Part shown: positions 1 through 64,000 of the stretch, piece by piece
Position numbering within the stretch: position 1 is the first letter of the stretch
How the letters are laid out: the number at the start of each line of letters is the position of its first letter
DNA from: Tomocerus qinae
Taxonomy: Eukaryota > Arthropoda > Collembola > Entomobryomorpha > Tomoceridae
Direction: 5' to 3'
DNA: 64,000 nucleotides
Assembly: GCA_020055645.1 (NCBI GenBank)
Contig: CM034546.1
Span: forward strand, 5,642,001-5,706,000
The notes under the pieces: model-generated
The model's database searches: none
Seen by the model: only the letters and a program-made list of their open reading frames with translations
What the model was told of the DNA's origin: nothing
Program-made: the position numbers and the translations under genes

Positions 1-145
1 GTGCGTTAGTTGTTACGTGTGTTGGACTTCGGGTTAACTGCTTTGGGGTAAATTACCGAAAACATTAATTGTTTTTGTTACTGTGATGGGTGGCCTTCTT
101 TCGAGTGGTAGGTGCCCCCTTAGCTGGGTTCACTAGTGTCTAGTC

Positions 146-352
146 TAATGAAAATCTAAGCAATTTGATTCTAATGCTTTCGAATCTTTTCGACTCACGA
201 CTCTCCAAACATTTTCCAGTATTGGAACGTTTCTAAATATTAGTGATTTCAAATTGTTTCAATTAGGTTTATAAACAGCGCGTTTTTATTAATCGGTTTT
301 ATTGTGACACTAAATTGTGATGCATATATATAGTAAAGGATGATAGAGTGAA
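146..352 (-). repeat. Shared 3'-flank block, copy 1
   Basis: About 205 bp closely matching 4820-5036 in the same orientation (shared stretches such as cgaatcttttcgactca and ctctccaaacattttcca). On the minus strand it starts about 40 bp after the stop codon of the acyltransferase gene and contains AATAAA-type polyadenylation signals, so it probably lies in that gene's 3' untranslated region. Bases 1-145 hold nothing recognised. Confidence 0.75.
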
Positions 353-391
353 GTCATACTTTGACTATTTTTTCAATTTAGGAACACCAAT

Positions 392-2848
392 TTATTCCGA
401 TTTCAATTTTGCACAGGATGACGATAACATCTCCAGCTCATCTTGAATACATTTGGCAAAAGTATCAGGTTTAAACTGTGACACCCCTCGTCCGGTGATT
501 GTCAACTTGACTTCATTGTTAGTCGTAATCCCATAAATCCAGATCACTGCCAAACATGGAAAAATGTATAAACATTTCTAGCAAAAAAGCTTTTGAAAGG
601 TTTGAAATAATTACACATTACAGAGTTAAGGAAACCCTTTACTTGTCAATCAATAATATAACTTAAGTAGTAGTTCGAACTGAAGCAAATGATATCTAAA
701 GCTAATGTAAATTGCAATTCATTAACCAACTAAACGATAATTTGTTTGGTAAGGTCGTTTTTAAAATTTAATTGACTGTTTACATATAATCCTCACAAAA
801 TTGATGCCTCATCATTGATTATTTACTTCTTTAGCAATTTTCTCAAGTCAATATAATAATTATTTCCTATTGTAATTGATTGAAAAACAAATAAATGACG
901 TCATAAAAAGTATAATTCGATATTATATACCTGGTAGTTTCACCCATCCGAAAACCGAAACATCTTTGATTGTAGATCCAAAAACTGAACTGTAGTTTTC
1001 AGATCCGAGCATGTGAGAAAAAAAAATTGTCGTTGCATTTGTTCCGCCATTCAAGTTAATCAATTTTCTGTGGACATTTAAGGGCAACGGGCTAAACAAG
1101 TCCATATTCCAATTTGCAATTCGATTGAAATATTTACGGTGAAATGCTTGATTCATTTCTTCCACTTCCATAAGATCTTCATAGGCGTTCGTAGTGGAAT
1201 TTGGTGTAAAAAGAAATTTAGCAAAAGTGCTATATAAAAGTAGCCAAAATTACAACATGGAATACAAGTTTTGTTAAGCTGACCGAGCACAAAGCGGGAT
1301 TACAGAATCCAACAGTCTCTTTTGTTTTCGTATACTTTATGTTATTTCAACTTTGTACTTTCTAAATTTATTATTATTATTTATTTAATTTTAAATTTTT
1401 AAATAATTGTAAATAAATAAATTTTCTCACTAATGGTTGGCGATTTTTGTTTTTGGATGATTTGGCCAAGGCAAACTGAAAGGCATGAAACAAGACTTGT
1501 TGATTGACATACAGCTGTTGAAGAAAGCCATTTCAATTAGGCAAATCATCACAGACGCGAAATGTACGTTTGCATTCCGTCGGATTTCTTTCAGCGGTGG
1601 GAGTGGCAAGGAAACCGTTTTGTAAAAGTGGCTATTCGAAATGTCTTCTGTCAAGCATTCACAATAAGGGGTTTCAAGCATATTTTAAGAAGTACTCATT
1701 CCACTCGAACCAATTAAGTAAAAAGTCAATTTTATTGCTCGTTGGTTGAATGTACCACTTATTTTCTAATTTTGTCGCCAAAAGTATCACTAAAACGAGG
1801 TAATCAGCTTCGCGCAAATTTTCAAATGATGGAAATTACATGGGGAAATGGGGCGGAGTGAGAATGAGTACAAGCAGTGAGTGAAATAAGGATGATTTTC
1901 GTTCCTTTTTTGTAAGTAATAAGTGAGCCCGCAATTGAGTATTTTCGCATGCGCAATGCAAATATTTTATGAGTGAATTGAGCAAAAGAGAAACTTGAGC
2001 GGAAAAAGTTACTCATTTTTCGTGCTTTGAAACGCCTTAATAATTTCTATTTGTAAAGTCTTGGTTTGAAAATTCGTAGAATCGATATGGCAATTCGAAT
2101 AATATTTTTGCCTTGAAAAAGTAATAAACAAATAATTAATTTTATATAAAATTATATCCGTTGTAATATACGAATAAAAATGCAATAAAAAGGTACTTTT
2201 TCTCCAAACGTGTCTTGGAAATCTTTCACTTGATACTTATAAGACGTATTTGTGAGTAGATCCATAATGTGTAGAAGGGAGTAGCCGTCTCCAATTACAT
2301 GATCAAATTTGAAAACCAAAGTCACTTCATCGAAACTTTCCACAGCTAAAAATAAAATTTCCCAGGTAGGACAGTCAGTTTTAAATGGGTTTGCAATCCA
2401 ATTTTTAATGTCATCGTTTCGTGTAGAGTAGTTTGGTATGGTTATTGAATGAATGTGATTATCGTAAAATATATTTTCGTATGTCTTCAAAAATAATTGT
2501 CCCCAAAATTCAATTGGGCGTTGGAAAAATCGTATATGAGGATCCTTGAGATTTCGAACGTCTTTGACGTTGACCACCTTTTCTAAAAATGTACTGAAGA
2601 AATCTCGTGTATTTATTTTCCCTTTCAATACAAAGAGACAACCGTGATTTTGATCATTTTTCACACTACAGTAGACATTATAAATCCCTTGACTGACACC
2701 TTACAAAATTCGGGTGAATGATTTTACAATAAATTGACGTAACGAATTGCCATGTAAATAGAGCAACTGCCAAAAAGATGGAAATGGGCAGATTAATAAT
2801 AGCCACAGCCCATGCTACTAAACATTTAAATGCTAACCGTGTTTCCAT
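392..2848 (-). CDS. WS/DGAT-type acyltransferase (wax ester synthase-like), two apparent frame breaks
   Basis: Family role: transfer of an acyl group from acyl-CoA to a long-chain alcohol or diacylglycerol at a membrane. Seen: start at 2848 opens a hydrophobic N-terminal anchor, followed by a segment ending in PTWEILFL and then DHVIGDG, the family HHxxxDG motif with its first His replaced but the second His, Asp and Gly kept. Later exons carry VSLPLPPLKEIRR and FSHMLGS, matching the family C-terminal domain. Good splice sites join 1431 to 1229 and 931 to 546 in phase, and the gene stops at 392-394. A junction from about 2172 to 1789 is tentative. Reading frame breaks once at a G3 run (2686-2688) and once at an A4 run (1683-1686), so this is either a decayed gene or an assembly with two base errors. 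Family call is firm; substrate is not known. Confidence 0.7.
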
Positions 2849-4819
2849 TTTACTAAAATCCTTCTAGCAAAGAATTATTTAAATCGATATAAGCGGTTTT
2901 GTATGGTAATGAAGAATGAAGGGAAAAAGTGCTCGGTTATATACTTTAATACATGCTTGTAAAAAAAATTGCCAATCAGTTTTTACGAGAACAGGTTTGT
3001 TATCTTGTTACAAATGCTAATAAAGCTTTATATTAAACCTTAATTCTCACGTTAAAAAACTGGAATTGCATGCTATTATATAATAATTGATTCTGTGTCT
3101 AGTAGAAATATTGTGGAAAACTGCGTTTCAATTTTGTTCAATAGAAAGAACAGGCTGTTACAAGTAAGCAAACAGTAAACCCACTAGACACCGTGTGAAT
3201 ATTGCACATATGTATCAATATTTCATAGCTTTTCATTACTATATTATTATTAAATTACTTCACAAGAGTCTTAAAATAAAACTTGGTATTTCCAGTGCAT
3301 ATAGCCAATGTGAATCATCTCCAATTGTAATGCTGTTCAACAACTAAATTCTCATCAGAATTTAAAAAAGTAATTTTTTAGCTTGGCCAAGAAACAAACT
3401 TGTAGAAGCGCAGTTCGCTACGACTCTTCCAAGTCGTAGCTAGTCCCAGCTTGTCGCTTCGTCCAACTCAAGTACTCAATTTCATACTTAAGAAAGTATC
3501 ATTTGCGCATCCAGAAATTTTTACATCCAAAGTTTTACATCTATGAGTAGTGAAGTTTTACAACTACGTACAGCAGTTTTACAACCATTCACTGAATTTG
3601 TACGCCTACTTGCTGATGGGCTTACCATAATTTTACGAAGAGAAAACGGTACCCTAGACAATACTTGGTACTGTAGTTACAAGTCGATTTCGGAGGTGGC
3701 AATGTCATTAAACCATATGCATATATAAAAATTTGCCTGAAGCTTTTTAATTTTAACTTTTTTTCAAAAATAGTCTACAATTCACTTATAACCGCACTGT
3801 AAACGTTGGTTTTAATCTCATTTATCCTTTTCTCAAAAAAAGTCCAAAATGTCCTAAAATTCCAATGAAATTGCGCGGTTCATGAAAATGAAAAGCCATA
3901 ATATGGTTAAAAGTAGCCAATAATTGCCTGCTTAAGGTTGCCTAATAATCGTTCGAAGCGCGGGAAATTTTGTTATTTACAGTCAAAACTTTTCTTTTTT
4001 CATTTGCTGTCTCTAAATTAGATACTAATACCCAATTTTGTTTCTACAAAACGGGACCTGTTTCTGGACATTTTCAGGACGTCGGGACAGGTCTTCAAAA
4101 ATGGGACAATCCCGTTAAAAACAACGGGACGGAATGGGTGCCTACTTGCTGATATCTTATTTAATGCCTATAACATGCAATTAAAGAGAAATATAATTAT
4201 TGTCAATATCAATTAAGGTTAACTACATTGACAAATGATATAAACGTATAAGTAATTGTATATGAAACTTATTGTGGTACATGGTTGTAGTACAGCAGTA
4301 TTGTGGCTGTAAAACTTATAGATGGAAATCTATAGATGTGAAAACTACGAAAAACCAGGATTTGCAAGTGATATCGTTTTTTATTTTATACTGTGAATTA
4401 TGTTTACTTTGAGTTAGATGAGAATAATATTATTACCATAAAAATGACTCTAGAACTAATGGTGACTACTGGGAACATTCTTTGAAACATCTTTACTGTA
4501 AATATAAAGGAGGAAATTAAATTATTAACAGACTATACCAGGTTACTAACTATTGGGCTCGGCAATGAGTTAACTATGGGAAATAATAAGTAAGCTAAAA
4601 GCAGTGAATGTGTAAATTGTACACTTGCACAAATTATTAATTAGGTACAATACACACTGGTCCTCTCCTCTCCCACACAAACAGGGAATCATTATCAGGC
4701 AAAGTCACCAATCGATTCTACCATATGTTTTAGGACTTAAGCATTTACATTAAATCATTATGGAAATCAATTTTTTCAAAAAATGATTTACCAAAAGAGC
4801 ACGACATGTATTTTTTGTT
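2849..4819. other. Intergenic, no gene recognised
   Basis: No coding region is supported. The stretch holds a perfect short inverted pair around 3418-3437 (tacgactc...aagtcgta), a repeated 13-mer cctacttgctgat at about 3607 and 4142, and weak inverted similarity between 3519-3590 and 4281-4352 that could be the ends of an old element of about 0.85 kb. Short open frames here have no family resemblance. Confidence 0.5.
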
Positions 4820-5036
4820 TAATGAAAATCTAAAAAACATTAATTCTAATACTTTCGAATCTTTTCGACTCAAGACTCTCCAAACATTTTCCAATAACTT
4901 TTTTCCGAACGTTTCTAAACATAAATAATTTCAAATTATTTCAATAGAGATAGGTTTACAAACAATGTGCTTTTATTAATCCGCTTTGTGACGTTAAATT
5001 ATGATGCATATGGTTATGGATGAAAGAATAGAGCCA
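4820..5036 (-). repeat. Shared 3'-flank block, copy 2
   Basis: Second copy of the block at 146-352, same strand. It begins about 43 bp beyond the stop codon of the multi-pass receptor-like gene (5080), the same spacing as copy 1 has from its own unrelated gene. It is likely the 3' untranslated region of this gene. Confidence 0.75.
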
Positions 5037-5079
5037 TAATATTACCACCGATGGCATAATATTGCAAATGACACCATGT

Positions 5080-6887
5080 TTAAACGGCCATTAACAGAGT
5101 AACAGTGCCATTGGAGATGTCCTGCAAAAAATCTGCTGGAGATGGTTTGGAGATAACGCTGTAATCTCCGATTCTGAAAACAACTGGTCTGCAACTTTTC
5201 AGGTATTTCTGCACGTAACGATTCTCCGAATTATTCTTCGAAGTGAAAAGTGCGAGACTGTCGGTGACTTTCTGATGGTTTTCTGATACTTTGAAAGTGA
5301 GGATCAAAATGGTCACCCAAGCAGACGTGGTAAGTACCGTGTAGCTCCCGAACAAGGCCAGGTTGAGCAATGGCATTGTATTGATGCAGTTGATGACGAT
5401 CCAGTTGCTGGCGAGGATTGTCCGATTGGCCATTACGGCTACAGGCGGCAGAGCTCCTCTTGCCATTTCGGTGATGAAGTTTAGTTGTAGGGTCATCATT
5501 CGGTTTGGACGGACCAAATTCTCGGCCTGTCTTACGGAATCCTTCGTCAAGTATGATCGCTGTCCAAGACTGCAAAAATAGTAATTAGTCATTAGTTCTA
5601 AAAATTATTATTTCTAAGAAGAGATCCATTTCAATTATTAAGTAGCGGAGCTGCTTTATAGGAATCCCTAATCTGTCTGTCTGTCCGTCCGTTGCCACGA
5701 TAACTCAAGAACGGTCAGAGATAATCAGTTCAAACTTTCTGAACGTAATCTAGGGATAAAAACTTTGGTCAGGTTTGATTATAGGTAACATCAGATACAT
5801 CCCTTGCCTGTGGGCGTGGTTTAAAAATTGATGTAACTTTAGTTATTGACATTGTAGAACGTCATGAGATAGCTCGTTTGAAAGGTTATTCGTTAGGTCA
5901 GATCAATGTCAAGTCATCTGGGTCATAGGTCAAAGTTTATTGGCAAATGCAATGAAAACGTGGATATCTCCGCTACTTTATTACATCCATTGGACATGGT
6001 TTGTTCATTTAATCAATTTATTAGTATATAATAAATTGAATATGACCTGATTTCTTTGGACATGATGCCGAAGTACATGTGTAACAAAATGAATTCACTC
6101 ATAAAGAAGTTGATTATGCACCAGAAGCACAATCCTTGCCACCACAGAATGAAGCAGAGTATGGCAGTTATACTCCAATGTCGATAATCTGGAGGAAGAT
6201 ACATCAGAGGAGATAGACGAGCTTCTCGCATCATGAAACCGAAGATTGCTAGGCCGATGGGATAAACAACAGTGGATGATGTGAACAATTTCAGAATGAT
6301 CACATGTATAAATTTAGCGTCAGGAGGTCCATTCACGAAATTGTTTCCTGAAAATTCCAAAAATTTAAAACTACAATTCCTCATAATATTTTACAATCGA
6401 CTATAAAAATTGAAGTTTTTATGGACCAACTCTCAAAGTATCGCATGACGGCGAAGCCATCTGAGACAGCTTCTGAAATCCCTGGAAGGAGATATAGGAG
6501 CATCAGGTTGAAAAGAATGCTACTTAAATAGCAAACAGCGGCCATGAAAGCAATTCCGTATTCGAAGGACTCATCCTTCTCCAAGTTCACGACCACGAGA
6601 TGGCCTGAGAAGTAGAAACCCACACACAGCCCAACAAATATGGAAAAGTAGTTTTTGGCCCGGTCGCAGATGGAAGTGGAAACCCTCAAGTGGAAACCAT
6701 CAAAAAAGGCTGGAAAGGCTCCAATGTAATTGGCCAATTTGATATTAGATTCAACGAGACGATACATTTTGCTACGATTTTTGCCGAGAGTCTTTCTCCA
6801 TTCTTTTATTTCTTCGGCTTTCTTGTTGGCAGTGCTTGCTTTTACATCAGTTTGTTCTTCCTCCATGAAAATTTCTTTAAGATTCAT
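5080..6887 (-). CDS. Multi-pass membrane protein, probable gustatory/odorant-type chemoreceptor
   Basis: Three exons: 6887 to a donor near 6420 or 6390, then 6347-6047, then 5569-5080. The second junction (donor CAG|GTCATA, acceptor ttttgcag) joins in phase; the first donor is uncertain because the best GTAAAA site would create a stop codon. The protein has a charged N-terminus (start MNLKEIFMEEEQ), then about six strongly hydrophobic segments spread over all exons, and a C-terminal exon containing SCRPVVFRIGDY and ending SNGTVTLLMAV. Size (about 420 residues), intracellular-looking charged N-terminus and layout fit divergent arthropod seven-transmembrane chemoreceptors, which are ligand-gated cation channels. 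The membrane topology is seen directly; the chemoreceptor assignment is inference because no diagnostic motif is certain. The second intron carries a repeat (5641 onward). Confidence 0.55.
5641..5712 (+). repeat. Dispersed repeat, copy a (intronic)
   Basis: Begins agtagcggagctgctttat, passes through a ctgtctgtctgtccgtccg run and reaches cgataactcaagaa. A diverged copy lies at 7607-7674. It sits in the last intron of the multi-pass receptor-like gene, with the following 270 bp possibly belonging to the same element. Confidence 0.5.
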
Positions 6888-6954
6888 CAGTATTCTTAAT
6901 TGTTGTTTTCGATTTTGCTTACATATCTTTATCCATACATTAACTCTTCTGTGA

Positions 6955-9678
6955 ACAATAAAATTTTAGACTCAGATTGTCTCTTACAAGATATCGATTA
7001 CCAATCAGTAAACTTTCCTGCCTAATAAATTTTTTTTAAGTATAAAATTTAATAAACCATATTTTACCTTAAATTACTGAAAAATGTATTTTTCCGAATT
7101 GTTTTACTGTAACTCTAATCCTACACACACCATGATACTTTTAATTATTTAAGAACATGAATACGTCATAAGCACTGCATGCAGAACTAATTTTTAGTAG
7201 GTTTTAGAAACTACAGAAGACAATATTTATGCTATTATAATTACCTATAAATCTATAAAATTAATTCCGTTCGACTTTATCTTACCAAAATCTTCAAAAC
7301 TACAAGTGTTTATAATCCTGCGTCCAGAACTGTGGATTGAGTACTGGGATAATTTTTCCGATATCCTTAAACCATACCTGTTGATTCCACAAATAAATAT
7401 TGCCCAAAGTTCGGGAAAACCATGCACGTGGTTTTAAAACGAAATCCACTTTCATAATTCAGAACGTGACAGACACATTAGCAAATTAAAAAAATAGTAA
7501 AAAAAGTTTGGTACGCAAACAGGTAGAAATAAACGTGCATGTTTGGAACGTGCAGGCTGCGGGTTTCAAAACCGATCCTGGTTGTAACCCTCACGAAGTT
7601 GTATTAAGTAGCGGACCTGCTTTATGAGAATGTCCAATATTCTAATGTGTCCTCCGGTTACGATAACTCAAAAATTAATTCTAAAAATGGTTTTGTCTTA
7701 GTACTACTTAAAAAAAACAGTCCTTCTTACACTTTTACCTTTCCTACCTTATTTACATGTAAAGTGGAAGTAAAAGGGGCACGCTGATACAACAAAAAAT
7801 ATAAAAAGGTAAACAGGGTCCTTTTCTGTTGCATAAATAATTCCGTAGGTATCCATGTGGGTTTGTATGTATCAGAGGATGTCTGTGTCAATTTTTACTC
7901 ATTAGCCAATAAAACCGACCTAAATGGTGTGGTTGACGCTCGAAAGTAGTAAATAACTATTGTAGTTCGTAAACTCACCATATAACATTGTTTTAATATT
8001 ACAGGGTTAGAGTCCTGCTGGCTAGTATAAAAATATCGTTCCAATTCCGCTACGTTTTTACATCCATTTCAAAGGTTACAAAAGCATTTGATGTGAGTAA
8101 GCAAATAGAATATTTTACTAAAGTACTTAAAAAATTGAATTACGGGAACTGAAAATTACTACCCTTCATTTTTTTGAAGTATGTAAAAATTATTTCCGAT
8201 TTCAATATTTACACACCCGTTGGACAAACCAGGACCAAGGTTGTTCCAAAAATTTTTTACTGGTAATATTGCATTAGTCGACAGACTCGCATTGTGGTCA
8301 GTGTACAAAATTTACCACTTTTTTCATTTTTAGGATATTCTACTATCACAAAAAACCTATTTACTGCTAAAATGGTTAATTATAAAAATATATTGTTAAA
8401 ATTACCATCAAAGCTTTGACTTTCTATTTTTTTAAATATACCGATGTCATATTTAGGTACAAATATATTCAAATGTTCAGTGAAAGCACAGTGACAATTA
8501 ACTAAGAAAAACTATTTTACCCATATTTTACCCTTTATATCGTTTAGCACTGATTTTTTGGTAGTGGTATTTTACGTTAAATGCCATTAAACTGGTAAAT
8601 GGTATTTTGTTAACTAACTGCCTTGCCTAGACCTGAATTGATGCTGCAAGAAAATTCCAAAAGGATTTTATAAGTATGGGACCATTATAGCGAACAATAT
8701 TGTATGCCATCTCCTTGTCTTGAAAGAAGGCCAGGTTTTAATTTCATATGTTTAGTAACTTGTATTTGACTAGAATGCATCATGCCCCTTTTTTAGGTAT
8801 GTCGGTATGTTTATTTTGTCTGCAATTAATGCTTCATTCTTATTGTTTAAATATTTTTATATAGATTATTCTTAAATTGATGGTACATTTTTTGCATCTT
8901 CATAAATCTAACCTTTAAAATGTTATCATTATTTAAAACAGTTTGATGAATGTTGAATAAAATGTGAAAAATATGACAATTATTGTACCTTCAATGTGGC
9001 CATATAGAACAAATGTAGTATTATATTTGATATTGACTATAAAATTTGCTTTTTAGATGCTGGGCAAGGATATTTTGATAAATTGGAAATGGAAACTTCA
9101 GGAAGTTTCTACTATTTAACTATAAAAATAAACTTAATAGAATATGTTCTAGTTTCAGGTTTAGTTTAACTAACCAATTTTTATTTATCTACATGGCATC
9201 ATCAATAATAATACTGACATTTACAATTACTTTGAGGAAAAAGTAATGGTAATTATAATTCAGTTGACGTTACTCATAGCCAGCTTCACTACTTTAATAT
9301 TGGGGCCAATGCCGTCTCAATAGCTTCTTGAATATATTTCTTGTAATCACAGTACTTATCATAGGGACCTGGTCATTTAATAATCACTACTGATGCTGAT
9401 AACAATTCATAACTAAAACGGCAATTATAGCTTCAAAATATTGTAAAAAATACTTTCGTTTTCTTATATTATTTCACCGAATACATGTGAATCAATTTTT
9501 CAAATACAGGTAAAAACTATAAACTATGTTACAATGAATAATGAAAAATATAGGTATGTTGCTACTTAAATGTAACTCTAATTTCATGAACCAAGTACAA
9601 ATTCTGCACATTTATAGTAGGAAGTCAAACGGCTGTTAAATATCATGCAGAGGAGTAAATAGTTTAGAGCATTAGGAT
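6955..9678. other. Intergenic, repeat-bearing, no gene recognised
   Basis: No supported exon. Contains the second copy of the agtagcgg repeat (7607-7674) and, just before it, a short sequence around 7540-7585 that vaguely resembles a Pol III B box (gggtttcaaaaccgatcc). A 60-codon minus-strand frame at 7245-7427 could be an upstream exon of the receptor-like gene but nothing links it. Confidence 0.4.
7607..7674 (+). repeat. Dispersed repeat, copy b
   Basis: Matches copy a at both ends (agtagcgg[ac]ctgctttat and cgataactcaaaaa) with a diverged middle. Same orientation as copy a. Confidence 0.45.
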
Positions 9679-13232
<3,554 letters not shown>

Positions 13233-14946
13233 TTAAAAATTTTCACGTAGTAGCTAACACGCAGTAAAAAAATTAAAAAGGAGATTCTTTGCAAACATGT
13301 TACTTACTACTGAGGAATATTATTTGTAACCTGTTGAACACTTATAGTTTAATATAATATGAGTCATGCGGAATATACAAAATGGTACGACACAAGGTTG
13401 TAAGTACGAAGAAACCAATAGGAAATTCAAGCAGTTTTTTCCTTTGGGAATAACAAAATTAATTGCTCTTACTTAAAGGGTTAACAAGTCCTTCCTTTTA
13501 TGCAATACATTTACCATTACATACCTACGTCGATTTTTTCCATTTGCAATAATTTGCAATAACATGAACTTACTAGGTAGGTGCATGAGATATGACGTAG
13601 AAAAATATGACGGTTAATGGTACAATTTCTCATGTATCGCCGTGTAATGTGGTAAGTTGTAGACACCAACAGATAGAAGGACATTTATTTTTATATATAC
13701 CTAAGTTACTAAATACATTCTCAAAGCTATTTGTGACGCTTGTTATAAATAGTAAAATTCCTTCTTATATTAAAGCACGTATATTAATAGAGTATTCTAT
13801 CTACGTCATTTGTTAAAAATATATTCTCAATAATTTACTTAAATTCTTCTACGTAAACACTGTGATAATCTGTTAATATATGTAAGAGCATTTATCATGG
13901 AGAAATTAGGTGAACATGCTAAAAAATGTCTTTTCCTACGAAATTGGATTTATTTGCTTTTGGGATCACGATTTAGGAAATATTTTCGTTATCTGGTGTG
14001 CCATGACCTATAGACTTTGTTGGTCACCAATGTTGATAGTTTATTGAGTAGGGTCATAATTACAAAATCAAAACACTCCAGCTTCTCAATATGCATTGTA
14101 ATCAATTAGAAATCATTTTATCATAAAGTTTACTAAGGATTAAGGTTCATTTATTTATTTATTTATGTGTGGCATAAATGCTGGAATGTTGGAAGGAACT
14201 GCCAGAGAATATAATTATCTGCATTGACATTTCCTGTTAAATGTTAAGTTCAACAACCGATATAATTAAATTACTTTACAACTATATATTTTATGATTAC
14301 ATTAACGATCGATATAATTACAAATTTTATAATTAAATCAACAATATAATTATAAATTTTTTAATTACATTAACGATATAATTCCGTGTTGCAAAATTAC
14401 AACTCAAAAAACGTTTAGCATTTATGCAACTTATCGAGCCAGGAAAGCCCAGAAAGGCAAATCACCAAGAGAGCGTCACACGAAACATTTCTCAAAAATT
14501 GTGGACAGCTATATTCACTTGGATTTACTTCGCCTTTCAAGTTAGAATTTTGTACTTCTAATATTATAAGTTTTGTGTAAAACACAAATATAAGTACTGA
14601 AATTGAAGAATATGTAATTTAAGGGGGTGTGGAACGCAATCTTACAAATTCTGGTACCCAAAAACCCAAATCAACCCAAAAATCTGCCCTTTTCATTCTG
14701 GAATTTGCTTAAGCATGCTAATTGGCAGAGGGGATCGAAATTGGAAGAGGATATGTTTTAATGGCAGTATTATATAAGCATTCTTAGTAATTACTTTAGT
14801 TTTTCAACTTTAATGTAAAATAATAAAACATTTCAATTAGTAGAAGGGAAAAATATAATATTTAAGAATTGAAGTTTTAATGTTATGAAATGCATTACTT
14901 ACCTTCAAAATGGACAGAAAATTTAATAATACAATGGAAGTATATA
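13233..14946. other. Intergenic, no gene recognised
   Basis: AT-rich sequence upstream of the receptor tyrosine kinase; its promoter should lie in the first few hundred bases, but no clear core element stands out. The plus-strand frame at 13607-13816 has no recognisable content. Confidence 0.4.
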
Positions 14947-15266
14947 TCGTCTCTTATATAATCATTTAGCCTACATCCACTTTTCGTTTTGTGTACGAAT
15001 TAGCCTATATGCATTTTTGTTTTGTGTACGGAATAGCCAAAACGCCATATACAGCAAGTGGATATATATGCTATTTAGTACACAAAACGAAAAGTGGAGA
15101 TATGCTTTTACCCTACACAAATTAAAATGTGGACATAGGCTAAATGGTTCCTTAAGGGACGATATGGCGTTTAGGCTATTCCGTACACAAAACAAAAAAA
15201 TGGATTTAAGCTATTCCGTACACAAAACGAAAAGTAGATTTAGGCTAAACGATTCATGAGGGACGA
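14947..15266. mobile_element. Foldback/MITE-like element with internal subrepeats
   Basis: The two ends are inverted copies: tcgtctcttat...atcatttagcc at the left matches the reverse complement of ggctaaacgattcatgagggacga at the right. Inside, a unit containing cgtacacaaaacgaaaag recurs in both orientations at least five times, so the whole segment could fold on itself. No coding capacity beyond shadow frames created by the inverted repeats, and no clear target duplication. Confidence 0.6.
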
Positions 15267-15643
15267 ATATTCATTTTAGTGATTATAAATTTGTCTGATT
15301 GTGCGTGTACCTTTGTTTGTATGCCAAAGCCAAGCCAAATGTAGTGAACAGCTTTCTCTCAAAATATTGTCTCTATTAAAACAAATTGAATAAGTAGTAT
15401 AGGTTCATAGCATTTATTTTTAATTTTCATACAAATTACAATGTTTCCTTAATACAAAATGTATTCGCAGCTTGTGGCGTAAGTTATTCTTATTCTCCAT
15501 TCTTGTTGTAGACAAAACACTCGATAATGCCCGACGGTAGTAAAGTAAATTACATTTTGCATTTATGACACTTCCGATTTGTGTAAGAATGATGATATTA
15601 AAAAATACAGTCTATTTGTGACAAATCCCGGACAGATGGTAAA
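15267..15643. other. Short intergenic stretch
   Basis: Nothing recognised; the part nearest 15643 is presumably the 3' untranslated region of the PPSY-motif gene on the minus strand. Confidence 0.4.
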
Positions 15644-17648
15644 TTAAGCCAATTGTGTGGGAGGTAGCTGCATTTTGACAGCTTCGGCATAAGAAGGGGG
15701 AGGGTCTTGGAATCTTTCTCTTGGTATGTTGACCTCCACATTATGATCCGCTATACATCGTGGGGGCATTTGCTGCATTATGATAGCGTCAGTGTATGAA
15801 GGGGGGAGGTCATGGTATGTTTCATTTAATATGTTGATCTCCAAACTCTGGTCTGATATTATAATAGAGGGGTCAGCGGTGGTAGCCTGCTGGGGATTTA
15901 ACAGTAGTTCCCCCATGTAGATATAAACGACGTGCAGAGACACACTGTACAGAATAATTAATAGAGACGCCGATATATAGTTGCCCAATATGAAACTCAC
16001 TATGTTGATTGTCAGGAAAACAAAATTAATGATGCGCCAAAATCTGCAGTTTCTGAAGCACACTTTAGGATCTTTTCCCTACAAAATACAATTTCATTAA
16101 ATAGACATGATACTTAACATTTTCCTTGAAATATTAATATTTGAAATGAATGGGAGATTCATATGACATTGATTTCCAAAAATTTACTTGAAATTAATTC
16201 TAAGGAATTGAAAAGAAACTAAATCGGTCAAAGTTTTTGGTAGTAAAATTTACAAGTATTCATTTCCCATCCCACTTTTGCTGGACGTCAGGAAAATGCG
16301 GGAAATTGTGGGAAATGGAAAATAGTGTGAAATATGGAAAATAAATCCCAAAAATTTGATTTTTGGCGCAATTTTTGTTCTATTTCCCACTCCATTTTAT
16401 ACCTATATTTCCCAAAGGGAAATGGGAAATTTCCCATTAGCGGTATTTCACTGCCGTTGGGTAAGTTAAAAAAGTGGCTGACAATTAAAATTAAAAGTAA
16501 CCATGGCAGTAACCACAGGAATTAATAGGGCCCACCCAGTTTCATAAACAAAAGTTTTTCCGGACCCAAGTCCCACTGCCGGACAGATGCCCACGTTTAT
16601 AAAAATCCCCTTTCTATGACATGAGTAGTGGATTCAAATATTAAATTTTCAGGAAGCACTTATTGAAATAAGAAATCAGAGACACCAAATCAAGGTATAT
16701 CCGTTAATCATCTAATTTTCCCATCCATGATGATAAGTATGTGAAAGCAAATAATATTTCCCTTACAATTTTGCAAGCTTGAGACAGTTTCACTGCTGCT
16801 GCAATTTTCACAGCTTCACATACAGTACAGAAAATGACAAATTTCCCATAATACCAGAAAACTGTACAAATGCAAAAAAATTATTTCATAAGCAAGACTA
16901 CTATAAACAATCCCATGTCCGATCTCCTGTATCGGTAGAACGTGAAGTAGTGAAGTCAAATGGCATGCAGTATTCCAAAAACAGTACAAAATTACACACA
17001 TTTTAAAATTTAATTTTAATGATTTTTTAAAACGGAAATTGTCAATTAAAATTAAAACAAAATTATTTTATTAATGAAAATTTGGACTGTCTTTGAAATG
17101 GTGTGTGTCTTACTATCCCTTGTTAACAAGATACAGGGGGCCACCATGTAATAATTGTGTTGACAAAAAGGGGTTGACAAAAAGGTGTTGACAATTTCGG
17201 GTTTTTACCATGGAACAGCCAATATATAATGCTATCCCAGTTCTACCGATGCAGGAGACGGCTTTGTAACGATATGTATATAGAAGTGTATAATAAATGT
17301 GCATAAAAGTTATTACGCATACATGAGTTGTGGTGTTCTATGATTTCCACGTCACCAGCATTCACCACCGACTTTGGCACGTTCATTGTGAAAAATCCTT
17401 TTCTCCAAATAATCCATTCGATTGTTAAAAGTGTGAAAGAAATGCTTGAAAGGATCTGAAAAGTTTATTTACATGATTAATTTTTACAAATTACAAAATG
17501 TGCAGCAATCACAGTGGCAGTTGGTTATTACCATTGTTTATTTATTAAAAATAATAGAGTGAAATATTGTCTCACGATATCAGATATTGAGATTAGGTTG
17601 ACCCATTGCCTACTTTCAAATTGCTGCATACCTCTTTTTAAGTGAAAC
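15644..17648 (-). CDS. Small multi-pass membrane protein with two PPSY motifs
   Basis: Last exon 16078-15644 follows a strong acceptor (attttgtag) and encodes GKDPKVCFRNCRFW, two adjacent hydrophobic segments, then a cytosolic-looking tail. The tail holds an internal duplication of about 45 residues, each half carrying a WW-binding motif: DLPPSYTDAI and DPPPSYAEAV. Two candidate upstream exons join in phase: 17648-17576 (ending VNLISISDI) and 17455-17366 (starting ILSSISFTLL), adding another membrane span. PPxY motifs in such tails recruit Nedd4-type ubiquitin ligases, so a sorting or endocytosis-linked role is plausible. The first exon and start codon were not found, and the exon 17366 donor is a choice among several. 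No named family recognised. Confidence 0.5.
16079..17365. other. Probable intron of the PPSY-motif gene, repeat-rich
   Basis: About 1.3 kb without a supported exon. Around 16290-16450 the sequence is a low-complexity run of gggaaat/tttccc words, including the palindrome aatgggaaatttcccatt. Confidence 0.35.
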
Positions 17649-18539
17649 CTGAAACAAAAACCTTAATTATTAAAACTAATAATACATTTTTTACATACAT
17701 TGGACATATGAATATTATTTAAAACTATGACCACCTCCTCAAAAAGTCAACCAGATAGATTCAGGCTCATATTATGAACATCTTCTTAAATTCTGAGCAC
17801 TCGAAATTCGTTAGAATCAGTGATTGGTCCTCACTCCCTTCTAATCGGAAATATAAGTCCTATTTAAGTTTTAGAATGAAGTTCGTAATATGAGCCTGCC
17901 TCAGTCTTTTCTTTGATACTCCTAAACGAAAAAAATTCCAGAATGAAGTATGATCATCATTCGAAAGAACATTTATAGACTCTAAAACCACAAAATAGGA
18001 ATTTATAGGCATACTACTTTTATAGGCAAATATTAGATCACAAGTGTCAGAGTAAAATGTTGTAATTTTACTCAATTCCCACTTTTGGCAGTGTGCAACA
18101 AAATTGACTGGGAACATGAGAAACTAATGTCCGGTATAGTCCTTGTTGTATTAATACTGTATTAATACTGAGCACCATTTGTTTGTTGCTGTGTAAGGAA
18201 GGTTAGTACCCAGTTTACATTCATACCTGGTTATTGTAGTTGATGAGAGTCTGCTAAAACTTGTTGCACTTTTCAATCGATTAATTATTTGCATCCAGTT
18301 ACTGATAAGAAATCCTTATTTACAACTTCAACAAAGTTGAATATTCACTGAACGGATTCACATTCTTTTAGAATACGAATTATTGATTCACAAGAAAATG
18401 GACATTTTCTGTCAGAGAAAAGCAAACCTACTTTCACCTGTGTCAAATTGAAGTTTACGGTGACAGAAAAAGGTACCACCATTAAGTAGGAGATTTAGAT
18501 TACACTGAATCTGAATAAAATACGTAAATACATTCCAAG
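17649..18539. other. Intergenic, no gene recognised
   Basis: Probably contains the missing 5' end of the PPSY-motif gene. The minus-strand 85-codon frame at 17860-18117 has no recognisable domain. Confidence 0.35.
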
Positions 18540-19940
18540 AGATGACAGCAGAGTGAATATACTATAGGAGGAATTACAGTGCATTTACAGTCGAGGAAAG
18601 AAGAGTGAATGTACTATAGAAGATAGCAGAGTGAATATACTAAAGAAGAAACCGGAGGGAATATCTTTGGATGAAAGTAGAGTGCATATAATATAGGAGA
18701 AAGCCGAGTAAATATAACATAAGAGAAAGCAGAGTGAATATAAAATTGGGGAAAGCAGAGTGAATATACTACAGGAGAAAGCAGAGTGAATATAACATTG
18801 GGGAAAGCAGAGTGAATATAACATTGGGGAAAGCAGAGTGAATATAACATTGGGGAAAGCAGAGTGAATATAACATTGGGGAAAGCAGAGTGAATATAAC
18901 ATTGGGGAAAGCAGAGTGAATATAACATTGGGGAAAGCAGAGTGAATATACTATAGGAGAAAGCAGAGTGAATACCTTTAGGGAGAAAGCGGAGTGAATG
19001 TCTTCTGGAGCAAGTAGAGTACATATAACATAGGAGAAAGTAGAGTACATATAACTAGGAGAAAGTAGAGTACATATAACTAGGAGAAAGTAGAGTACAT
19101 ATAAGATAGGAGAAAGTAGACTACATATAAGATAGGAGAAAGTAGAGTACATATAAGATAGGAGAAAGTAGAGTACATATAAGATAGGAGAAAGTAGAGT
19201 ACATATAAGATAGGAGAAAGTAGAGTACATATAAGATAGGAGAAAGTAGAGTGCATATAGCATAGGAGAAGGAAGACCAAATATCCTATAGGAGAAGGAA
19301 GACCAAATATCCTATAGGAGAAAGCAGAGTCAATATACTATAGGAGAAAGCAGACTGAAAATACTATAGGAGAAAGCGGACTGAATATACTATAAAAGAA
19401 AGCAGACTGAATATAATATAGGACAAAGCAGACTGAATATACTATAGGACAAAGCAGACTGAATATACTATAGGACAAAGCAGACTGAATATACTATAGG
19501 ACAAAGCAGAACTAATTACTATAGAAGATAGTACAGTGAATATCCTATAGGAGAAAATACCATGAATATTTTATAGGATAAACCAGTGATCGATGCATAA
19601 AATGTATATAACATAAGTAGAGCAGATTGAGTGAGTCATGCACAGGTGATGTGAATATGCTTCCACTCGCAGTGACGTCACTATGGAAATGGAAAGTTTC
19701 TTAAGCAGTGAAATGCACCAGGAGAAAGTAGAATCAATATATTAGAGGAGAAAGCAGCCCAGTACTAACGTACATTAAACTAGGAAAAATCAAGTGAATA
19801 TACTGAAGAAGGAAGCAGTGAATATACTGAAGGAGAAAGCTGTGAATATACTGAAGGAGAAAGCAGTGAATATACAGAAGGAGAAAGCAGTGAATATACT
19901 GAAGGAGAAAGCTGTGAATATACTGAAGGAGGAAGCAGTG
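18540..19940. repeat. 26-bp tandem array with diverged sub-families, ending in 24-bp units
   Basis: Purine-rich units on the plus strand. Successive homogeneous blocks share the frame ggNgaaagNagaNtNNatat: about 18740-18950 (ggaaagcagagtgaatataacatt type), 19030-19260 (ggagaaagtagagtacatataagata), 19320-19510 (ggagaaagcagactgaatatactata), and 19800-19935 with a 24-bp unit (gaaggagaaagcagtgaatatact). Open frames on the minus strand across the array are by-products: 26 is not a multiple of three, so the same unit is read in three frames. Confidence 0.9.
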
Positions 19941-20385
19941 ACCTATATTACATATAAGTAGAGCAGATTGAGAGTGAGAGAGAGTCACGCACATCAGATG
20001 CGAATGAGCACACTAGCCTGGGCCGTATCAAAACAACATGTTGATAGTTTCAGTGACATCATCAGGGAAAGGGATTTTGTCTGCCCTCCCCTACACATCT
20101 CTTCTTCGCTGTTGAATCCGATTTCTTCCTATGATCTTTCATTTCTGTAAATGTAAAATTTCAGCCTCTGTACCCTTAATAATCAGTAAAAAGATGGAAA
20201 ACTAATCCGGAAGTATATTTTTCCAAATGCTTTTATACAAAATAAAAATAAACTTTGGTCAGACAAATCAAAAAATCAAACTACAAGTCAATCAACAAAA
20301 CATACAAGTCTGAATGTCTAGTCTATAATATGTGGCTGATCATTTCCATTTTCTTTCACTTACAGTTCAAATTGTCATGTTAAAA

Positions 20386-20691
20386 ATGAGTTTTAAAACA
20401 TATTGCCAATTTTTTTCTTTGGTTTTGAGTTTTTCCATCCCGAAAACTATTAACGGAATTCGAAATTTGTCTTTCTACAGAAATTGTGATTTTAATTTGA
20501 TAAGATTTAAAAGTTCTGTTTGGGAGACAAGTTTTTTGTTGTCGAATCAAAATTATCAACCGTGGACGGTGGCTTCATCTACATATAACAAAAGCATATT
20601 TGGTCGAGACGAGAATAACCCGCTTGTAAGCATTTTTACAAAATCAGCATTGTATTCTTGGCCAGGCTATATGGAGTTACTTTTAAAGTAA
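20386..20691 (+). CDS. Possible first exon of an unknown secreted or membrane protein
   Basis: An open frame from an ATG at 20386 (another at 20377) begins with a signal-peptide-like stretch, MSFKTYCQFFSLVLSF, followed by about 80 ordinary soluble residues with one pair-forming Cys pattern (SFYRNCDFN). It ends at a usable donor (TTTTAAA|GTAAAT, exon end 20687), and a stop follows at once. The N-terminal style recalls the ionotropic-receptor-like proteins elsewhere in the window, which start with a signal peptide and an early Cys, but no homology is evident. The Harbinger element begins 170 bp downstream, so the rest of such a gene may be displaced or lost. Confidence 0.25.
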   Translation: MSFKTYCQFFSLVLSFSIPKTINGIRNLSFYRNCDFNLIRFKSSVWETSFLLSNQNYQPWTVASSTYNKSIFGRDENNPLVSIFTKSALYSWPGYMELLLK

Positions 20692-21149
20692 ATATTTCAC
20701 ACATTGTAAAAATAGTAATTTTTGTACGCTTCTCTTTCTAACAAGCTGAAAATTGTCTGCATAATCGTATCAATAACTGTCTAGCCATGAAAAGCATCTA
20801 AATAATTCAAACCAGATAGAATCGATGTCGAATACCCGTGCGCCAAGAAAATAATGCAGTATTAGGGACTTTGCAACAATCTGGGACGTGCATCGTAAGG
20901 CCGTAAAATTTGAATTCCACGCGGCGGGACAGACTTTCGCTGGCTTTCTCTTTACGACTTACGTCGGCGCGCACGAATGTGCAACGTAAATATGCTGTAT
21001 TTACCGTGCTCATTACGGGATGCATAACTTACTCCTTATCGAAGACTTTTTCGAACAAATTTTGAATAACTGAGCAAATTCCTTTTACTACTGAATTGTG
21101 AATATTATTCTTTTAAGTTAATTAGATAGTTCAATTGACCAAAAGTGAT

Positions 21150-22164
21150 ATGGGGAAGTTTTCTTTTAAGTCCAATGTCAATTATGACATTGCTCTCCTA
21201 GCTGAAGTAGAAGCACTCAACCCATACGCATTTCAAGTTGAACAACCCGTTTGGGATGAAATTGCCATTAAGCTCCAGAAGTGTGAATTGAAGATGTCAG
21301 TTACTGGAAGAAGTTGCAGAGATAGAGCCAATCTACTGCTGAAGGATTTTTCAAAAGAAGAAACGATTAGCAAAAGATTGTAAGGCTCTACAATTTGAAG
21401 TAGAATGGTCCGAATAAATATATAAATAATAGTTTATCCTTTTTAATTCTGTATAAATACAGGTCTGGTATTGATGAAGGTGATTTCGAAACAGTTAAAT
21501 ATTTGCTAACAAGTATTTTGAAGTTGCGCAACGATGTGGATTGCAAAAATATTCGCAAGTTATATTCCAAAAAAACAGAGAGAGTGCCGAAAAAACAAGA
21601 GATTCGGTATTGATCGATTTGGAAAAGGACATTAATTCTGGAGGATCAGCATGTGAGCCCAAAGACGGGGACGATACACGAAATAGTCAGGAAGAAGAGG
21701 GTGAAACAAGCATTAATGTTTCCAAAACTTTAGAGCCAGATGATGGAGCCAGTTCAAAATTTCCTGAGAAACGCAATGCAGAAGAATTACAAGAGCCCAA
21801 AAAATAAGCGTACTGCTGGACGAACTGATGCTGTGTCATATTTGAGAGAAAAACATGATGTAAGTCAGTGTGAGCTAAAGATACAATTATTACCTAATAA
21901 TTATCTGCCTCTGATTGTAAATGTCAAATCTAAAATTATTCACAGATTGAGATGAAATTTAAGTGCGAAGAGCTGAAAATTAGGCAACAAGAAGCAGAAA
22001 ATCAGCTTCTTGAACTGACCGTGGAACGTGAAAGAATTAAGACAGAATCCGAAATTCGAAAATCTGAATTGGAATTAACTAAGCAAAAACAGGCAATGGA
22101 GTTCGAAGAGCGGAGTGCAATGACTCGTGCGCTATTGGAATTTGTTCAGAAAAGTAAAAATTGA
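21150..22164 (+). pseudogene. Harbinger accessory Myb/SANT-like DNA-binding protein, broken
   Basis: In Harbinger elements this second protein binds the element ends and brings the transposase to the nucleus. Exon 1 (21150-21379) encodes the SANT-like fold with VWDEIAIKLQ and GRSCRDRANLLLKDF. A GT-AG intron leads to 21463, where SGIDEGDFETVKYLL continues. The frame then breaks at an A5 run (near 21546) and again at an A6 run (near 21800), giving three frames in succession; KRTAGRTDAVSYLREKHD is followed by a donor GTAAGT. A final exon from about 21951 encodes a Glu/Arg-rich coiled coil ending KSKN. Family and order are clear; coding integrity is lost unless the two indels are assembly errors. 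Confidence 0.75.
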
Positions 22165-22318
22165 ATTATTTGTGCTAAAGACTGAGTGGATTATTTTTAA
22201 GTACTGGACTTTTATTTCATTCTTCATCTAACGTTTCAGTATTATGAATAAAATTAATTAACACAAATGAACATTTTTAAATAAAATATTATTGTAATTC
22301 TATTTAGTTACTTGGTTT

Positions 22319-23570
22319 TCATTGGGCCAAATAGTCTTCCATGGATGGTGGGTTTAAATTAAAATATTCACTAACTTGTGACCCATAAATGCAAGTATGA
22401 CAATTAGTTAAAATTACCCCCACGGAATAATACTTGCCAACAGGCTGTAACCCGATTTTTAAATTTTTCTTGAAGTCCAAAAAGCAAAAACATTAGTCAC
22501 TTTGCCAAATCCCCATTCAACAGATTCCCTAACTTGACTCATTCGCTTGTTGCATAACAACTTTGAGGGAGTCAAATTTTGGTAGCGTTTGAAAGGTACC
22601 ATCAAGCATTTTCTGAGTGGGTAGGCTGGATCTCCATACAAGTAATACGGTTCCCCTTCAGGAGTTTTGAATATATTTTCTAGCTCATTTATAAGTCCAC
22701 TCTGTTGAAGCAAATAAGCATCATGCCTTCGTCCTGAAACCGGTCCATATAGACATCCAATTATGCCGTCAGGAAGCATCACGGATTGAAACTTAATAGC
22801 ATGCGTTCTTTTATGGCCGTTGTAGAACTAAAAATATGAAAATTACATTTTACTAAACATGTTTACTAAATGGAATTTGACGTTGTAAGAGGATTTTATA
22901 ATTGTCTAGCTTTCGTACTTCTTTCTGATTTTTTCCAGGACGACATATTGGTCGTACTGTCCCGTCCAAAAATCCGATGCATTTGGGATAAGGTGATCCT
23001 TTATTCAAAATGGCGTCTGCGAATGAGGATAATACTTCTTGAGATAAATATGACTGGTGTAAATTTTTGAGGAGCTGAATGTGATGATCATAAACAAATG
23101 AGACCATAGTATTAAATATTCTTGATATTTCACACTGGGTTCTAGGAAATATTGAGCATAAGTCAGCAAGCCTAGTAATAAATACAATATTACAACATAT
23201 AATAATCCAAATTAATGACATGTCACTTAATGATTTTATAAAACTCGACAAATAATACTGTTATTTACCTGTTAGGATATTCCAGTCTTTTTAACAGTAT
23301 GCATAAACCTTCCAAGCCAGATACTTTGTGCGCAGAAAATGTAATTACAGTTTTAGGTATTTTTAATCCTCGTCGTAACCTTAGAATGTCGTTTTTAAAA
23401 AACCTAAAATGAATTTTACAAAAATCGTCCGACAAAGATTCAAAATTGAATACTTTAGGTCTGGGAAGTATATAATATGGTTCTTTAGGAAGGTACAATA
23501 ACAACAACAAGGTTTCATCATCAATATTCTCGTTTTCTAAGAAAGGTAACAGTTTTTCAAAATAAGACAT
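22319..23570 (-). pseudogene. Harbinger transposase (DDE_Tnp_4), one frame break near the C-terminus
   Basis: Cuts and rejoins the element ends. Three exons with in-phase GT-AG junctions: 23570-23269, 23171-22919, 22827-22319. Exon 2 holds GFLDGTVRPICRP with the first catalytic Asp; exon 3 starts FYNGHKRTHAIKFQ and holds YLYGDPAYPLRK (second Asp) and VRESVEWGFGKV (catalytic Glu). Length about 354 residues is normal for the family. The frame breaks at a T5 run (22479-22483 on the plus strand), and the family C-terminus (LKIGLQPVGKYY) continues in the next frame to a stop at 22319-22321. All three catalytic acids precede the break. Confidence 0.85.
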
Positions 23571-23755
23571 TATTTTCTATAAATTCTTCAGGCAAACTAT
23601 TTGATGCACGCCTTGGATGTTCAAATTTCTTGTTTTACGTTACAACGGAAAATTGCACAAACATATCAAACATTGTCGTAACGTAGAACGTTGAAGGGAA
23701 ATTTTTTTCTCTTTGCGTGCTTACGTAGCACGTACCAGATTGTTGCAAAGTCCCT

Positions 23756-24969
23756 ATTATTTAGTACTGCATGAATTTGCTTGTGGTATAGGTGTTTAGG
23801 ATTTTAAGGCTTGCTTAGCTAGAACGCAACAATTTCAAAAGATAATATTTAGCTGCCAAAAGACATAATATAAGGATCAGCTACTTAATAATTAAGTATT
23901 TCTTTTTAAGAGCAATCTTCACAAGGAATTATCATATTATTCAGTTACATAGGCATAAACTACAGCACTAGAAAGAACTTTATTATACTGCATTACATGT
24001 TATCCCTAAAGGTTTCCCTACCCACAGTTGAAAACCGAGCAATCCTTGATGATCTGATTACCCGCGATCAGCATTAAAACGTATGGTAAAATAATATACA
24101 GGATTTCCATGACATTGCAATGTAACAAGCCCTATTTTTGAAAAAATGGTAACTTTTACCTAATGAAAAATATTTACAGGTTTATTAAAAAATATTTTTG
24201 GTACATTTTCACAAATAACAACTACTGGTTTCCCACATTGTAGTGTTCAGCATACGTTATGTACTAGACTTTTTGAGGTTTGTACTTGTATAACAAAACG
24301 ACGGAATCAATAATCGATTTAATATGGCATGTATTAAAAGGTAAACCATTTCAACTTTAAAATGTTCTTCTATTGCATAGTATAACTCACAAGCTTTGAC
24401 ATAAATACTTAAGCCACATCAATTTAGTATCATATCCACTCTTACAATAAGAGGATACCAGGTATACTATATACTAGGAATTAGCCCAAATTAATCAAAT
24501 CATTAATATTATAGCTTTGTATTTTAACAATATAGTCGAACTAAATTTACCTGAAGTATGCAAATTACGGTTTGATAATCTGTTTGGTATTTTCCACCTT
24601 CCCTTTCCCTAGTTGTACATATTCAAAGCGCTAAATATTTGCCGTTCGGAAATATTTTTGGAGTTTGGTTTTATAAATTATTTAAATGTCCCTAATAACC
24701 TAGCAGTATATTTCAGTACAGTACAAATTTGTCTCATATTTTAGCTCTGGAAATAAAGCTCTAAAGTAACACAACTAACAAATTTTATAGCTAGCAAAGA
24801 ATATTGACATACTATAACTGGAGTAGTATAATATTTGGATCATCATTATTAGCAGACATCAATATTGAATTTGGAGTATCATCCGTATAAATATTGAATA
24901 TATTATATTATATTGAACTAAAATTTGATATTTAGTGACAACTGCATTACTGCAGAAAACAAATTTGGA
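23756..24969. other. Intergenic, upstream of ionotropic receptor 1
   Basis: AT-rich, no supported exon. A TATAAATATT word at about 24887 lies 80 bp before the chosen receptor start and could serve as a core promoter. Confidence 0.3.
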
Positions 24970-27323
24970 ATGAAAGGCATTTTAGTTTCCATAATTTTCA
25001 TCGCTAAATTGACTTTTGGGTGGAAATTGTCAGAAATTGTGAATATTGATAAAGACTGTTACATCAACCTGATTTTCAATCAAAATACGAATAAACAGGC
25101 AGGAGAGTTTCAGAACAAAGAATTGCCAAATATTGAAATTCCCTACGCGTTTACAAACCTCAAATTAAATAGGAAAGAAGAGTTTTGCAATTTAAATCAG
25201 ACAATCGGATTTGAAGATTCGTATGAAAATATGTATTATTGGACAATGGATTGTATCCGTTCACTACGAAAGCCTAATTCCCTATCATCTCCACCTATAC
25301 AACGGATTATTGATAATTGTGTAGTGCATTTCACAGTTAACTTTAACCCAAATGTTTTGATAGATCTAATGTTGATTACCCATATCACTGCAGTTATTCC
25401 CCCTAAAAAAGGAGTTTATGGGCAATATAAGACAAATTGGTTCAATTACGTTGAACGTTCTTCAGTGTACCTTCTAGTGGATACAGAAACTATGCAGTTA
25501 GCAAAGGCAAGTTCCCTGGCAAAGAAAGTACACAGAACATTCCTGTCAAAGCCTTTCTTTATGGTATCTCTGACGGGTGGTGATGAGATCTATTTTATTT
25601 GTCCGCAAGTAGACGAAAAAAATGAACATACTTATTCAGCTGAAGTTTTTTGTTCTCTAAACGATTGTTTTGATCAACCACCACGGGCGATGGCAATAAA
25701 ACTGTTCATTGAGAAGAGCTCCTTTCTAGATTCGCTTGTCCTAATGTCCTATGTGAAACATAGAGAAGACGAGCAACCATACTGCGGACCGCCCATTAGG
25801 AACCAAAATAATCACTTTGAAAAAGATTTTTCCCTTCATGATATCATTTCTCTTCAAGTTATTTCGACAGTGGCCGAGAATTTTCAAAATTCTACAGTAT
25901 TTCTAAGGAATTATAAACTATTAACGTGTTTAAACATAAAAGGATTTAATTCCTGGGAAGACCATTTGGAAATTAGTATTCAAACAGAATTTCTTGATTT
26001 GGACTACATCCATCCCAATTTGGTCCTCATTCAAACAATGGAAGATTCGTTTAATTTTATCTCATGTGTCATTTTGGAAGATGAAAGTCTCTCATTTATT
26101 GGATACATCCGACCCTTCCAATCTGAAGCTTGGTATGGGTTGATCGTTTCAATTCTGGCTGTAATTGTATTCGTCGAAGGTGCAATATATGTCAAAAAAG
26201 ACGACCGGATTCCAATTACTTTGCTCTGTTATGCATATCTGTTAGAAGTCAGTTACTCGTTATCGGAAAAGGCTAACAAAACAACTTGGATCGAATTAAT
26301 TGTCGGTCCGCTGTTGCTCATGTTCATTGTCCTGACAAATGGGTACAAGGGAATTGTCACGACAGACTTGGTCGAACCACGTCCAGTGGATAGAATCGAA
26401 TCCTTCGAACATTTGGCAAATCTAAACAATTTTACTGCCCTTGGCGAATTTATAGATAGTAGCGAATTCAATCCTTTCTACGCTGCTTGGTATATTTCAG
26501 GTCCGGTTTTTGGAGACTATTGTAGCCATATAAAGAATACTTCGGATTGGAAAGTAGTCAATCTATGCGAATATTTTCTTGAGAAAATTAACAACCACAG
26601 TGAAATCACGTTAGCGTTCCAATCGGCATTTCAAAACAATCGTGATTATAGAAAAGAGCCCAATTTTTTAAGAAGAAATTTAGAATTCTTAAATTTATTG
26701 ACAACTTCCGGGAATCTTACAATATTATTGGCTTTCCAAAACATTTGGAGTTGTTGGATAAGATTTGGAAACTTGTGCAACTTCCTCCTGATTATCCTTC
26801 TACAAGTCCTCAAAAATGGATTTCCGAGTGCAATAGTTCTGCACTAATTCTCCGAAGTTCCCGACTACATCGACTCCTGAACGACTCTCACTGGAATCCA
26901 CAGAATGGGGGAGTTGAACCAACGAAAACTTTGTATTATGGAACTGAGGAGAATGCATTTCTATCGATACCTATTTATACATATATCTCACCTGATAGAC
27001 TTCCAATGATGATTCCAATTCTAAAGCGGAGTCTGTTTGCACTGATGCATTCTGGAATATTTAATCAATGGTTAGAAAATTTCAAGAGTCACAATTTTAC
27101 TAAATGCAAAACCTGCTGGACACGAGAACTTCCTCGACCAGTCACGTTTTTGAATTCGAATATATTCACGATATTTCTAATCAGTTTTTGTATTGCGTTG
27201 ATGTATTTTGTGACATTCTTGTGGGAAAATCGAAGGCGTATTAAGTCATTTACCATTAAAGTTTGGAATATGGTTAGATATGTCTTTTGCCTCACATTTC
27301 AAAGACTTTTCTTGAAAAATTGA
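24970..27323 (+). CDS. Divergent ionotropic receptor (IR), copy 1, one frame break
   Basis: Single-exon, about 785 residues. The ATG at 24970 is chosen over the longer frame because it gives a signal peptide (MKGILVSIIFIAK) aligned with the paralogue at 34292. A Cys-bearing extracellular N-terminal region is followed by a ligand-binding S1 half (NFISCVILEDESLSFIGYIRP), first transmembrane segment (AWYGLIVSILAVIVF), a short pore, the TM segment GPLLLMFIVLTNGYKG ending in TDLVEPRP (equivalent of the SYTANLAAFLT region), S2 with PQKWISEC, and a last TM segment (NIFTIFLISFCIALMYF) with a short basic tail. This is the layout of arthropod chemosensory IRs, cation channels related to glutamate receptors. 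The frame shifts at a T6 run (26664-26669); downstream paralogue homology resumes in the other frame. Ligand unknown. Confidence 0.75.
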
Positions 27324-28762
27324 TTATTTGTATACAGCCGATAGAAGCATTTTATATATTAGCATTTAAAATACTAATATATAAAACATAATTGAAATAA
27401 ATTTGAATGCGTTTGTTTTGCGACGGGAAGAAATAAATTTATCATAACAAGGGTACAACGTACAAGTTTGATAAATACGTTAGCCGACACCTCGATGACA
27501 TATTTATGATGACGTTCAATTTGATATATAAGCATATTTTTTAATTATCTTTAATTTTAAATGAAATTTTTAAGGTAATAAACCTAACTTATCTCAAAAC
27601 CTTGTTAAAAAATTTAAAATTCATTGCGACATATTTTATGTTTTAAATCGGCATGATTTTAATGTGATTTCTCTATAATAATAAAATCAACTTATTTCAA
27701 TATGATGCTTGAAAATAATGCAAAACTTGTGTACATATATTATTGGAGAAAATTGGTTCTGTCCACCATATTTTAGTTACGTATTTGTAGATTGATGTCA
27801 GGAATAAATTTGACCCCATTTCCACCTTTGCATCTACAATGAATTAAGTTTATCCTTAACAACTAAATATGTGATTGCTACACCGCACCTTTATAAACTC
27901 AAATGAATGAACTTATTTGAAACGTGAAAAATCTTTAATTACTTTATTAGTACTTAACCGTTAGTTAATTGTTCATTATTTATACAGGACTGCATGGCAA
28001 TAAATAGATGTAAAAGCATTTATGAAAATATTAATCTAAAAACATCGTATTTACCCAAAAACAAAATAAGGCACTTATATTTATATTAATAGAATCATTT
28101 TCACTGTTGTTGCATAATTTACCATTACATGCGTACGCATTCTATTTTTTGCTGGGATTATCTGACCATAATAACCTCAGCATTCTGACAATGCAATGTC
28201 AGTCAACGATATTTCTTATGCTTTGAGGGTTCTACTATTTTCTACCATTAAATATCAGCATTTAGTTGATAATGTAAAACCACATATAACTATTTTATAT
28301 ATCATAGACCTTTAATTACACTTTTGCACCAATAATTTATTATATTATACATTGGATGCCAAATCCTGTAATATCTACACATTATAATATTAACGTCCAG
28401 GAAGTCAGGCTAATGTTATGTGGAAACAATAAATTTCTAATTATGACTAAAAGTATTAATGATAACATACAATAATAAATAAATTATTATTCCTCCTATT
28501 AAAGAACTACTTTTAATTTTGACCTCCTTCATAGAATTAAGCCCGCAAATAGGCATATATTTGTCAAGCATAGTTTCCCATACTTTCAAAAAATTGCTAA
28601 ACGATTTGGAAGATATCTGTATCAAGCTAGAATTTTAAGGTTTTAAATTAGAGATGCTTGTTGATTTGTTGCGTGATGAGATTGAGAGGATGTGAACGAG
28701 ATCAATGAAACAGGTGAAAAGCTTTTGTTGTGCTCGGTTGTCAAAATGAAGAAGTTCGTGCT
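27324..28762. other. Intergenic, no gene recognised
   Basis: Very AT-rich. A 62-codon minus-strand frame at 28437-28625 ends in one hydrophobic segment (LIGGIIIYLLLYVII) but nothing supports it as a gene. Confidence 0.35.
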
Positions 28763-29140
28763 GATCTGACAGTCAAAATGTAGAAGTAGAAGAAGCAGGA
28801 TCAGTCCAATATTCTTGTGCTATATCTCACCACCGTAAAGTAGGGAACTGGGTTCCGACTTTCAATTCGGAGATTATCTCGGAACTCGGTCGGTAGGTTA
28901 TCGACCGCGTTATCCTTGGCAATGAAATCCTGACCCTGCGAAGAGGAGCAGTATAGCCGAGTAAAGTAACAAAGCGGGTGACCTGAATATATACCTGCAG
29001 AACGGAAGTAGAATCGACACAAGTGGAAAGTGCGTGGTAGCTTCATTCTGTATATACACATTATGTGTATAGAAGAGTCTGTCGAAGGTTTTCCCAACGC
29101 ATGGTCTTGAACAAATTCAGATCCACATTTTCCTGATGAG
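28763..29140 (+). repeat. Duplicated block X, copy 1
   Basis: Diverged direct copy of 37097-37500 (shared pieces include ctttcaattcgg, tctcggaactcgg and ttatccttggcaatgaaat). It lies 1.5 kb upstream of gene A as copy 2 lies 1.0 kb upstream of gene C, suggesting it travelled with the gene during duplication. Confidence 0.65.
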
Positions 29141-30641
29141 AACTGCAGACAATTTTGGCTTACATCTTTTAAGTCCGAAATTCAACTGAATAAGTTCAAC
29201 TAACTATCTGTAGCAATAGACAAGAAAATAAGTTAGCTATTTTAATCGCTGGAATATAAATTCGTCATTCCAAGATAATTTCCAGATTCATATTATTCGG
29301 TATTCAACAAAACTTTATACCCTTTTTGCATGCAAATTAAAATTTTTTAAACCACATTATAACACTTAGCTACCAAATAATAATTTCGAAAATACTAATA
29401 ATCTTTTATTTCTTCTATCACTTATAGAATAGAACATCTATAGTTGTAGCTTACATTTACGTAAGCATTGTACATATTATGTGCATTACAGTAAAGTTGG
29501 TATACTAGTTAAAGTAAAAAACTAAAGTTAGTTGGGTCAATGATAATTTGGTGTGTTGTAAAAAACAGCTTCAAGATATTGATTGAGCGGATCCAGAAAC
29601 GCACTGCACTACTGAGAGGAAATGGGTTAGGACTTGGGACCCATATGGATTGGGACGTTTGGGATTATCAATTTCTTTATGGAATCTGTTTCGATTTGTA
29701 CTTCATGCCTTTACCAAATATGTTATTCGAAATGGAATGTTCAGACCGTGAATAACGGAGATATCTGAATGATTTACACCACCACCCTTACATATAGTTC
29801 AGTATCAATTTATACCCGGATCAGTATAATTTCTGCACTTAACGATCTCGACGAAACTCAGACAAGATATGTTTTTAATCAATCTTTTAGTACATCAAAT
29901 AATATTGTTTAAGGTGTCTAAGACGACAATGCAACAATAGTCAAGGGCGGGCTATATGCAAATTTGTTATCTCACTTGTTAGTATGTTAGTAACGTGTTT
30001 AAATATATTTATGCGCACTGTATATACCAAGTTGAAATTTGAAGATGTCCATCCAACTGTAAAATGTCTCATTTTTATTAGATATGTGGTCATTGTCATT
30101 CATGGATGTCAATTATGATATATATTTGTAATTGTAGATTTTCAAAAGAAAATTAAAGTTAGTCCATCAAGCGGAAATTTTTAATCTCATTCCATTTGGT
30201 AGTTATTGTAACCATACACATGAGGTATAAAAGTACACGATAATTACTAAATGGTAATAGATAAAAAGAGGATACTAGCACCATCGATTAAAATTAGTCT
30301 AATTAGTCTAGCTTGGAAATATTATTAAGATCGGACATCATTACAAAAGATATTGCAATAAAGCGAAACTTGTGGATGTGGATTTATGTAGTATCTTTTT
30401 TGAATGGAAACTCCTATCTTAAAATTTCAATCTAGGCTAATTAGACTACTTTTAATCGATGGTACTGATATCATCTCTCTAGCTACTACAATTAGGACCA
30501 CAGATGGGAATAAAGGTAAAAGTCATACAAACACGAATGAACAAATACAAATATATATCTCATTAAATAAAACTAATTATAAAACATTTTTACAGTTTCA
30601 CGTTGATCTAAACTCATTCATCCCGTTACACAAAGGAAAAT
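29141..30641. other. Intergenic, upstream of gene A
   Basis: No supported exon. A 71-codon plus-strand frame at 29540-29755 has no family resemblance. The last 60 bp before gene A resemble the sequence just before gene C (both contain attcatccc). Confidence 0.35.
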
Positions 30642-31504
30642 ATGGAAACATGTTGTTGTGGCATCAAATTGAAAAATGGAGGTTTAATCATCGGCTGCAT
30701 CCAACTGGTAATCAAGGATTAATATTTCCATAGCATTTTTACTTTAAACTTATCCTGAAAGACTGTTTAATTAATAATCAGTCTGTTGTTTACCCCTGCC
30801 GTCCGTTTTCAATGGAGACGTAGCTAAGAAGCCTTTTTTGCATAAGTTTTTCAGGTTCTTGGTTTTGATATCGTAATTAAGGTTAACAATTCCATTCACT
30901 AAATTACAACTTAAATATTTTGTGCATTTAATATTAATATTTGGCAGATTGGATCAATATATGGGGTCTATAGGAACTTGGAAGAAATTGGTATAATTTC
31001 TGCCAAGATAGAATTTATTAACATTTATAGTGGGGACAACCAAGAAGGTATAAAGATAATTGCTAATTAATCCAATAAATATTGAAAATAAATTTTATTT
31101 GAGAACTTCTATGATTTCATCCGATTTTACAATAAATATACTTCACAGAAATTGCAATGCTCAAGAAACTGTCGGTGGTAATGTACACCGCAACATGTCT
31201 TTGTACCATACAAATTATGGTCGCGCTCATTTTGTTAACAGCAATTACGACGGTAAACTATCCAAATATTTACAAATATTTCGTATCATGTATTTGTTTT
31301 AAATTAATACCAAGTTATTTTCCATTGTAGCGAAATACGTCCTTGATGACAGGTTGGATTGTTTTTCAATGTCTGCTAATCATTTCTGCTATTATAATGA
31401 CTTTTATTTACTCCAAATATCTGGATCAAACATCCTCCGTTGTAGGCACTTTTTTGGGCATACCTATAGAATTGTATTTTATTTACGTGATCGTGCAACT
31501 TTGA
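30642..31504 (+). CDS. CCCC-motif small membrane protein, gene A (possibly still functional)
   Basis: Four exons matched to two paralogues: 30642-30707, 30948-31047, 31149-31252, 31331-31504, total 147 residues with every junction in phase. Exon 1 encodes METCCCGIKLKNGG then IIG, the start of the first membrane span; exons 3 and 4 encode further spans (IMVALILLTAIT, WIVFQCLLIISAIIM, ELYFIYVIVQL). Four spans and a Cys-rich cytosolic start resemble small arthropod tetraspan proteins of the LAPTM4-like kind; a named family is not claimed. The exon-3 acceptor used by the paralogues is changed from AG to AA (31156-31157), but a cryptic cttcacag 9 bp upstream keeps phase. The stop TGA replaces the CGA Arg codon of the paralogues, trimming the C-terminal tail. 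Confidence 0.6.
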
Positions 31505-31955
31505 AGGAAAATAAATGAAGAGGTTGGTCTAGAAAATGGAAATGATCAAGTTCAAGCTACATCTTATGTTTAAGACTCGAAACTGATGTTAAGACTTCAA
31601 CATATAACTTTTTTATTCAAATTAGAAATAAAATTTTCTTCATTTCACCGTAGAGTATTGCAATCATTTCGTAACAATTGAGAATTATTCAGAAAATCAA
31701 GTCCCATATTTTTTGCCGTGGTAAAACAATTCATTGGCATTTATTTTGTAATGCAACATTTCTTTGATATTTTTAGCGCACGGCGTATTCTTGAAAACTG
31801 TCTAAAAATTTAGGACAGTTTAAAATAGAAGTAATCTTTAGGGCATATATCTGTTAATTTTGACTAAAATGTATTTCTCGGAAGCTATTTCGGTTGCAAA
31901 GCTGTCTGAAACCATTCAGTAATTAAATAATGCATTAATTTACCTTTGCATTGCA

Positions 31956-34292
31956 TTACGGAACATTATTTTTGACAAAACAATTCTTAAAGGACAAAGT
32001 ACTATATTTAAGGTATATTAATAGTATTTTTCTGCACTCAAATATGAGAGCCGAAAGAAAAACGGCCACCAAAGTGAGACACAAATAAAATATGGTGGCT
32101 ATTTTGGAATTGGTAAAAGTCGGCGGACGAGGCGTTTGTTTTTTGAAACAATGTTTGCAATTTTTAAAAGTATTGATATTATATTCTAACCACTTATGAT
32201 ATATGCCTGAATGGTCCAAGCACAGCAAAGCCTTCCTCAAATGACTAGAAAATTGTTGACTCCCACCGGCAAACAATTCTAAGACGATTCAATATGACAA
32301 GGGACTGAATATATTTTCTTTGGATCCTTGATAAATCGTTCGTCTTGGGATTATATTCTTCCAGTGAGAGGCATTTAAGAAATTGTGTATATTTTCCTCT
32401 TCGTCTATGTGAACAGAATCCTTGCATTGTGAAATCCACTTCTGAGGAAATTTAAATGGAAATCCAGGATAAAAATTGTGACTGTCAATTATGGCTTTAT
32501 AAATAGGATCTTTAAGAAACGGAATTTTCTTCAAATAGAGGAACGATGTAAATCTGAAATCAAAGTAGAGACAATCTGATGTTTTTTTGCACTTTTGGAA
32601 AGCGTTTTGAATCATTTGTTTGGATTTATTATTAATTGTATAAGAATCTGGGGCAAACGTCTCACAAGGCTCATTTCTCTGTTCAATTTCTGTACTATTT
32701 TTGTCGTAATAACTAATATACTTAATATAACATTCGTATCTGTACACAATAGTATTTACATTGTCTGCAGGTAGCCCAAAAAGTTTTTCTGAGTTTCACT
32801 CAGATTTTGGAAAACTGTATGAAATAATGTTACTGTAGTTTGCCAATTCTTCTATTGACTCCAATCTTTTGACAGGGCGTGGTTCGGTCAAATCTGAAGT
32901 AATTATTCCCTTGTAACAATTCGTTAGTACGATAAACATTAATAGTAGGGGGCCTAGTGTCAATTTTAACCAAAGCTGTTTCTGTGGTGCTTTTGGAATT
33001 GAGTAACTAATTTCCAAAAAGTAAGCGTAACATATCAACAGAAAAGGAAATGTGTCGATACCTTTTATTAAACTGATGACGTGGACGTGGACAAATAAAA
33101 TGACCAAATAAAAAGTACCTATAATTGCAATCCACGCATAAATTTTATAAGGTCTTATGTATCCATAAAATGACAATTTTTCGTCCTCTAAGACGACACA
33201 AGAAATAAAATCATAACCTTTAAAAGTTGTTGGAATGTAAATGTCAAATAATTTTTGCCTCCATGTGGGGAAAGTGATTTCAAAGTCAACGTACAAGCTT
33301 CTTATGCTTCTTCTGCAATAGAAAATTCCATTTTCAATTGTAAAATTGGGGAAATTATGAAGTATGAGTTGAGTGACAGCGACCTAGAATCCTAAATTCT
33401 TTCTCCTGAAGTAACTACCAAAAAATTTCTCTCCATCAGGCAGTTTTCCACAATGATATTGCGGATATTTCTTGTAGTAGTATTTAACCTCCATTTGATT
33501 TTTCACTGCCCTGTCAGATAATGTTTCCCAAGTTTTGATAATCAGTTCCCTTTGGTCAATATATTGATTATTGGTAAACTGCAATGGAATCAGATCGTAT
33601 GTTAGTTTTTCATTTTTTGTTCCCCCATGTTTTAATAGACAGCGGCAACAAACAAAATAAATGGATTTATTAGTAGCATCTTCTGAATGGAAATATGTAT
33701 GTTTTTTTAACATATTTTGTCGAAACTTGGAATTTCGAAATTGGTCAAAATATTTTCCTAGATTTTCTTTGTTAGAAAAGATTGATTTCTTCAATAACAC
33801 GTGATTTCTAGTAAATTCAATAAGCTCTGGTTTTGCTCCTTGGGGAAAGTTATACATGTAATTTTCAAATTTCACGTCGAAATTTCGGTTGGGGTCGTAG
33901 TCCAATGTAAAATATGCCAAGCAGTTGTATCTAGCCACATTACTAAGGACAGGAAGTTTCAAATTTTTCATATTTTTCTTTCGGAAACATTTGTACCTTT
34001 TGTTATCATAATAACGCCATGGATTCTCGTTTTCCATTTTTTCCTCTGTGCAGTTTGGTATATTTTTAAAATATTGTGTCACTTTTGACAACATTGTTAT
34101 CACGAATGGAATAATAACTTTATTTAAATCTTGAAATAACTCATCTTGAATCGTTTCGCCTCTTGGTTCATGAAATATATAGTTTATGTAGCACTCGCTT
34201 TCCATTTCTGATAGTTCAATTAATTTCCCACTCTGGCTCAATCTTGCAGCTAATGTTATAGCCAAACAAATTTGCAATATGTAATGTTTCAT
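31956..34292 (-). pseudogene. Divergent ionotropic receptor, copy 2, three in-frame stops
   Basis: Paralogue of the receptor at 24970. One reading frame runs the full 2.34 kb with no indel, interrupted by TAG at 33384-33386, TGA at 32796-32798 and TGA at 32289-32291; homology to copy 1 continues directly across each stop. Start MKHYILQICLAITLAA is a signal peptide; later segments are FISCVVLEDEKLSFYGYIRP (S1), a first TM around WIAIIGTFYLVILF, GPLLLMFIVLTNCYKG with TSDLTEPRP, PQKWISQC (S2), and a last TM around IFYLCLTLVAVFLSALIF. Tail-to-tail with copy 1, 4.6 kb apart. Most simply a recent pseudogene; stop readthrough, as known for one Drosophila sechellia IR, is the alternative. Confidence 0.8.
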
Positions 34293-35858
34293 ATTTTCTT
34301 ATTTCTTAATTGAACTTAAAAATTATATTATTAAATTCGTCACGCCTAAGATTTTATAAAACTATTGTTGACTAAACTACAATTGTAATAGTTAGGTATT
34401 AGGTATACCTTATACAGTAACAAATTAAGGTTAAAACGAACTTGTACCACTATTAGCTTCGAAAAATAAAGTTTAGCCGTAAAATTTTACGGACATTGAA
34501 CTAAAAATGTGAAAAAATTCAGGCTTGATTCAGCAGCGCAGAATTAGATTAATAATCTAATAGGATTATAATAAGGAGAGTTATTATCATGTTAGTAATT
34601 AGTTGAACAACAACAACGAGTCACATAAAATATTCACTTGGATACTTGCTACGTATAAGTTATATTTACGTACTTAAAGTAGTTGACTGCATTTAAATCC
34701 AACATGTTGTGCTTCACGCAAAGCTAATCGAAAATAGAACAATAAATGTGTAAACAAAGCGCGATCTTTAATTATGTATCAGTAGGTGGATATGGTCGTG
34801 CCATTCAATCCTTATAGCTGAACATTAAGTATCATTAATTACTTAGGATATGAAGTTTGACACGATAAGCTGTATGGACTTCTGATCGAGCAATAATATT
34901 ATTAAGCTAAACGTTATAAATAGCTGTTTATCGCTTCACCAAAAATTATTTTATTCAGTTAGTCCACAATTTTAGATAGGCCAACAACGTTGTTTCATCA
35001 TATGCGATTATATGGAACATAATATTATATGGGATATAAACCAAATCAGACTTATTTATTATGGCGTATGACCTTAATTGGCTCCTGGAGGTCAAATGAT
35101 AGATTATTTTTACCCTGAGTTTTACCAGTATTAATATAGTAATAATCCTACCTTATATCAACTTTTTATGTGTACTGTTGTTTATTGTTTTAAAGTTCAT
35201 CCACAGAATTTGTATATATTGCTAAACTCATGATGCGTAGTGAATTTGTATTCATAATGTGTATATAAAATTTAGAACTAATTTTTAGCTTATTTTGCAC
35301 TTTTTAAACAGATTTAAGATAACAAACCTGCCGAACCAGAAACTCACCGCACACCGCACTAGTTGCACTATACTGAGAAATTCACCTGTAAATTCTTGGC
35401 AGTTAAAACATAACTTGAGGGAGATCAAGTGGTCCACGGAGTTTTGTAATATTCGCCAGTGTTAGGTATTCATGAATCGATAGAAAGTTTACAATTACAC
35501 AGATATGCCTAGCGTCTACTGTTTGCGCCTAGTGGATATAGTACCTATATATACATAGTCATACTAGTCAATGATACTTATATGAAGAAAATGAATCTCT
35601 GAAGAAAATTAACAATGAACAAGATCGACAGAGTTCTCTCCTTCACGGAGTCTGTGTATATATGCCCTAATGTGTGCAAACTGTTTCGACAAATAAATAT
35701 TCATAAATTATATTTATGAATCAAATTATATATCCATTGACGAATATCACATTGACGACCTTGTTTCAAAAATGTCAAATAAATTCAAACTCGGAGGTTA
35801 ACTACTAAAATTTTTAGGCCTAACTTAGTCTAACAATCTTTGGAGGGAAACTTTAAAA
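34293..35858. other. Intergenic, no gene recognised
   Basis: Lies between the divergently pointing IR copy 2 and CCCC-motif gene B, so it should hold both promoters. No clear motif beyond AT-rich sequence. Confidence 0.35.
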
Positions 35859-36691
35859 ATGCAAACCTGTTGCTGTTGCATCAAATTAAAATAATGGAGG
35901 AATTATTACCGTCTTACCTGGATTCAGTTTTTTAATAACGGCATTGGAACATTTTTCTTTTGCGAAATGTATTTATGGCGTTGGTTTTGTTAATATCGTA
36001 ACACAGATTGCAAAAGCGGACTATATAGTTATTTTTCTAACTTGGAATTTAAACATTTACGAAGTTTAACATTAATATACAACAAATTGTAGCAATGTCT
36101 GGACTCTTGAACGGCTTAGAATCATTTCATTTTACTTCTTATAATATTGCTCACAGTCCCCAGATAAACGGCCAAAACGGTAATTATATACATAATATAA
36201 TTACTAATTAATTCGAGTGTTGTATATAAGCTTTTGATGAAAATTTTAATTATTTGTTCCGGCTTCATATTCATAGTATATATTTATTTAACAAAAAATT
36301 ATAGTGCTTAAGATATTATCGTTGATGATAATGGACCCTCCAATATGCGTTTCTACCATGCACATTTTCTTTGCGTCCTTTTTGTTAATAGGAATTAACA
36401 AGGTAAGTTATGTTTTTGTTTCAATACAAAACATGTATTCGTTTTAAATTAATACTACCAAGTCATTTTACATTGTAGTGAAAGACCTCCTTGATCACCT
36501 GTTGGATTGTCTTTCAATTTCTGTTCATCATTGTTGTTATTGCTATTAAAACGGTTTGGATTTTCGTCACACATCTGGGTGAAAGATCCCATGGCAATGA
36601 CGTAGGAGTTTTCTTGTATGTAGCTATAAAATTTTATTTTATTTACATGATCGTGCAACTTCGAAAGGAAATAAATGAAGGAAGAGGTTAG
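35859..36691 (+). pseudogene. CCCC-motif small membrane protein, gene B, broken
   Basis: Paralogue of genes A and C. Exon 1 from 35859 (MQTCCCCIKLK) is frameshifted by one extra base and meets TAA. Exon 2 candidate follows tgtag at about 36092. Exon 3 is 36305-36402 and exon 4 begins at 36479; their boundaries match the paralogues, but the first codon of exon 4 is TGA where both others have CGA. After it, the frame stays open through WIVFQFLFIIVVIAI and a C-terminal FYFIYMIVQLRKEINEGRG to TAG at 36689-36691. Two independent lesions make it a pseudogene unless alternative splicing avoids them. Confidence 0.7.
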
Positions 36692-37096
36692 TCTAGACAG
36701 TGACCAATCTCCATTTACGATGATATCAGATGGCTAAGTCTAATTACTAATGTTACACTTCAATTTCAAAACATCACTTTTGCATTCAAATAGGAAATAT
36801 ACTTTATTTCATTTCATTGACAGTATTAAGCTATTATATCTTCATAATTCAGATTTATTTAGAAAATCAAATCAATATTTATCAGCCCTGCTAAAAATTC
36901 GATTTGAATTAATTTGTATGGTACATATTAATTTTGAGGGGCATTTTCAGTGAAATTTTTAGGTAATACCAAACGATACCTTCATTTGCCAAATATATGT
37001 GGTACTTTATTGGTTAGAAGTGAAGAGAATGAGAACTATGAAAAAGAGATGAGAAGATTTTGATGGCCGGTGGGCTATTACTCTGTTAAGTTCGCC
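36692..37096. other. Intergenic, 3' flank of gene B
   Basis: Resembles the 3' flank of gene A in parts (ttttgcattcaaata near 36770 and tttttattcaaatta near 31610), consistent with duplication of whole gene units. No exon. Confidence 0.4.
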
Positions 37097-37500
37097 CAGA
37101 TCTGTCAGTCAAGTAGCAGTGGAAGAAAGATGAGTTCAATATTATTGTTTCGTATCTCAACAGCTGTAAAGTAGAAGACTAGATTCCTACTTTCAATTCG
37201 GTGACTCCGTCTCGGAACTCGGAAAATTCCTCGGCAACTTATCGATTGCATTATCCTTGGCAATGAAATATTTAAGCTGAAGAGGAGGCTATGTAGTTGT
37301 ATATAACCGAGGACCATTTATGCTTTGGATTATATTATGAGAAGTGGAGCTGCCTGATGCAGACAGTCAGAGGGTATATGTACCCAAAGTAAACGTAAGT
37401 AGAATCGATACATCGAAGTGTGTTAGTCTCGTTCTGTACACATAATATTGTGATATCCAGCAGGTAAGAGTTCGAGCAAACTCAGATCTACTTTTCCTAT
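37097..37500 (+). repeat. Duplicated block X, copy 2
   Basis: Direct copy of 28763-29140, upstream of gene C. The minus-strand open frame inside it (37105-37317) has a counterpart in copy 1 but the two proteins do not stay aligned, so it is not coding. Confidence 0.65.
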
Positions 37501-37696
37501 TCCCTTTTTTGAGATACAGCAATGCAGTGTAATATTTGCATCCTTATCCTTTAAATCCAGATTGGTTTAATAACCAAACTGCATAGAGAATAAAAAAAAT
37601 TATAATCGTTCGAGTAAAAATTTGTCACTTCAAGACAAACTTCCAAGAAGATCCCTATTGGTTGGTAGGTGTTCAGCATAAAATTATCTTGTATTT

Positions 37697-37990
37697 AAAA
37701 ATAGGAAGGTAAATAGGTACTTAAAAATAGGAAGGTAAATAGGTACTTAAAAATAGGTAGATAAATAGGTACTTAAAAATAGGTGGATAAATAGGTACTT
37801 AAAAATAGTTAGATAAATAGGTACTTAAAAATTGGTGGATAAATAGGTACTTAAAAATAGGTAGATAAATAGGTACTTAAAAATAGGTTGACAAATGGGT
37901 ACTTAAAAATAGGTAAACAAATAGGTGGTTAAAATAGGTGGACAAATTATGTTCTTAAAAATATATAGACAAATAGGTGATGAAGAATAG
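37697..37990. repeat. 26-bp tandem array (aggtacttaaaaataggt type)
   Basis: About ten units of a 26-bp word built from aaataggtacttaaaaatag and a variable gtNgat piece, degenerating toward 37990. Same unit length as the array at 18.5 kb but unrelated in sequence. Confidence 0.85.
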
Positions 37991-38536
37991 GTGGAAATAG
38001 GTTAAATAACCAATGTATTAAACATAGTAAAAGCAGATGGTCATAATTCGTTTTACGATATCACAAATCGACTACAAAGTCTTAGATTGTTCAGAAAATA
38101 TGTTTTTTATGTAATTATGTGTACCCTGGTCACAAAGTATATGTGATACCGAAATGTATTTCTGAATATTATGATGCTGATACAAATAAACTTTGCTTCC
38201 AAAACCGATTCAAAAACAAACGGTAACGAAGATTATTTACTCCGAGATCAGAAATTAGACTCACTGCATGTTTTCCAAAATAAAATCCACCATTGGTTTA
38301 TGAAAATACCCAAGCTAAACATTTCATTGCATGATCTCTATCCATTCGTAATTTCAACAATACCCACATACAATCACTCAAGCACAAACAACCACGACTA
38401 CTAAAGGGACAAAACCATAAAGCTATCGGTGACAAACTCTATTTAAAGAGGCTTATGGTAAATGATAATGTTGTTAAACTTATTTTGCAGTTTCTTGTTG
38501 TAAATTCATTCATCCCACCTGTAAACAAAGGGAAAA
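37991..38536. other. Intergenic, upstream of gene C
   Basis: A 77-codon plus-strand frame at 38171-38404 shows no recognisable domain. The sequence just before gene C resembles that before gene A. Confidence 0.35.
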
Positions 38537-40857
38537 ATGCAAAAATGTTGCTGTTGCGTCGAATTGACAAATGGAGGAATAATAATCGGCTTTCTCCAAG
38601 TGGTAAGTCTAACTGGTAACATCAACAATAATCCAAATCTTTTTTTTAAATCCTGAAAGGTCCGATAATGATTGATAAATGTGTTAGATAATCATTGTCC
38701 GTTGCCAATAATAATATAGGAACTTTTTCTTCTGCGAAATATTTTTATGGTCTTGGATTTGATATCGATACTATAGAGTTACAAAAGCCAACCGTAAATA
38801 AAACGGACATTTTTTTAACCTAAATTGCAATTTAAATATTTACGTGTTTAACATTAATATTTAACAGATTGGAGCAATGCATGGGGTTTATATTAGCTTA
38901 AGAGGAAATGTATTAATTTCTATGGAGAGTAAATACATTGAAAGGGAGACCCACAAAATAGGTAATGATAATAATGATATACCTGCATAATTATAATTAC
39001 TAATTAATCCGAGAAATACTGAAATAAACTTAGATGAGATTTCTCATGATTTGATCCGGCTTTACAATAAATAATGTAGTCTAAAAATATTGCAGTACTC
39101 AAGAAATTGTCGGTGATAATGTACCTTTTAACATGCCTTTTTATCATTGAAATTTTCGTCGCGTTTATTTTATTAATAGGTATTACGACGGTAAGTTAGC
39201 CAAATATTTACAAATGTTTCGCTACAAATGACTATTGTTTTATATTATGTTATAAATTGTTTTAAAATAATATTAAGTCATTTTACATTGTAGCGAAAGA
39301 CGTTCTTGATGACAGTTTGGATCGGCTACCAATGTTCGAGCATCATTATTCAAGCTATTATGGGTTTTATTTTCCATACACTCTTAAAAAAATTCAGCCA
39401 ATTTTGTTGAGTAATTTTATTTTGCCTAACTTTGATGAAAAACTGATCAAATGATGATTATTATTTGCTCAATACTGTTGTACATTCTGAGGTTGTATAA
39501 AACAAACTTAACTGTTGAGTAAATTATCCTCAATGTTGTGTAGTATCCTAAACTAGTCAACTGTTGAGCAAACAATGTCGAAAATTTGAATAAATAATGC
39601 TCAATCGCTGGAGTAATCATCACGCGGCTACTTTTGACAACATGTAGCATGCGGAAGTAACCTTCTGGACAGTCGTACGCTTTAAAATAAAAAACAGTCT
39701 GCTGTCACTGGTCTTATTTTAAACCGTCAAAATTTCATTATCAGCAATTGAAAATACACTCCAGGCCTCAAATCTTGGTCCTCTTTTGGAAGTATTTAGA
39801 GGTGAGTAAACACCTCTACTGTGTTACATAAATGTGTTTTTGTTTTTAGTTTACTGTTTAGTTTGATAAAATATTGACAACAAAATTCAGCTGACTATAA
39901 TCCGATTAAATATACTTTGTTTTTTGCAGAGAATAAAGTTTTGTTGCAACTTCTATTTTGCCTAGAAAATTCGATGGAAGATCGATTGTTCGCCATTCTC
40001 GTTCTATCAGTTGGTAATCGTTTTGAAGATTCTGCAACATATTCCTTTTTTTCTCAACAACCTTACCATATTTGATCAAAAGGTAATACACAATTATTTA
40101 TGTACTATTTGTATAAACAAAAATGTTTTAATGTAGAAAACCATTTGAATTGAGTAGCATGTATTTTTAAAATCTTTTTGTTTAAATTATATAGTGTTTG
40201 TATTACCCCCATACATATTTTAATTGTTCTTGTAATTAATGTTTTAATTATTAACAATGTTATACTGTTTTATATTTTATAATTTGTATTAAAACATAAC
40301 AGCTGCAATAAATAAACTAAACGTGATATTACTCAACCTGATTGCATATATTATGCAACTTTATAGCACATTATACTCAACTTGATAGCATATTTTACTC
40401 AACATGATAGTATATTTTACTCAACATGATAGCATATTTTACTCAACATGATAGCATAATACATTCAACGTGACAGCATAAATTATACAATCGGAAAGGA
40501 TAATTTGCTCAACAAGACAGTAAAGGCAGGTCAACTTATGTAAAAACAAGTTACTCAATGCGGTTGAATAAACTTTATTCAACAGTTGAGTCAGCACATT
40601 TCGTACTAAAAAATTGAGTACCGATTACTCAAACTCGATGAAAATATGCTGATATTTTTTAAGAGTGTAGATACAGTGTTGTTACCTTGTATGTATACGT
40701 CTACTCTGTGGGCTACAATTTTGAATTGTTTTTGCCTATACTTTTAGAATTGTATTTTATTTACGTGATCGTGAAACTTCGAAAGAAAATAAATGAAGAA
40801 GTTGGTCTAGAAAGTGGAAATGGTCAAGCTCAAGTTACATTTACATCTAATGTCTAA
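38537..40857 (+). pseudogene. CCCC-motif small membrane protein, gene C, interrupted by an inserted element
   Basis: Exons 38537-38602 (MQKCCCCVELTNGG, IIIGFLQV), 38868-38961, 39096-39190, and exon 4 from 39294 to 40857, with clean in-phase GT-AG sites. Exon 4 is split at 39377 by a 1.29-kb element. If the element and one copy of its TA target are left out, exon 4 is 91 codons and the whole gene 175 residues, with no other defect, so this was the intact member of the family before insertion. The C-terminal tail is longer than in A (KLRKKINEEVG, stop at 40855-40857). It is unlikely to make full-length protein unless the insert is spliced out. Confidence 0.75.
39379..40667. mobile_element. TA-flanked non-autonomous DNA element (Tc1/mariner-like MITE)
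   Basis: Ends are inverted: cactcttaaaaaaattcagc at the left and its counterpart gctgatattttttaagagtg at the right, each next to a TA (39377-39378 and 40668-40669), the target of Tc1/mariner elements. The interior has no transposase; it holds many near-copies of ttgagtaa/ttactcaa and a tandem run of about six 22-bp units (actcaacatgatagcatatttt) at 40380-40490. The frames at 39447-39650 and 39906-40091 have no transposase motif. Confidence 0.8.
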
Positions 40858-40869
40858 GGCTAATTTGGT

Positions 40870-41110
40870 ATGTACAATTGTAATTGTAATTGTAATAGCT
40901 TTATTGCCAAACACAGATTCATTATCACATGAGACTGATTTCCAATAGAAGACAATATAATTATAATTGATTAACTGCTTCAAACGAAGTTACCTTAAGA
41001 CACAGTAAACTAATTCCAACAGTTAAAACAATACATTAAGTGATACAAATCAATTGATATCAGGAATAAATAATACATATCACATTATTATTTAAATCGG
41101 AAATAAATTT
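40870..41110 (-). mobile_element. Possible LINE 3'-end fragment
   Basis: Just after gene C, aattgtaattgtaattgtaatagctttattgcc reads on the minus strand as a 3' end with an aataaag signal and an (attaca)n tail, the pattern of some LINE elements. No coding part is left, so this is tentative. Confidence 0.35.
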
Positions 41111-42196
41111 TTTTCCATTTCTTTGCCTAGTATTGAGCAGTTATTGCGTCGCAGTTCACAATTATTAAGTGCCCTTATAAAAATGTTCGTGATAGTACCT
41201 TGTTTGTGTATCTAAACGCAAGGAAAGTTAGTAACAACTTGACTGTCATGTATTATTGAAATGTAGGAACTATTGCAACTACCGTCCACAGCAATGAATA
41301 AAAGACAGGTAATATAATAAAGTGTGGAATGTGGAAGCACATAATATTATGAGATAGTTTTAGTAAAAATTCATAATCCTAATGAAAAACTCTAAAACCC
41401 GGCTTTTTGGGTAGGATTTTTGGATATCAAACAGCAAACCAAAGTGTGGGTTTTATGGTTTAGATATTGGGTATCAAATAGCAAAAAATCGATGGGATTT
41501 TCATACAATCACTGGGTCCGTTGCCTCCTAATTGAGGGACTTAAATACATAAACGTGTAGCTTTAGAGCGAATGGCCAGATACTAAAGATTCCTGTAAAA
41601 ATACACACATAGCAGCTGAAATTTGTAATAAACTTTTGCGGTGGAGAAATCCGTGAATACTGAATGAGAAATGCTAACCTAGTTACGTGTTCTCAACACT
41701 TTTGTTCATGAAATTGTTAGGGAGGATGCAAAAGTTCTAACTAAAATTATTGGCAAAAGAGACGAGCTTAGGTAAATTGAGGGGAATATGAGACTGTAGC
41801 AACACCACGTGTCAAACTTTTATTTACAGGAGGAGAAGAGAGATGTGTAGACAACTACAGGGCAAGAGGCAAGTGTTCAGTTAGTACAGATAAGTGTTAA
41901 TTTTTATAAACTAGTATTGACACATTTAGCTTAACATATTGAAATCAGAGTTGACCTCAGCTTCATACATCGAAAATAGTAGTCTACTTTCAGAGACCAA
42001 TTTCAATCATGGTGTCTAGAAGTGGACTTTAGTTCATACAAACTAAGAAAAAGTAGGACATTAGTTCGCACTATCTCCAAGTTTAATTACGAGAACATCA
42101 TCCGATCTGATCAGATTGTTTTCAAAATTTTAAATAATTAATAATTATGCTTGCTACAGGTTATCTTATTTATATGATGGGGATTTGAAATTGTAA
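41111..42196. other. Intergenic, no gene recognised
   Basis: No exon supported. Near 41400-41500 two related pieces, ggatatcaaacagcaaa and gggtatcaaatagcaaa, form a short direct repeat. Confidence 0.35.
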
Positions 42197-42210
42197 CTGT
42201 ATCATGACTA

Positions 42211-44618
42211 GATAGATAAGATAACTTTATTGTGCTTCTTGAATTAACATTCATTACACAGTATATTGCCAAAATTATTTTGATTACAAATACTAGTCTA
42301 GTTAGATCCTATTAAAGAATAATGTTACATTACATAATTACTATACCTTTATACCGAATTACAGAGTTTTTCTATTTCATCAATTATTATAGAATAAGAT
42401 ATTTTTTATTATCATTATCGCGGTGGAATGGCAACCTTTACTCATTTCTGACCCAAGCACGTAGCTTCAGTGCTTGAGCAAAGAAAATATAGATATTATA
42501 TAATACCGCATTATCATCTGACTCTAGAAGAGTATAGAAGTCTTTTACTCTAGTTAAATGTTTTACTAGCGCGTTATCTCTGAATGGTTTGTACGGGCGA
42601 CAATTATATACAAAGTGGTCTAAGCTTTCCAGCTCTTCATTTTCGTTGTAACATGTGCTACACAGTTCGTTATTTTTTAATTCGTATTTTATACCGTTTA
42701 AAAATATTCTGTGGGTATACTTATTCATAAGCCTTATTTGACTTATAACTCGGATGATTTCTATAGGCATTCTTAGTAACAAATACTTTTGTGGCAAGAC
42801 AAAACTTATTTTTAAATGTTTGTAAATAACACATGTATTTGAGTTTGGTTTTCTGGAGTAGTCAGTCTGTCTCTGTATATCCATCATTCTAATTATCATA
42901 TCGCAGTAATTTTCTTTAATGACATCTACAGACTGCGACTCCCATACGAAACCAAATCCAATAGTCTCTATTATTTTCCTCAACTGAGTCGCCCAGTTAT
43001 ATGTGTTACCTTTATCACCCTTGTCTAGGTTGTAAAGAGTTTCGAAAATGAGTCTTGGTTATCTTTCTGTGCCCATACCAAGAATTTTCACCCAAAGTCT
43101 GATAGCAGCCTTAAAAACATTGGTGAATATTTTCACTCTACCTGTCTCGAGGCGGATTACATAGTCTGGCGTATTTAGGGGTAATCTTAACAGCTTTTTC
43201 AAGAATTGGGTCTGGACCGATTCTATCATGCTATCGTGTGATATCGCCCAGACGCCACTACTATATAACAGCGTAGACTGACAGATAGAGTCAAAAATTT
43301 TCATTCTTGAGTACCAGCTGTCCATCTTAGATTTCGTTAGTATAGACCATACAATAGCCAATTTTGCAGTGGCTCTCTTTCGAAAATCAATAGCAGTATT
43401 TCGGAATAGACCTGAGGTTGAAAACAGAACCACCAAATATGTGAAAGATTTTACAATTTCAAGTTCCTGACCATTGTAAAAGTATTTATTAGTAGTAAGA
43501 ATCTTACCACTTTTATTAAAAGTCATAATTTTTGTTTTGGCAATATTTACGGTTAACCTTTTTGAGTCACAATATTTCTTTAGTAAATTTAATTTTAACT
43601 GCAATGATTTTGCGGAAGGGGCCATCAAAATTAAATCGTCGGCGTACATCATAAGATGGACGCCTTTCCTGCCTCCCATTTCAACCTTAGACAAGACCGA
43701 TTGCTCAAAAATATCCTCAATGTCGTGGACATACAGACAAAATAGTAACGGCGAACATATCTCGCCTTGCATAAGGCCCTGTGTAACCAAAATGGGGTTA
43801 GTATGCCCGTCATAAGCTCTAACCTTCATCGAGGCTTTACAGTATAGTGCTTGGAAAATTTTTATAATTTTGGAGCTTAATTTTAATTTCTCAAGAGTTT
43901 TCCAAAGCAAATTAAAGTTTACTGTATCGAAGCAGCGCTCGAAATCAACACACGCTACATACACATTTTTATTTTGATATCTCAGGTTATATTGAATGAT
44001 ACCGTTCAAGGCAAAGATATGGTCATCGCATCCTCTCCTCTGCCTAAATCCTGCTTGAGCTTCAGGGATTATTTTATTCTCGTTTGACCAAAATGTTATC
44101 CTCGCTAATAAAATAAAGGAAAACCATTTAAGTAAAGTGTTTAGTAGAGAGATTCCCCTATAATTCCTTGGATTATTTGGGTCTCCCTTTTTGTGGATTA
44201 AGGCTACTTCAATTTCACTCCATTTCTTAGGTACCGTTTCCTTACACATAATTTTGTTGAAAAGTGCAAGAGCAGCTGACTCCAATTTGGGTGTTAAAGT
44301 TTTAAGGAATTCATTTTTAATTCCATCAACCCCAGGGCTTTTGCCATTTTTTAGTCTTCGTGCTGACAGGCCGAGTTCAACATTAGTAATTGTGTCATCC
44401 AGTTCTTTCACTTTACACTCTATTGGTTTATATATATTATTTTCAGAAGGAGGCATTACTTCCTCATAGAACTTACTCCAACCCAATTTATTTATGATAT
44501 TACTCTGATAGTTCATAGGACTGAATTTTTCTGCACACTTCCAAAAATCGCTATTGTTTTTTAGATTCGATAATTTACTTTTGGTGATTTTAAAGTGTGC
44601 ATCCTTTTTCTGTTTGTT
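42211..44618 (-). mobile_element. 5'-truncated non-LTR retrotransposon (LINE)
   Basis: Flanked by a perfect 14-bp direct repeat, ctgtatcatgacta, at 42197-42210 and 44619-44632, the target duplication left by target-primed reverse transcription. The 3' end (lower coordinates, minus strand) has aataaag and a short ttatcttatctatc tail. The 5' end is cut inside the reverse-transcriptase frame, so the endonuclease and first ORF are missing. This is a dead-on-arrival copy. Confidence 0.9.
42438..44618 (-). pseudogene. LINE reverse transcriptase, truncated, with one internal stop
   Basis: One frame from the truncation point to the TAA at 42438, broken only by TAA at 43059-43061. RT blocks in order: SPGVDGIKNEFL, EVALIHKKGDPNNPRNYRG, AQAGFRQRRGCDDHIFAL, VDFERCFDTVN (first catalytic Asp), GLMQGEICSPLLF, MMYADDLILMA (catalytic Asp pair), then a thumb region. 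After the stop the C-terminal domain continues with a zinc knuckle C-x2-C-x11-H-x4-C. The order RT then zinc knuckle fits I/Jockey/R1-like clades; the exact clade is not decided. Confidence 0.85.
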
Positions 44619-44632
44619 CTGTATCATGACTA

Positions 44633-45289
44633 TAATATAAACATAATCAGAATTCTTGTGTACGGATGTTTATATGTTGTATGTACGCGTTTCAAAACAG
44701 AATGGTCTAAGTTATGAATGCTATTACTTGGCCTTTGGCCACCGTACTTGGTTTAATGAATACACGCCTGCGCGATGATGAAAGTCGCTGTTGTGCAACG
44801 TGGTAGTTGAAACTCTTGTTTCAATTAAATATACCGTGCTCTGCTTTGTTGTTTTATATTATGCAGGAAAATTTAAAATTTGGTCTTTCAAATTTTTCAC
44901 ATTTCACAACTCTATTTTTTTCGGTTAAAATTAAAACAATGGATTTAAGCTAATAGGAGGTTAAAAATGTTTTACGTCTTAAATAGAAAAGCTAAGTTTA
45001 TTCTTAAATAGAAAATAATAATGTTAAAGAGATTTATTATCATAAAATTATGACTTCAAATATAACCCCTTTTCATTTCCATACATTTCCCAGTTTTCCC
45101 GATTTTTACAGGTGACTATCAACAAATTGGTTGGATATTTATGGGTGTAGAATATTTATTTAATGTATTTTATTGGAATTGTATTGTGGCTATCGGCACT
45201 TACTCTGGTCACCGATTAGGGTCACATTTTTGACTTGGGGTATAACCTCACCATTATGCATACTACCAAGCATAGATGTTAAGCATCCC
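44633..45289. other. Intergenic, no gene recognised
   Basis: No exon supported; the few short frames have no recognisable content. Confidence 0.35.
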
Positions 45290-45810
45290 ATCCATTTTAC
45301 CCATTATCCCATCCAGATGTTTGGATGGGCTGGAAGGGATGGGCACAATTTCCTGGATGTCGGTAATGGGCTGGATGGGATGGGGACAATTACCTGGATG
45401 TCCGTAATGGGCTGGATGGGAGGGAGACAATTTATTAATTTTGTGGATGTTGTTGATGGGCTGGATGGTGTGGTTTAATTTTTTGGATGTTGGTGATGGG
45501 TTAGATGGGATGTAGTGGTTGTCACATCCTTTGGAGTGGATCGGATGTGTTTAGGACACACAAAATGCGTCTATAGTTTCTATATATAGTTCTATAATAC
45601 ATCTATAGGACCAAGAAGCTGATTTTTGGACTACATGGTTCGAAATAACCGACTGGATGAAATGTGTTGGTGATGGCTGGATTGTATGGCTTATCTTATT
45701 TGGACGTTGGTGATAGGGTGGATGGGATGTTGATATTTTATTGGATGTTTGGTGATGGAATGGATAGAATGGGGTGTGATTTTCCATCTTTTGGAGTGGA
45801 TGGGATGTTT
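45290..45810. repeat. Degenerate minisatellite (ggatgggatgg type)
   Basis: Irregular units of about 40-45 bp, each containing a ggatgt-ggt-atgggctggatggga core, at about 45355-45540 and again 45655-45800, separated by about 110 bp of unrelated sequence. Open frames on both strands are by-products of the repeat. Confidence 0.7.
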
Positions 45811-46714
45811 ACCTACAACTTACATCTATGCTGCCAAGTTTTATTATGTTTTATCTGTCCGAGACAAATAAATTACTTTACCTGACGTACCAGGTTGGTT
45901 CAGTAGAGGTTTTCTATTAAGACTTTGAATTTTCATATGGTTGTTGGTCAGGATTGGGACTCAACAATAATGGGACAATTCGAAGAAAAGTTCCATATAA
46001 AAGTTAGAATTCTCTTATAGGACCAAAAAATTACAATTAAAAATATTTAATTTTCTAATTGACCGATTGGCGCTACATTGCCAATTAAGGCTAACTTGGC
46101 CTCAAAATGGTCCATTATAAATTAATGGCAGTATGTTTAATGGTGGTTCAGGGTTCCGTAAACCCTGAGTCAAGTGTTCATGGTGATTAGCGCGAGTAAG
46201 TTGCCCATGCCCACATTTCAATTTAAAAACAAAAGTTGACCCTAGGTCGAACTTAAGCAAAGTTTTGGAACTTTTTTTCACTCTTTATCAATGTAAAAAA
46301 ATATCTATCTCTGCCCCACCAAATTAGAAACCGTGAAGAGGACAATTGGAATTAATATAATAATCTATGTATATCTGAAATACATTCTATCCATCCTACA
46401 ATATCGCCCCAGAATACGCACTAGCTTTATTTATAACAGGGCCTGGGCTCTGCGGCTATATAGTATTAAATATTTGTGATAGTTTTATAACTAATAACAA
46501 CCGGTTCAAAATATAAATTGTAGTATTTATTTCCAGTTTGAGTAGGAATTTAGCAGGAGGGTAAAAAATGAAGACATGAATATTAATTAGGTATAGCAAT
46601 ATCAACATTGTATTAGCAACATAGATGTGATAGAGAATTCCAGTAATGTAGTAATACTAATACTGGGTTTTCAAAAGAACTAGAACATTAACGGGACTAT
46701 ATGGGATTTTTTAT
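45811..46714. other. Intergenic, 3' of the PKS
   Basis: No exon recognised. The part next to 46714 should be the 3' untranslated region of the polyketide synthase. Confidence 0.35.
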
Positions 46715-49700
46715 TTACTTACGTACAATTCCAAACTTCTCAAAAACATCAGTTCGATACGCATACTGCAAGCACGCGTAAAAAATATCGTGAGGATGAG
46801 GAATCCTTTCGTTGATATCCGGTATTAGTTCCCTACACTTGTCACTAATTTTGTTTGTGTTAATTCCCTTCTCTAAAAATTCTCGGAATTTCGGATGGTT
46901 CTTGGAAAGTTCTGTGTGTGACAGATCTCTATTGTAACCATCATTAAAAAATGTTAAAAAGCTGCTGCCCTCAATTTCTTTTTGAAGCATTCCTGAATAT
47001 TCTTCAACGCTTACCAGATTCAAGTGAAAACCAAGTCTTTCAGCTACCATAATATAATCTTTGGTATACATAGGAACTGGTTGAACAATATTATAAACAG
47101 CAGATTTGACTTTATCGTTGAAAATTAATTCTAATGTAAGCTTACTGGCAACATCAACAGGAATTCCGAACCAACAACCTTCAACATTCGGAATTGATCC
47201 AAGTCGAAGGCAGAACAGAAGTTGATTTACCACCGAATTTTTGTTTGTCATATAAAGCCCCGTCTCGCTGTGCCCCAAAATACTCGAATATCTAATTACA
47301 GTGCAAGGAATTCCTCGGTCGTTTGCTTGTCTTAATAACTTTTCACAAACAAATTTGGACAATGAATAGCCCATTGTAATGCAGTCAGCGTTATTTTCGT
47401 CATCCGGAAAATCTTCGTAAATAAATCCATCATTTGTAAGACGATTAATGGATGAAAATGAAGATGAAAATACAACTCTCTTTGTTATGATATTGGCGGC
47501 AAATCTAAGAATATTCACGGTTCCTATTACATTGACTGACCGAATGTCATTTTTATTACTCTTATTGACTTGATATTTTTCTACGTGATTTGCTTTGGCT
47601 GCAAGATGAATAACTATGTTAATTTCTGTCGAAAAATAAATGTAATCTTCTAGAGGAAGTCCTAAATTATCGATTGTAATATCACCGATGATGACAGTAA
47701 TACTATCTAAGTTAATATTATCCAATATGTCAAATTTTTTCAAGTTGGCTATTAATTTCTTCCGACCTTGTTCTACCGACTTTCCTCTAACCAAACAAAA
47801 AATTTTTAATCCGACAATTTGGGAAAAATTTTGTAACAAATATGCCCCTAGGTGACCTGTTGAACCTGTTAACAATATAGAAGTTATTTTAGTTTGTTTT
47901 TTGTAATTTTTTGGAGCCTGAATTTCTTCCGATAGCTTAGCATCTTTCTTTACCAATTCATACATATCTTCAAGTGTGTACTCCTTTTCTTTCACTTCTT
48001 TTCCCCTCTCGGGAGAATCAGCATCGGTTTCTGCAGCCAGTATTTGCTCAAGTAAATATTTACTAAGGGAGTTTATGGTTGGATGATCCATCATTGCTGA
48101 GACATTCAAAGTTATTCTTTTCCCTACAATATTTTGAAGTTTATTTTTCATTTCGACAGCCATTAAAGAATCCAATCCCATTTCTTGGAAAGTTTGGAAT
48201 TCGTCAATGGCCTCTGATTCTGGCAGTTTCAATGTTTTCCGGATAATTGCAGTAATTTTAGTTTTAATGTAAGATTGTTTATCCTCCGCGAGTGGCCCAA
48301 TTTCAGCCCAAAACTTATCTGATTGAATGGAGGCAGCAGAATTCGTAGATTCTTTATTGTCGTATGCCTCTAATTCTGATAATATACTCCCCATGCCAAA
48401 GTGCTGTTTAAACTCACCCACATCAATTTGAACGACACCAACTTGTAGCAAGTCCGGCCGACTTATGATAAATTTTAAAGCCGCAATGCCCTGATTAGGG
48501 GTGAATGGTTTGACACCAAATAGACCTTCTTTTCCGTAGGCTGTGTTTGAAGCCGCACCAATCTCTGCCCATCCACCCCAATTTATTGTCTGAGCTGGAA
48601 GACCAATTGAATGTCGATAACTAGCAAATGAATCTAGAAAAGCATTTGCCCCTGCGTGATTGCTCTGTCCCATTGGGCCGACCAAACCGGCCATGGATGA
48701 AAATAGAACAAAATGTTCTAAATGCAAATATTTTGTTAATTCATGCAAATTGAGACATCCTGCGATTTTAGCATTAAAAACGTTTTGGTATTTCTCCCAC
48801 GTTTGATTCATGTATATCCCATCAGAAATGACACCAGCAGAATGGATCACGCCTCTTAGAGGAGGAAGACGAAGATCGAATGACATCATTTCGAATAGGG
48901 ATTTACATTGATCCCAATTTCCAACGTCGACTTGGAATGAAAATATTTTGCAACCCTTCGCTCTTAAGTTATTTAGCACATGTGATACATTTTCATTTGG
49001 TGCAGATCTTCCAACACAAACTAGATATTTGCAACCTGAGTCTGTCATCCATTTCGCAACTTCAAGACCAATTCCACCTAAGCCTCCAGTAACTAGATAT
49101 GTTGCATTAGAGCTGAACATTAAATCCTTTTTGATGACTTGGTTTCCAGTTTCAACAATATCTGGCATGGTTACTACAATCTTTCCAATGTGATTCGCTT
49201 TCAGAAAATAATTTAGAGCATCCCTAATATTTACAACGTCATATCTGGAATACGGCAACGCTTTGTAACCCTCTTTACTGTGGCATTTTATCTGCTGCAG
49301 TAAATCCCCTATTTCTGCATTTGGCAATTCCTCCAAGTCAACAATTGTATACTGCACATCAGGTCTCAACTCCCCAACTTCCTCTTGTTTCCAGATGTTT
49401 ACTTTTCCTATTTCAACAAAGCGTGCATTTTGTGCACAAGCCTTGAGAGTTGTTTCTTTGAATCCGTGTCCAGTCAGAGAATTGAGAACCATGTCTACAC
49501 CTCGTCCATTCGTGACTCTAGCTATTTCATCTCCAAACGTCAAATCTCGGGAATGGAAAACATGCTCAATCCCCAAAGTACGAAGATAATTTCTTTTCCG
49601 GTGAGATCCAGCAGTCGCAATTATTTTGGCTCCAATATTTTTTGCAATTTGTATAGCAATTAGTCCGACACCGCCAGAAGCAACGTGAATTAAAATAGTT

Positions 49701-52700
49701 TCACCTTTTTTCAAATCGGCAACAGTCACCATGCAATAGAAAGCAGTCAACAATACAGAAGGAAAAGTTGAAGCATCTGCAAAAGTTATATCTTTTGGTT
49801 TATGTAAAATTTTATCTTCATGTGTTATTGCATGACTGGCTACGCTACTGGAAAGAGCAACGCCATAAATTTCATCTCCTACTTTTACTTTAGTGACAGC
49901 TGAACCAATATTAGTAACGATGCCTGAAAAGTCTGATCCAATGGTCTCCTTCAACGTTTTGTACATAAGAGGCTTGAGAATAACAAAAATGTCTCTGAAA
50001 TTTAAAGCTACAGCCTTTACCATTACTTCAATATTTTTAGGACCAAGAGGCTTTCTTTCCATTGAAGAGAAACTGACATCGTTAATTTTCTTTGTTTTAG
50101 GTATGTCGACTGTATATCGTCCCTTTGGAAGTGTTAATGGAGCCAATGTCTTTGGTAGCGTTATTATTCTTGACACAAACTTTTTTTTATTTCTAAACGA
50201 AACCAAAAGTTCTTTCTGCTCAAAGACTTCGAAAAATATTTGTTGACTATCAACTGCATAATCAAACTCATCTGGATCTAAATCAATCATTTTCCATTGC
50301 AATTTTGAAACTTCGTTCACAATGCTTTTTGCCATTCCCCAAATGACGGCATTGAAAGGACACATTTCTTTCTGATTTTGTAAATAATATACACCTCTAG
50401 TAACAACTATGAACTGCAAATTGTGGTGCGCAACTTCCGATATGAATTTGAAAACATTTAATATAGATGGAAATACTAACTGACTAGTTTCATTGTCAGT
50501 ATTGGTAGCTAAATACATTATACCGTTAACTTGATATTTATCTAATAACTCCGATGTAATAATATTGATGGAATCGCTGTTGGTTTTGTCACATGAAAGT
50601 ATAAACTGATTACAGTTGTCTGATGTTATGTTTTGAATTAAAATTACTTCATCACAAATAGCTAATAATTCATTTCGAATATGGGTTGATAAATCAATAT
50701 CCTCACCAAAAAGTAGCCAAGCTGATTTCTTGTGATTGTTTGTATTCAACGTAGCTATAGAATTGTCCCATTGATTAACGCAACTGTCCTTCTCTACCGC
50801 TCGGGATATTAAAACCGTGGTAAATTCGTCTTTCGAAGAAACATTGACAGCTTCCGTAAATCCTGTGTCAACTAATATCTTACTCCAAACCTGTTGAGTC
50901 ACCATTGGATGACGAGAACGCAGATCATAATCTGTGAACTTCCAATATCCCTCCAAAATTCCAAAAATAAAATCAATTGGTCTACTAGGCTCTACAATCT
51001 CCTCCAAAACCAAAATTCCATTATTACGAATCAACTTACGGATATTGGTAATGGATCTTTTCAAATCTCCAGTTGCATGAATAACATTAGCAGCCACCAC
51101 AACATCATAATAGTGAGGACAAAATCCCTGCTTTGATGGATCTTTTTCAATATCTAGCACCTTATAGTCAATTCCACTAAATGCTGAAAACTGCTCTTTG
51201 GCTCCTTCGAAGAAATGAGGGGAAACGTCAGTGAATGTGTACCGAAATGGAATTTCTTCCTTTTTTAAAACCAATAAAATTTCTTTCGTTGTAGCTCCAC
51301 TTCCAGCTCCTATTTCAATTATCCTAACAATTGAATCTTCTTTTTTTGGACTTGATTTAAAGTCCTGTAAAGCTAATCCCAGATATTTCCCTACACGCAA
51401 ATTTGCAACAATACATTCATTACTCTTTGTGTATACATCTAATGGATTCAAATCCTCGGTTCCAAATAAAGCAGACACGGCCGTCTTTTTTCCGACAAAA
51501 ACATCCCACATTTGCTCTAAACATTTAAAGACAATTTCCAGAACTATAGTGCGCCCTACTGCTGCACCCTCAATATGAAAATAAGCGTCAATCTCTGAAA
51601 TTCTTTGTTCAATTTCTTCAAGAGATGGGAATTCTTTAACACATTTCCATCCATCCATAAATCCAGATTCGTCGTTGATTTCTAAACCGTAACCATCTTC
51701 ACATAATATTTCGAACAATCGCTTAACAAACAGACGATGTTCGGGATGAATTAAATAATTTTGGAGAAACTCCTCTATGCAGTACACAACGCCTACTTCA
51801 GGGGTAAATGCATTCTGTTTAAACAACTTTTGGATGCACAATTTAACAGTCTCTCTTCCCTTCTCTATACATTCCAACACAAACATGTGCATGTGCTGTT
51901 CCATACTAACAGTAAGTGGCTGTATAACATCTTGAGCGTTTACTATTTTTTTAACATCTATTCGTGCTTGAACAGGACCTACTCGCTGTCTCCATACTTC
52001 CTGGTACATGCCTGGTAACATGTTCTTGTGAGCATTGATAACATTTAGAAAAGAACTGACAGAGGTCTTCATCAACCGGATTCCCACCATTACGACAAGC
52101 AGAATGTTTTTGTCGTTATACAAAGCAACAGTTGCCTCAGATTTTGTTTCAGACCATTTTGCATGTGCAAACAGACTTTTCGTTTCTGAGTCATTTACAA
52201 GAAATACTTTATCAATAGCAACTGGTAAATAAAGGTCTGCGTTATCATTGCCGATACTCACACCAAACAATTGTATCATGGCATCTAAAATTATTGGATG
52301 ATAAACATAATCAGTTAAATTTCCTGCCTTTGTCGGAATGGGAAATAAAGCCATAGCTTCCTTCTCTCCTACCCAAACTGATTCTATGCTTTGAAAGGTC
52401 TCGCCAAAAAATATTCCAACCTCCGGCGCCATCTTATAAAATTCTTTTGAATCCTGCTGGGTTGGACATCGTGCTTTTACAGTAGTTAGATCTTCGCTTA
52501 CGTACTTAGGTTCCTCGTTATTTATTTCAGCAGCGTTGCTACAACTTGCTTCCAAAGATACACTTAAAGACTCTGATAGAGAAACGCATGCACTCGAATA
52601 TCGTTTCCAACCTTTTTCGTCATTGTATCCATTCAGTTTTCTAAACATGTAGACCTTAACATGAAACGTATCTGTCTGATTCTGCACTGGAGACGCAACT

Positions 52701-55700
52701 ACCTGAATTTTATATTTCTTCCCTTCCTCCAGTTCCAATGGAGACTCCACTACAAAATCTTTTACCACTAACAAACCAAAATCGTTTTCCTTGCTTTTTA
52801 GAAGAATATCTCTTCCTGTTGCCAATATTATTTCTAAAAATCCTGCACCCGGTAAAACAATGATATGTGCCACCTGGTGATCTTTTATATATTGCAGATC
52901 GTTTAAATTCCAAACGTGTTCATAAACATGATGAGGTACATCAGCAACTGAAACTTTCTTTCCAAGAAGGGGGTGGATTAGTTTTTCACTAACATCTCCA
53001 GATATATCTGGCCAATATTTTTGCCTTTGAAATGGATAAGTTGGCAACTGCAACTTTTTCCTGTGCCATGATTTATCTAAAGATTCCCAATTAACATTTA
53101 TCCCGTTAGTGTACAATGTCCCCATGCTACTCAAAATAGTTTCCCAGTCGTCCTTATTTCGTCTTAAAGAAGGAATCCACAGTTCGTTTGCAGAAGAATT
53201 TAAATTATTCACAGCTAATGCCAACAACACAGGATGCGCTCCAATTTCCACAAAAATGTTATACCCTAAATTTCCGAGTGTGGATATTCCCTTTTGGAAA
53301 TTAACTGAATTCCTTGCATGTCTAACCCAATAAGTTCCATCCTCCATCTCGTTGCTAGACAGATGCTTGCCTGTAGTTCCTGATACATAATGACATTTCG
53401 GAGATTGGTAAGACAATTTACTTGAAAACTCTCCAAATTCTTTTATAATTTTATCCATCTCTCGAGAGTGGAAAGCATGAGAAGCGGCAAGAATCTGAAT
53501 TTTGACTTCATTATTTTCACAAAATATTTTAAAAGCTTCAATTGAATTTTTATTTCCAGCTACAACAACTTCTTCCTCGGAATTGATAACAGCAATATCC
53601 ATCCACATATCTGAATGAACATTTGAAAATTCCGAAATTAATTTGGACACTTTGTCCTTGGTTAAACGAACAGCAATCATTCCACCTGGTGGAAGACTCT
53701 GAATTAATCTGCTCCGTTCAGCTAGCAAAGTTAACGCGTCTTCTAGGTTGATTATTTCAGCAGCTACCGCAGCGGCAAATTCACCAACACTGTGCCCTAG
53801 TACGACATCTGGAACAATCCCTACACTTTCCCACAATTTCAAAAGACCATATTCAACCGCAAAAATGGAAAGTTGGCTAAAAACTGTTTGATCTAATGAA
53901 TTATCAACTGAGTCGTTCCACAAAGCATCTTTTAATGAAATGCCAATATTATTTTTAATAAAATTGTCACACTCAGTAAACGCTAGATTAAAAACACAAT
54001 TTGATTGAAACAAAGACTTTGCCATTCCCGCATATTGCGAACCTTGGCCAGTGAACATAAATACCACTTTGGGTTTATCATTAAGTGTTGGTGGAATATG
54101 CAAATCACTCTCTAAAGCTTTCTTAAATTCAGCCACGGATTTTCCAGTAACTGCAAGACGGTGCTTGTGATGTGCCCGTCCTGTATTACAGGTGTCAGTG
54201 AGGTCAGTGATACTAACGGATGGGTATTTGTTCAAATATTTGGCATACAGATTGGTCAAATCCTTGAGAGCATTTTCTGATTTAGCGGAAAGTGTTAAAA
54301 TATTATAAGACTTTTCAGACTCCAGAGCATTTAGTTCTAGAGGTCTTGTTTCTTTGTCGCATGGCGGCTCCTCTACAATTACATGCACGTTGGTTCCACT
54401 TATTCCAAATGAACTCACACCCGCAATTCGTATTCTTTCAGAGTTTTTCAACCAGGGTGTAGGTTCAAGTGGAATAATAGCTGGAACAACGTCCAAATCA
54501 ATATTTGGATTTAATTTAGTGAAATTTCTATGTGGAGGAATCTCTTCATGCTCCATTGCCAATATAACCTTAATTAGTCCAGCTAACCCTGCTGCAGATT
54601 CAGTATGACCTATATTTGTCTTGACTGACCCAATCAAGAGTGGTTTTTCTCTTTCTCCAGTGTAGCCGGCGGAAATGGCGGCGAATTCAATGGGATCCCC
54701 AATGGGGGTTCCAGTTCCATGTGCCTCTACATAATCAACATCTCCTGGCTTGACTCGTGCATTATTCAAAGCATGATTTATAGCAATTTGCTGACAGAGT
54801 TTACTCGGAGTTCCGAAATTGGAAGATGTTCCTTCGTTACTCACTGCTGTCCCTCTAATAATGCCCATAATCCTGTCACCATTTTTAATTGCATCTGGCA
54901 ATCTTTTCAAAACAATTGCGGCCACTCCTTCTGCTCGGCCAAACCCATCCGCCGATTCATCGAAAGTTTTACAGTGACCATCTTTGGCCAGAATTGGAAT
55001 ATCCCCGAGTGGCAATTGCAGAATAATTATGTTAGCCCCCAACACCAAACCCAAATTGGTTTCCCTTTTCCTGAGACTGTCGCAAGCCAGGTGAAGAGCC
55101 ACCATCGAAGAGGAACAGCCGCTCTCTGTAGCCACATTCGGTCCATTGAGACCCAAGAAGTAAGAAACTCTCGCGGATGTTGCAGAAAAGGCGTTTCCAA
55201 GGATCACATGGTGGAAATCTTGTGCAGTTGAGTTTTCGGCAATCACTCTTTCGTAGTCGTGTGTCCACACTCCAGTAAATACTCCCGTGTTACTCCCTTT
55301 CAAAGAATGTGGATCGATTGCCGCATTTTCCAACGCTTCCCAAGCCACTTCAGCCACAAGCCTCTGCTGTGGATCCATAAAAGCCGCCTCTCGAGGACTG
55401 ATTCCGAAAAACTTGGCATCGAACTCGTCTATCGGGCACTTGAGGAAACCAGCTTTCGATTCTGTATATCTTGTATCGTTGAGTTGGCTTTCTAAAAGTC
55501 TTTCAACGGGTACGGATCGAATTGCATCGCCTCCATTTATTATCAATTCCCAAAACTCGTCAATGTTGTTGGCTCCAGGAAATCGGCAGCTGTGACCAAC
55601 AATGGCAATGGCGTCCTTGTAATGTGCACTTTTTTCTACATCAAAGTTATTTTTGCCGGATGTTATTGTACTCAGTTGTTTTTCTGCCTGTTGCCGCCAT

Positions 55701-55789
55701 GTCAACAACTTTGTGTATGGTCCCTGTAAGCGTTTTGAGTAAGTATCAATAGAAATAATTAGCCAATTTACAGTGTTCCACCATTTCAC
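46715..55789 (-). CDS. Reducing type I polyketide synthase with C-methyltransferase and terminal thioester reductase
   Basis: One uninterrupted 3024-codon frame. Domains (residues): ketosynthase about 60-480 with Cys225 (GCSSS), His357 (AHGTGT), His395 (NIGHTES); malonyl-type acyltransferase about 585-880 with Ser667 (GHSVGEF) and a HAFHS motif typical of malonyl-CoA; dehydratase about 950-1240 with His971 and Asp1169; C-methyltransferase about 1440-1680 (EIGAGSG); enoyl reductase about 1870-2190 (HVASGGVGLIA); ketoreductase about 2225-2400 (TGGLGGIG); carrier protein Ser2541 (GLDSLM); thioester reductase about 2630-3020 (TGSTGHLG, Tyr2808-x3-Lys2812). Predicted product: a methyl-branched reduced acyl chain released as aldehyde or alcohol. 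Start at 55789 is uncertain: an acceptor-like cgcttacag ends at 55724, so coding may begin from an upstream exon. The domain order and absence of introns suggest acquisition from a microbe. Confidence 0.92.
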   Translation of the reverse strand: MKWWNTVNWLIISIDTYSKRLQGPYTKLLTWRQQAEKQLSTITSGKNNFDVEKSAHYKDAIAIVGHSCRFPGANNIDEFWELIINGGDAIRSVPVERLLESQLNDTRYTESKAGFLKCPIDEFDAKFFGISPREAAFMDPQQRLVAEVAWEALENAAIDPHSLKGSNTGVFTGVWTHDYERVIAENSTAQDFHHVILGNAFSATSARVSYFLGLNGPNVATESGCSSSMVALHLACDSLRKRETNLGLVLGANIIILQLPLGDIPILAKDGHCKTFDESADGFGRAEGVAAIVLKRLPDAIKNGDRIMGIIRGTAVSNEGTSSNFGTPSKLCQQIAINHALNNARVKPGDVDYVEAHGTGTPIGDPIEFAAISAGYTGEREKPLLIGSVKTNIGHTESAAGLAGLIKVILAMEHEEIPPHRNFTKLNPNIDLDVVPAIIPLEPTPWLKNSERIRIAGVSSFGISGTNVHVIVEEPPCDKETRPLELNALESEKSYNILTLSAKSENALKDLTNLYAKYLNKYPSVSITDLTDTCNTGRAHHKHRLAVTGKSVAEFKKALESDLHIPPTLNDKPKVVFMFTGQGSQYAGMAKSLFQSNCVFNLAFTECDNFIKNNIGISLKDALWNDSVDNSLDQTVFSQLSIFAVEYGLLKLWESVGIVPDVVLGHSVGEFAAAVAAEIINLEDALTLLAERSRLIQSLPPGGMIAVRLTKDKVSKLISEFSNVHSDMWMDIAVINSEEEVVVAGNKNSIEAFKIFCENNEVKIQILAASHAFHSREMDKIIKEFGEFSSKLSYQSPKCHYVSGTTGKHLSSNEMEDGTYWVRHARNSVNFQKGISTLGNLGYNIFVEIGAHPVLLALAVNNLNSSANELWIPSLRRNKDDWETILSSMGTLYTNGINVNWESLDKSWHRKKLQLPTYPFQRQKYWPDISGDVSEKLIHPLLGKKVSVADVPHHVYEHVWNLNDLQYIKDHQVAHIIVLPGAGFLEIILATGRDILLKSKENDFGLLVVKDFVVESPLELEEGKKYKIQVVASPVQNQTDTFHVKVYMFRKLNGYNDEKGWKRYSSACVSLSESLSVSLEASCSNAAEINNEEPKYVSEDLTTVKARCPTQQDSKEFYKMAPEVGIFFGETFQSIESVWVGEKEAMALFPIPTKAGNLTDYVYHPIILDAMIQLFGVSIGNDNADLYLPVAIDKVFLVNDSETKSLFAHAKWSETKSEATVALYNDKNILLVVMVGIRLMKTSVSSFLNVINAHKNMLPGMYQEVWRQRVGPVQARIDVKKIVNAQDVIQPLTVSMEQHMHMFVLECIEKGRETVKLCIQKLFKQNAFTPEVGVVYCIEEFLQNYLIHPEHRLFVKRLFEILCEDGYGLEINDESGFMDGWKCVKEFPSLEEIEQRISEIDAYFHIEGAAVGRTIVLEIVFKCLEQMWDVFVGKKTAVSALFGTEDLNPLDVYTKSNECIVANLRVGKYLGLALQDFKSSPKKEDSIVRIIEIGAGSGATTKEILLVLKKEEIPFRYTFTDVSPHFFEGAKEQFSAFSGIDYKVLDIEKDPSKQGFCPHYYDVVVAANVIHATGDLKRSITNIRKLIRNNGILVLEEIVEPSRPIDFIFGILEGYWKFTDYDLRSRHPMVTQQVWSKILVDTGFTEAVNVSSKDEFTTVLISRAVEKDSCVNQWDNSIATLNTNNHKKSAWLLFGEDIDLSTHIRNELLAICDEVILIQNITSDNCNQFILSCDKTNSDSINIITSELLDKYQVNGIMYLATNTDNETSQLVFPSILNVFKFISEVAHHNLQFIVVTRGVYYLQNQKEMCPFNAVIWGMAKSIVNEVSKLQWKMIDLDPDEFDYAVDSQQIFFEVFEQKELLVSFRNKKKFVSRIITLPKTLAPLTLPKGRYTVDIPKTKKINDVSFSSMERKPLGPKNIEVMVKAVALNFRDIFVILKPLMYKTLKETIGSDFSGIVTNIGSAVTKVKVGDEIYGVALSSSVASHAITHEDKILHKPKDITFADASTFPSVLLTAFYCMVTVADLKKGETILIHVASGGVGLIAIQIAKNIGAKIIATAGSHRKRNYLRTLGIEHVFHSRDLTFGDEIARVTNGRGVDMVLNSLTGHGFKETTLKACAQNARFVEIGKVNIWKQEEVGELRPDVQYTIVDLEELPNAEIGDLLQQIKCHSKEGYKALPYSRYDVVNIRDALNYFLKANHIGKIVVTMPDIVETGNQVIKKDLMFSSNATYLVTGGLGGIGLEVAKWMTDSGCKYLVCVGRSAPNENVSHVLNNLRAKGCKIFSFQVDVGNWDQCKSLFEMMSFDLRLPPLRGVIHSAGVISDGIYMNQTWEKYQNVFNAKIAGCLNLHELTKYLHLEHFVLFSSMAGLVGPMGQSNHAGANAFLDSFASYRHSIGLPAQTINWGGWAEIGAASNTAYGKEGLFGVKPFTPNQGIAALKFIISRPDLLQVGVVQIDVGEFKQHFGMGSILSELEAYDNKESTNSAASIQSDKFWAEIGPLAEDKQSYIKTKITAIIRKTLKLPESEAIDEFQTFQEMGLDSLMAVEMKNKLQNIVGKRITLNVSAMMDHPTINSLSKYLLEQILAAETDADSPERGKEVKEKEYTLEDMYELVKKDAKLSEEIQAPKNYKKQTKITSILLTGSTGHLGAYLLQNFSQIVGLKIFCLVRGKSVEQGRKKLIANLKKFDILDNINLDSITVIIGDITIDNLGLPLEDYIYFSTEINIVIHLAAKANHVEKYQVNKSNKNDIRSVNVIGTVNILRFAANIITKRVVFSSSFSSINRLTNDGFIYEDFPDDENNADCITMGYSLSKFVCEKLLRQANDRGIPCTVIRYSSILGHSETGLYMTNKNSVVNQLLFCLRLGSIPNVEGCWFGIPVDVASKLTLELIFNDKVKSAVYNIVQPVPMYTKDYIMVAERLGFHLNLVSVEEYSGMLQKEIEGSSFLTFFNDGYNRDLSHTELSKNHPKFREFLEKGINTNKISDKCRELIPDINERIPHPHDIFYACLQYAYRTDVFEKFGIVRK

Positions 55790-56564
55790 CGGAAATATTA
55801 CAAATTTTTACATTTTTAGACCAAGATAGAGACGTAGTACACATCTTCGAATATTTTGTGAAACACCAAAAAATACTCACTGGTTTAAGTGAGTGTGAAG
55901 CCATAAAACTGGTTGCATATTTTTTGTACAATTTTGTTTAATGTCATATATGATATTCGCTACATGTGTGTGAAGCTGTATTTTGATTCAAATTGAGAGA
56001 GCTACAACCCAACTATTCTGAAATGATCGTACATTCAGCGGTTGTAACTAAAATTACTGATTCAGTCTACTATTTTACTGTCTTTCTCTGCAAAAATCCT
56101 ACCAGTAACTAATTTCTTTTTCATCAAATAGTTTGCAATATAACTTATTTGTAAGTTATTATTTTATAAAACACAATAATGCTTTATATTAGCAATCGTA
56201 TCCATGACATTACATAACACCTTCTCTTTACATGACAAAATAACATCCAAAAAAGCCCATCCCATGAAAACCAATTCACAATCCTGCATTATAATAAAAT
56301 ATATAATGAAATAAATTGTATAAGTCACGAAAATTATATACCTGAAGTATGTCATTTAACACTCCCTCGTTTTGAGACCAATTTCTTTCTAAACCAGACA
56401 GAATTTTAAGGTCCAATAATCGCCTAAAAGAAACATCATCCAAATTAGGGATATTTTATGAGGTAGACTTGTATGTGCAACGGTCGGTTATACCTAATGT
56501 ATAACCTTATACTTTTCTATGTTATAATTTACAATTTAATGCAGTAATATACCATTGCAAACTG
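55790..56564. other. 5' flank of the PKS, no gene recognised
   Basis: Should contain the promoter and any leader exon of the PKS. No exon that joins in phase to 55723 was found. Two minus-strand frames (55746-55931, 56164-56355) show no domain. Confidence 0.35.
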
Positions 56565-56573
56565 GAAATATAA

Positions 56574-58232
56574 GGAATATATTTAACGGGTCAATGAAAT
56601 AATTTAAATAGTAAATGAAAAATGATTTAATCGGTAAATACTGAAGATTTAAATGGAGATAATTTGAAAAAGTCAATACGTAATTATTTAAAAAGTCAAT
56701 GAAAACGCTGAATGGGTAAATGGAAGTTGCTTTTTCATAGAAACCTTAGAGCATACCCAAAAGCAGTAAGAGACGGCCGTCTGAGAGTTTGAGATAGCAA
56801 AATTATGTTAATTTGTTGACCGATAAGAGCAAGGTTGATGTTAGGTGTTAAAGTGAAGGGAAGTATACGACACAATTCTCCACTATCTTCCACTCCCTGG
56901 GCCAGTAACCACAGTCTTCCAATGGCTTCACAATTAATTTATAGTTCCAATTCGGAAACCGAAAACAGTCCCCCGAAGAAAATTCAAAAACATACTACTG
57001 AAAAGCCGGATTGGGGTTTACTACAGAATTACTCAGACGAAGAGGTAGCTACAGCCGAAGTCCTTACTGCATGGATTAAATTATCCGTGAATTTTACTAG
57101 TGGAGGAAACGTTGTATACTTGTATTGCAAAGAAAATAAAAAGTGCCCCTGTAGACAAACTGGTGTTCGATAATGGTGCAATTACTCTGTGGACAAACGG
57201 CAAAGCTCATTTTGAAAAAAAATTAACCAGTGAAGCAAAAGAGGAAATTAAGAGACTACTTGACAATAATATAAGTAAACCTAAAGAAATTTTGAGAAAA
57301 CTACAAGGATCTGTGGACTCTGTTCCAACTACAGTGCAGTTGAGAAATTTTTTGGCATATCATGAGCGAACAAATAACGACAATGTAGTTAACACAAGTG
57401 ACATCGATAAATATTGCCGTGATCACAATGAAATTCCTCAAAATGAAGATAAATGAAGTTACACATTTGCTAATGAGCCATGCTCACCATTTAATCTCCT
57501 CACTTCAGCCTACCAATGGGCTAAAAGCAATCCCACCATACTGATCGAACCCTCATGTGATGAAAATAAATTTCTCAACTTCTTTGGTGCTCAAGGTTGT
57601 TCCATTACAACAGATATGATTAAAAAATATTTGCTACCTAACCGTTTCGCCAAATGGGCTAAATTTGATCAGTTTCTAAATTCTGAATTTACTATGTGGC
57701 ACACTATGTTTATAGTAAACGATTGGAAAAAGTCTAAATGTACATGTCCCTATTATCAAAAGAATTACATGTGCAAGCACATAGTTGCAATTGCGTCGAT
57801 GCATAAACAATTTCGGTTTTCTCCAGCCGTTAAACGTATACCCCTCAACGTAAAGAGACGGCGAGGAAGACCAAAGGGGGCTACAAAAGCATTGATTCGA
57901 GATTGATTATGCTACTGGCTGCCTGCTGATTTTTATGCCTTTTTGCTATTTAATGACTATGATCACAAACTAATTACTAAGACTACTTTTTAATGAATAC
58001 TATTTAATGCCAATTAATGTATGTGACTGCTAATTTAATGACTATCATGTAATAATTAACACAATTTACCAATTCAGCGTTTTCATTGACTTTTTAAATA
58101 ATTACGTATTGACTTTTTCAAATTATCTCCATTTAAATCTTCAGCATTTACCGATTAAATCATTATTCATTGACTATTTAAATTATTTCATTGACTATTT
58201 AAATTATTTCATTGACCCATTAAATAGCATCC
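56574..58232. mobile_element. Internally deleted Mutator-like element (MULE)
   Basis: Flanked by a 9-bp direct repeat gaaatataa (56565-56573 and 58233-58241), the size typical of Mutator. Inverted ends of about 150 bp start ggaatatatttaacggg and, on the other strand, ggatgctatttaatggg; both contain gatttaaatggagataattt and tcaatacgtaattatttaaa. The interior carries remnants of a MULE transposase on plus without its catalytic core. Confidence 0.85.
56835..57906 (+). pseudogene. MULE transposase remnant, catalytic core deleted
   Basis: Piece 1 (56835-57173) ends in a zinc-finger-like YLYCKENKKCPCRQ. Piece 2 (57100-57456) in another frame holds KLTSEAKEEIKRLLDNNIS and PTTVQLRNFL, the region before the catalytic domain. 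Piece 3 (57616-57906) holds a SWIM zinc finger CTCPYYQKNYMCKH and an AT-hook-like RRRGRPKG tail. The DDE region between pieces 2 and 3 is missing, so the element cannot move itself. Confidence 0.75.
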
Positions 58233-58241
58233 GAAATATAA

Positions 58242-59269
58242 TGGCAGAGATGTTCATATTTGTAATTTTTTACCAACTTCCCCTGTTAGAGGACGGTTGT
58301 AACCTGCTTTCAATTGAGCTATAATACTATTACACGACCTTGTAATGATAATACAGCTGGAACTGCATCTGTTTTCAATTATTTTTAAGTTTTGTAAAAA
58401 TTGTGTGAAAACCGTGAAAATTTAAACATTCTAGTTTAAACCTTTCGAAAGTTTGAGCACCCGATTTCCGGACAGATAGACAGATTAGACAGATATAGTA
58501 TTGGTATCAGCAGAGAAAATGAAAATGAATGTCACTAAATAATTGCAATACAAGTTCCATTTTCCTCTTTGAGTTTAAATCTTTCAGTGTTTCAGTTACA
58601 TATGGGTCAAAACTAGTGCCTATTTTGTTTTCTATTTTGATAAATTATCCCCACTCGGCTATAAAACGCATTCTTGATTTATTAGATGGCAATCTACTAC
58701 TGGTTTACAATCACATGTTTTATCCATAGTTTTAACAATATTGGTATTTTAAAGATAAGGCTGAAAGAATTTTTACTGTCTAAACAATTGAAAGGCTGCC
58801 ACTCAATAATGACCTAAATGTTTGTAAGTTTTCTTTGGTGGAACCTTTGAAAATTAATTAATTAGTAGATTTTGTAAAAATGGACTATGAGATCAGATCC
58901 ACTCGGAGCACCACAAAATAACTAAACTGTTATATCGAAAAATATTGTTAATAAAATGGAGATGTTAACTTACGATTCCATTGAAGACAGACTTTTGACA
59001 TCAAAATTGTAGATTTTTGTCAGCTCACCCATTTTTGAGTGAAGGAAATGCTCATATATAAGATCGGATACTGAAAGTCAGATATCATATTATATTATAT
59101 GCATGTTAATATACTTTGAGGTTATCTAGTTTTAGCAGGATATCCATGAACCAAAACAAAACGCCCTGAACATAAAATAACTAGAAATAAGCCCGTACTA
59201 CGGACGGGACCCTTTCATCTCATCACCCGTAGACAATTTTCAAAATATTTTTTTGACAATATATTAATA
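58242..59269. other. Intergenic, no gene recognised
   Basis: AT-rich; no exon supported. A downstream exon of the GT8 gene was sought here on the minus strand and not found. Confidence 0.35.
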
Positions 59270-59880
59270 ATGATATGTAGTAGTTTACATCGACACCGTT
59301 ACTTTAAATAGCCCCATCATTGTAAATAACCCGTTAGTTATTGGTAACTGTATTAAAGTACATAACTCCTTTATTTTCAAAACCCCCTGTATTTTCAGTA
59401 ATCCCCAGTGTTGTAAATAACCTCTGTTATTTCCCATAATCCCCTGTATCTTAATAACTACCAGTATTTTAAATACTCCCGTTATTGTCCACTACCCCGG
59501 TATTTATCAATAAAACCCTGGAGTTTTCAATAACCTCCGGCGTCGTAATAACCACTGGTATATTAAATATCCACCCACAACCACGGTATTATCAATAATC
59601 CCTGGGATTTTCAATAATCCCTGGTATCTTAATAACTCCTGAGGTATAATTAAAATCCCCGTTATTTTAATTGTCTTCGTTACTTTTAATTGTAATCACG
59701 TTATTCACTTTTTTATCGGCCTCGTCATTTACCCAGCAACTTTATTTCAGTTAAAGGCGTTGTTTTAATCAAACCCGTTATTTTAATTAGCCCCTCTATT
59801 TTAACTAAATAATTTTAGTAAATCTGGGTTCACCTCGATTCACTAAATTTATTTTAATATTCTTTCGTTCATTTTTAACC
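59270..59880. repeat. Degenerate short tandem repeat (cccngttattttaataa type)
   Basis: Dozens of poorly conserved units of about 17-25 bp built on ccc-gttatt and aataa words. No constant period, so unit count is not given. Confidence 0.65.
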
Positions 59881-60054
59881 CGCTATTTATTTGTTTTCTT
59901 TAGCTCTTTTATTTAACTTAGTTTAAACTGAGCCTGAGCCCGTGGTTTTGGTTAAGCTTAGTTAGACCCCATCATAAAATAAACCTTTTGTTAAAGATAA
60001 CATGATTTTGACATTTACACTTTCATGTCTGACTTTTTAACAGAGACTCATTTC

Positions 60055-60650
60055 TATGCTCCTCGCAAGGGCGTACAGGTCTGTCTAGTGGTCTGGTACA
60101 GGTCTGGAGTTCGAATCTCTGGAGCGCCTCAGGTCTATAAGGTAGATAGTCTGGAGCTGGGAGAAGCTGTCATTGCCGTATATTCGTTACTAGCATTGAT
60201 TTGCCTATCTTAGTGACAATATGATTATCTATCAATGCCCTGTCTGTAGTGTATGGATTGTTCTGTTGGTCTGTATACGTGCTACGAGTTCTACCTAGCA
60301 CAAGTCTGGACCCTGGGATGCACATGAGGTGATAAGGTGGGTTGAAGTAGACTGCCATAAGTAATTTGCTTGTGGTCACTGGCGGTCGGCTTACATGTCC
60401 CGGTCCCTCTCTGCCTGCCCACCAGATCGAGTTGCGGGACAGTGTTGAGTCGTTCCGTCTCATGGTTCAGTACTCTTCACTAAGTCTCTTCGTGTAAGTC
60501 TGTACACTTAGTAAAGTTGTTCCGAGAGTCACTGCAAGTAAGCCCTCGTGGCTTGAGCGGTAGCATAGCTCTATTAATCAATAGTAGTAGCTGTGCTCTC
60601 CCCCTAACACACATGCTCCTCGCAACCATAACGGGGCACTACAGTCTACG
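60055..60650 (+). repeat. tRNA-like (SINE-like) modules
   Basis: At 60068-60128 a tRNA-like acceptor stem (ggcgtac with gagcgcc) and T arm (tggag-ttcgaat-ctctg) are present, with an A-box-like tgtctagtgg, but the middle is about 14 nt too short for a tRNA. At 60543-60600 a second A-box-like tggcttgagcggtagc is followed by an anticodon-like hairpin ctattaatcaatag. The word gctcctcgcaa occurs at 60058 and 60613. Best read as tRNA-derived SINE remains, not functional tRNAs. Confidence 0.35.
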
Positions 60651-61052
60651 CCACCTACGAGAGTAATGCGGCATTCTGTGCCAAGGCTCCTTATACATGT
60701 AAAATTTTCAATAATTTTCAAAATTTTTAAAAACCAAAAAGTGAAAAACGATGCACGAGAGGCTCTAAGTTCGGGCCATTAGAAGCTCCTCTAAACGTTT
60801 CATAAGGATCGGTGGAAACCTGTAAGACGGAGATAGTGAAAATAATTTCCAAAATCCCCCACTCTCTACATGTAAAATTCTGACTTTCAAAAAAATCATA
60901 AAACGATTTCTATGAAACCGAGCGTTTTTAAAATGTATGCGATGCATATATATGTAGTAAAAATCTAGCGGTAATTAGTTGTACTTGAATTATTAATATT
61001 ATAGTGATAACAAGTACAAATACGTACACACGGAGGAGTATAGTAAACTTAC
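60651..61052. other. No gene recognised
   Basis: A minus-strand 60-codon frame (60765-60947) does not continue the GT8 fold. Expected downstream exons of that gene are not visible. Confidence 0.3.
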
Positions 61053-63349
61053 GAAAGTTGAATTGGCCGAACATAGCCAAATTGTTGATGGTTCTGAAAT
61101 CTCCAAATTCAGGTTCAATTACCATCACCGACACATCAATCTGCTTTTCAGATTCCCCAATCTTAGCTGCCGAAAAGACTTCCTTAGTGTCAAATAATTC
61201 ATCACAGTTTTTCACTACCTACATTAAATTAAGAGCAAACAAGTTTCATTGATTACGGCACTGTACAAGGTGTAGCTGTAGTAAAGGGAATAATATTTAA
61301 TATTTACAGATGGACAAATGAAAAGGAGTACTCTTTTCACCAGTAAAAATTTATGAGAAAATATCTAGAAAATATAATTATGGCCGCCGAACTCCCCAAA
61401 GAGTCAGTAAATGGAATAATAATGAGTATAGTGAAATAGAAACTAATTACCATTTTATTGGAGTGAAGAACGACACATTTCGCATATCCGGTCACATTCC
61501 AGGCGTGGGTGATGAGAAATTCTATTTTCGGCAGTTTCGATGTTTTAAATCTCAAGTCGATTGAAATGACGGAGTCGAAAAACTTAGACAGAAGTGTACT
61601 GTAAAAGAAATTAGAAGTTATAGCAATTATTACATCGTTAGATATTTGATTTTACTACGCCCTAAGTACTGCTATTGAATTTCGAACTATTTGCGCGCCA
61701 ACCAACTTTATTATGTTCTTATTATTCCAATAGAATTATAAAAAAAATAGAAGGGACACATGCCCTATCTGCTTGTGTTATAAGCTTTTCCATCATATAC
61801 CTTACTTTATCCTTGAAGGCATTTTATATTCATTGGTCGGTTGCAAAGTAGAGCCCCGAGACCCGGGAATATGAATATTTGCAATGCTTAAGCATCTCAA
61901 TATTCCCGCGTCTGTGGGCCCTACTTTAACCTCATGGTTAATTCTTTCAAGAATAAAACAAAGTCTCACAAATCAAACGATAAAATTATGTGCTGGGTGT
62001 CTCCTCTATTCTTACTATCTCTATTATTATTCCAGAGTGTTTTTCAATACAAATGCATCTAATAAGCGCTTGCGTATTTTGCATTTTGGCATTATTGCAG
62101 AGAAAAAGCATTGAAAACGCATTTAAAAAATAACGTAGTAACCTCAATTTACCGAACAAAAATTTTGGGGGAGGCATAACCCCTCTCTGGGACTATCTTC
62201 GCTCCCGTTGGGGGAGACTGTCTCAAAATCAAACAAAACGGACTTCATATCATAAAATCCACTCACCAAGTCTCATTCCATTACGTGGATTATTTTCTGA
62301 AATATTGTATTTTGTATGTCAATTATTTTTCTCTATTTATATCAAAGGGACCAAATATCTCCAAAGGTAGTATGGGTTTTGTCAAGTCTATAATTTTTTT
62401 TAAATAGTCGGGATATAAGTGTATCAATCCGTGGCGGCATTAGGGCAACGTTAAGTCGACTTTCGAAAATACAGCAATTCCAAGTGAGGGTAGTGTTATG
62501 GGTTCACATTTTTAGCCGAAGTCGAACTTACTGACTTGCTTCATTAACGCTTCTCCCAGTCAAAGATTTTGCAGCCCCAATAAAGGAGAATTCCTTCTTT
62601 AGGTCTTCTCCATGTTATATTTCACCAAGAATAACTAGTTAATGACGGCTGTTAAAGCTTGGTGTTTTTATGAAATGTTTTTCTCACGGCCGGTGTTCCA
62701 AATTCCCTATGTGCTCACCCTACTATACATTGTTACATACTTATACATAATATTGAATATACACAGATATATGGGTAGATAAATTTATTGCTCAATCAAG
62801 ACTGGTAATATAGATACCTAGGTAGTAATTATAACATAAACACTCTCATAACCAGAATGATAAATTGATAAATTACACTCAAAATGCAGGGATGTTGTAA
62901 TAGTCCCAATTTCAAGTCTACCCACTTGGAGACTTATATAGTCATAGTCATGAGCGTTTTTATCTGTAATTTTTATGGCATGCATAATGCATACCTTATA
63001 ACTGGGTTGAAGTAAAATAGGAAGCATTTTTTATGCCCCGTGAAATACATATTATGGTATATCAAGTTTTCTATAGTATATGGTCCAACATTTTGGGTTA
63101 ATATTATTATTGACAATTTGAATTTTGTAGGGCAGTTATGAAAGGCAGTTAATAGAGCTACTTATAAGTGATTTAAATTAAAATTTGAATTAGAAATGAC
63201 CCACCAAAAATTATCCGAAACATCCTCGGATACCAGAATTATCTTTTCGGCTTCCGTGACGACTTGGAACAACGATTTTGCCAGAACGATTGCCTGTAGA
63301 GCCGTTTCCTCGTCAACGGCTGCAGTAATCCAACCAAATTTCTTTTTTC
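61053..63349 (-). CDS. Glycogenin-like GT8 glycosyltransferase, partial, DxD motif lost
   Basis: Three exons join in phase through good splice sites: 63349-63205, 61598-61451, 61218-61053. They encode the N-terminal half of a GT8 fold: FGWITAAVDEETALQAIVLAKSL (first strand and helix, 20-residue core shown in part), then TLLSKFFDSVISID, HAWNVTGYAKCVVLHSNKM and VKNCDELFD. In active glycogenin, which starts glycogen by adding glucose to itself from UDP-glucose, the Cys-Val block is followed by a DxD metal site (D-A-D); here it is H-S-N. The next conserved block (N-S-G) is also altered. The start exon (above 63349) and everything after FGQFNF (donor GTAAGT at 61052) are missing or outside reach. 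Either a catalytically dead paralogue or a decaying gene. Confidence 0.6.
61845..61927. mobile_element. 83-bp near-perfect hairpin, possible miniature element
   Basis: Left arm aaagtagagccccgagac and the reverse complement of the right arm (aaagtagggcccacagac) match closely, continuing through cgggaatat to a central atgcttaagcat palindrome. It lies in the large intron between GT8 exons. A related start, tagccccgag, occurs near 63862. No target duplication is evident. Confidence 0.5.
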
Positions 63350-64000
63350 CTAGTTTGCAACAAATATTAAATGAATTTGCAAAACAAAACGAAAATTAGA
63401 TATATGAGGTTCATAAATTTGTTTTTATGTATCCCTGTAACCATGCAGGAGTTTCGAAAGGGCATTTCATGAACAGAAATAATATGAATTTAGTCATGCA
63501 ACGGATTGATTTCCCTTTAGAGGGAAAATAAGATATTTTACTAATTCTTTCTCTGAGATTTTTACATAGCAATTTAAAAAGATATTATGTAGAAAAACCA
63601 GGCCAACAAATTAAAGAAAAGCATAGAAAGTTTCCGAGCCCAGGAACTAAACGTTTTAACTAAAAATTATTCGAAGAAAACAAGGAGAGATAAAATTTTC
63701 TGAACATTATCATCACTTGAAAATTAAAGCTTTTTTATTCGCTTGCATCTCACCTTTTAGATAAAGGTTTTCAAATTTTTTGTCTCAATTTCTAGATTAA
63801 TTTGAAGCAGCGAGTTAAAAAACGTTTTAATTTCAAGGCAAATGTCAGGAGCTTATAATATAGCCCCGAGCCGACGGGATAGAAAAAAATCAAAATATTG
63901 ACTGTATTTAAATATCATAGATTATCGCATTAGATAATGTCCACTTTAACTTTAAATTTAAATCTTTACTCTACATAAACATAAAGTGGGGCATGCGCAT
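63350..64000. other. Window edge, no gene recognised
   Basis: Upstream side of the GT8 gene on the minus strand; its first exon may lie here or beyond the window. No supported exon. Confidence 0.3.

Follow-up and report, generated by a model that had tools for sequence, protein, structure and literature searches.

Why should the genome of an animal, the springtail Tomocerus qinae, contain a 9-kb open reading frame for a bacterial-style polyketide synthase (PKS), where did it come from, and what might it make? The question was raised by a stretch of 64,000 nucleotides (hereafter, the window), in which a first-pass annotation had seen a single, intron-free PKS gene that is not a fatty acid synthase (FAS) and had inferred its horizontal acquisition.

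Domain architecture of the window PKS

The frame is uninterrupted over 3,024 codons (46715-55789, minus strand; stop-to-stop extent to 55807), a length far above chance expectation, and Pfam returned the domains in the order originally proposed, KS-AT-DH-MT-ER-KR-ACP-R (cf. Table 1). The motifs that we take to contain the catalytic residues were then read in the protein: the KS carries its Cys and both His, the AT GHSVG and HAFH, the DH its His and Asp, the MT the SAM and His/Glu motifs, the ER and KR their nucleotide motifs, and the ACP GLDSL with its Ser, while the R domain following the ACP was recognized as NAD_binding_4 with TGxxGxxG and YxxxK. An AT with GHSVG and HAFH is presumably, by rule, of the malonyl type. 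The original statement that the catalytic residues are in place could be upheld for KS, AT, ACP and R, but the position of the KR catalytic Tyr is occupied by His. The catalytic motifs are largely kept in the paralogs, a few of which differ at single motif positions. Among solved chains, MxaA was nearest to the R domain (130 bits), which scored 183 bits with TIGR01746, under the 213-bit cut-off of that model, and no thioesterase was present among the 25 Pfam families listed for the protein, R forming its C-terminal end.

Table 1. Coordinates of the PKS locus within the window
Feature	Position	Strand	Basis or remark
Main coding exon, KS-AT-DH-MT-ER-KR-ACP-R including stop codon	46715..55723	-	Predicted acceptor ..cttacag/GGACC, first base 55723
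Conserved upstream coding exon, 27 codons (RLLDLKILSGLERNWSQNEGVLNDILQ)	56342..56422	-	3' end CAG/GTATAT; 11/11 genome matches just 5' of a PKS
Predicted intron, 618 nt, GT...AG, phase 0	55724..56341	-	Predicted from sequence
KS	54158..55615	-	Pfam, residues 59-544
AT, GHSVG and HAFH	53096..54064	-	Pfam, residues 576-898; motifs
DH (PKS_DH_N and PS-DH)	52115..52975	-	Pfam, residues 939-1225
C-methyltransferase SAM fold, motifs EIGAGSG and NVIHAT..LEE	50990..51328	-	Pfam, residues about 1488-1600; motifs
ER	49172..50044	-	Pfam, residues 1916-2206
KR, His replacing catalytic Tyr (GQSNHAGAN)	48563..49105	-	Pfam, residues 2229-2409; motifs
ACP, EMGLDSL	48053..48259	-	Pfam, residues 2511-2579; motif
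Terminal thioester reductase (R)	47141..47872	-	Pfam, residues 2640-2883; nearest solved relative MxaA
Homogenised KS core	54754..55354	-	Full score in 13 copies including the window; at least 95% in 25 copies, C1:0.4-12.5 Mb

The KR substitution is a property of the whole family, since His was found in all 19 family KRs that were read (the window, 17 paralogs and L017). It also occurs in three of the 15 bacterial KRs examined, two in Gloeocapsa L078 and one in Nostoc L084, which made an inherited bacterial mark a candidate explanation. However, a KR tree of 11 loci of this genome and the window united the genome's own two PKS families (100/100) and kept them apart from the bacterial His-bearing KRs, so that inheritance from bacteria is unsupported. 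The KR may still work: DH and ER need a KR product and both stay under purifying selection, which argues for a functional enzyme despite the His.

Gene model

The description of the gene as intron-free had to be abandoned. No in-frame ATG was found 5' of the KS, and the GTG annotated as the start, at the 5' end of the frame, is not a credible initiation codon. Alignment of the upstream DNA of the paralogs revealed a shared splice acceptor, which predicts that the exon starts at 55723, and a conserved exon encoding 27 amino acids whose 3' end reads CAG/GTA. When 20 paralog upstream stretches, several of them short, were scanned with an exon pattern, this exon was recovered in three, whereas a genome-wide search with the 27-aa peptide gave 11 matches, all of them 0.3-3.1 kb 5' of a KS on the same strand (the two weakest with E 0.47 and 2.6). 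The exon bearing the start codon was not found in the upstream comparison of paralogs. Because a conserved coding exon lies upstream, the PKS gene is not intron-free: judged from the sequence, the 9 kb form a single giant exon, and one or more introns precede it at the 5' side. Acquisition in intron-free form, which had been considered, is ruled out by the position of the upstream exon matches.

A contaminating or chimeric contig is so improbable that we discount it. The PKS sits in a 140-Mb contig, its GC content resembles that of its surroundings, being slightly higher, and its flanks contain pieces of Ig, FN3 and tyrosine-kinase genes, which identify the host as an animal, together with a reverse transcriptase and a transposase; furthermore, the KS loci described below are spread over six contigs.

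An expanded family under purifying selection

The picture of a single acquired gene gave way to that of an expanded family with an upstream intron. A PF00109 profile search of the 334-Mb assembly, in which 123 of 163 candidates were scored, so that the counts are lower bounds, yielded at least 127 KS matches, corresponding to at least 123 loci after merging of split ones. One of these is the FAS of the genome and about nine form a second PKS family. An R match follows the KS on the same strand, at a distance of 5-13 kb, in at least 91 loci; for this pairing 107 R matches were used, and the 19 weakest of the 126 were set aside. Frames of 2,800 aa or longer occur in at least 49 loci, and the genome contains 132 matches to PF08242 (MT), some outside PKSs. 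Reading of 20 further loci showed a frame longer than 2,000 aa in 19 of them, 72-85% identical to the window protein; L010 breaks into shorter frames and L017 into two, while L009 is truncated by the boundary of the stretch taken. The window gene is thus one unbroken copy within a family of bacterial-style PKSs that numbers roughly a hundred.

The retention that had been deduced from an undamaged frame has now been measured. In all 19 comparisons of the window gene with paralogs, dN/dS was between 0.106 and 0.187, and it was 0.01-0.23 in each measurable domain, MT (0.08-0.20) and R included, which indicates that MT, ER, DH and R are all maintained.

Several other groups of synthase genes were noted during this survey. 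A PKS subgroup at C4:6.5-8.0 Mb has its KS mostly in a short frame (300-390 aa) and its MT and R in frames of their own, frequently some 2,650 aa long, with introns within the coding part, unlike the clade of the window gene. The second PKS family (L001-L008, L036) lies at C1:34.00-34.02 Mb, C1:35.26-35.29 Mb and on C100 in tandem arrangement, some copies being near-identical; its frames reach 3,769 aa, and the KR, visible in seven of eight loci, carries the normal Tyr there.

Relationship to bacterial synthases

The KS of the window PKS is 42-51% identical to the 14 bacterial cis-AT KSs compared and 45-47% identical to the second PKS family of the genome, vs 34-35% to human FAS and to the FAS of this genome, which is a separate, intron-split gene with best PDB matches labelled fatty acid synthase. 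Together with an R end in place of a thioesterase (TE), these values bear out the view that the protein is not a FAS. In a comparison of the KS with PDB chains, 7zma ranked top (its two KS copies scoring 286 and 263 bits, together 550), followed by CurL (400) and DEBS (370), and lower by Probable polyketide synthase 16 (286) and LovB (262); the best 60 of 150 matches included neither an animal FAS nor EcPKS1/2. The fungal LovB has the plan KS-AT-DH-MT-ER-KR-ACP, as does the window PKS, but its KS scores below that of the bacterial CurL. Animal FAS and AFPK are likewise type I, single-module proteins with an animal host, and their methyltransferase is inactive, whereas that of the window PKS is not degenerate, with conserved SAM and His/Glu motifs and the low dN/dS given above. 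They usually end in a TE, only few arthropod sequences having other ends, R included (both according to excerpts of PMC10764717), whereas the window PKS ends in R.

In the KS tree, the 41 sampled paralogs formed one clade (100/100) that lay among bacterial cis-AT KSs and away from FAS. The underlying set consisted of 96 rows of bacterial, FAS and own-genome sequences, with fungal, dictyostelid and other animal PKSs (AFPK included) left out and KS pieces below a coverage filter dropped, six intron-split loci (L038, L043, L045, L047, L050 and L065) among them. The first tree was built from 81 of these rows, 15 near-duplicates of both families being omitted, and the second from 63, with 18 more bacterial rows removed, mostly long or deep branches; the second PKS family was represented by L001-L005 and L036.

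The identity of the donor was approached by searching plasmids, where the best relatives of KS-AT were cyanobacterial (about 42-43%, best 726 bits) and, for the half from ER to R, the top bit score among the matches listed belonged to Planktothrix (442); a Lysinibacillus genome gave 684 bits. A cyanobacterial donor, although favoured by the plasmid matches, is nevertheless unsupported by the KS tree, in which the nearest bacterial rows were DEBS and Lysinibacillus (93/88, under the starred level). Cyanobacterial cis-AT modules (CurL and the plasmid PKSs of Gloeocapsa and Nostoc), which have the closest KS-AT by identity among plasmids, are parts of multi-gene assembly lines, unlike the single window chain. 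Among matches to the C-terminal half, the cyanobacterial ones end before R, and two actinomycete records span R at 27.6%. A scan of the genome contigs for bacterial relatives by peptide patterns returned seven loci, a number that is low because the patterns are narrow.

An old PKS lineage of eukaryotes or of animals, with no bacterial source, has to be weighed against these data as the origin of the family. AU tests did not reject a topology in which the PKSs of the genome were held together with FAS (p 0.075), nor one in which only the window family was (p 0.261); moreover, the family is diverse, possesses an upstream intron, and has a parallel in molluscs, which have their own PKSs with few introns, near the N-terminus (excerpts of PMC10764717). 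We nonetheless regard an ancient animal lineage as unlikely, for the KS is closer to bacterial KSs than to FAS by the identities given above, the PDB ranking puts bacterial modules ahead among the best 60 of 150 matches, and the Folsomia copy is treated as transferred in the same source. That the family was acquired by transfer from bacteria thus appears probable: KS identity, the position of the clade in the tree and the printed statements on Folsomia agree with the horizontal origin first proposed, but the AU test keeps a grouping with FAS and is not decisive. Separate acquisitions of the two PKS families were also considered; a single KS clade for both was not rejected (p 0.246 and 0.431), and their KRs grouped at 100/100, as mentioned above.

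Transferred PKSs of springtails are already in print, which deprives the original observation of novelty. Excerpts of PMC5490193 report 30 type I PKS clusters in Folsomia, with most genes called transferred, and those of PMC10764717 describe arthropods as otherwise having few or no PKSs. The type I PKSs of Folsomia candida (OXA62418.1) are therefore the nearest parallel, being likewise numerous, located in an arthropod genome and reported as transferred (excerpts of PMC5490193 and PMC10764717). The present genome differs in its at least 123 KS loci and in a measured homogenisation of the KS core, and the family size is new in degree. No Collembola genome paper combining a chromosome-level assembly with antiSMASH appeared among the literature matches listed.

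A homogenised core in the ketosynthase

Divergence at fourfold-degenerate sites among 20 genes was 0.42-0.56 in AT, DH, MT, ER, KR, ACP, R and the stretch before the ER, vs 0.17 in the KS, where it drops to 0.04-0.06 over residues 145-345 (the KS core); a second, smaller dip (0.23) is located at residues 2095-2144, in the ER. The core DNA of 19 genes (all except L022) is 99.0-100% identical, with a mean of 99.8%, whereas the mean for their AT is 80%. Compared with the other 18 genes sharing the core, the window gene is 76-87% identical in AT, 70-81% in MT and 72-91% in R, while L022 is an unconverted copy with a core identity of only 82%. A genome-wide DNA search with the core of about 600 bp, in which 40 of 86 candidates were scored, retrieved 13 copies, that of the window among them, with full score over 601 bases, a further 7 given as 100%, and 25 in total at 95% or above. 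These are exactly the 25 KS loci of the first 12.6 Mb of C1; the next match, L057 at C1:40.8 Mb, reaches 92% and shares part of the core.

From this pattern we infer ectopic gene conversion among the copies as the cause of the near-identity of the KS core. Fourfold-site GC of the KS is 0.38-0.46 in the clade of the window gene vs 0.26-0.34 in other groups, which is what biased conversion would be expected to produce, although the elevation extends over the entire KS and is not restricted to the core. The similarities of AT and R to the window gene are uncoupled across copies (AT 87% and R 74% in L018, AT 86% and R 91% in L015), which suggests that the copies of this clade are mosaic genes. Since the KSs appear to be converted, KS trees within the clade would carry no gene history.

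Three other causes of the identical core were examined. (i) General synonymous constraint was rejected, because four other PKS groups of the genome (8-12 genes each) have no dip in the KS, with a fourfold divergence of 0.32-0.72. (ii) An artefact of assembly or polishing is conceivable insofar as the core is known from one assembly; it is improbable, however, given that among the five PKS groups compared the core is confined to that of the window gene, L057 sharing part of it, that identity declines over about 100 codons on either side, and that the copies differ in the core by single bases, up to 5%. (iii) Selection on DNA or RNA, e.g. for an antisense gene or a small-RNA target, could account for 13 full-score copies and for an antisense frame of 197-210 codons present in 19 of 20 copies; yet in the unconverted L022 the longest such frame has 66 codons, as expected of a mere by-product of identity, the broken copy L010 still has a core identity of 99%, and the other PKS groups are free of constraint, all of which makes it very unlikely. 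In the window itself, this stop-free antisense frame runs over the core from 54629 to 55231 (plus strand, 200 codons), and its absence from L022 led us to reject an antisense gene.

Concerted evolution has been described for bacterial assembly-line PKSs (excerpts of PMC4256081), and no report of it in an animal PKS was evident from the titles and abstract openings of the papers listed on animals and ketosynthases. As far as the literature was searched, homogenisation limited to one domain is new in kind, and the family offers a remarkably clear natural example of concerted evolution that is confined to a domain among dispersed animal genes.

Predicted chemistry and product

Under the reading that we favour, with somewhat better than even confidence, a transferred family of iterative, C-methylating, reducing PKSs would make branched wax lipids and have its KS core maintained by conversion. 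An ancestor would have come from a bacterium with cis-AT PKSs, gained one or more 5' introns and expanded to about a hundred genes, producing a large arthropod group of single-module, iterative, highly reducing type I synthases. In such an enzyme, the AT would load malonyl units, the KS would condense them, the MT would add a methyl group from SAM to the alpha carbon, and KR, DH and ER would carry out the reduction at the beta carbon. Once this cycle had run several times, R would free the chain in aldehyde or alcohol form. The products that we predict are components of cuticle wax, namely fatty alcohols or aldehydes with 2,4,6-polymethyl branching. The KR lacking its usual Tyr speaks against full reduction, and the product would not be fully reduced if this domain were inactive. 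Ectopic conversion would meanwhile hold the KS core of about 600 bp near-identical in 25 copies as the other domains diverge.

The mycobacterial MAS and Pks2, which are among the best matches of the window protein, offer an analogy. They are iterative single-module reducing synthases whose products are 2,4,6-methyl-branched lipids with branch methyls derived from methylmalonyl-CoA, whereas the window PKS contains a methyltransferase domain of the SAM type and ends in R; with the Pks2-type equivalog of NCBIfam it scored 990 bits, under the cut-off of 2400. Lipids of the predicted type are known from springtails: excerpts of PMC11321324 report 2,4,6-trimethylhexadecyl 2,4,6-trimethylhexadecanoate in Anurida maritima, an ester type that was found in none of the authors' other species, and 1-methoxy-2,4,6,8,10,12-hexamethylnonacosane in Xenylla maritima, which the authors liken to phthioceranic acid. 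They assign these compounds to the fatty acid pathway (same excerpts), and the word "polyketide" is absent from the main text of the paper. The published lipids fit the predicted product, the polymethyl types being known here from two species, and by this analogy we tentatively propose a springtail-type polymethyl wax lipid as the product of the family.

Genes for wax ester synthesis were considered in the same context. The wax ester synthase domain PF06974 has 44 matches in the genome. Of their 32 clusters, 11 are no more than 300 kb away from a KS, vs 4.4 expected from circular shifts (p 0.003; 0.014 at 150 kb and 0.036 at 50 kb, the three p values being uncorrected); 120 of the 123 KS loci were used, two on C100 and the FAS being omitted. 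The enrichment is modest, and location on the same chromosome arms could account for it.

A defensive or antimicrobial polyketide, with many copies providing chemical variety against microbes or predators, is an alternative product, and an unlikely one in our estimation. Springtails do hold transferred antibiotic-type pathways (excerpts of PMC5490193 and PMC10531068), and NRPS condensation domains are encoded here too, the longest of their frames reaching 2,456 aa, but a single fully reducing module with an MT and reductive release would better suit a simple branched lipid. Returning to wax lipids, the most extended version of our proposal, possible but speculative, is that about a hundred acquired C-methylating, reductively releasing PKSs build polymethyl wax lipids convergent with the phthioceranic type of mycobacteria, while GC-biased conversion rewrites 25 KS cores on one arm and AT, MT and R diverge and recombine. 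No paper naming "springtail" was among the matches listed for literature joining C-methylating PKSs and methyl branches. As far as the literature was searched, the proposed link of gene to lipid, which we infer, would be new in kind; if true, the polymethyl lipids of springtails, a puzzling animal chemistry, would gain testable candidate genes.

Other features of the window and genome

The NRPS condensation domains occur in long frames (1,602-2,456 aa) at C1:108.4, 41.0, 41.2, 39.0 and 60.1 Mb, those at 39.0, 41.0 and 41.2 Mb additionally having a methyltransferase match. Within the window, Rfam and tRNA scans found nothing. A reverse transcriptase frame (RVT_1; 42441-44627, minus strand) lies next to the PKS, probably belonging to a LINE whose second frame follows it. 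Part of a transposase (DDE_Tnp_4) is present at 22462-22827 (minus strand). The stretch 18001-20000 has a strong GC skew (0.325) and AT skew (0.271) and contains a tandem repeat with repetitive frames reading CFPQCYIHSAFPNVIFTLLSPM. A pair of long genes that look similar to each other (24925-27323, plus strand, and 32289-34298, minus strand) gave no Pfam match above cut-off in the pieces scanned; we presume that they resemble arthropod chemoreceptor (ionotropic-receptor-like) genes. Finally, two likely exons of a wax-ester-synthase/DGAT-like gene were noted at 923-1249 and 2152-2697 (minus strand), with an HxxxDG-type stretch, FDHVIGDG, recognized by eye. Their match to WS_DGAT_C is weak, at 17.4 bits against a cut-off of 20.7.
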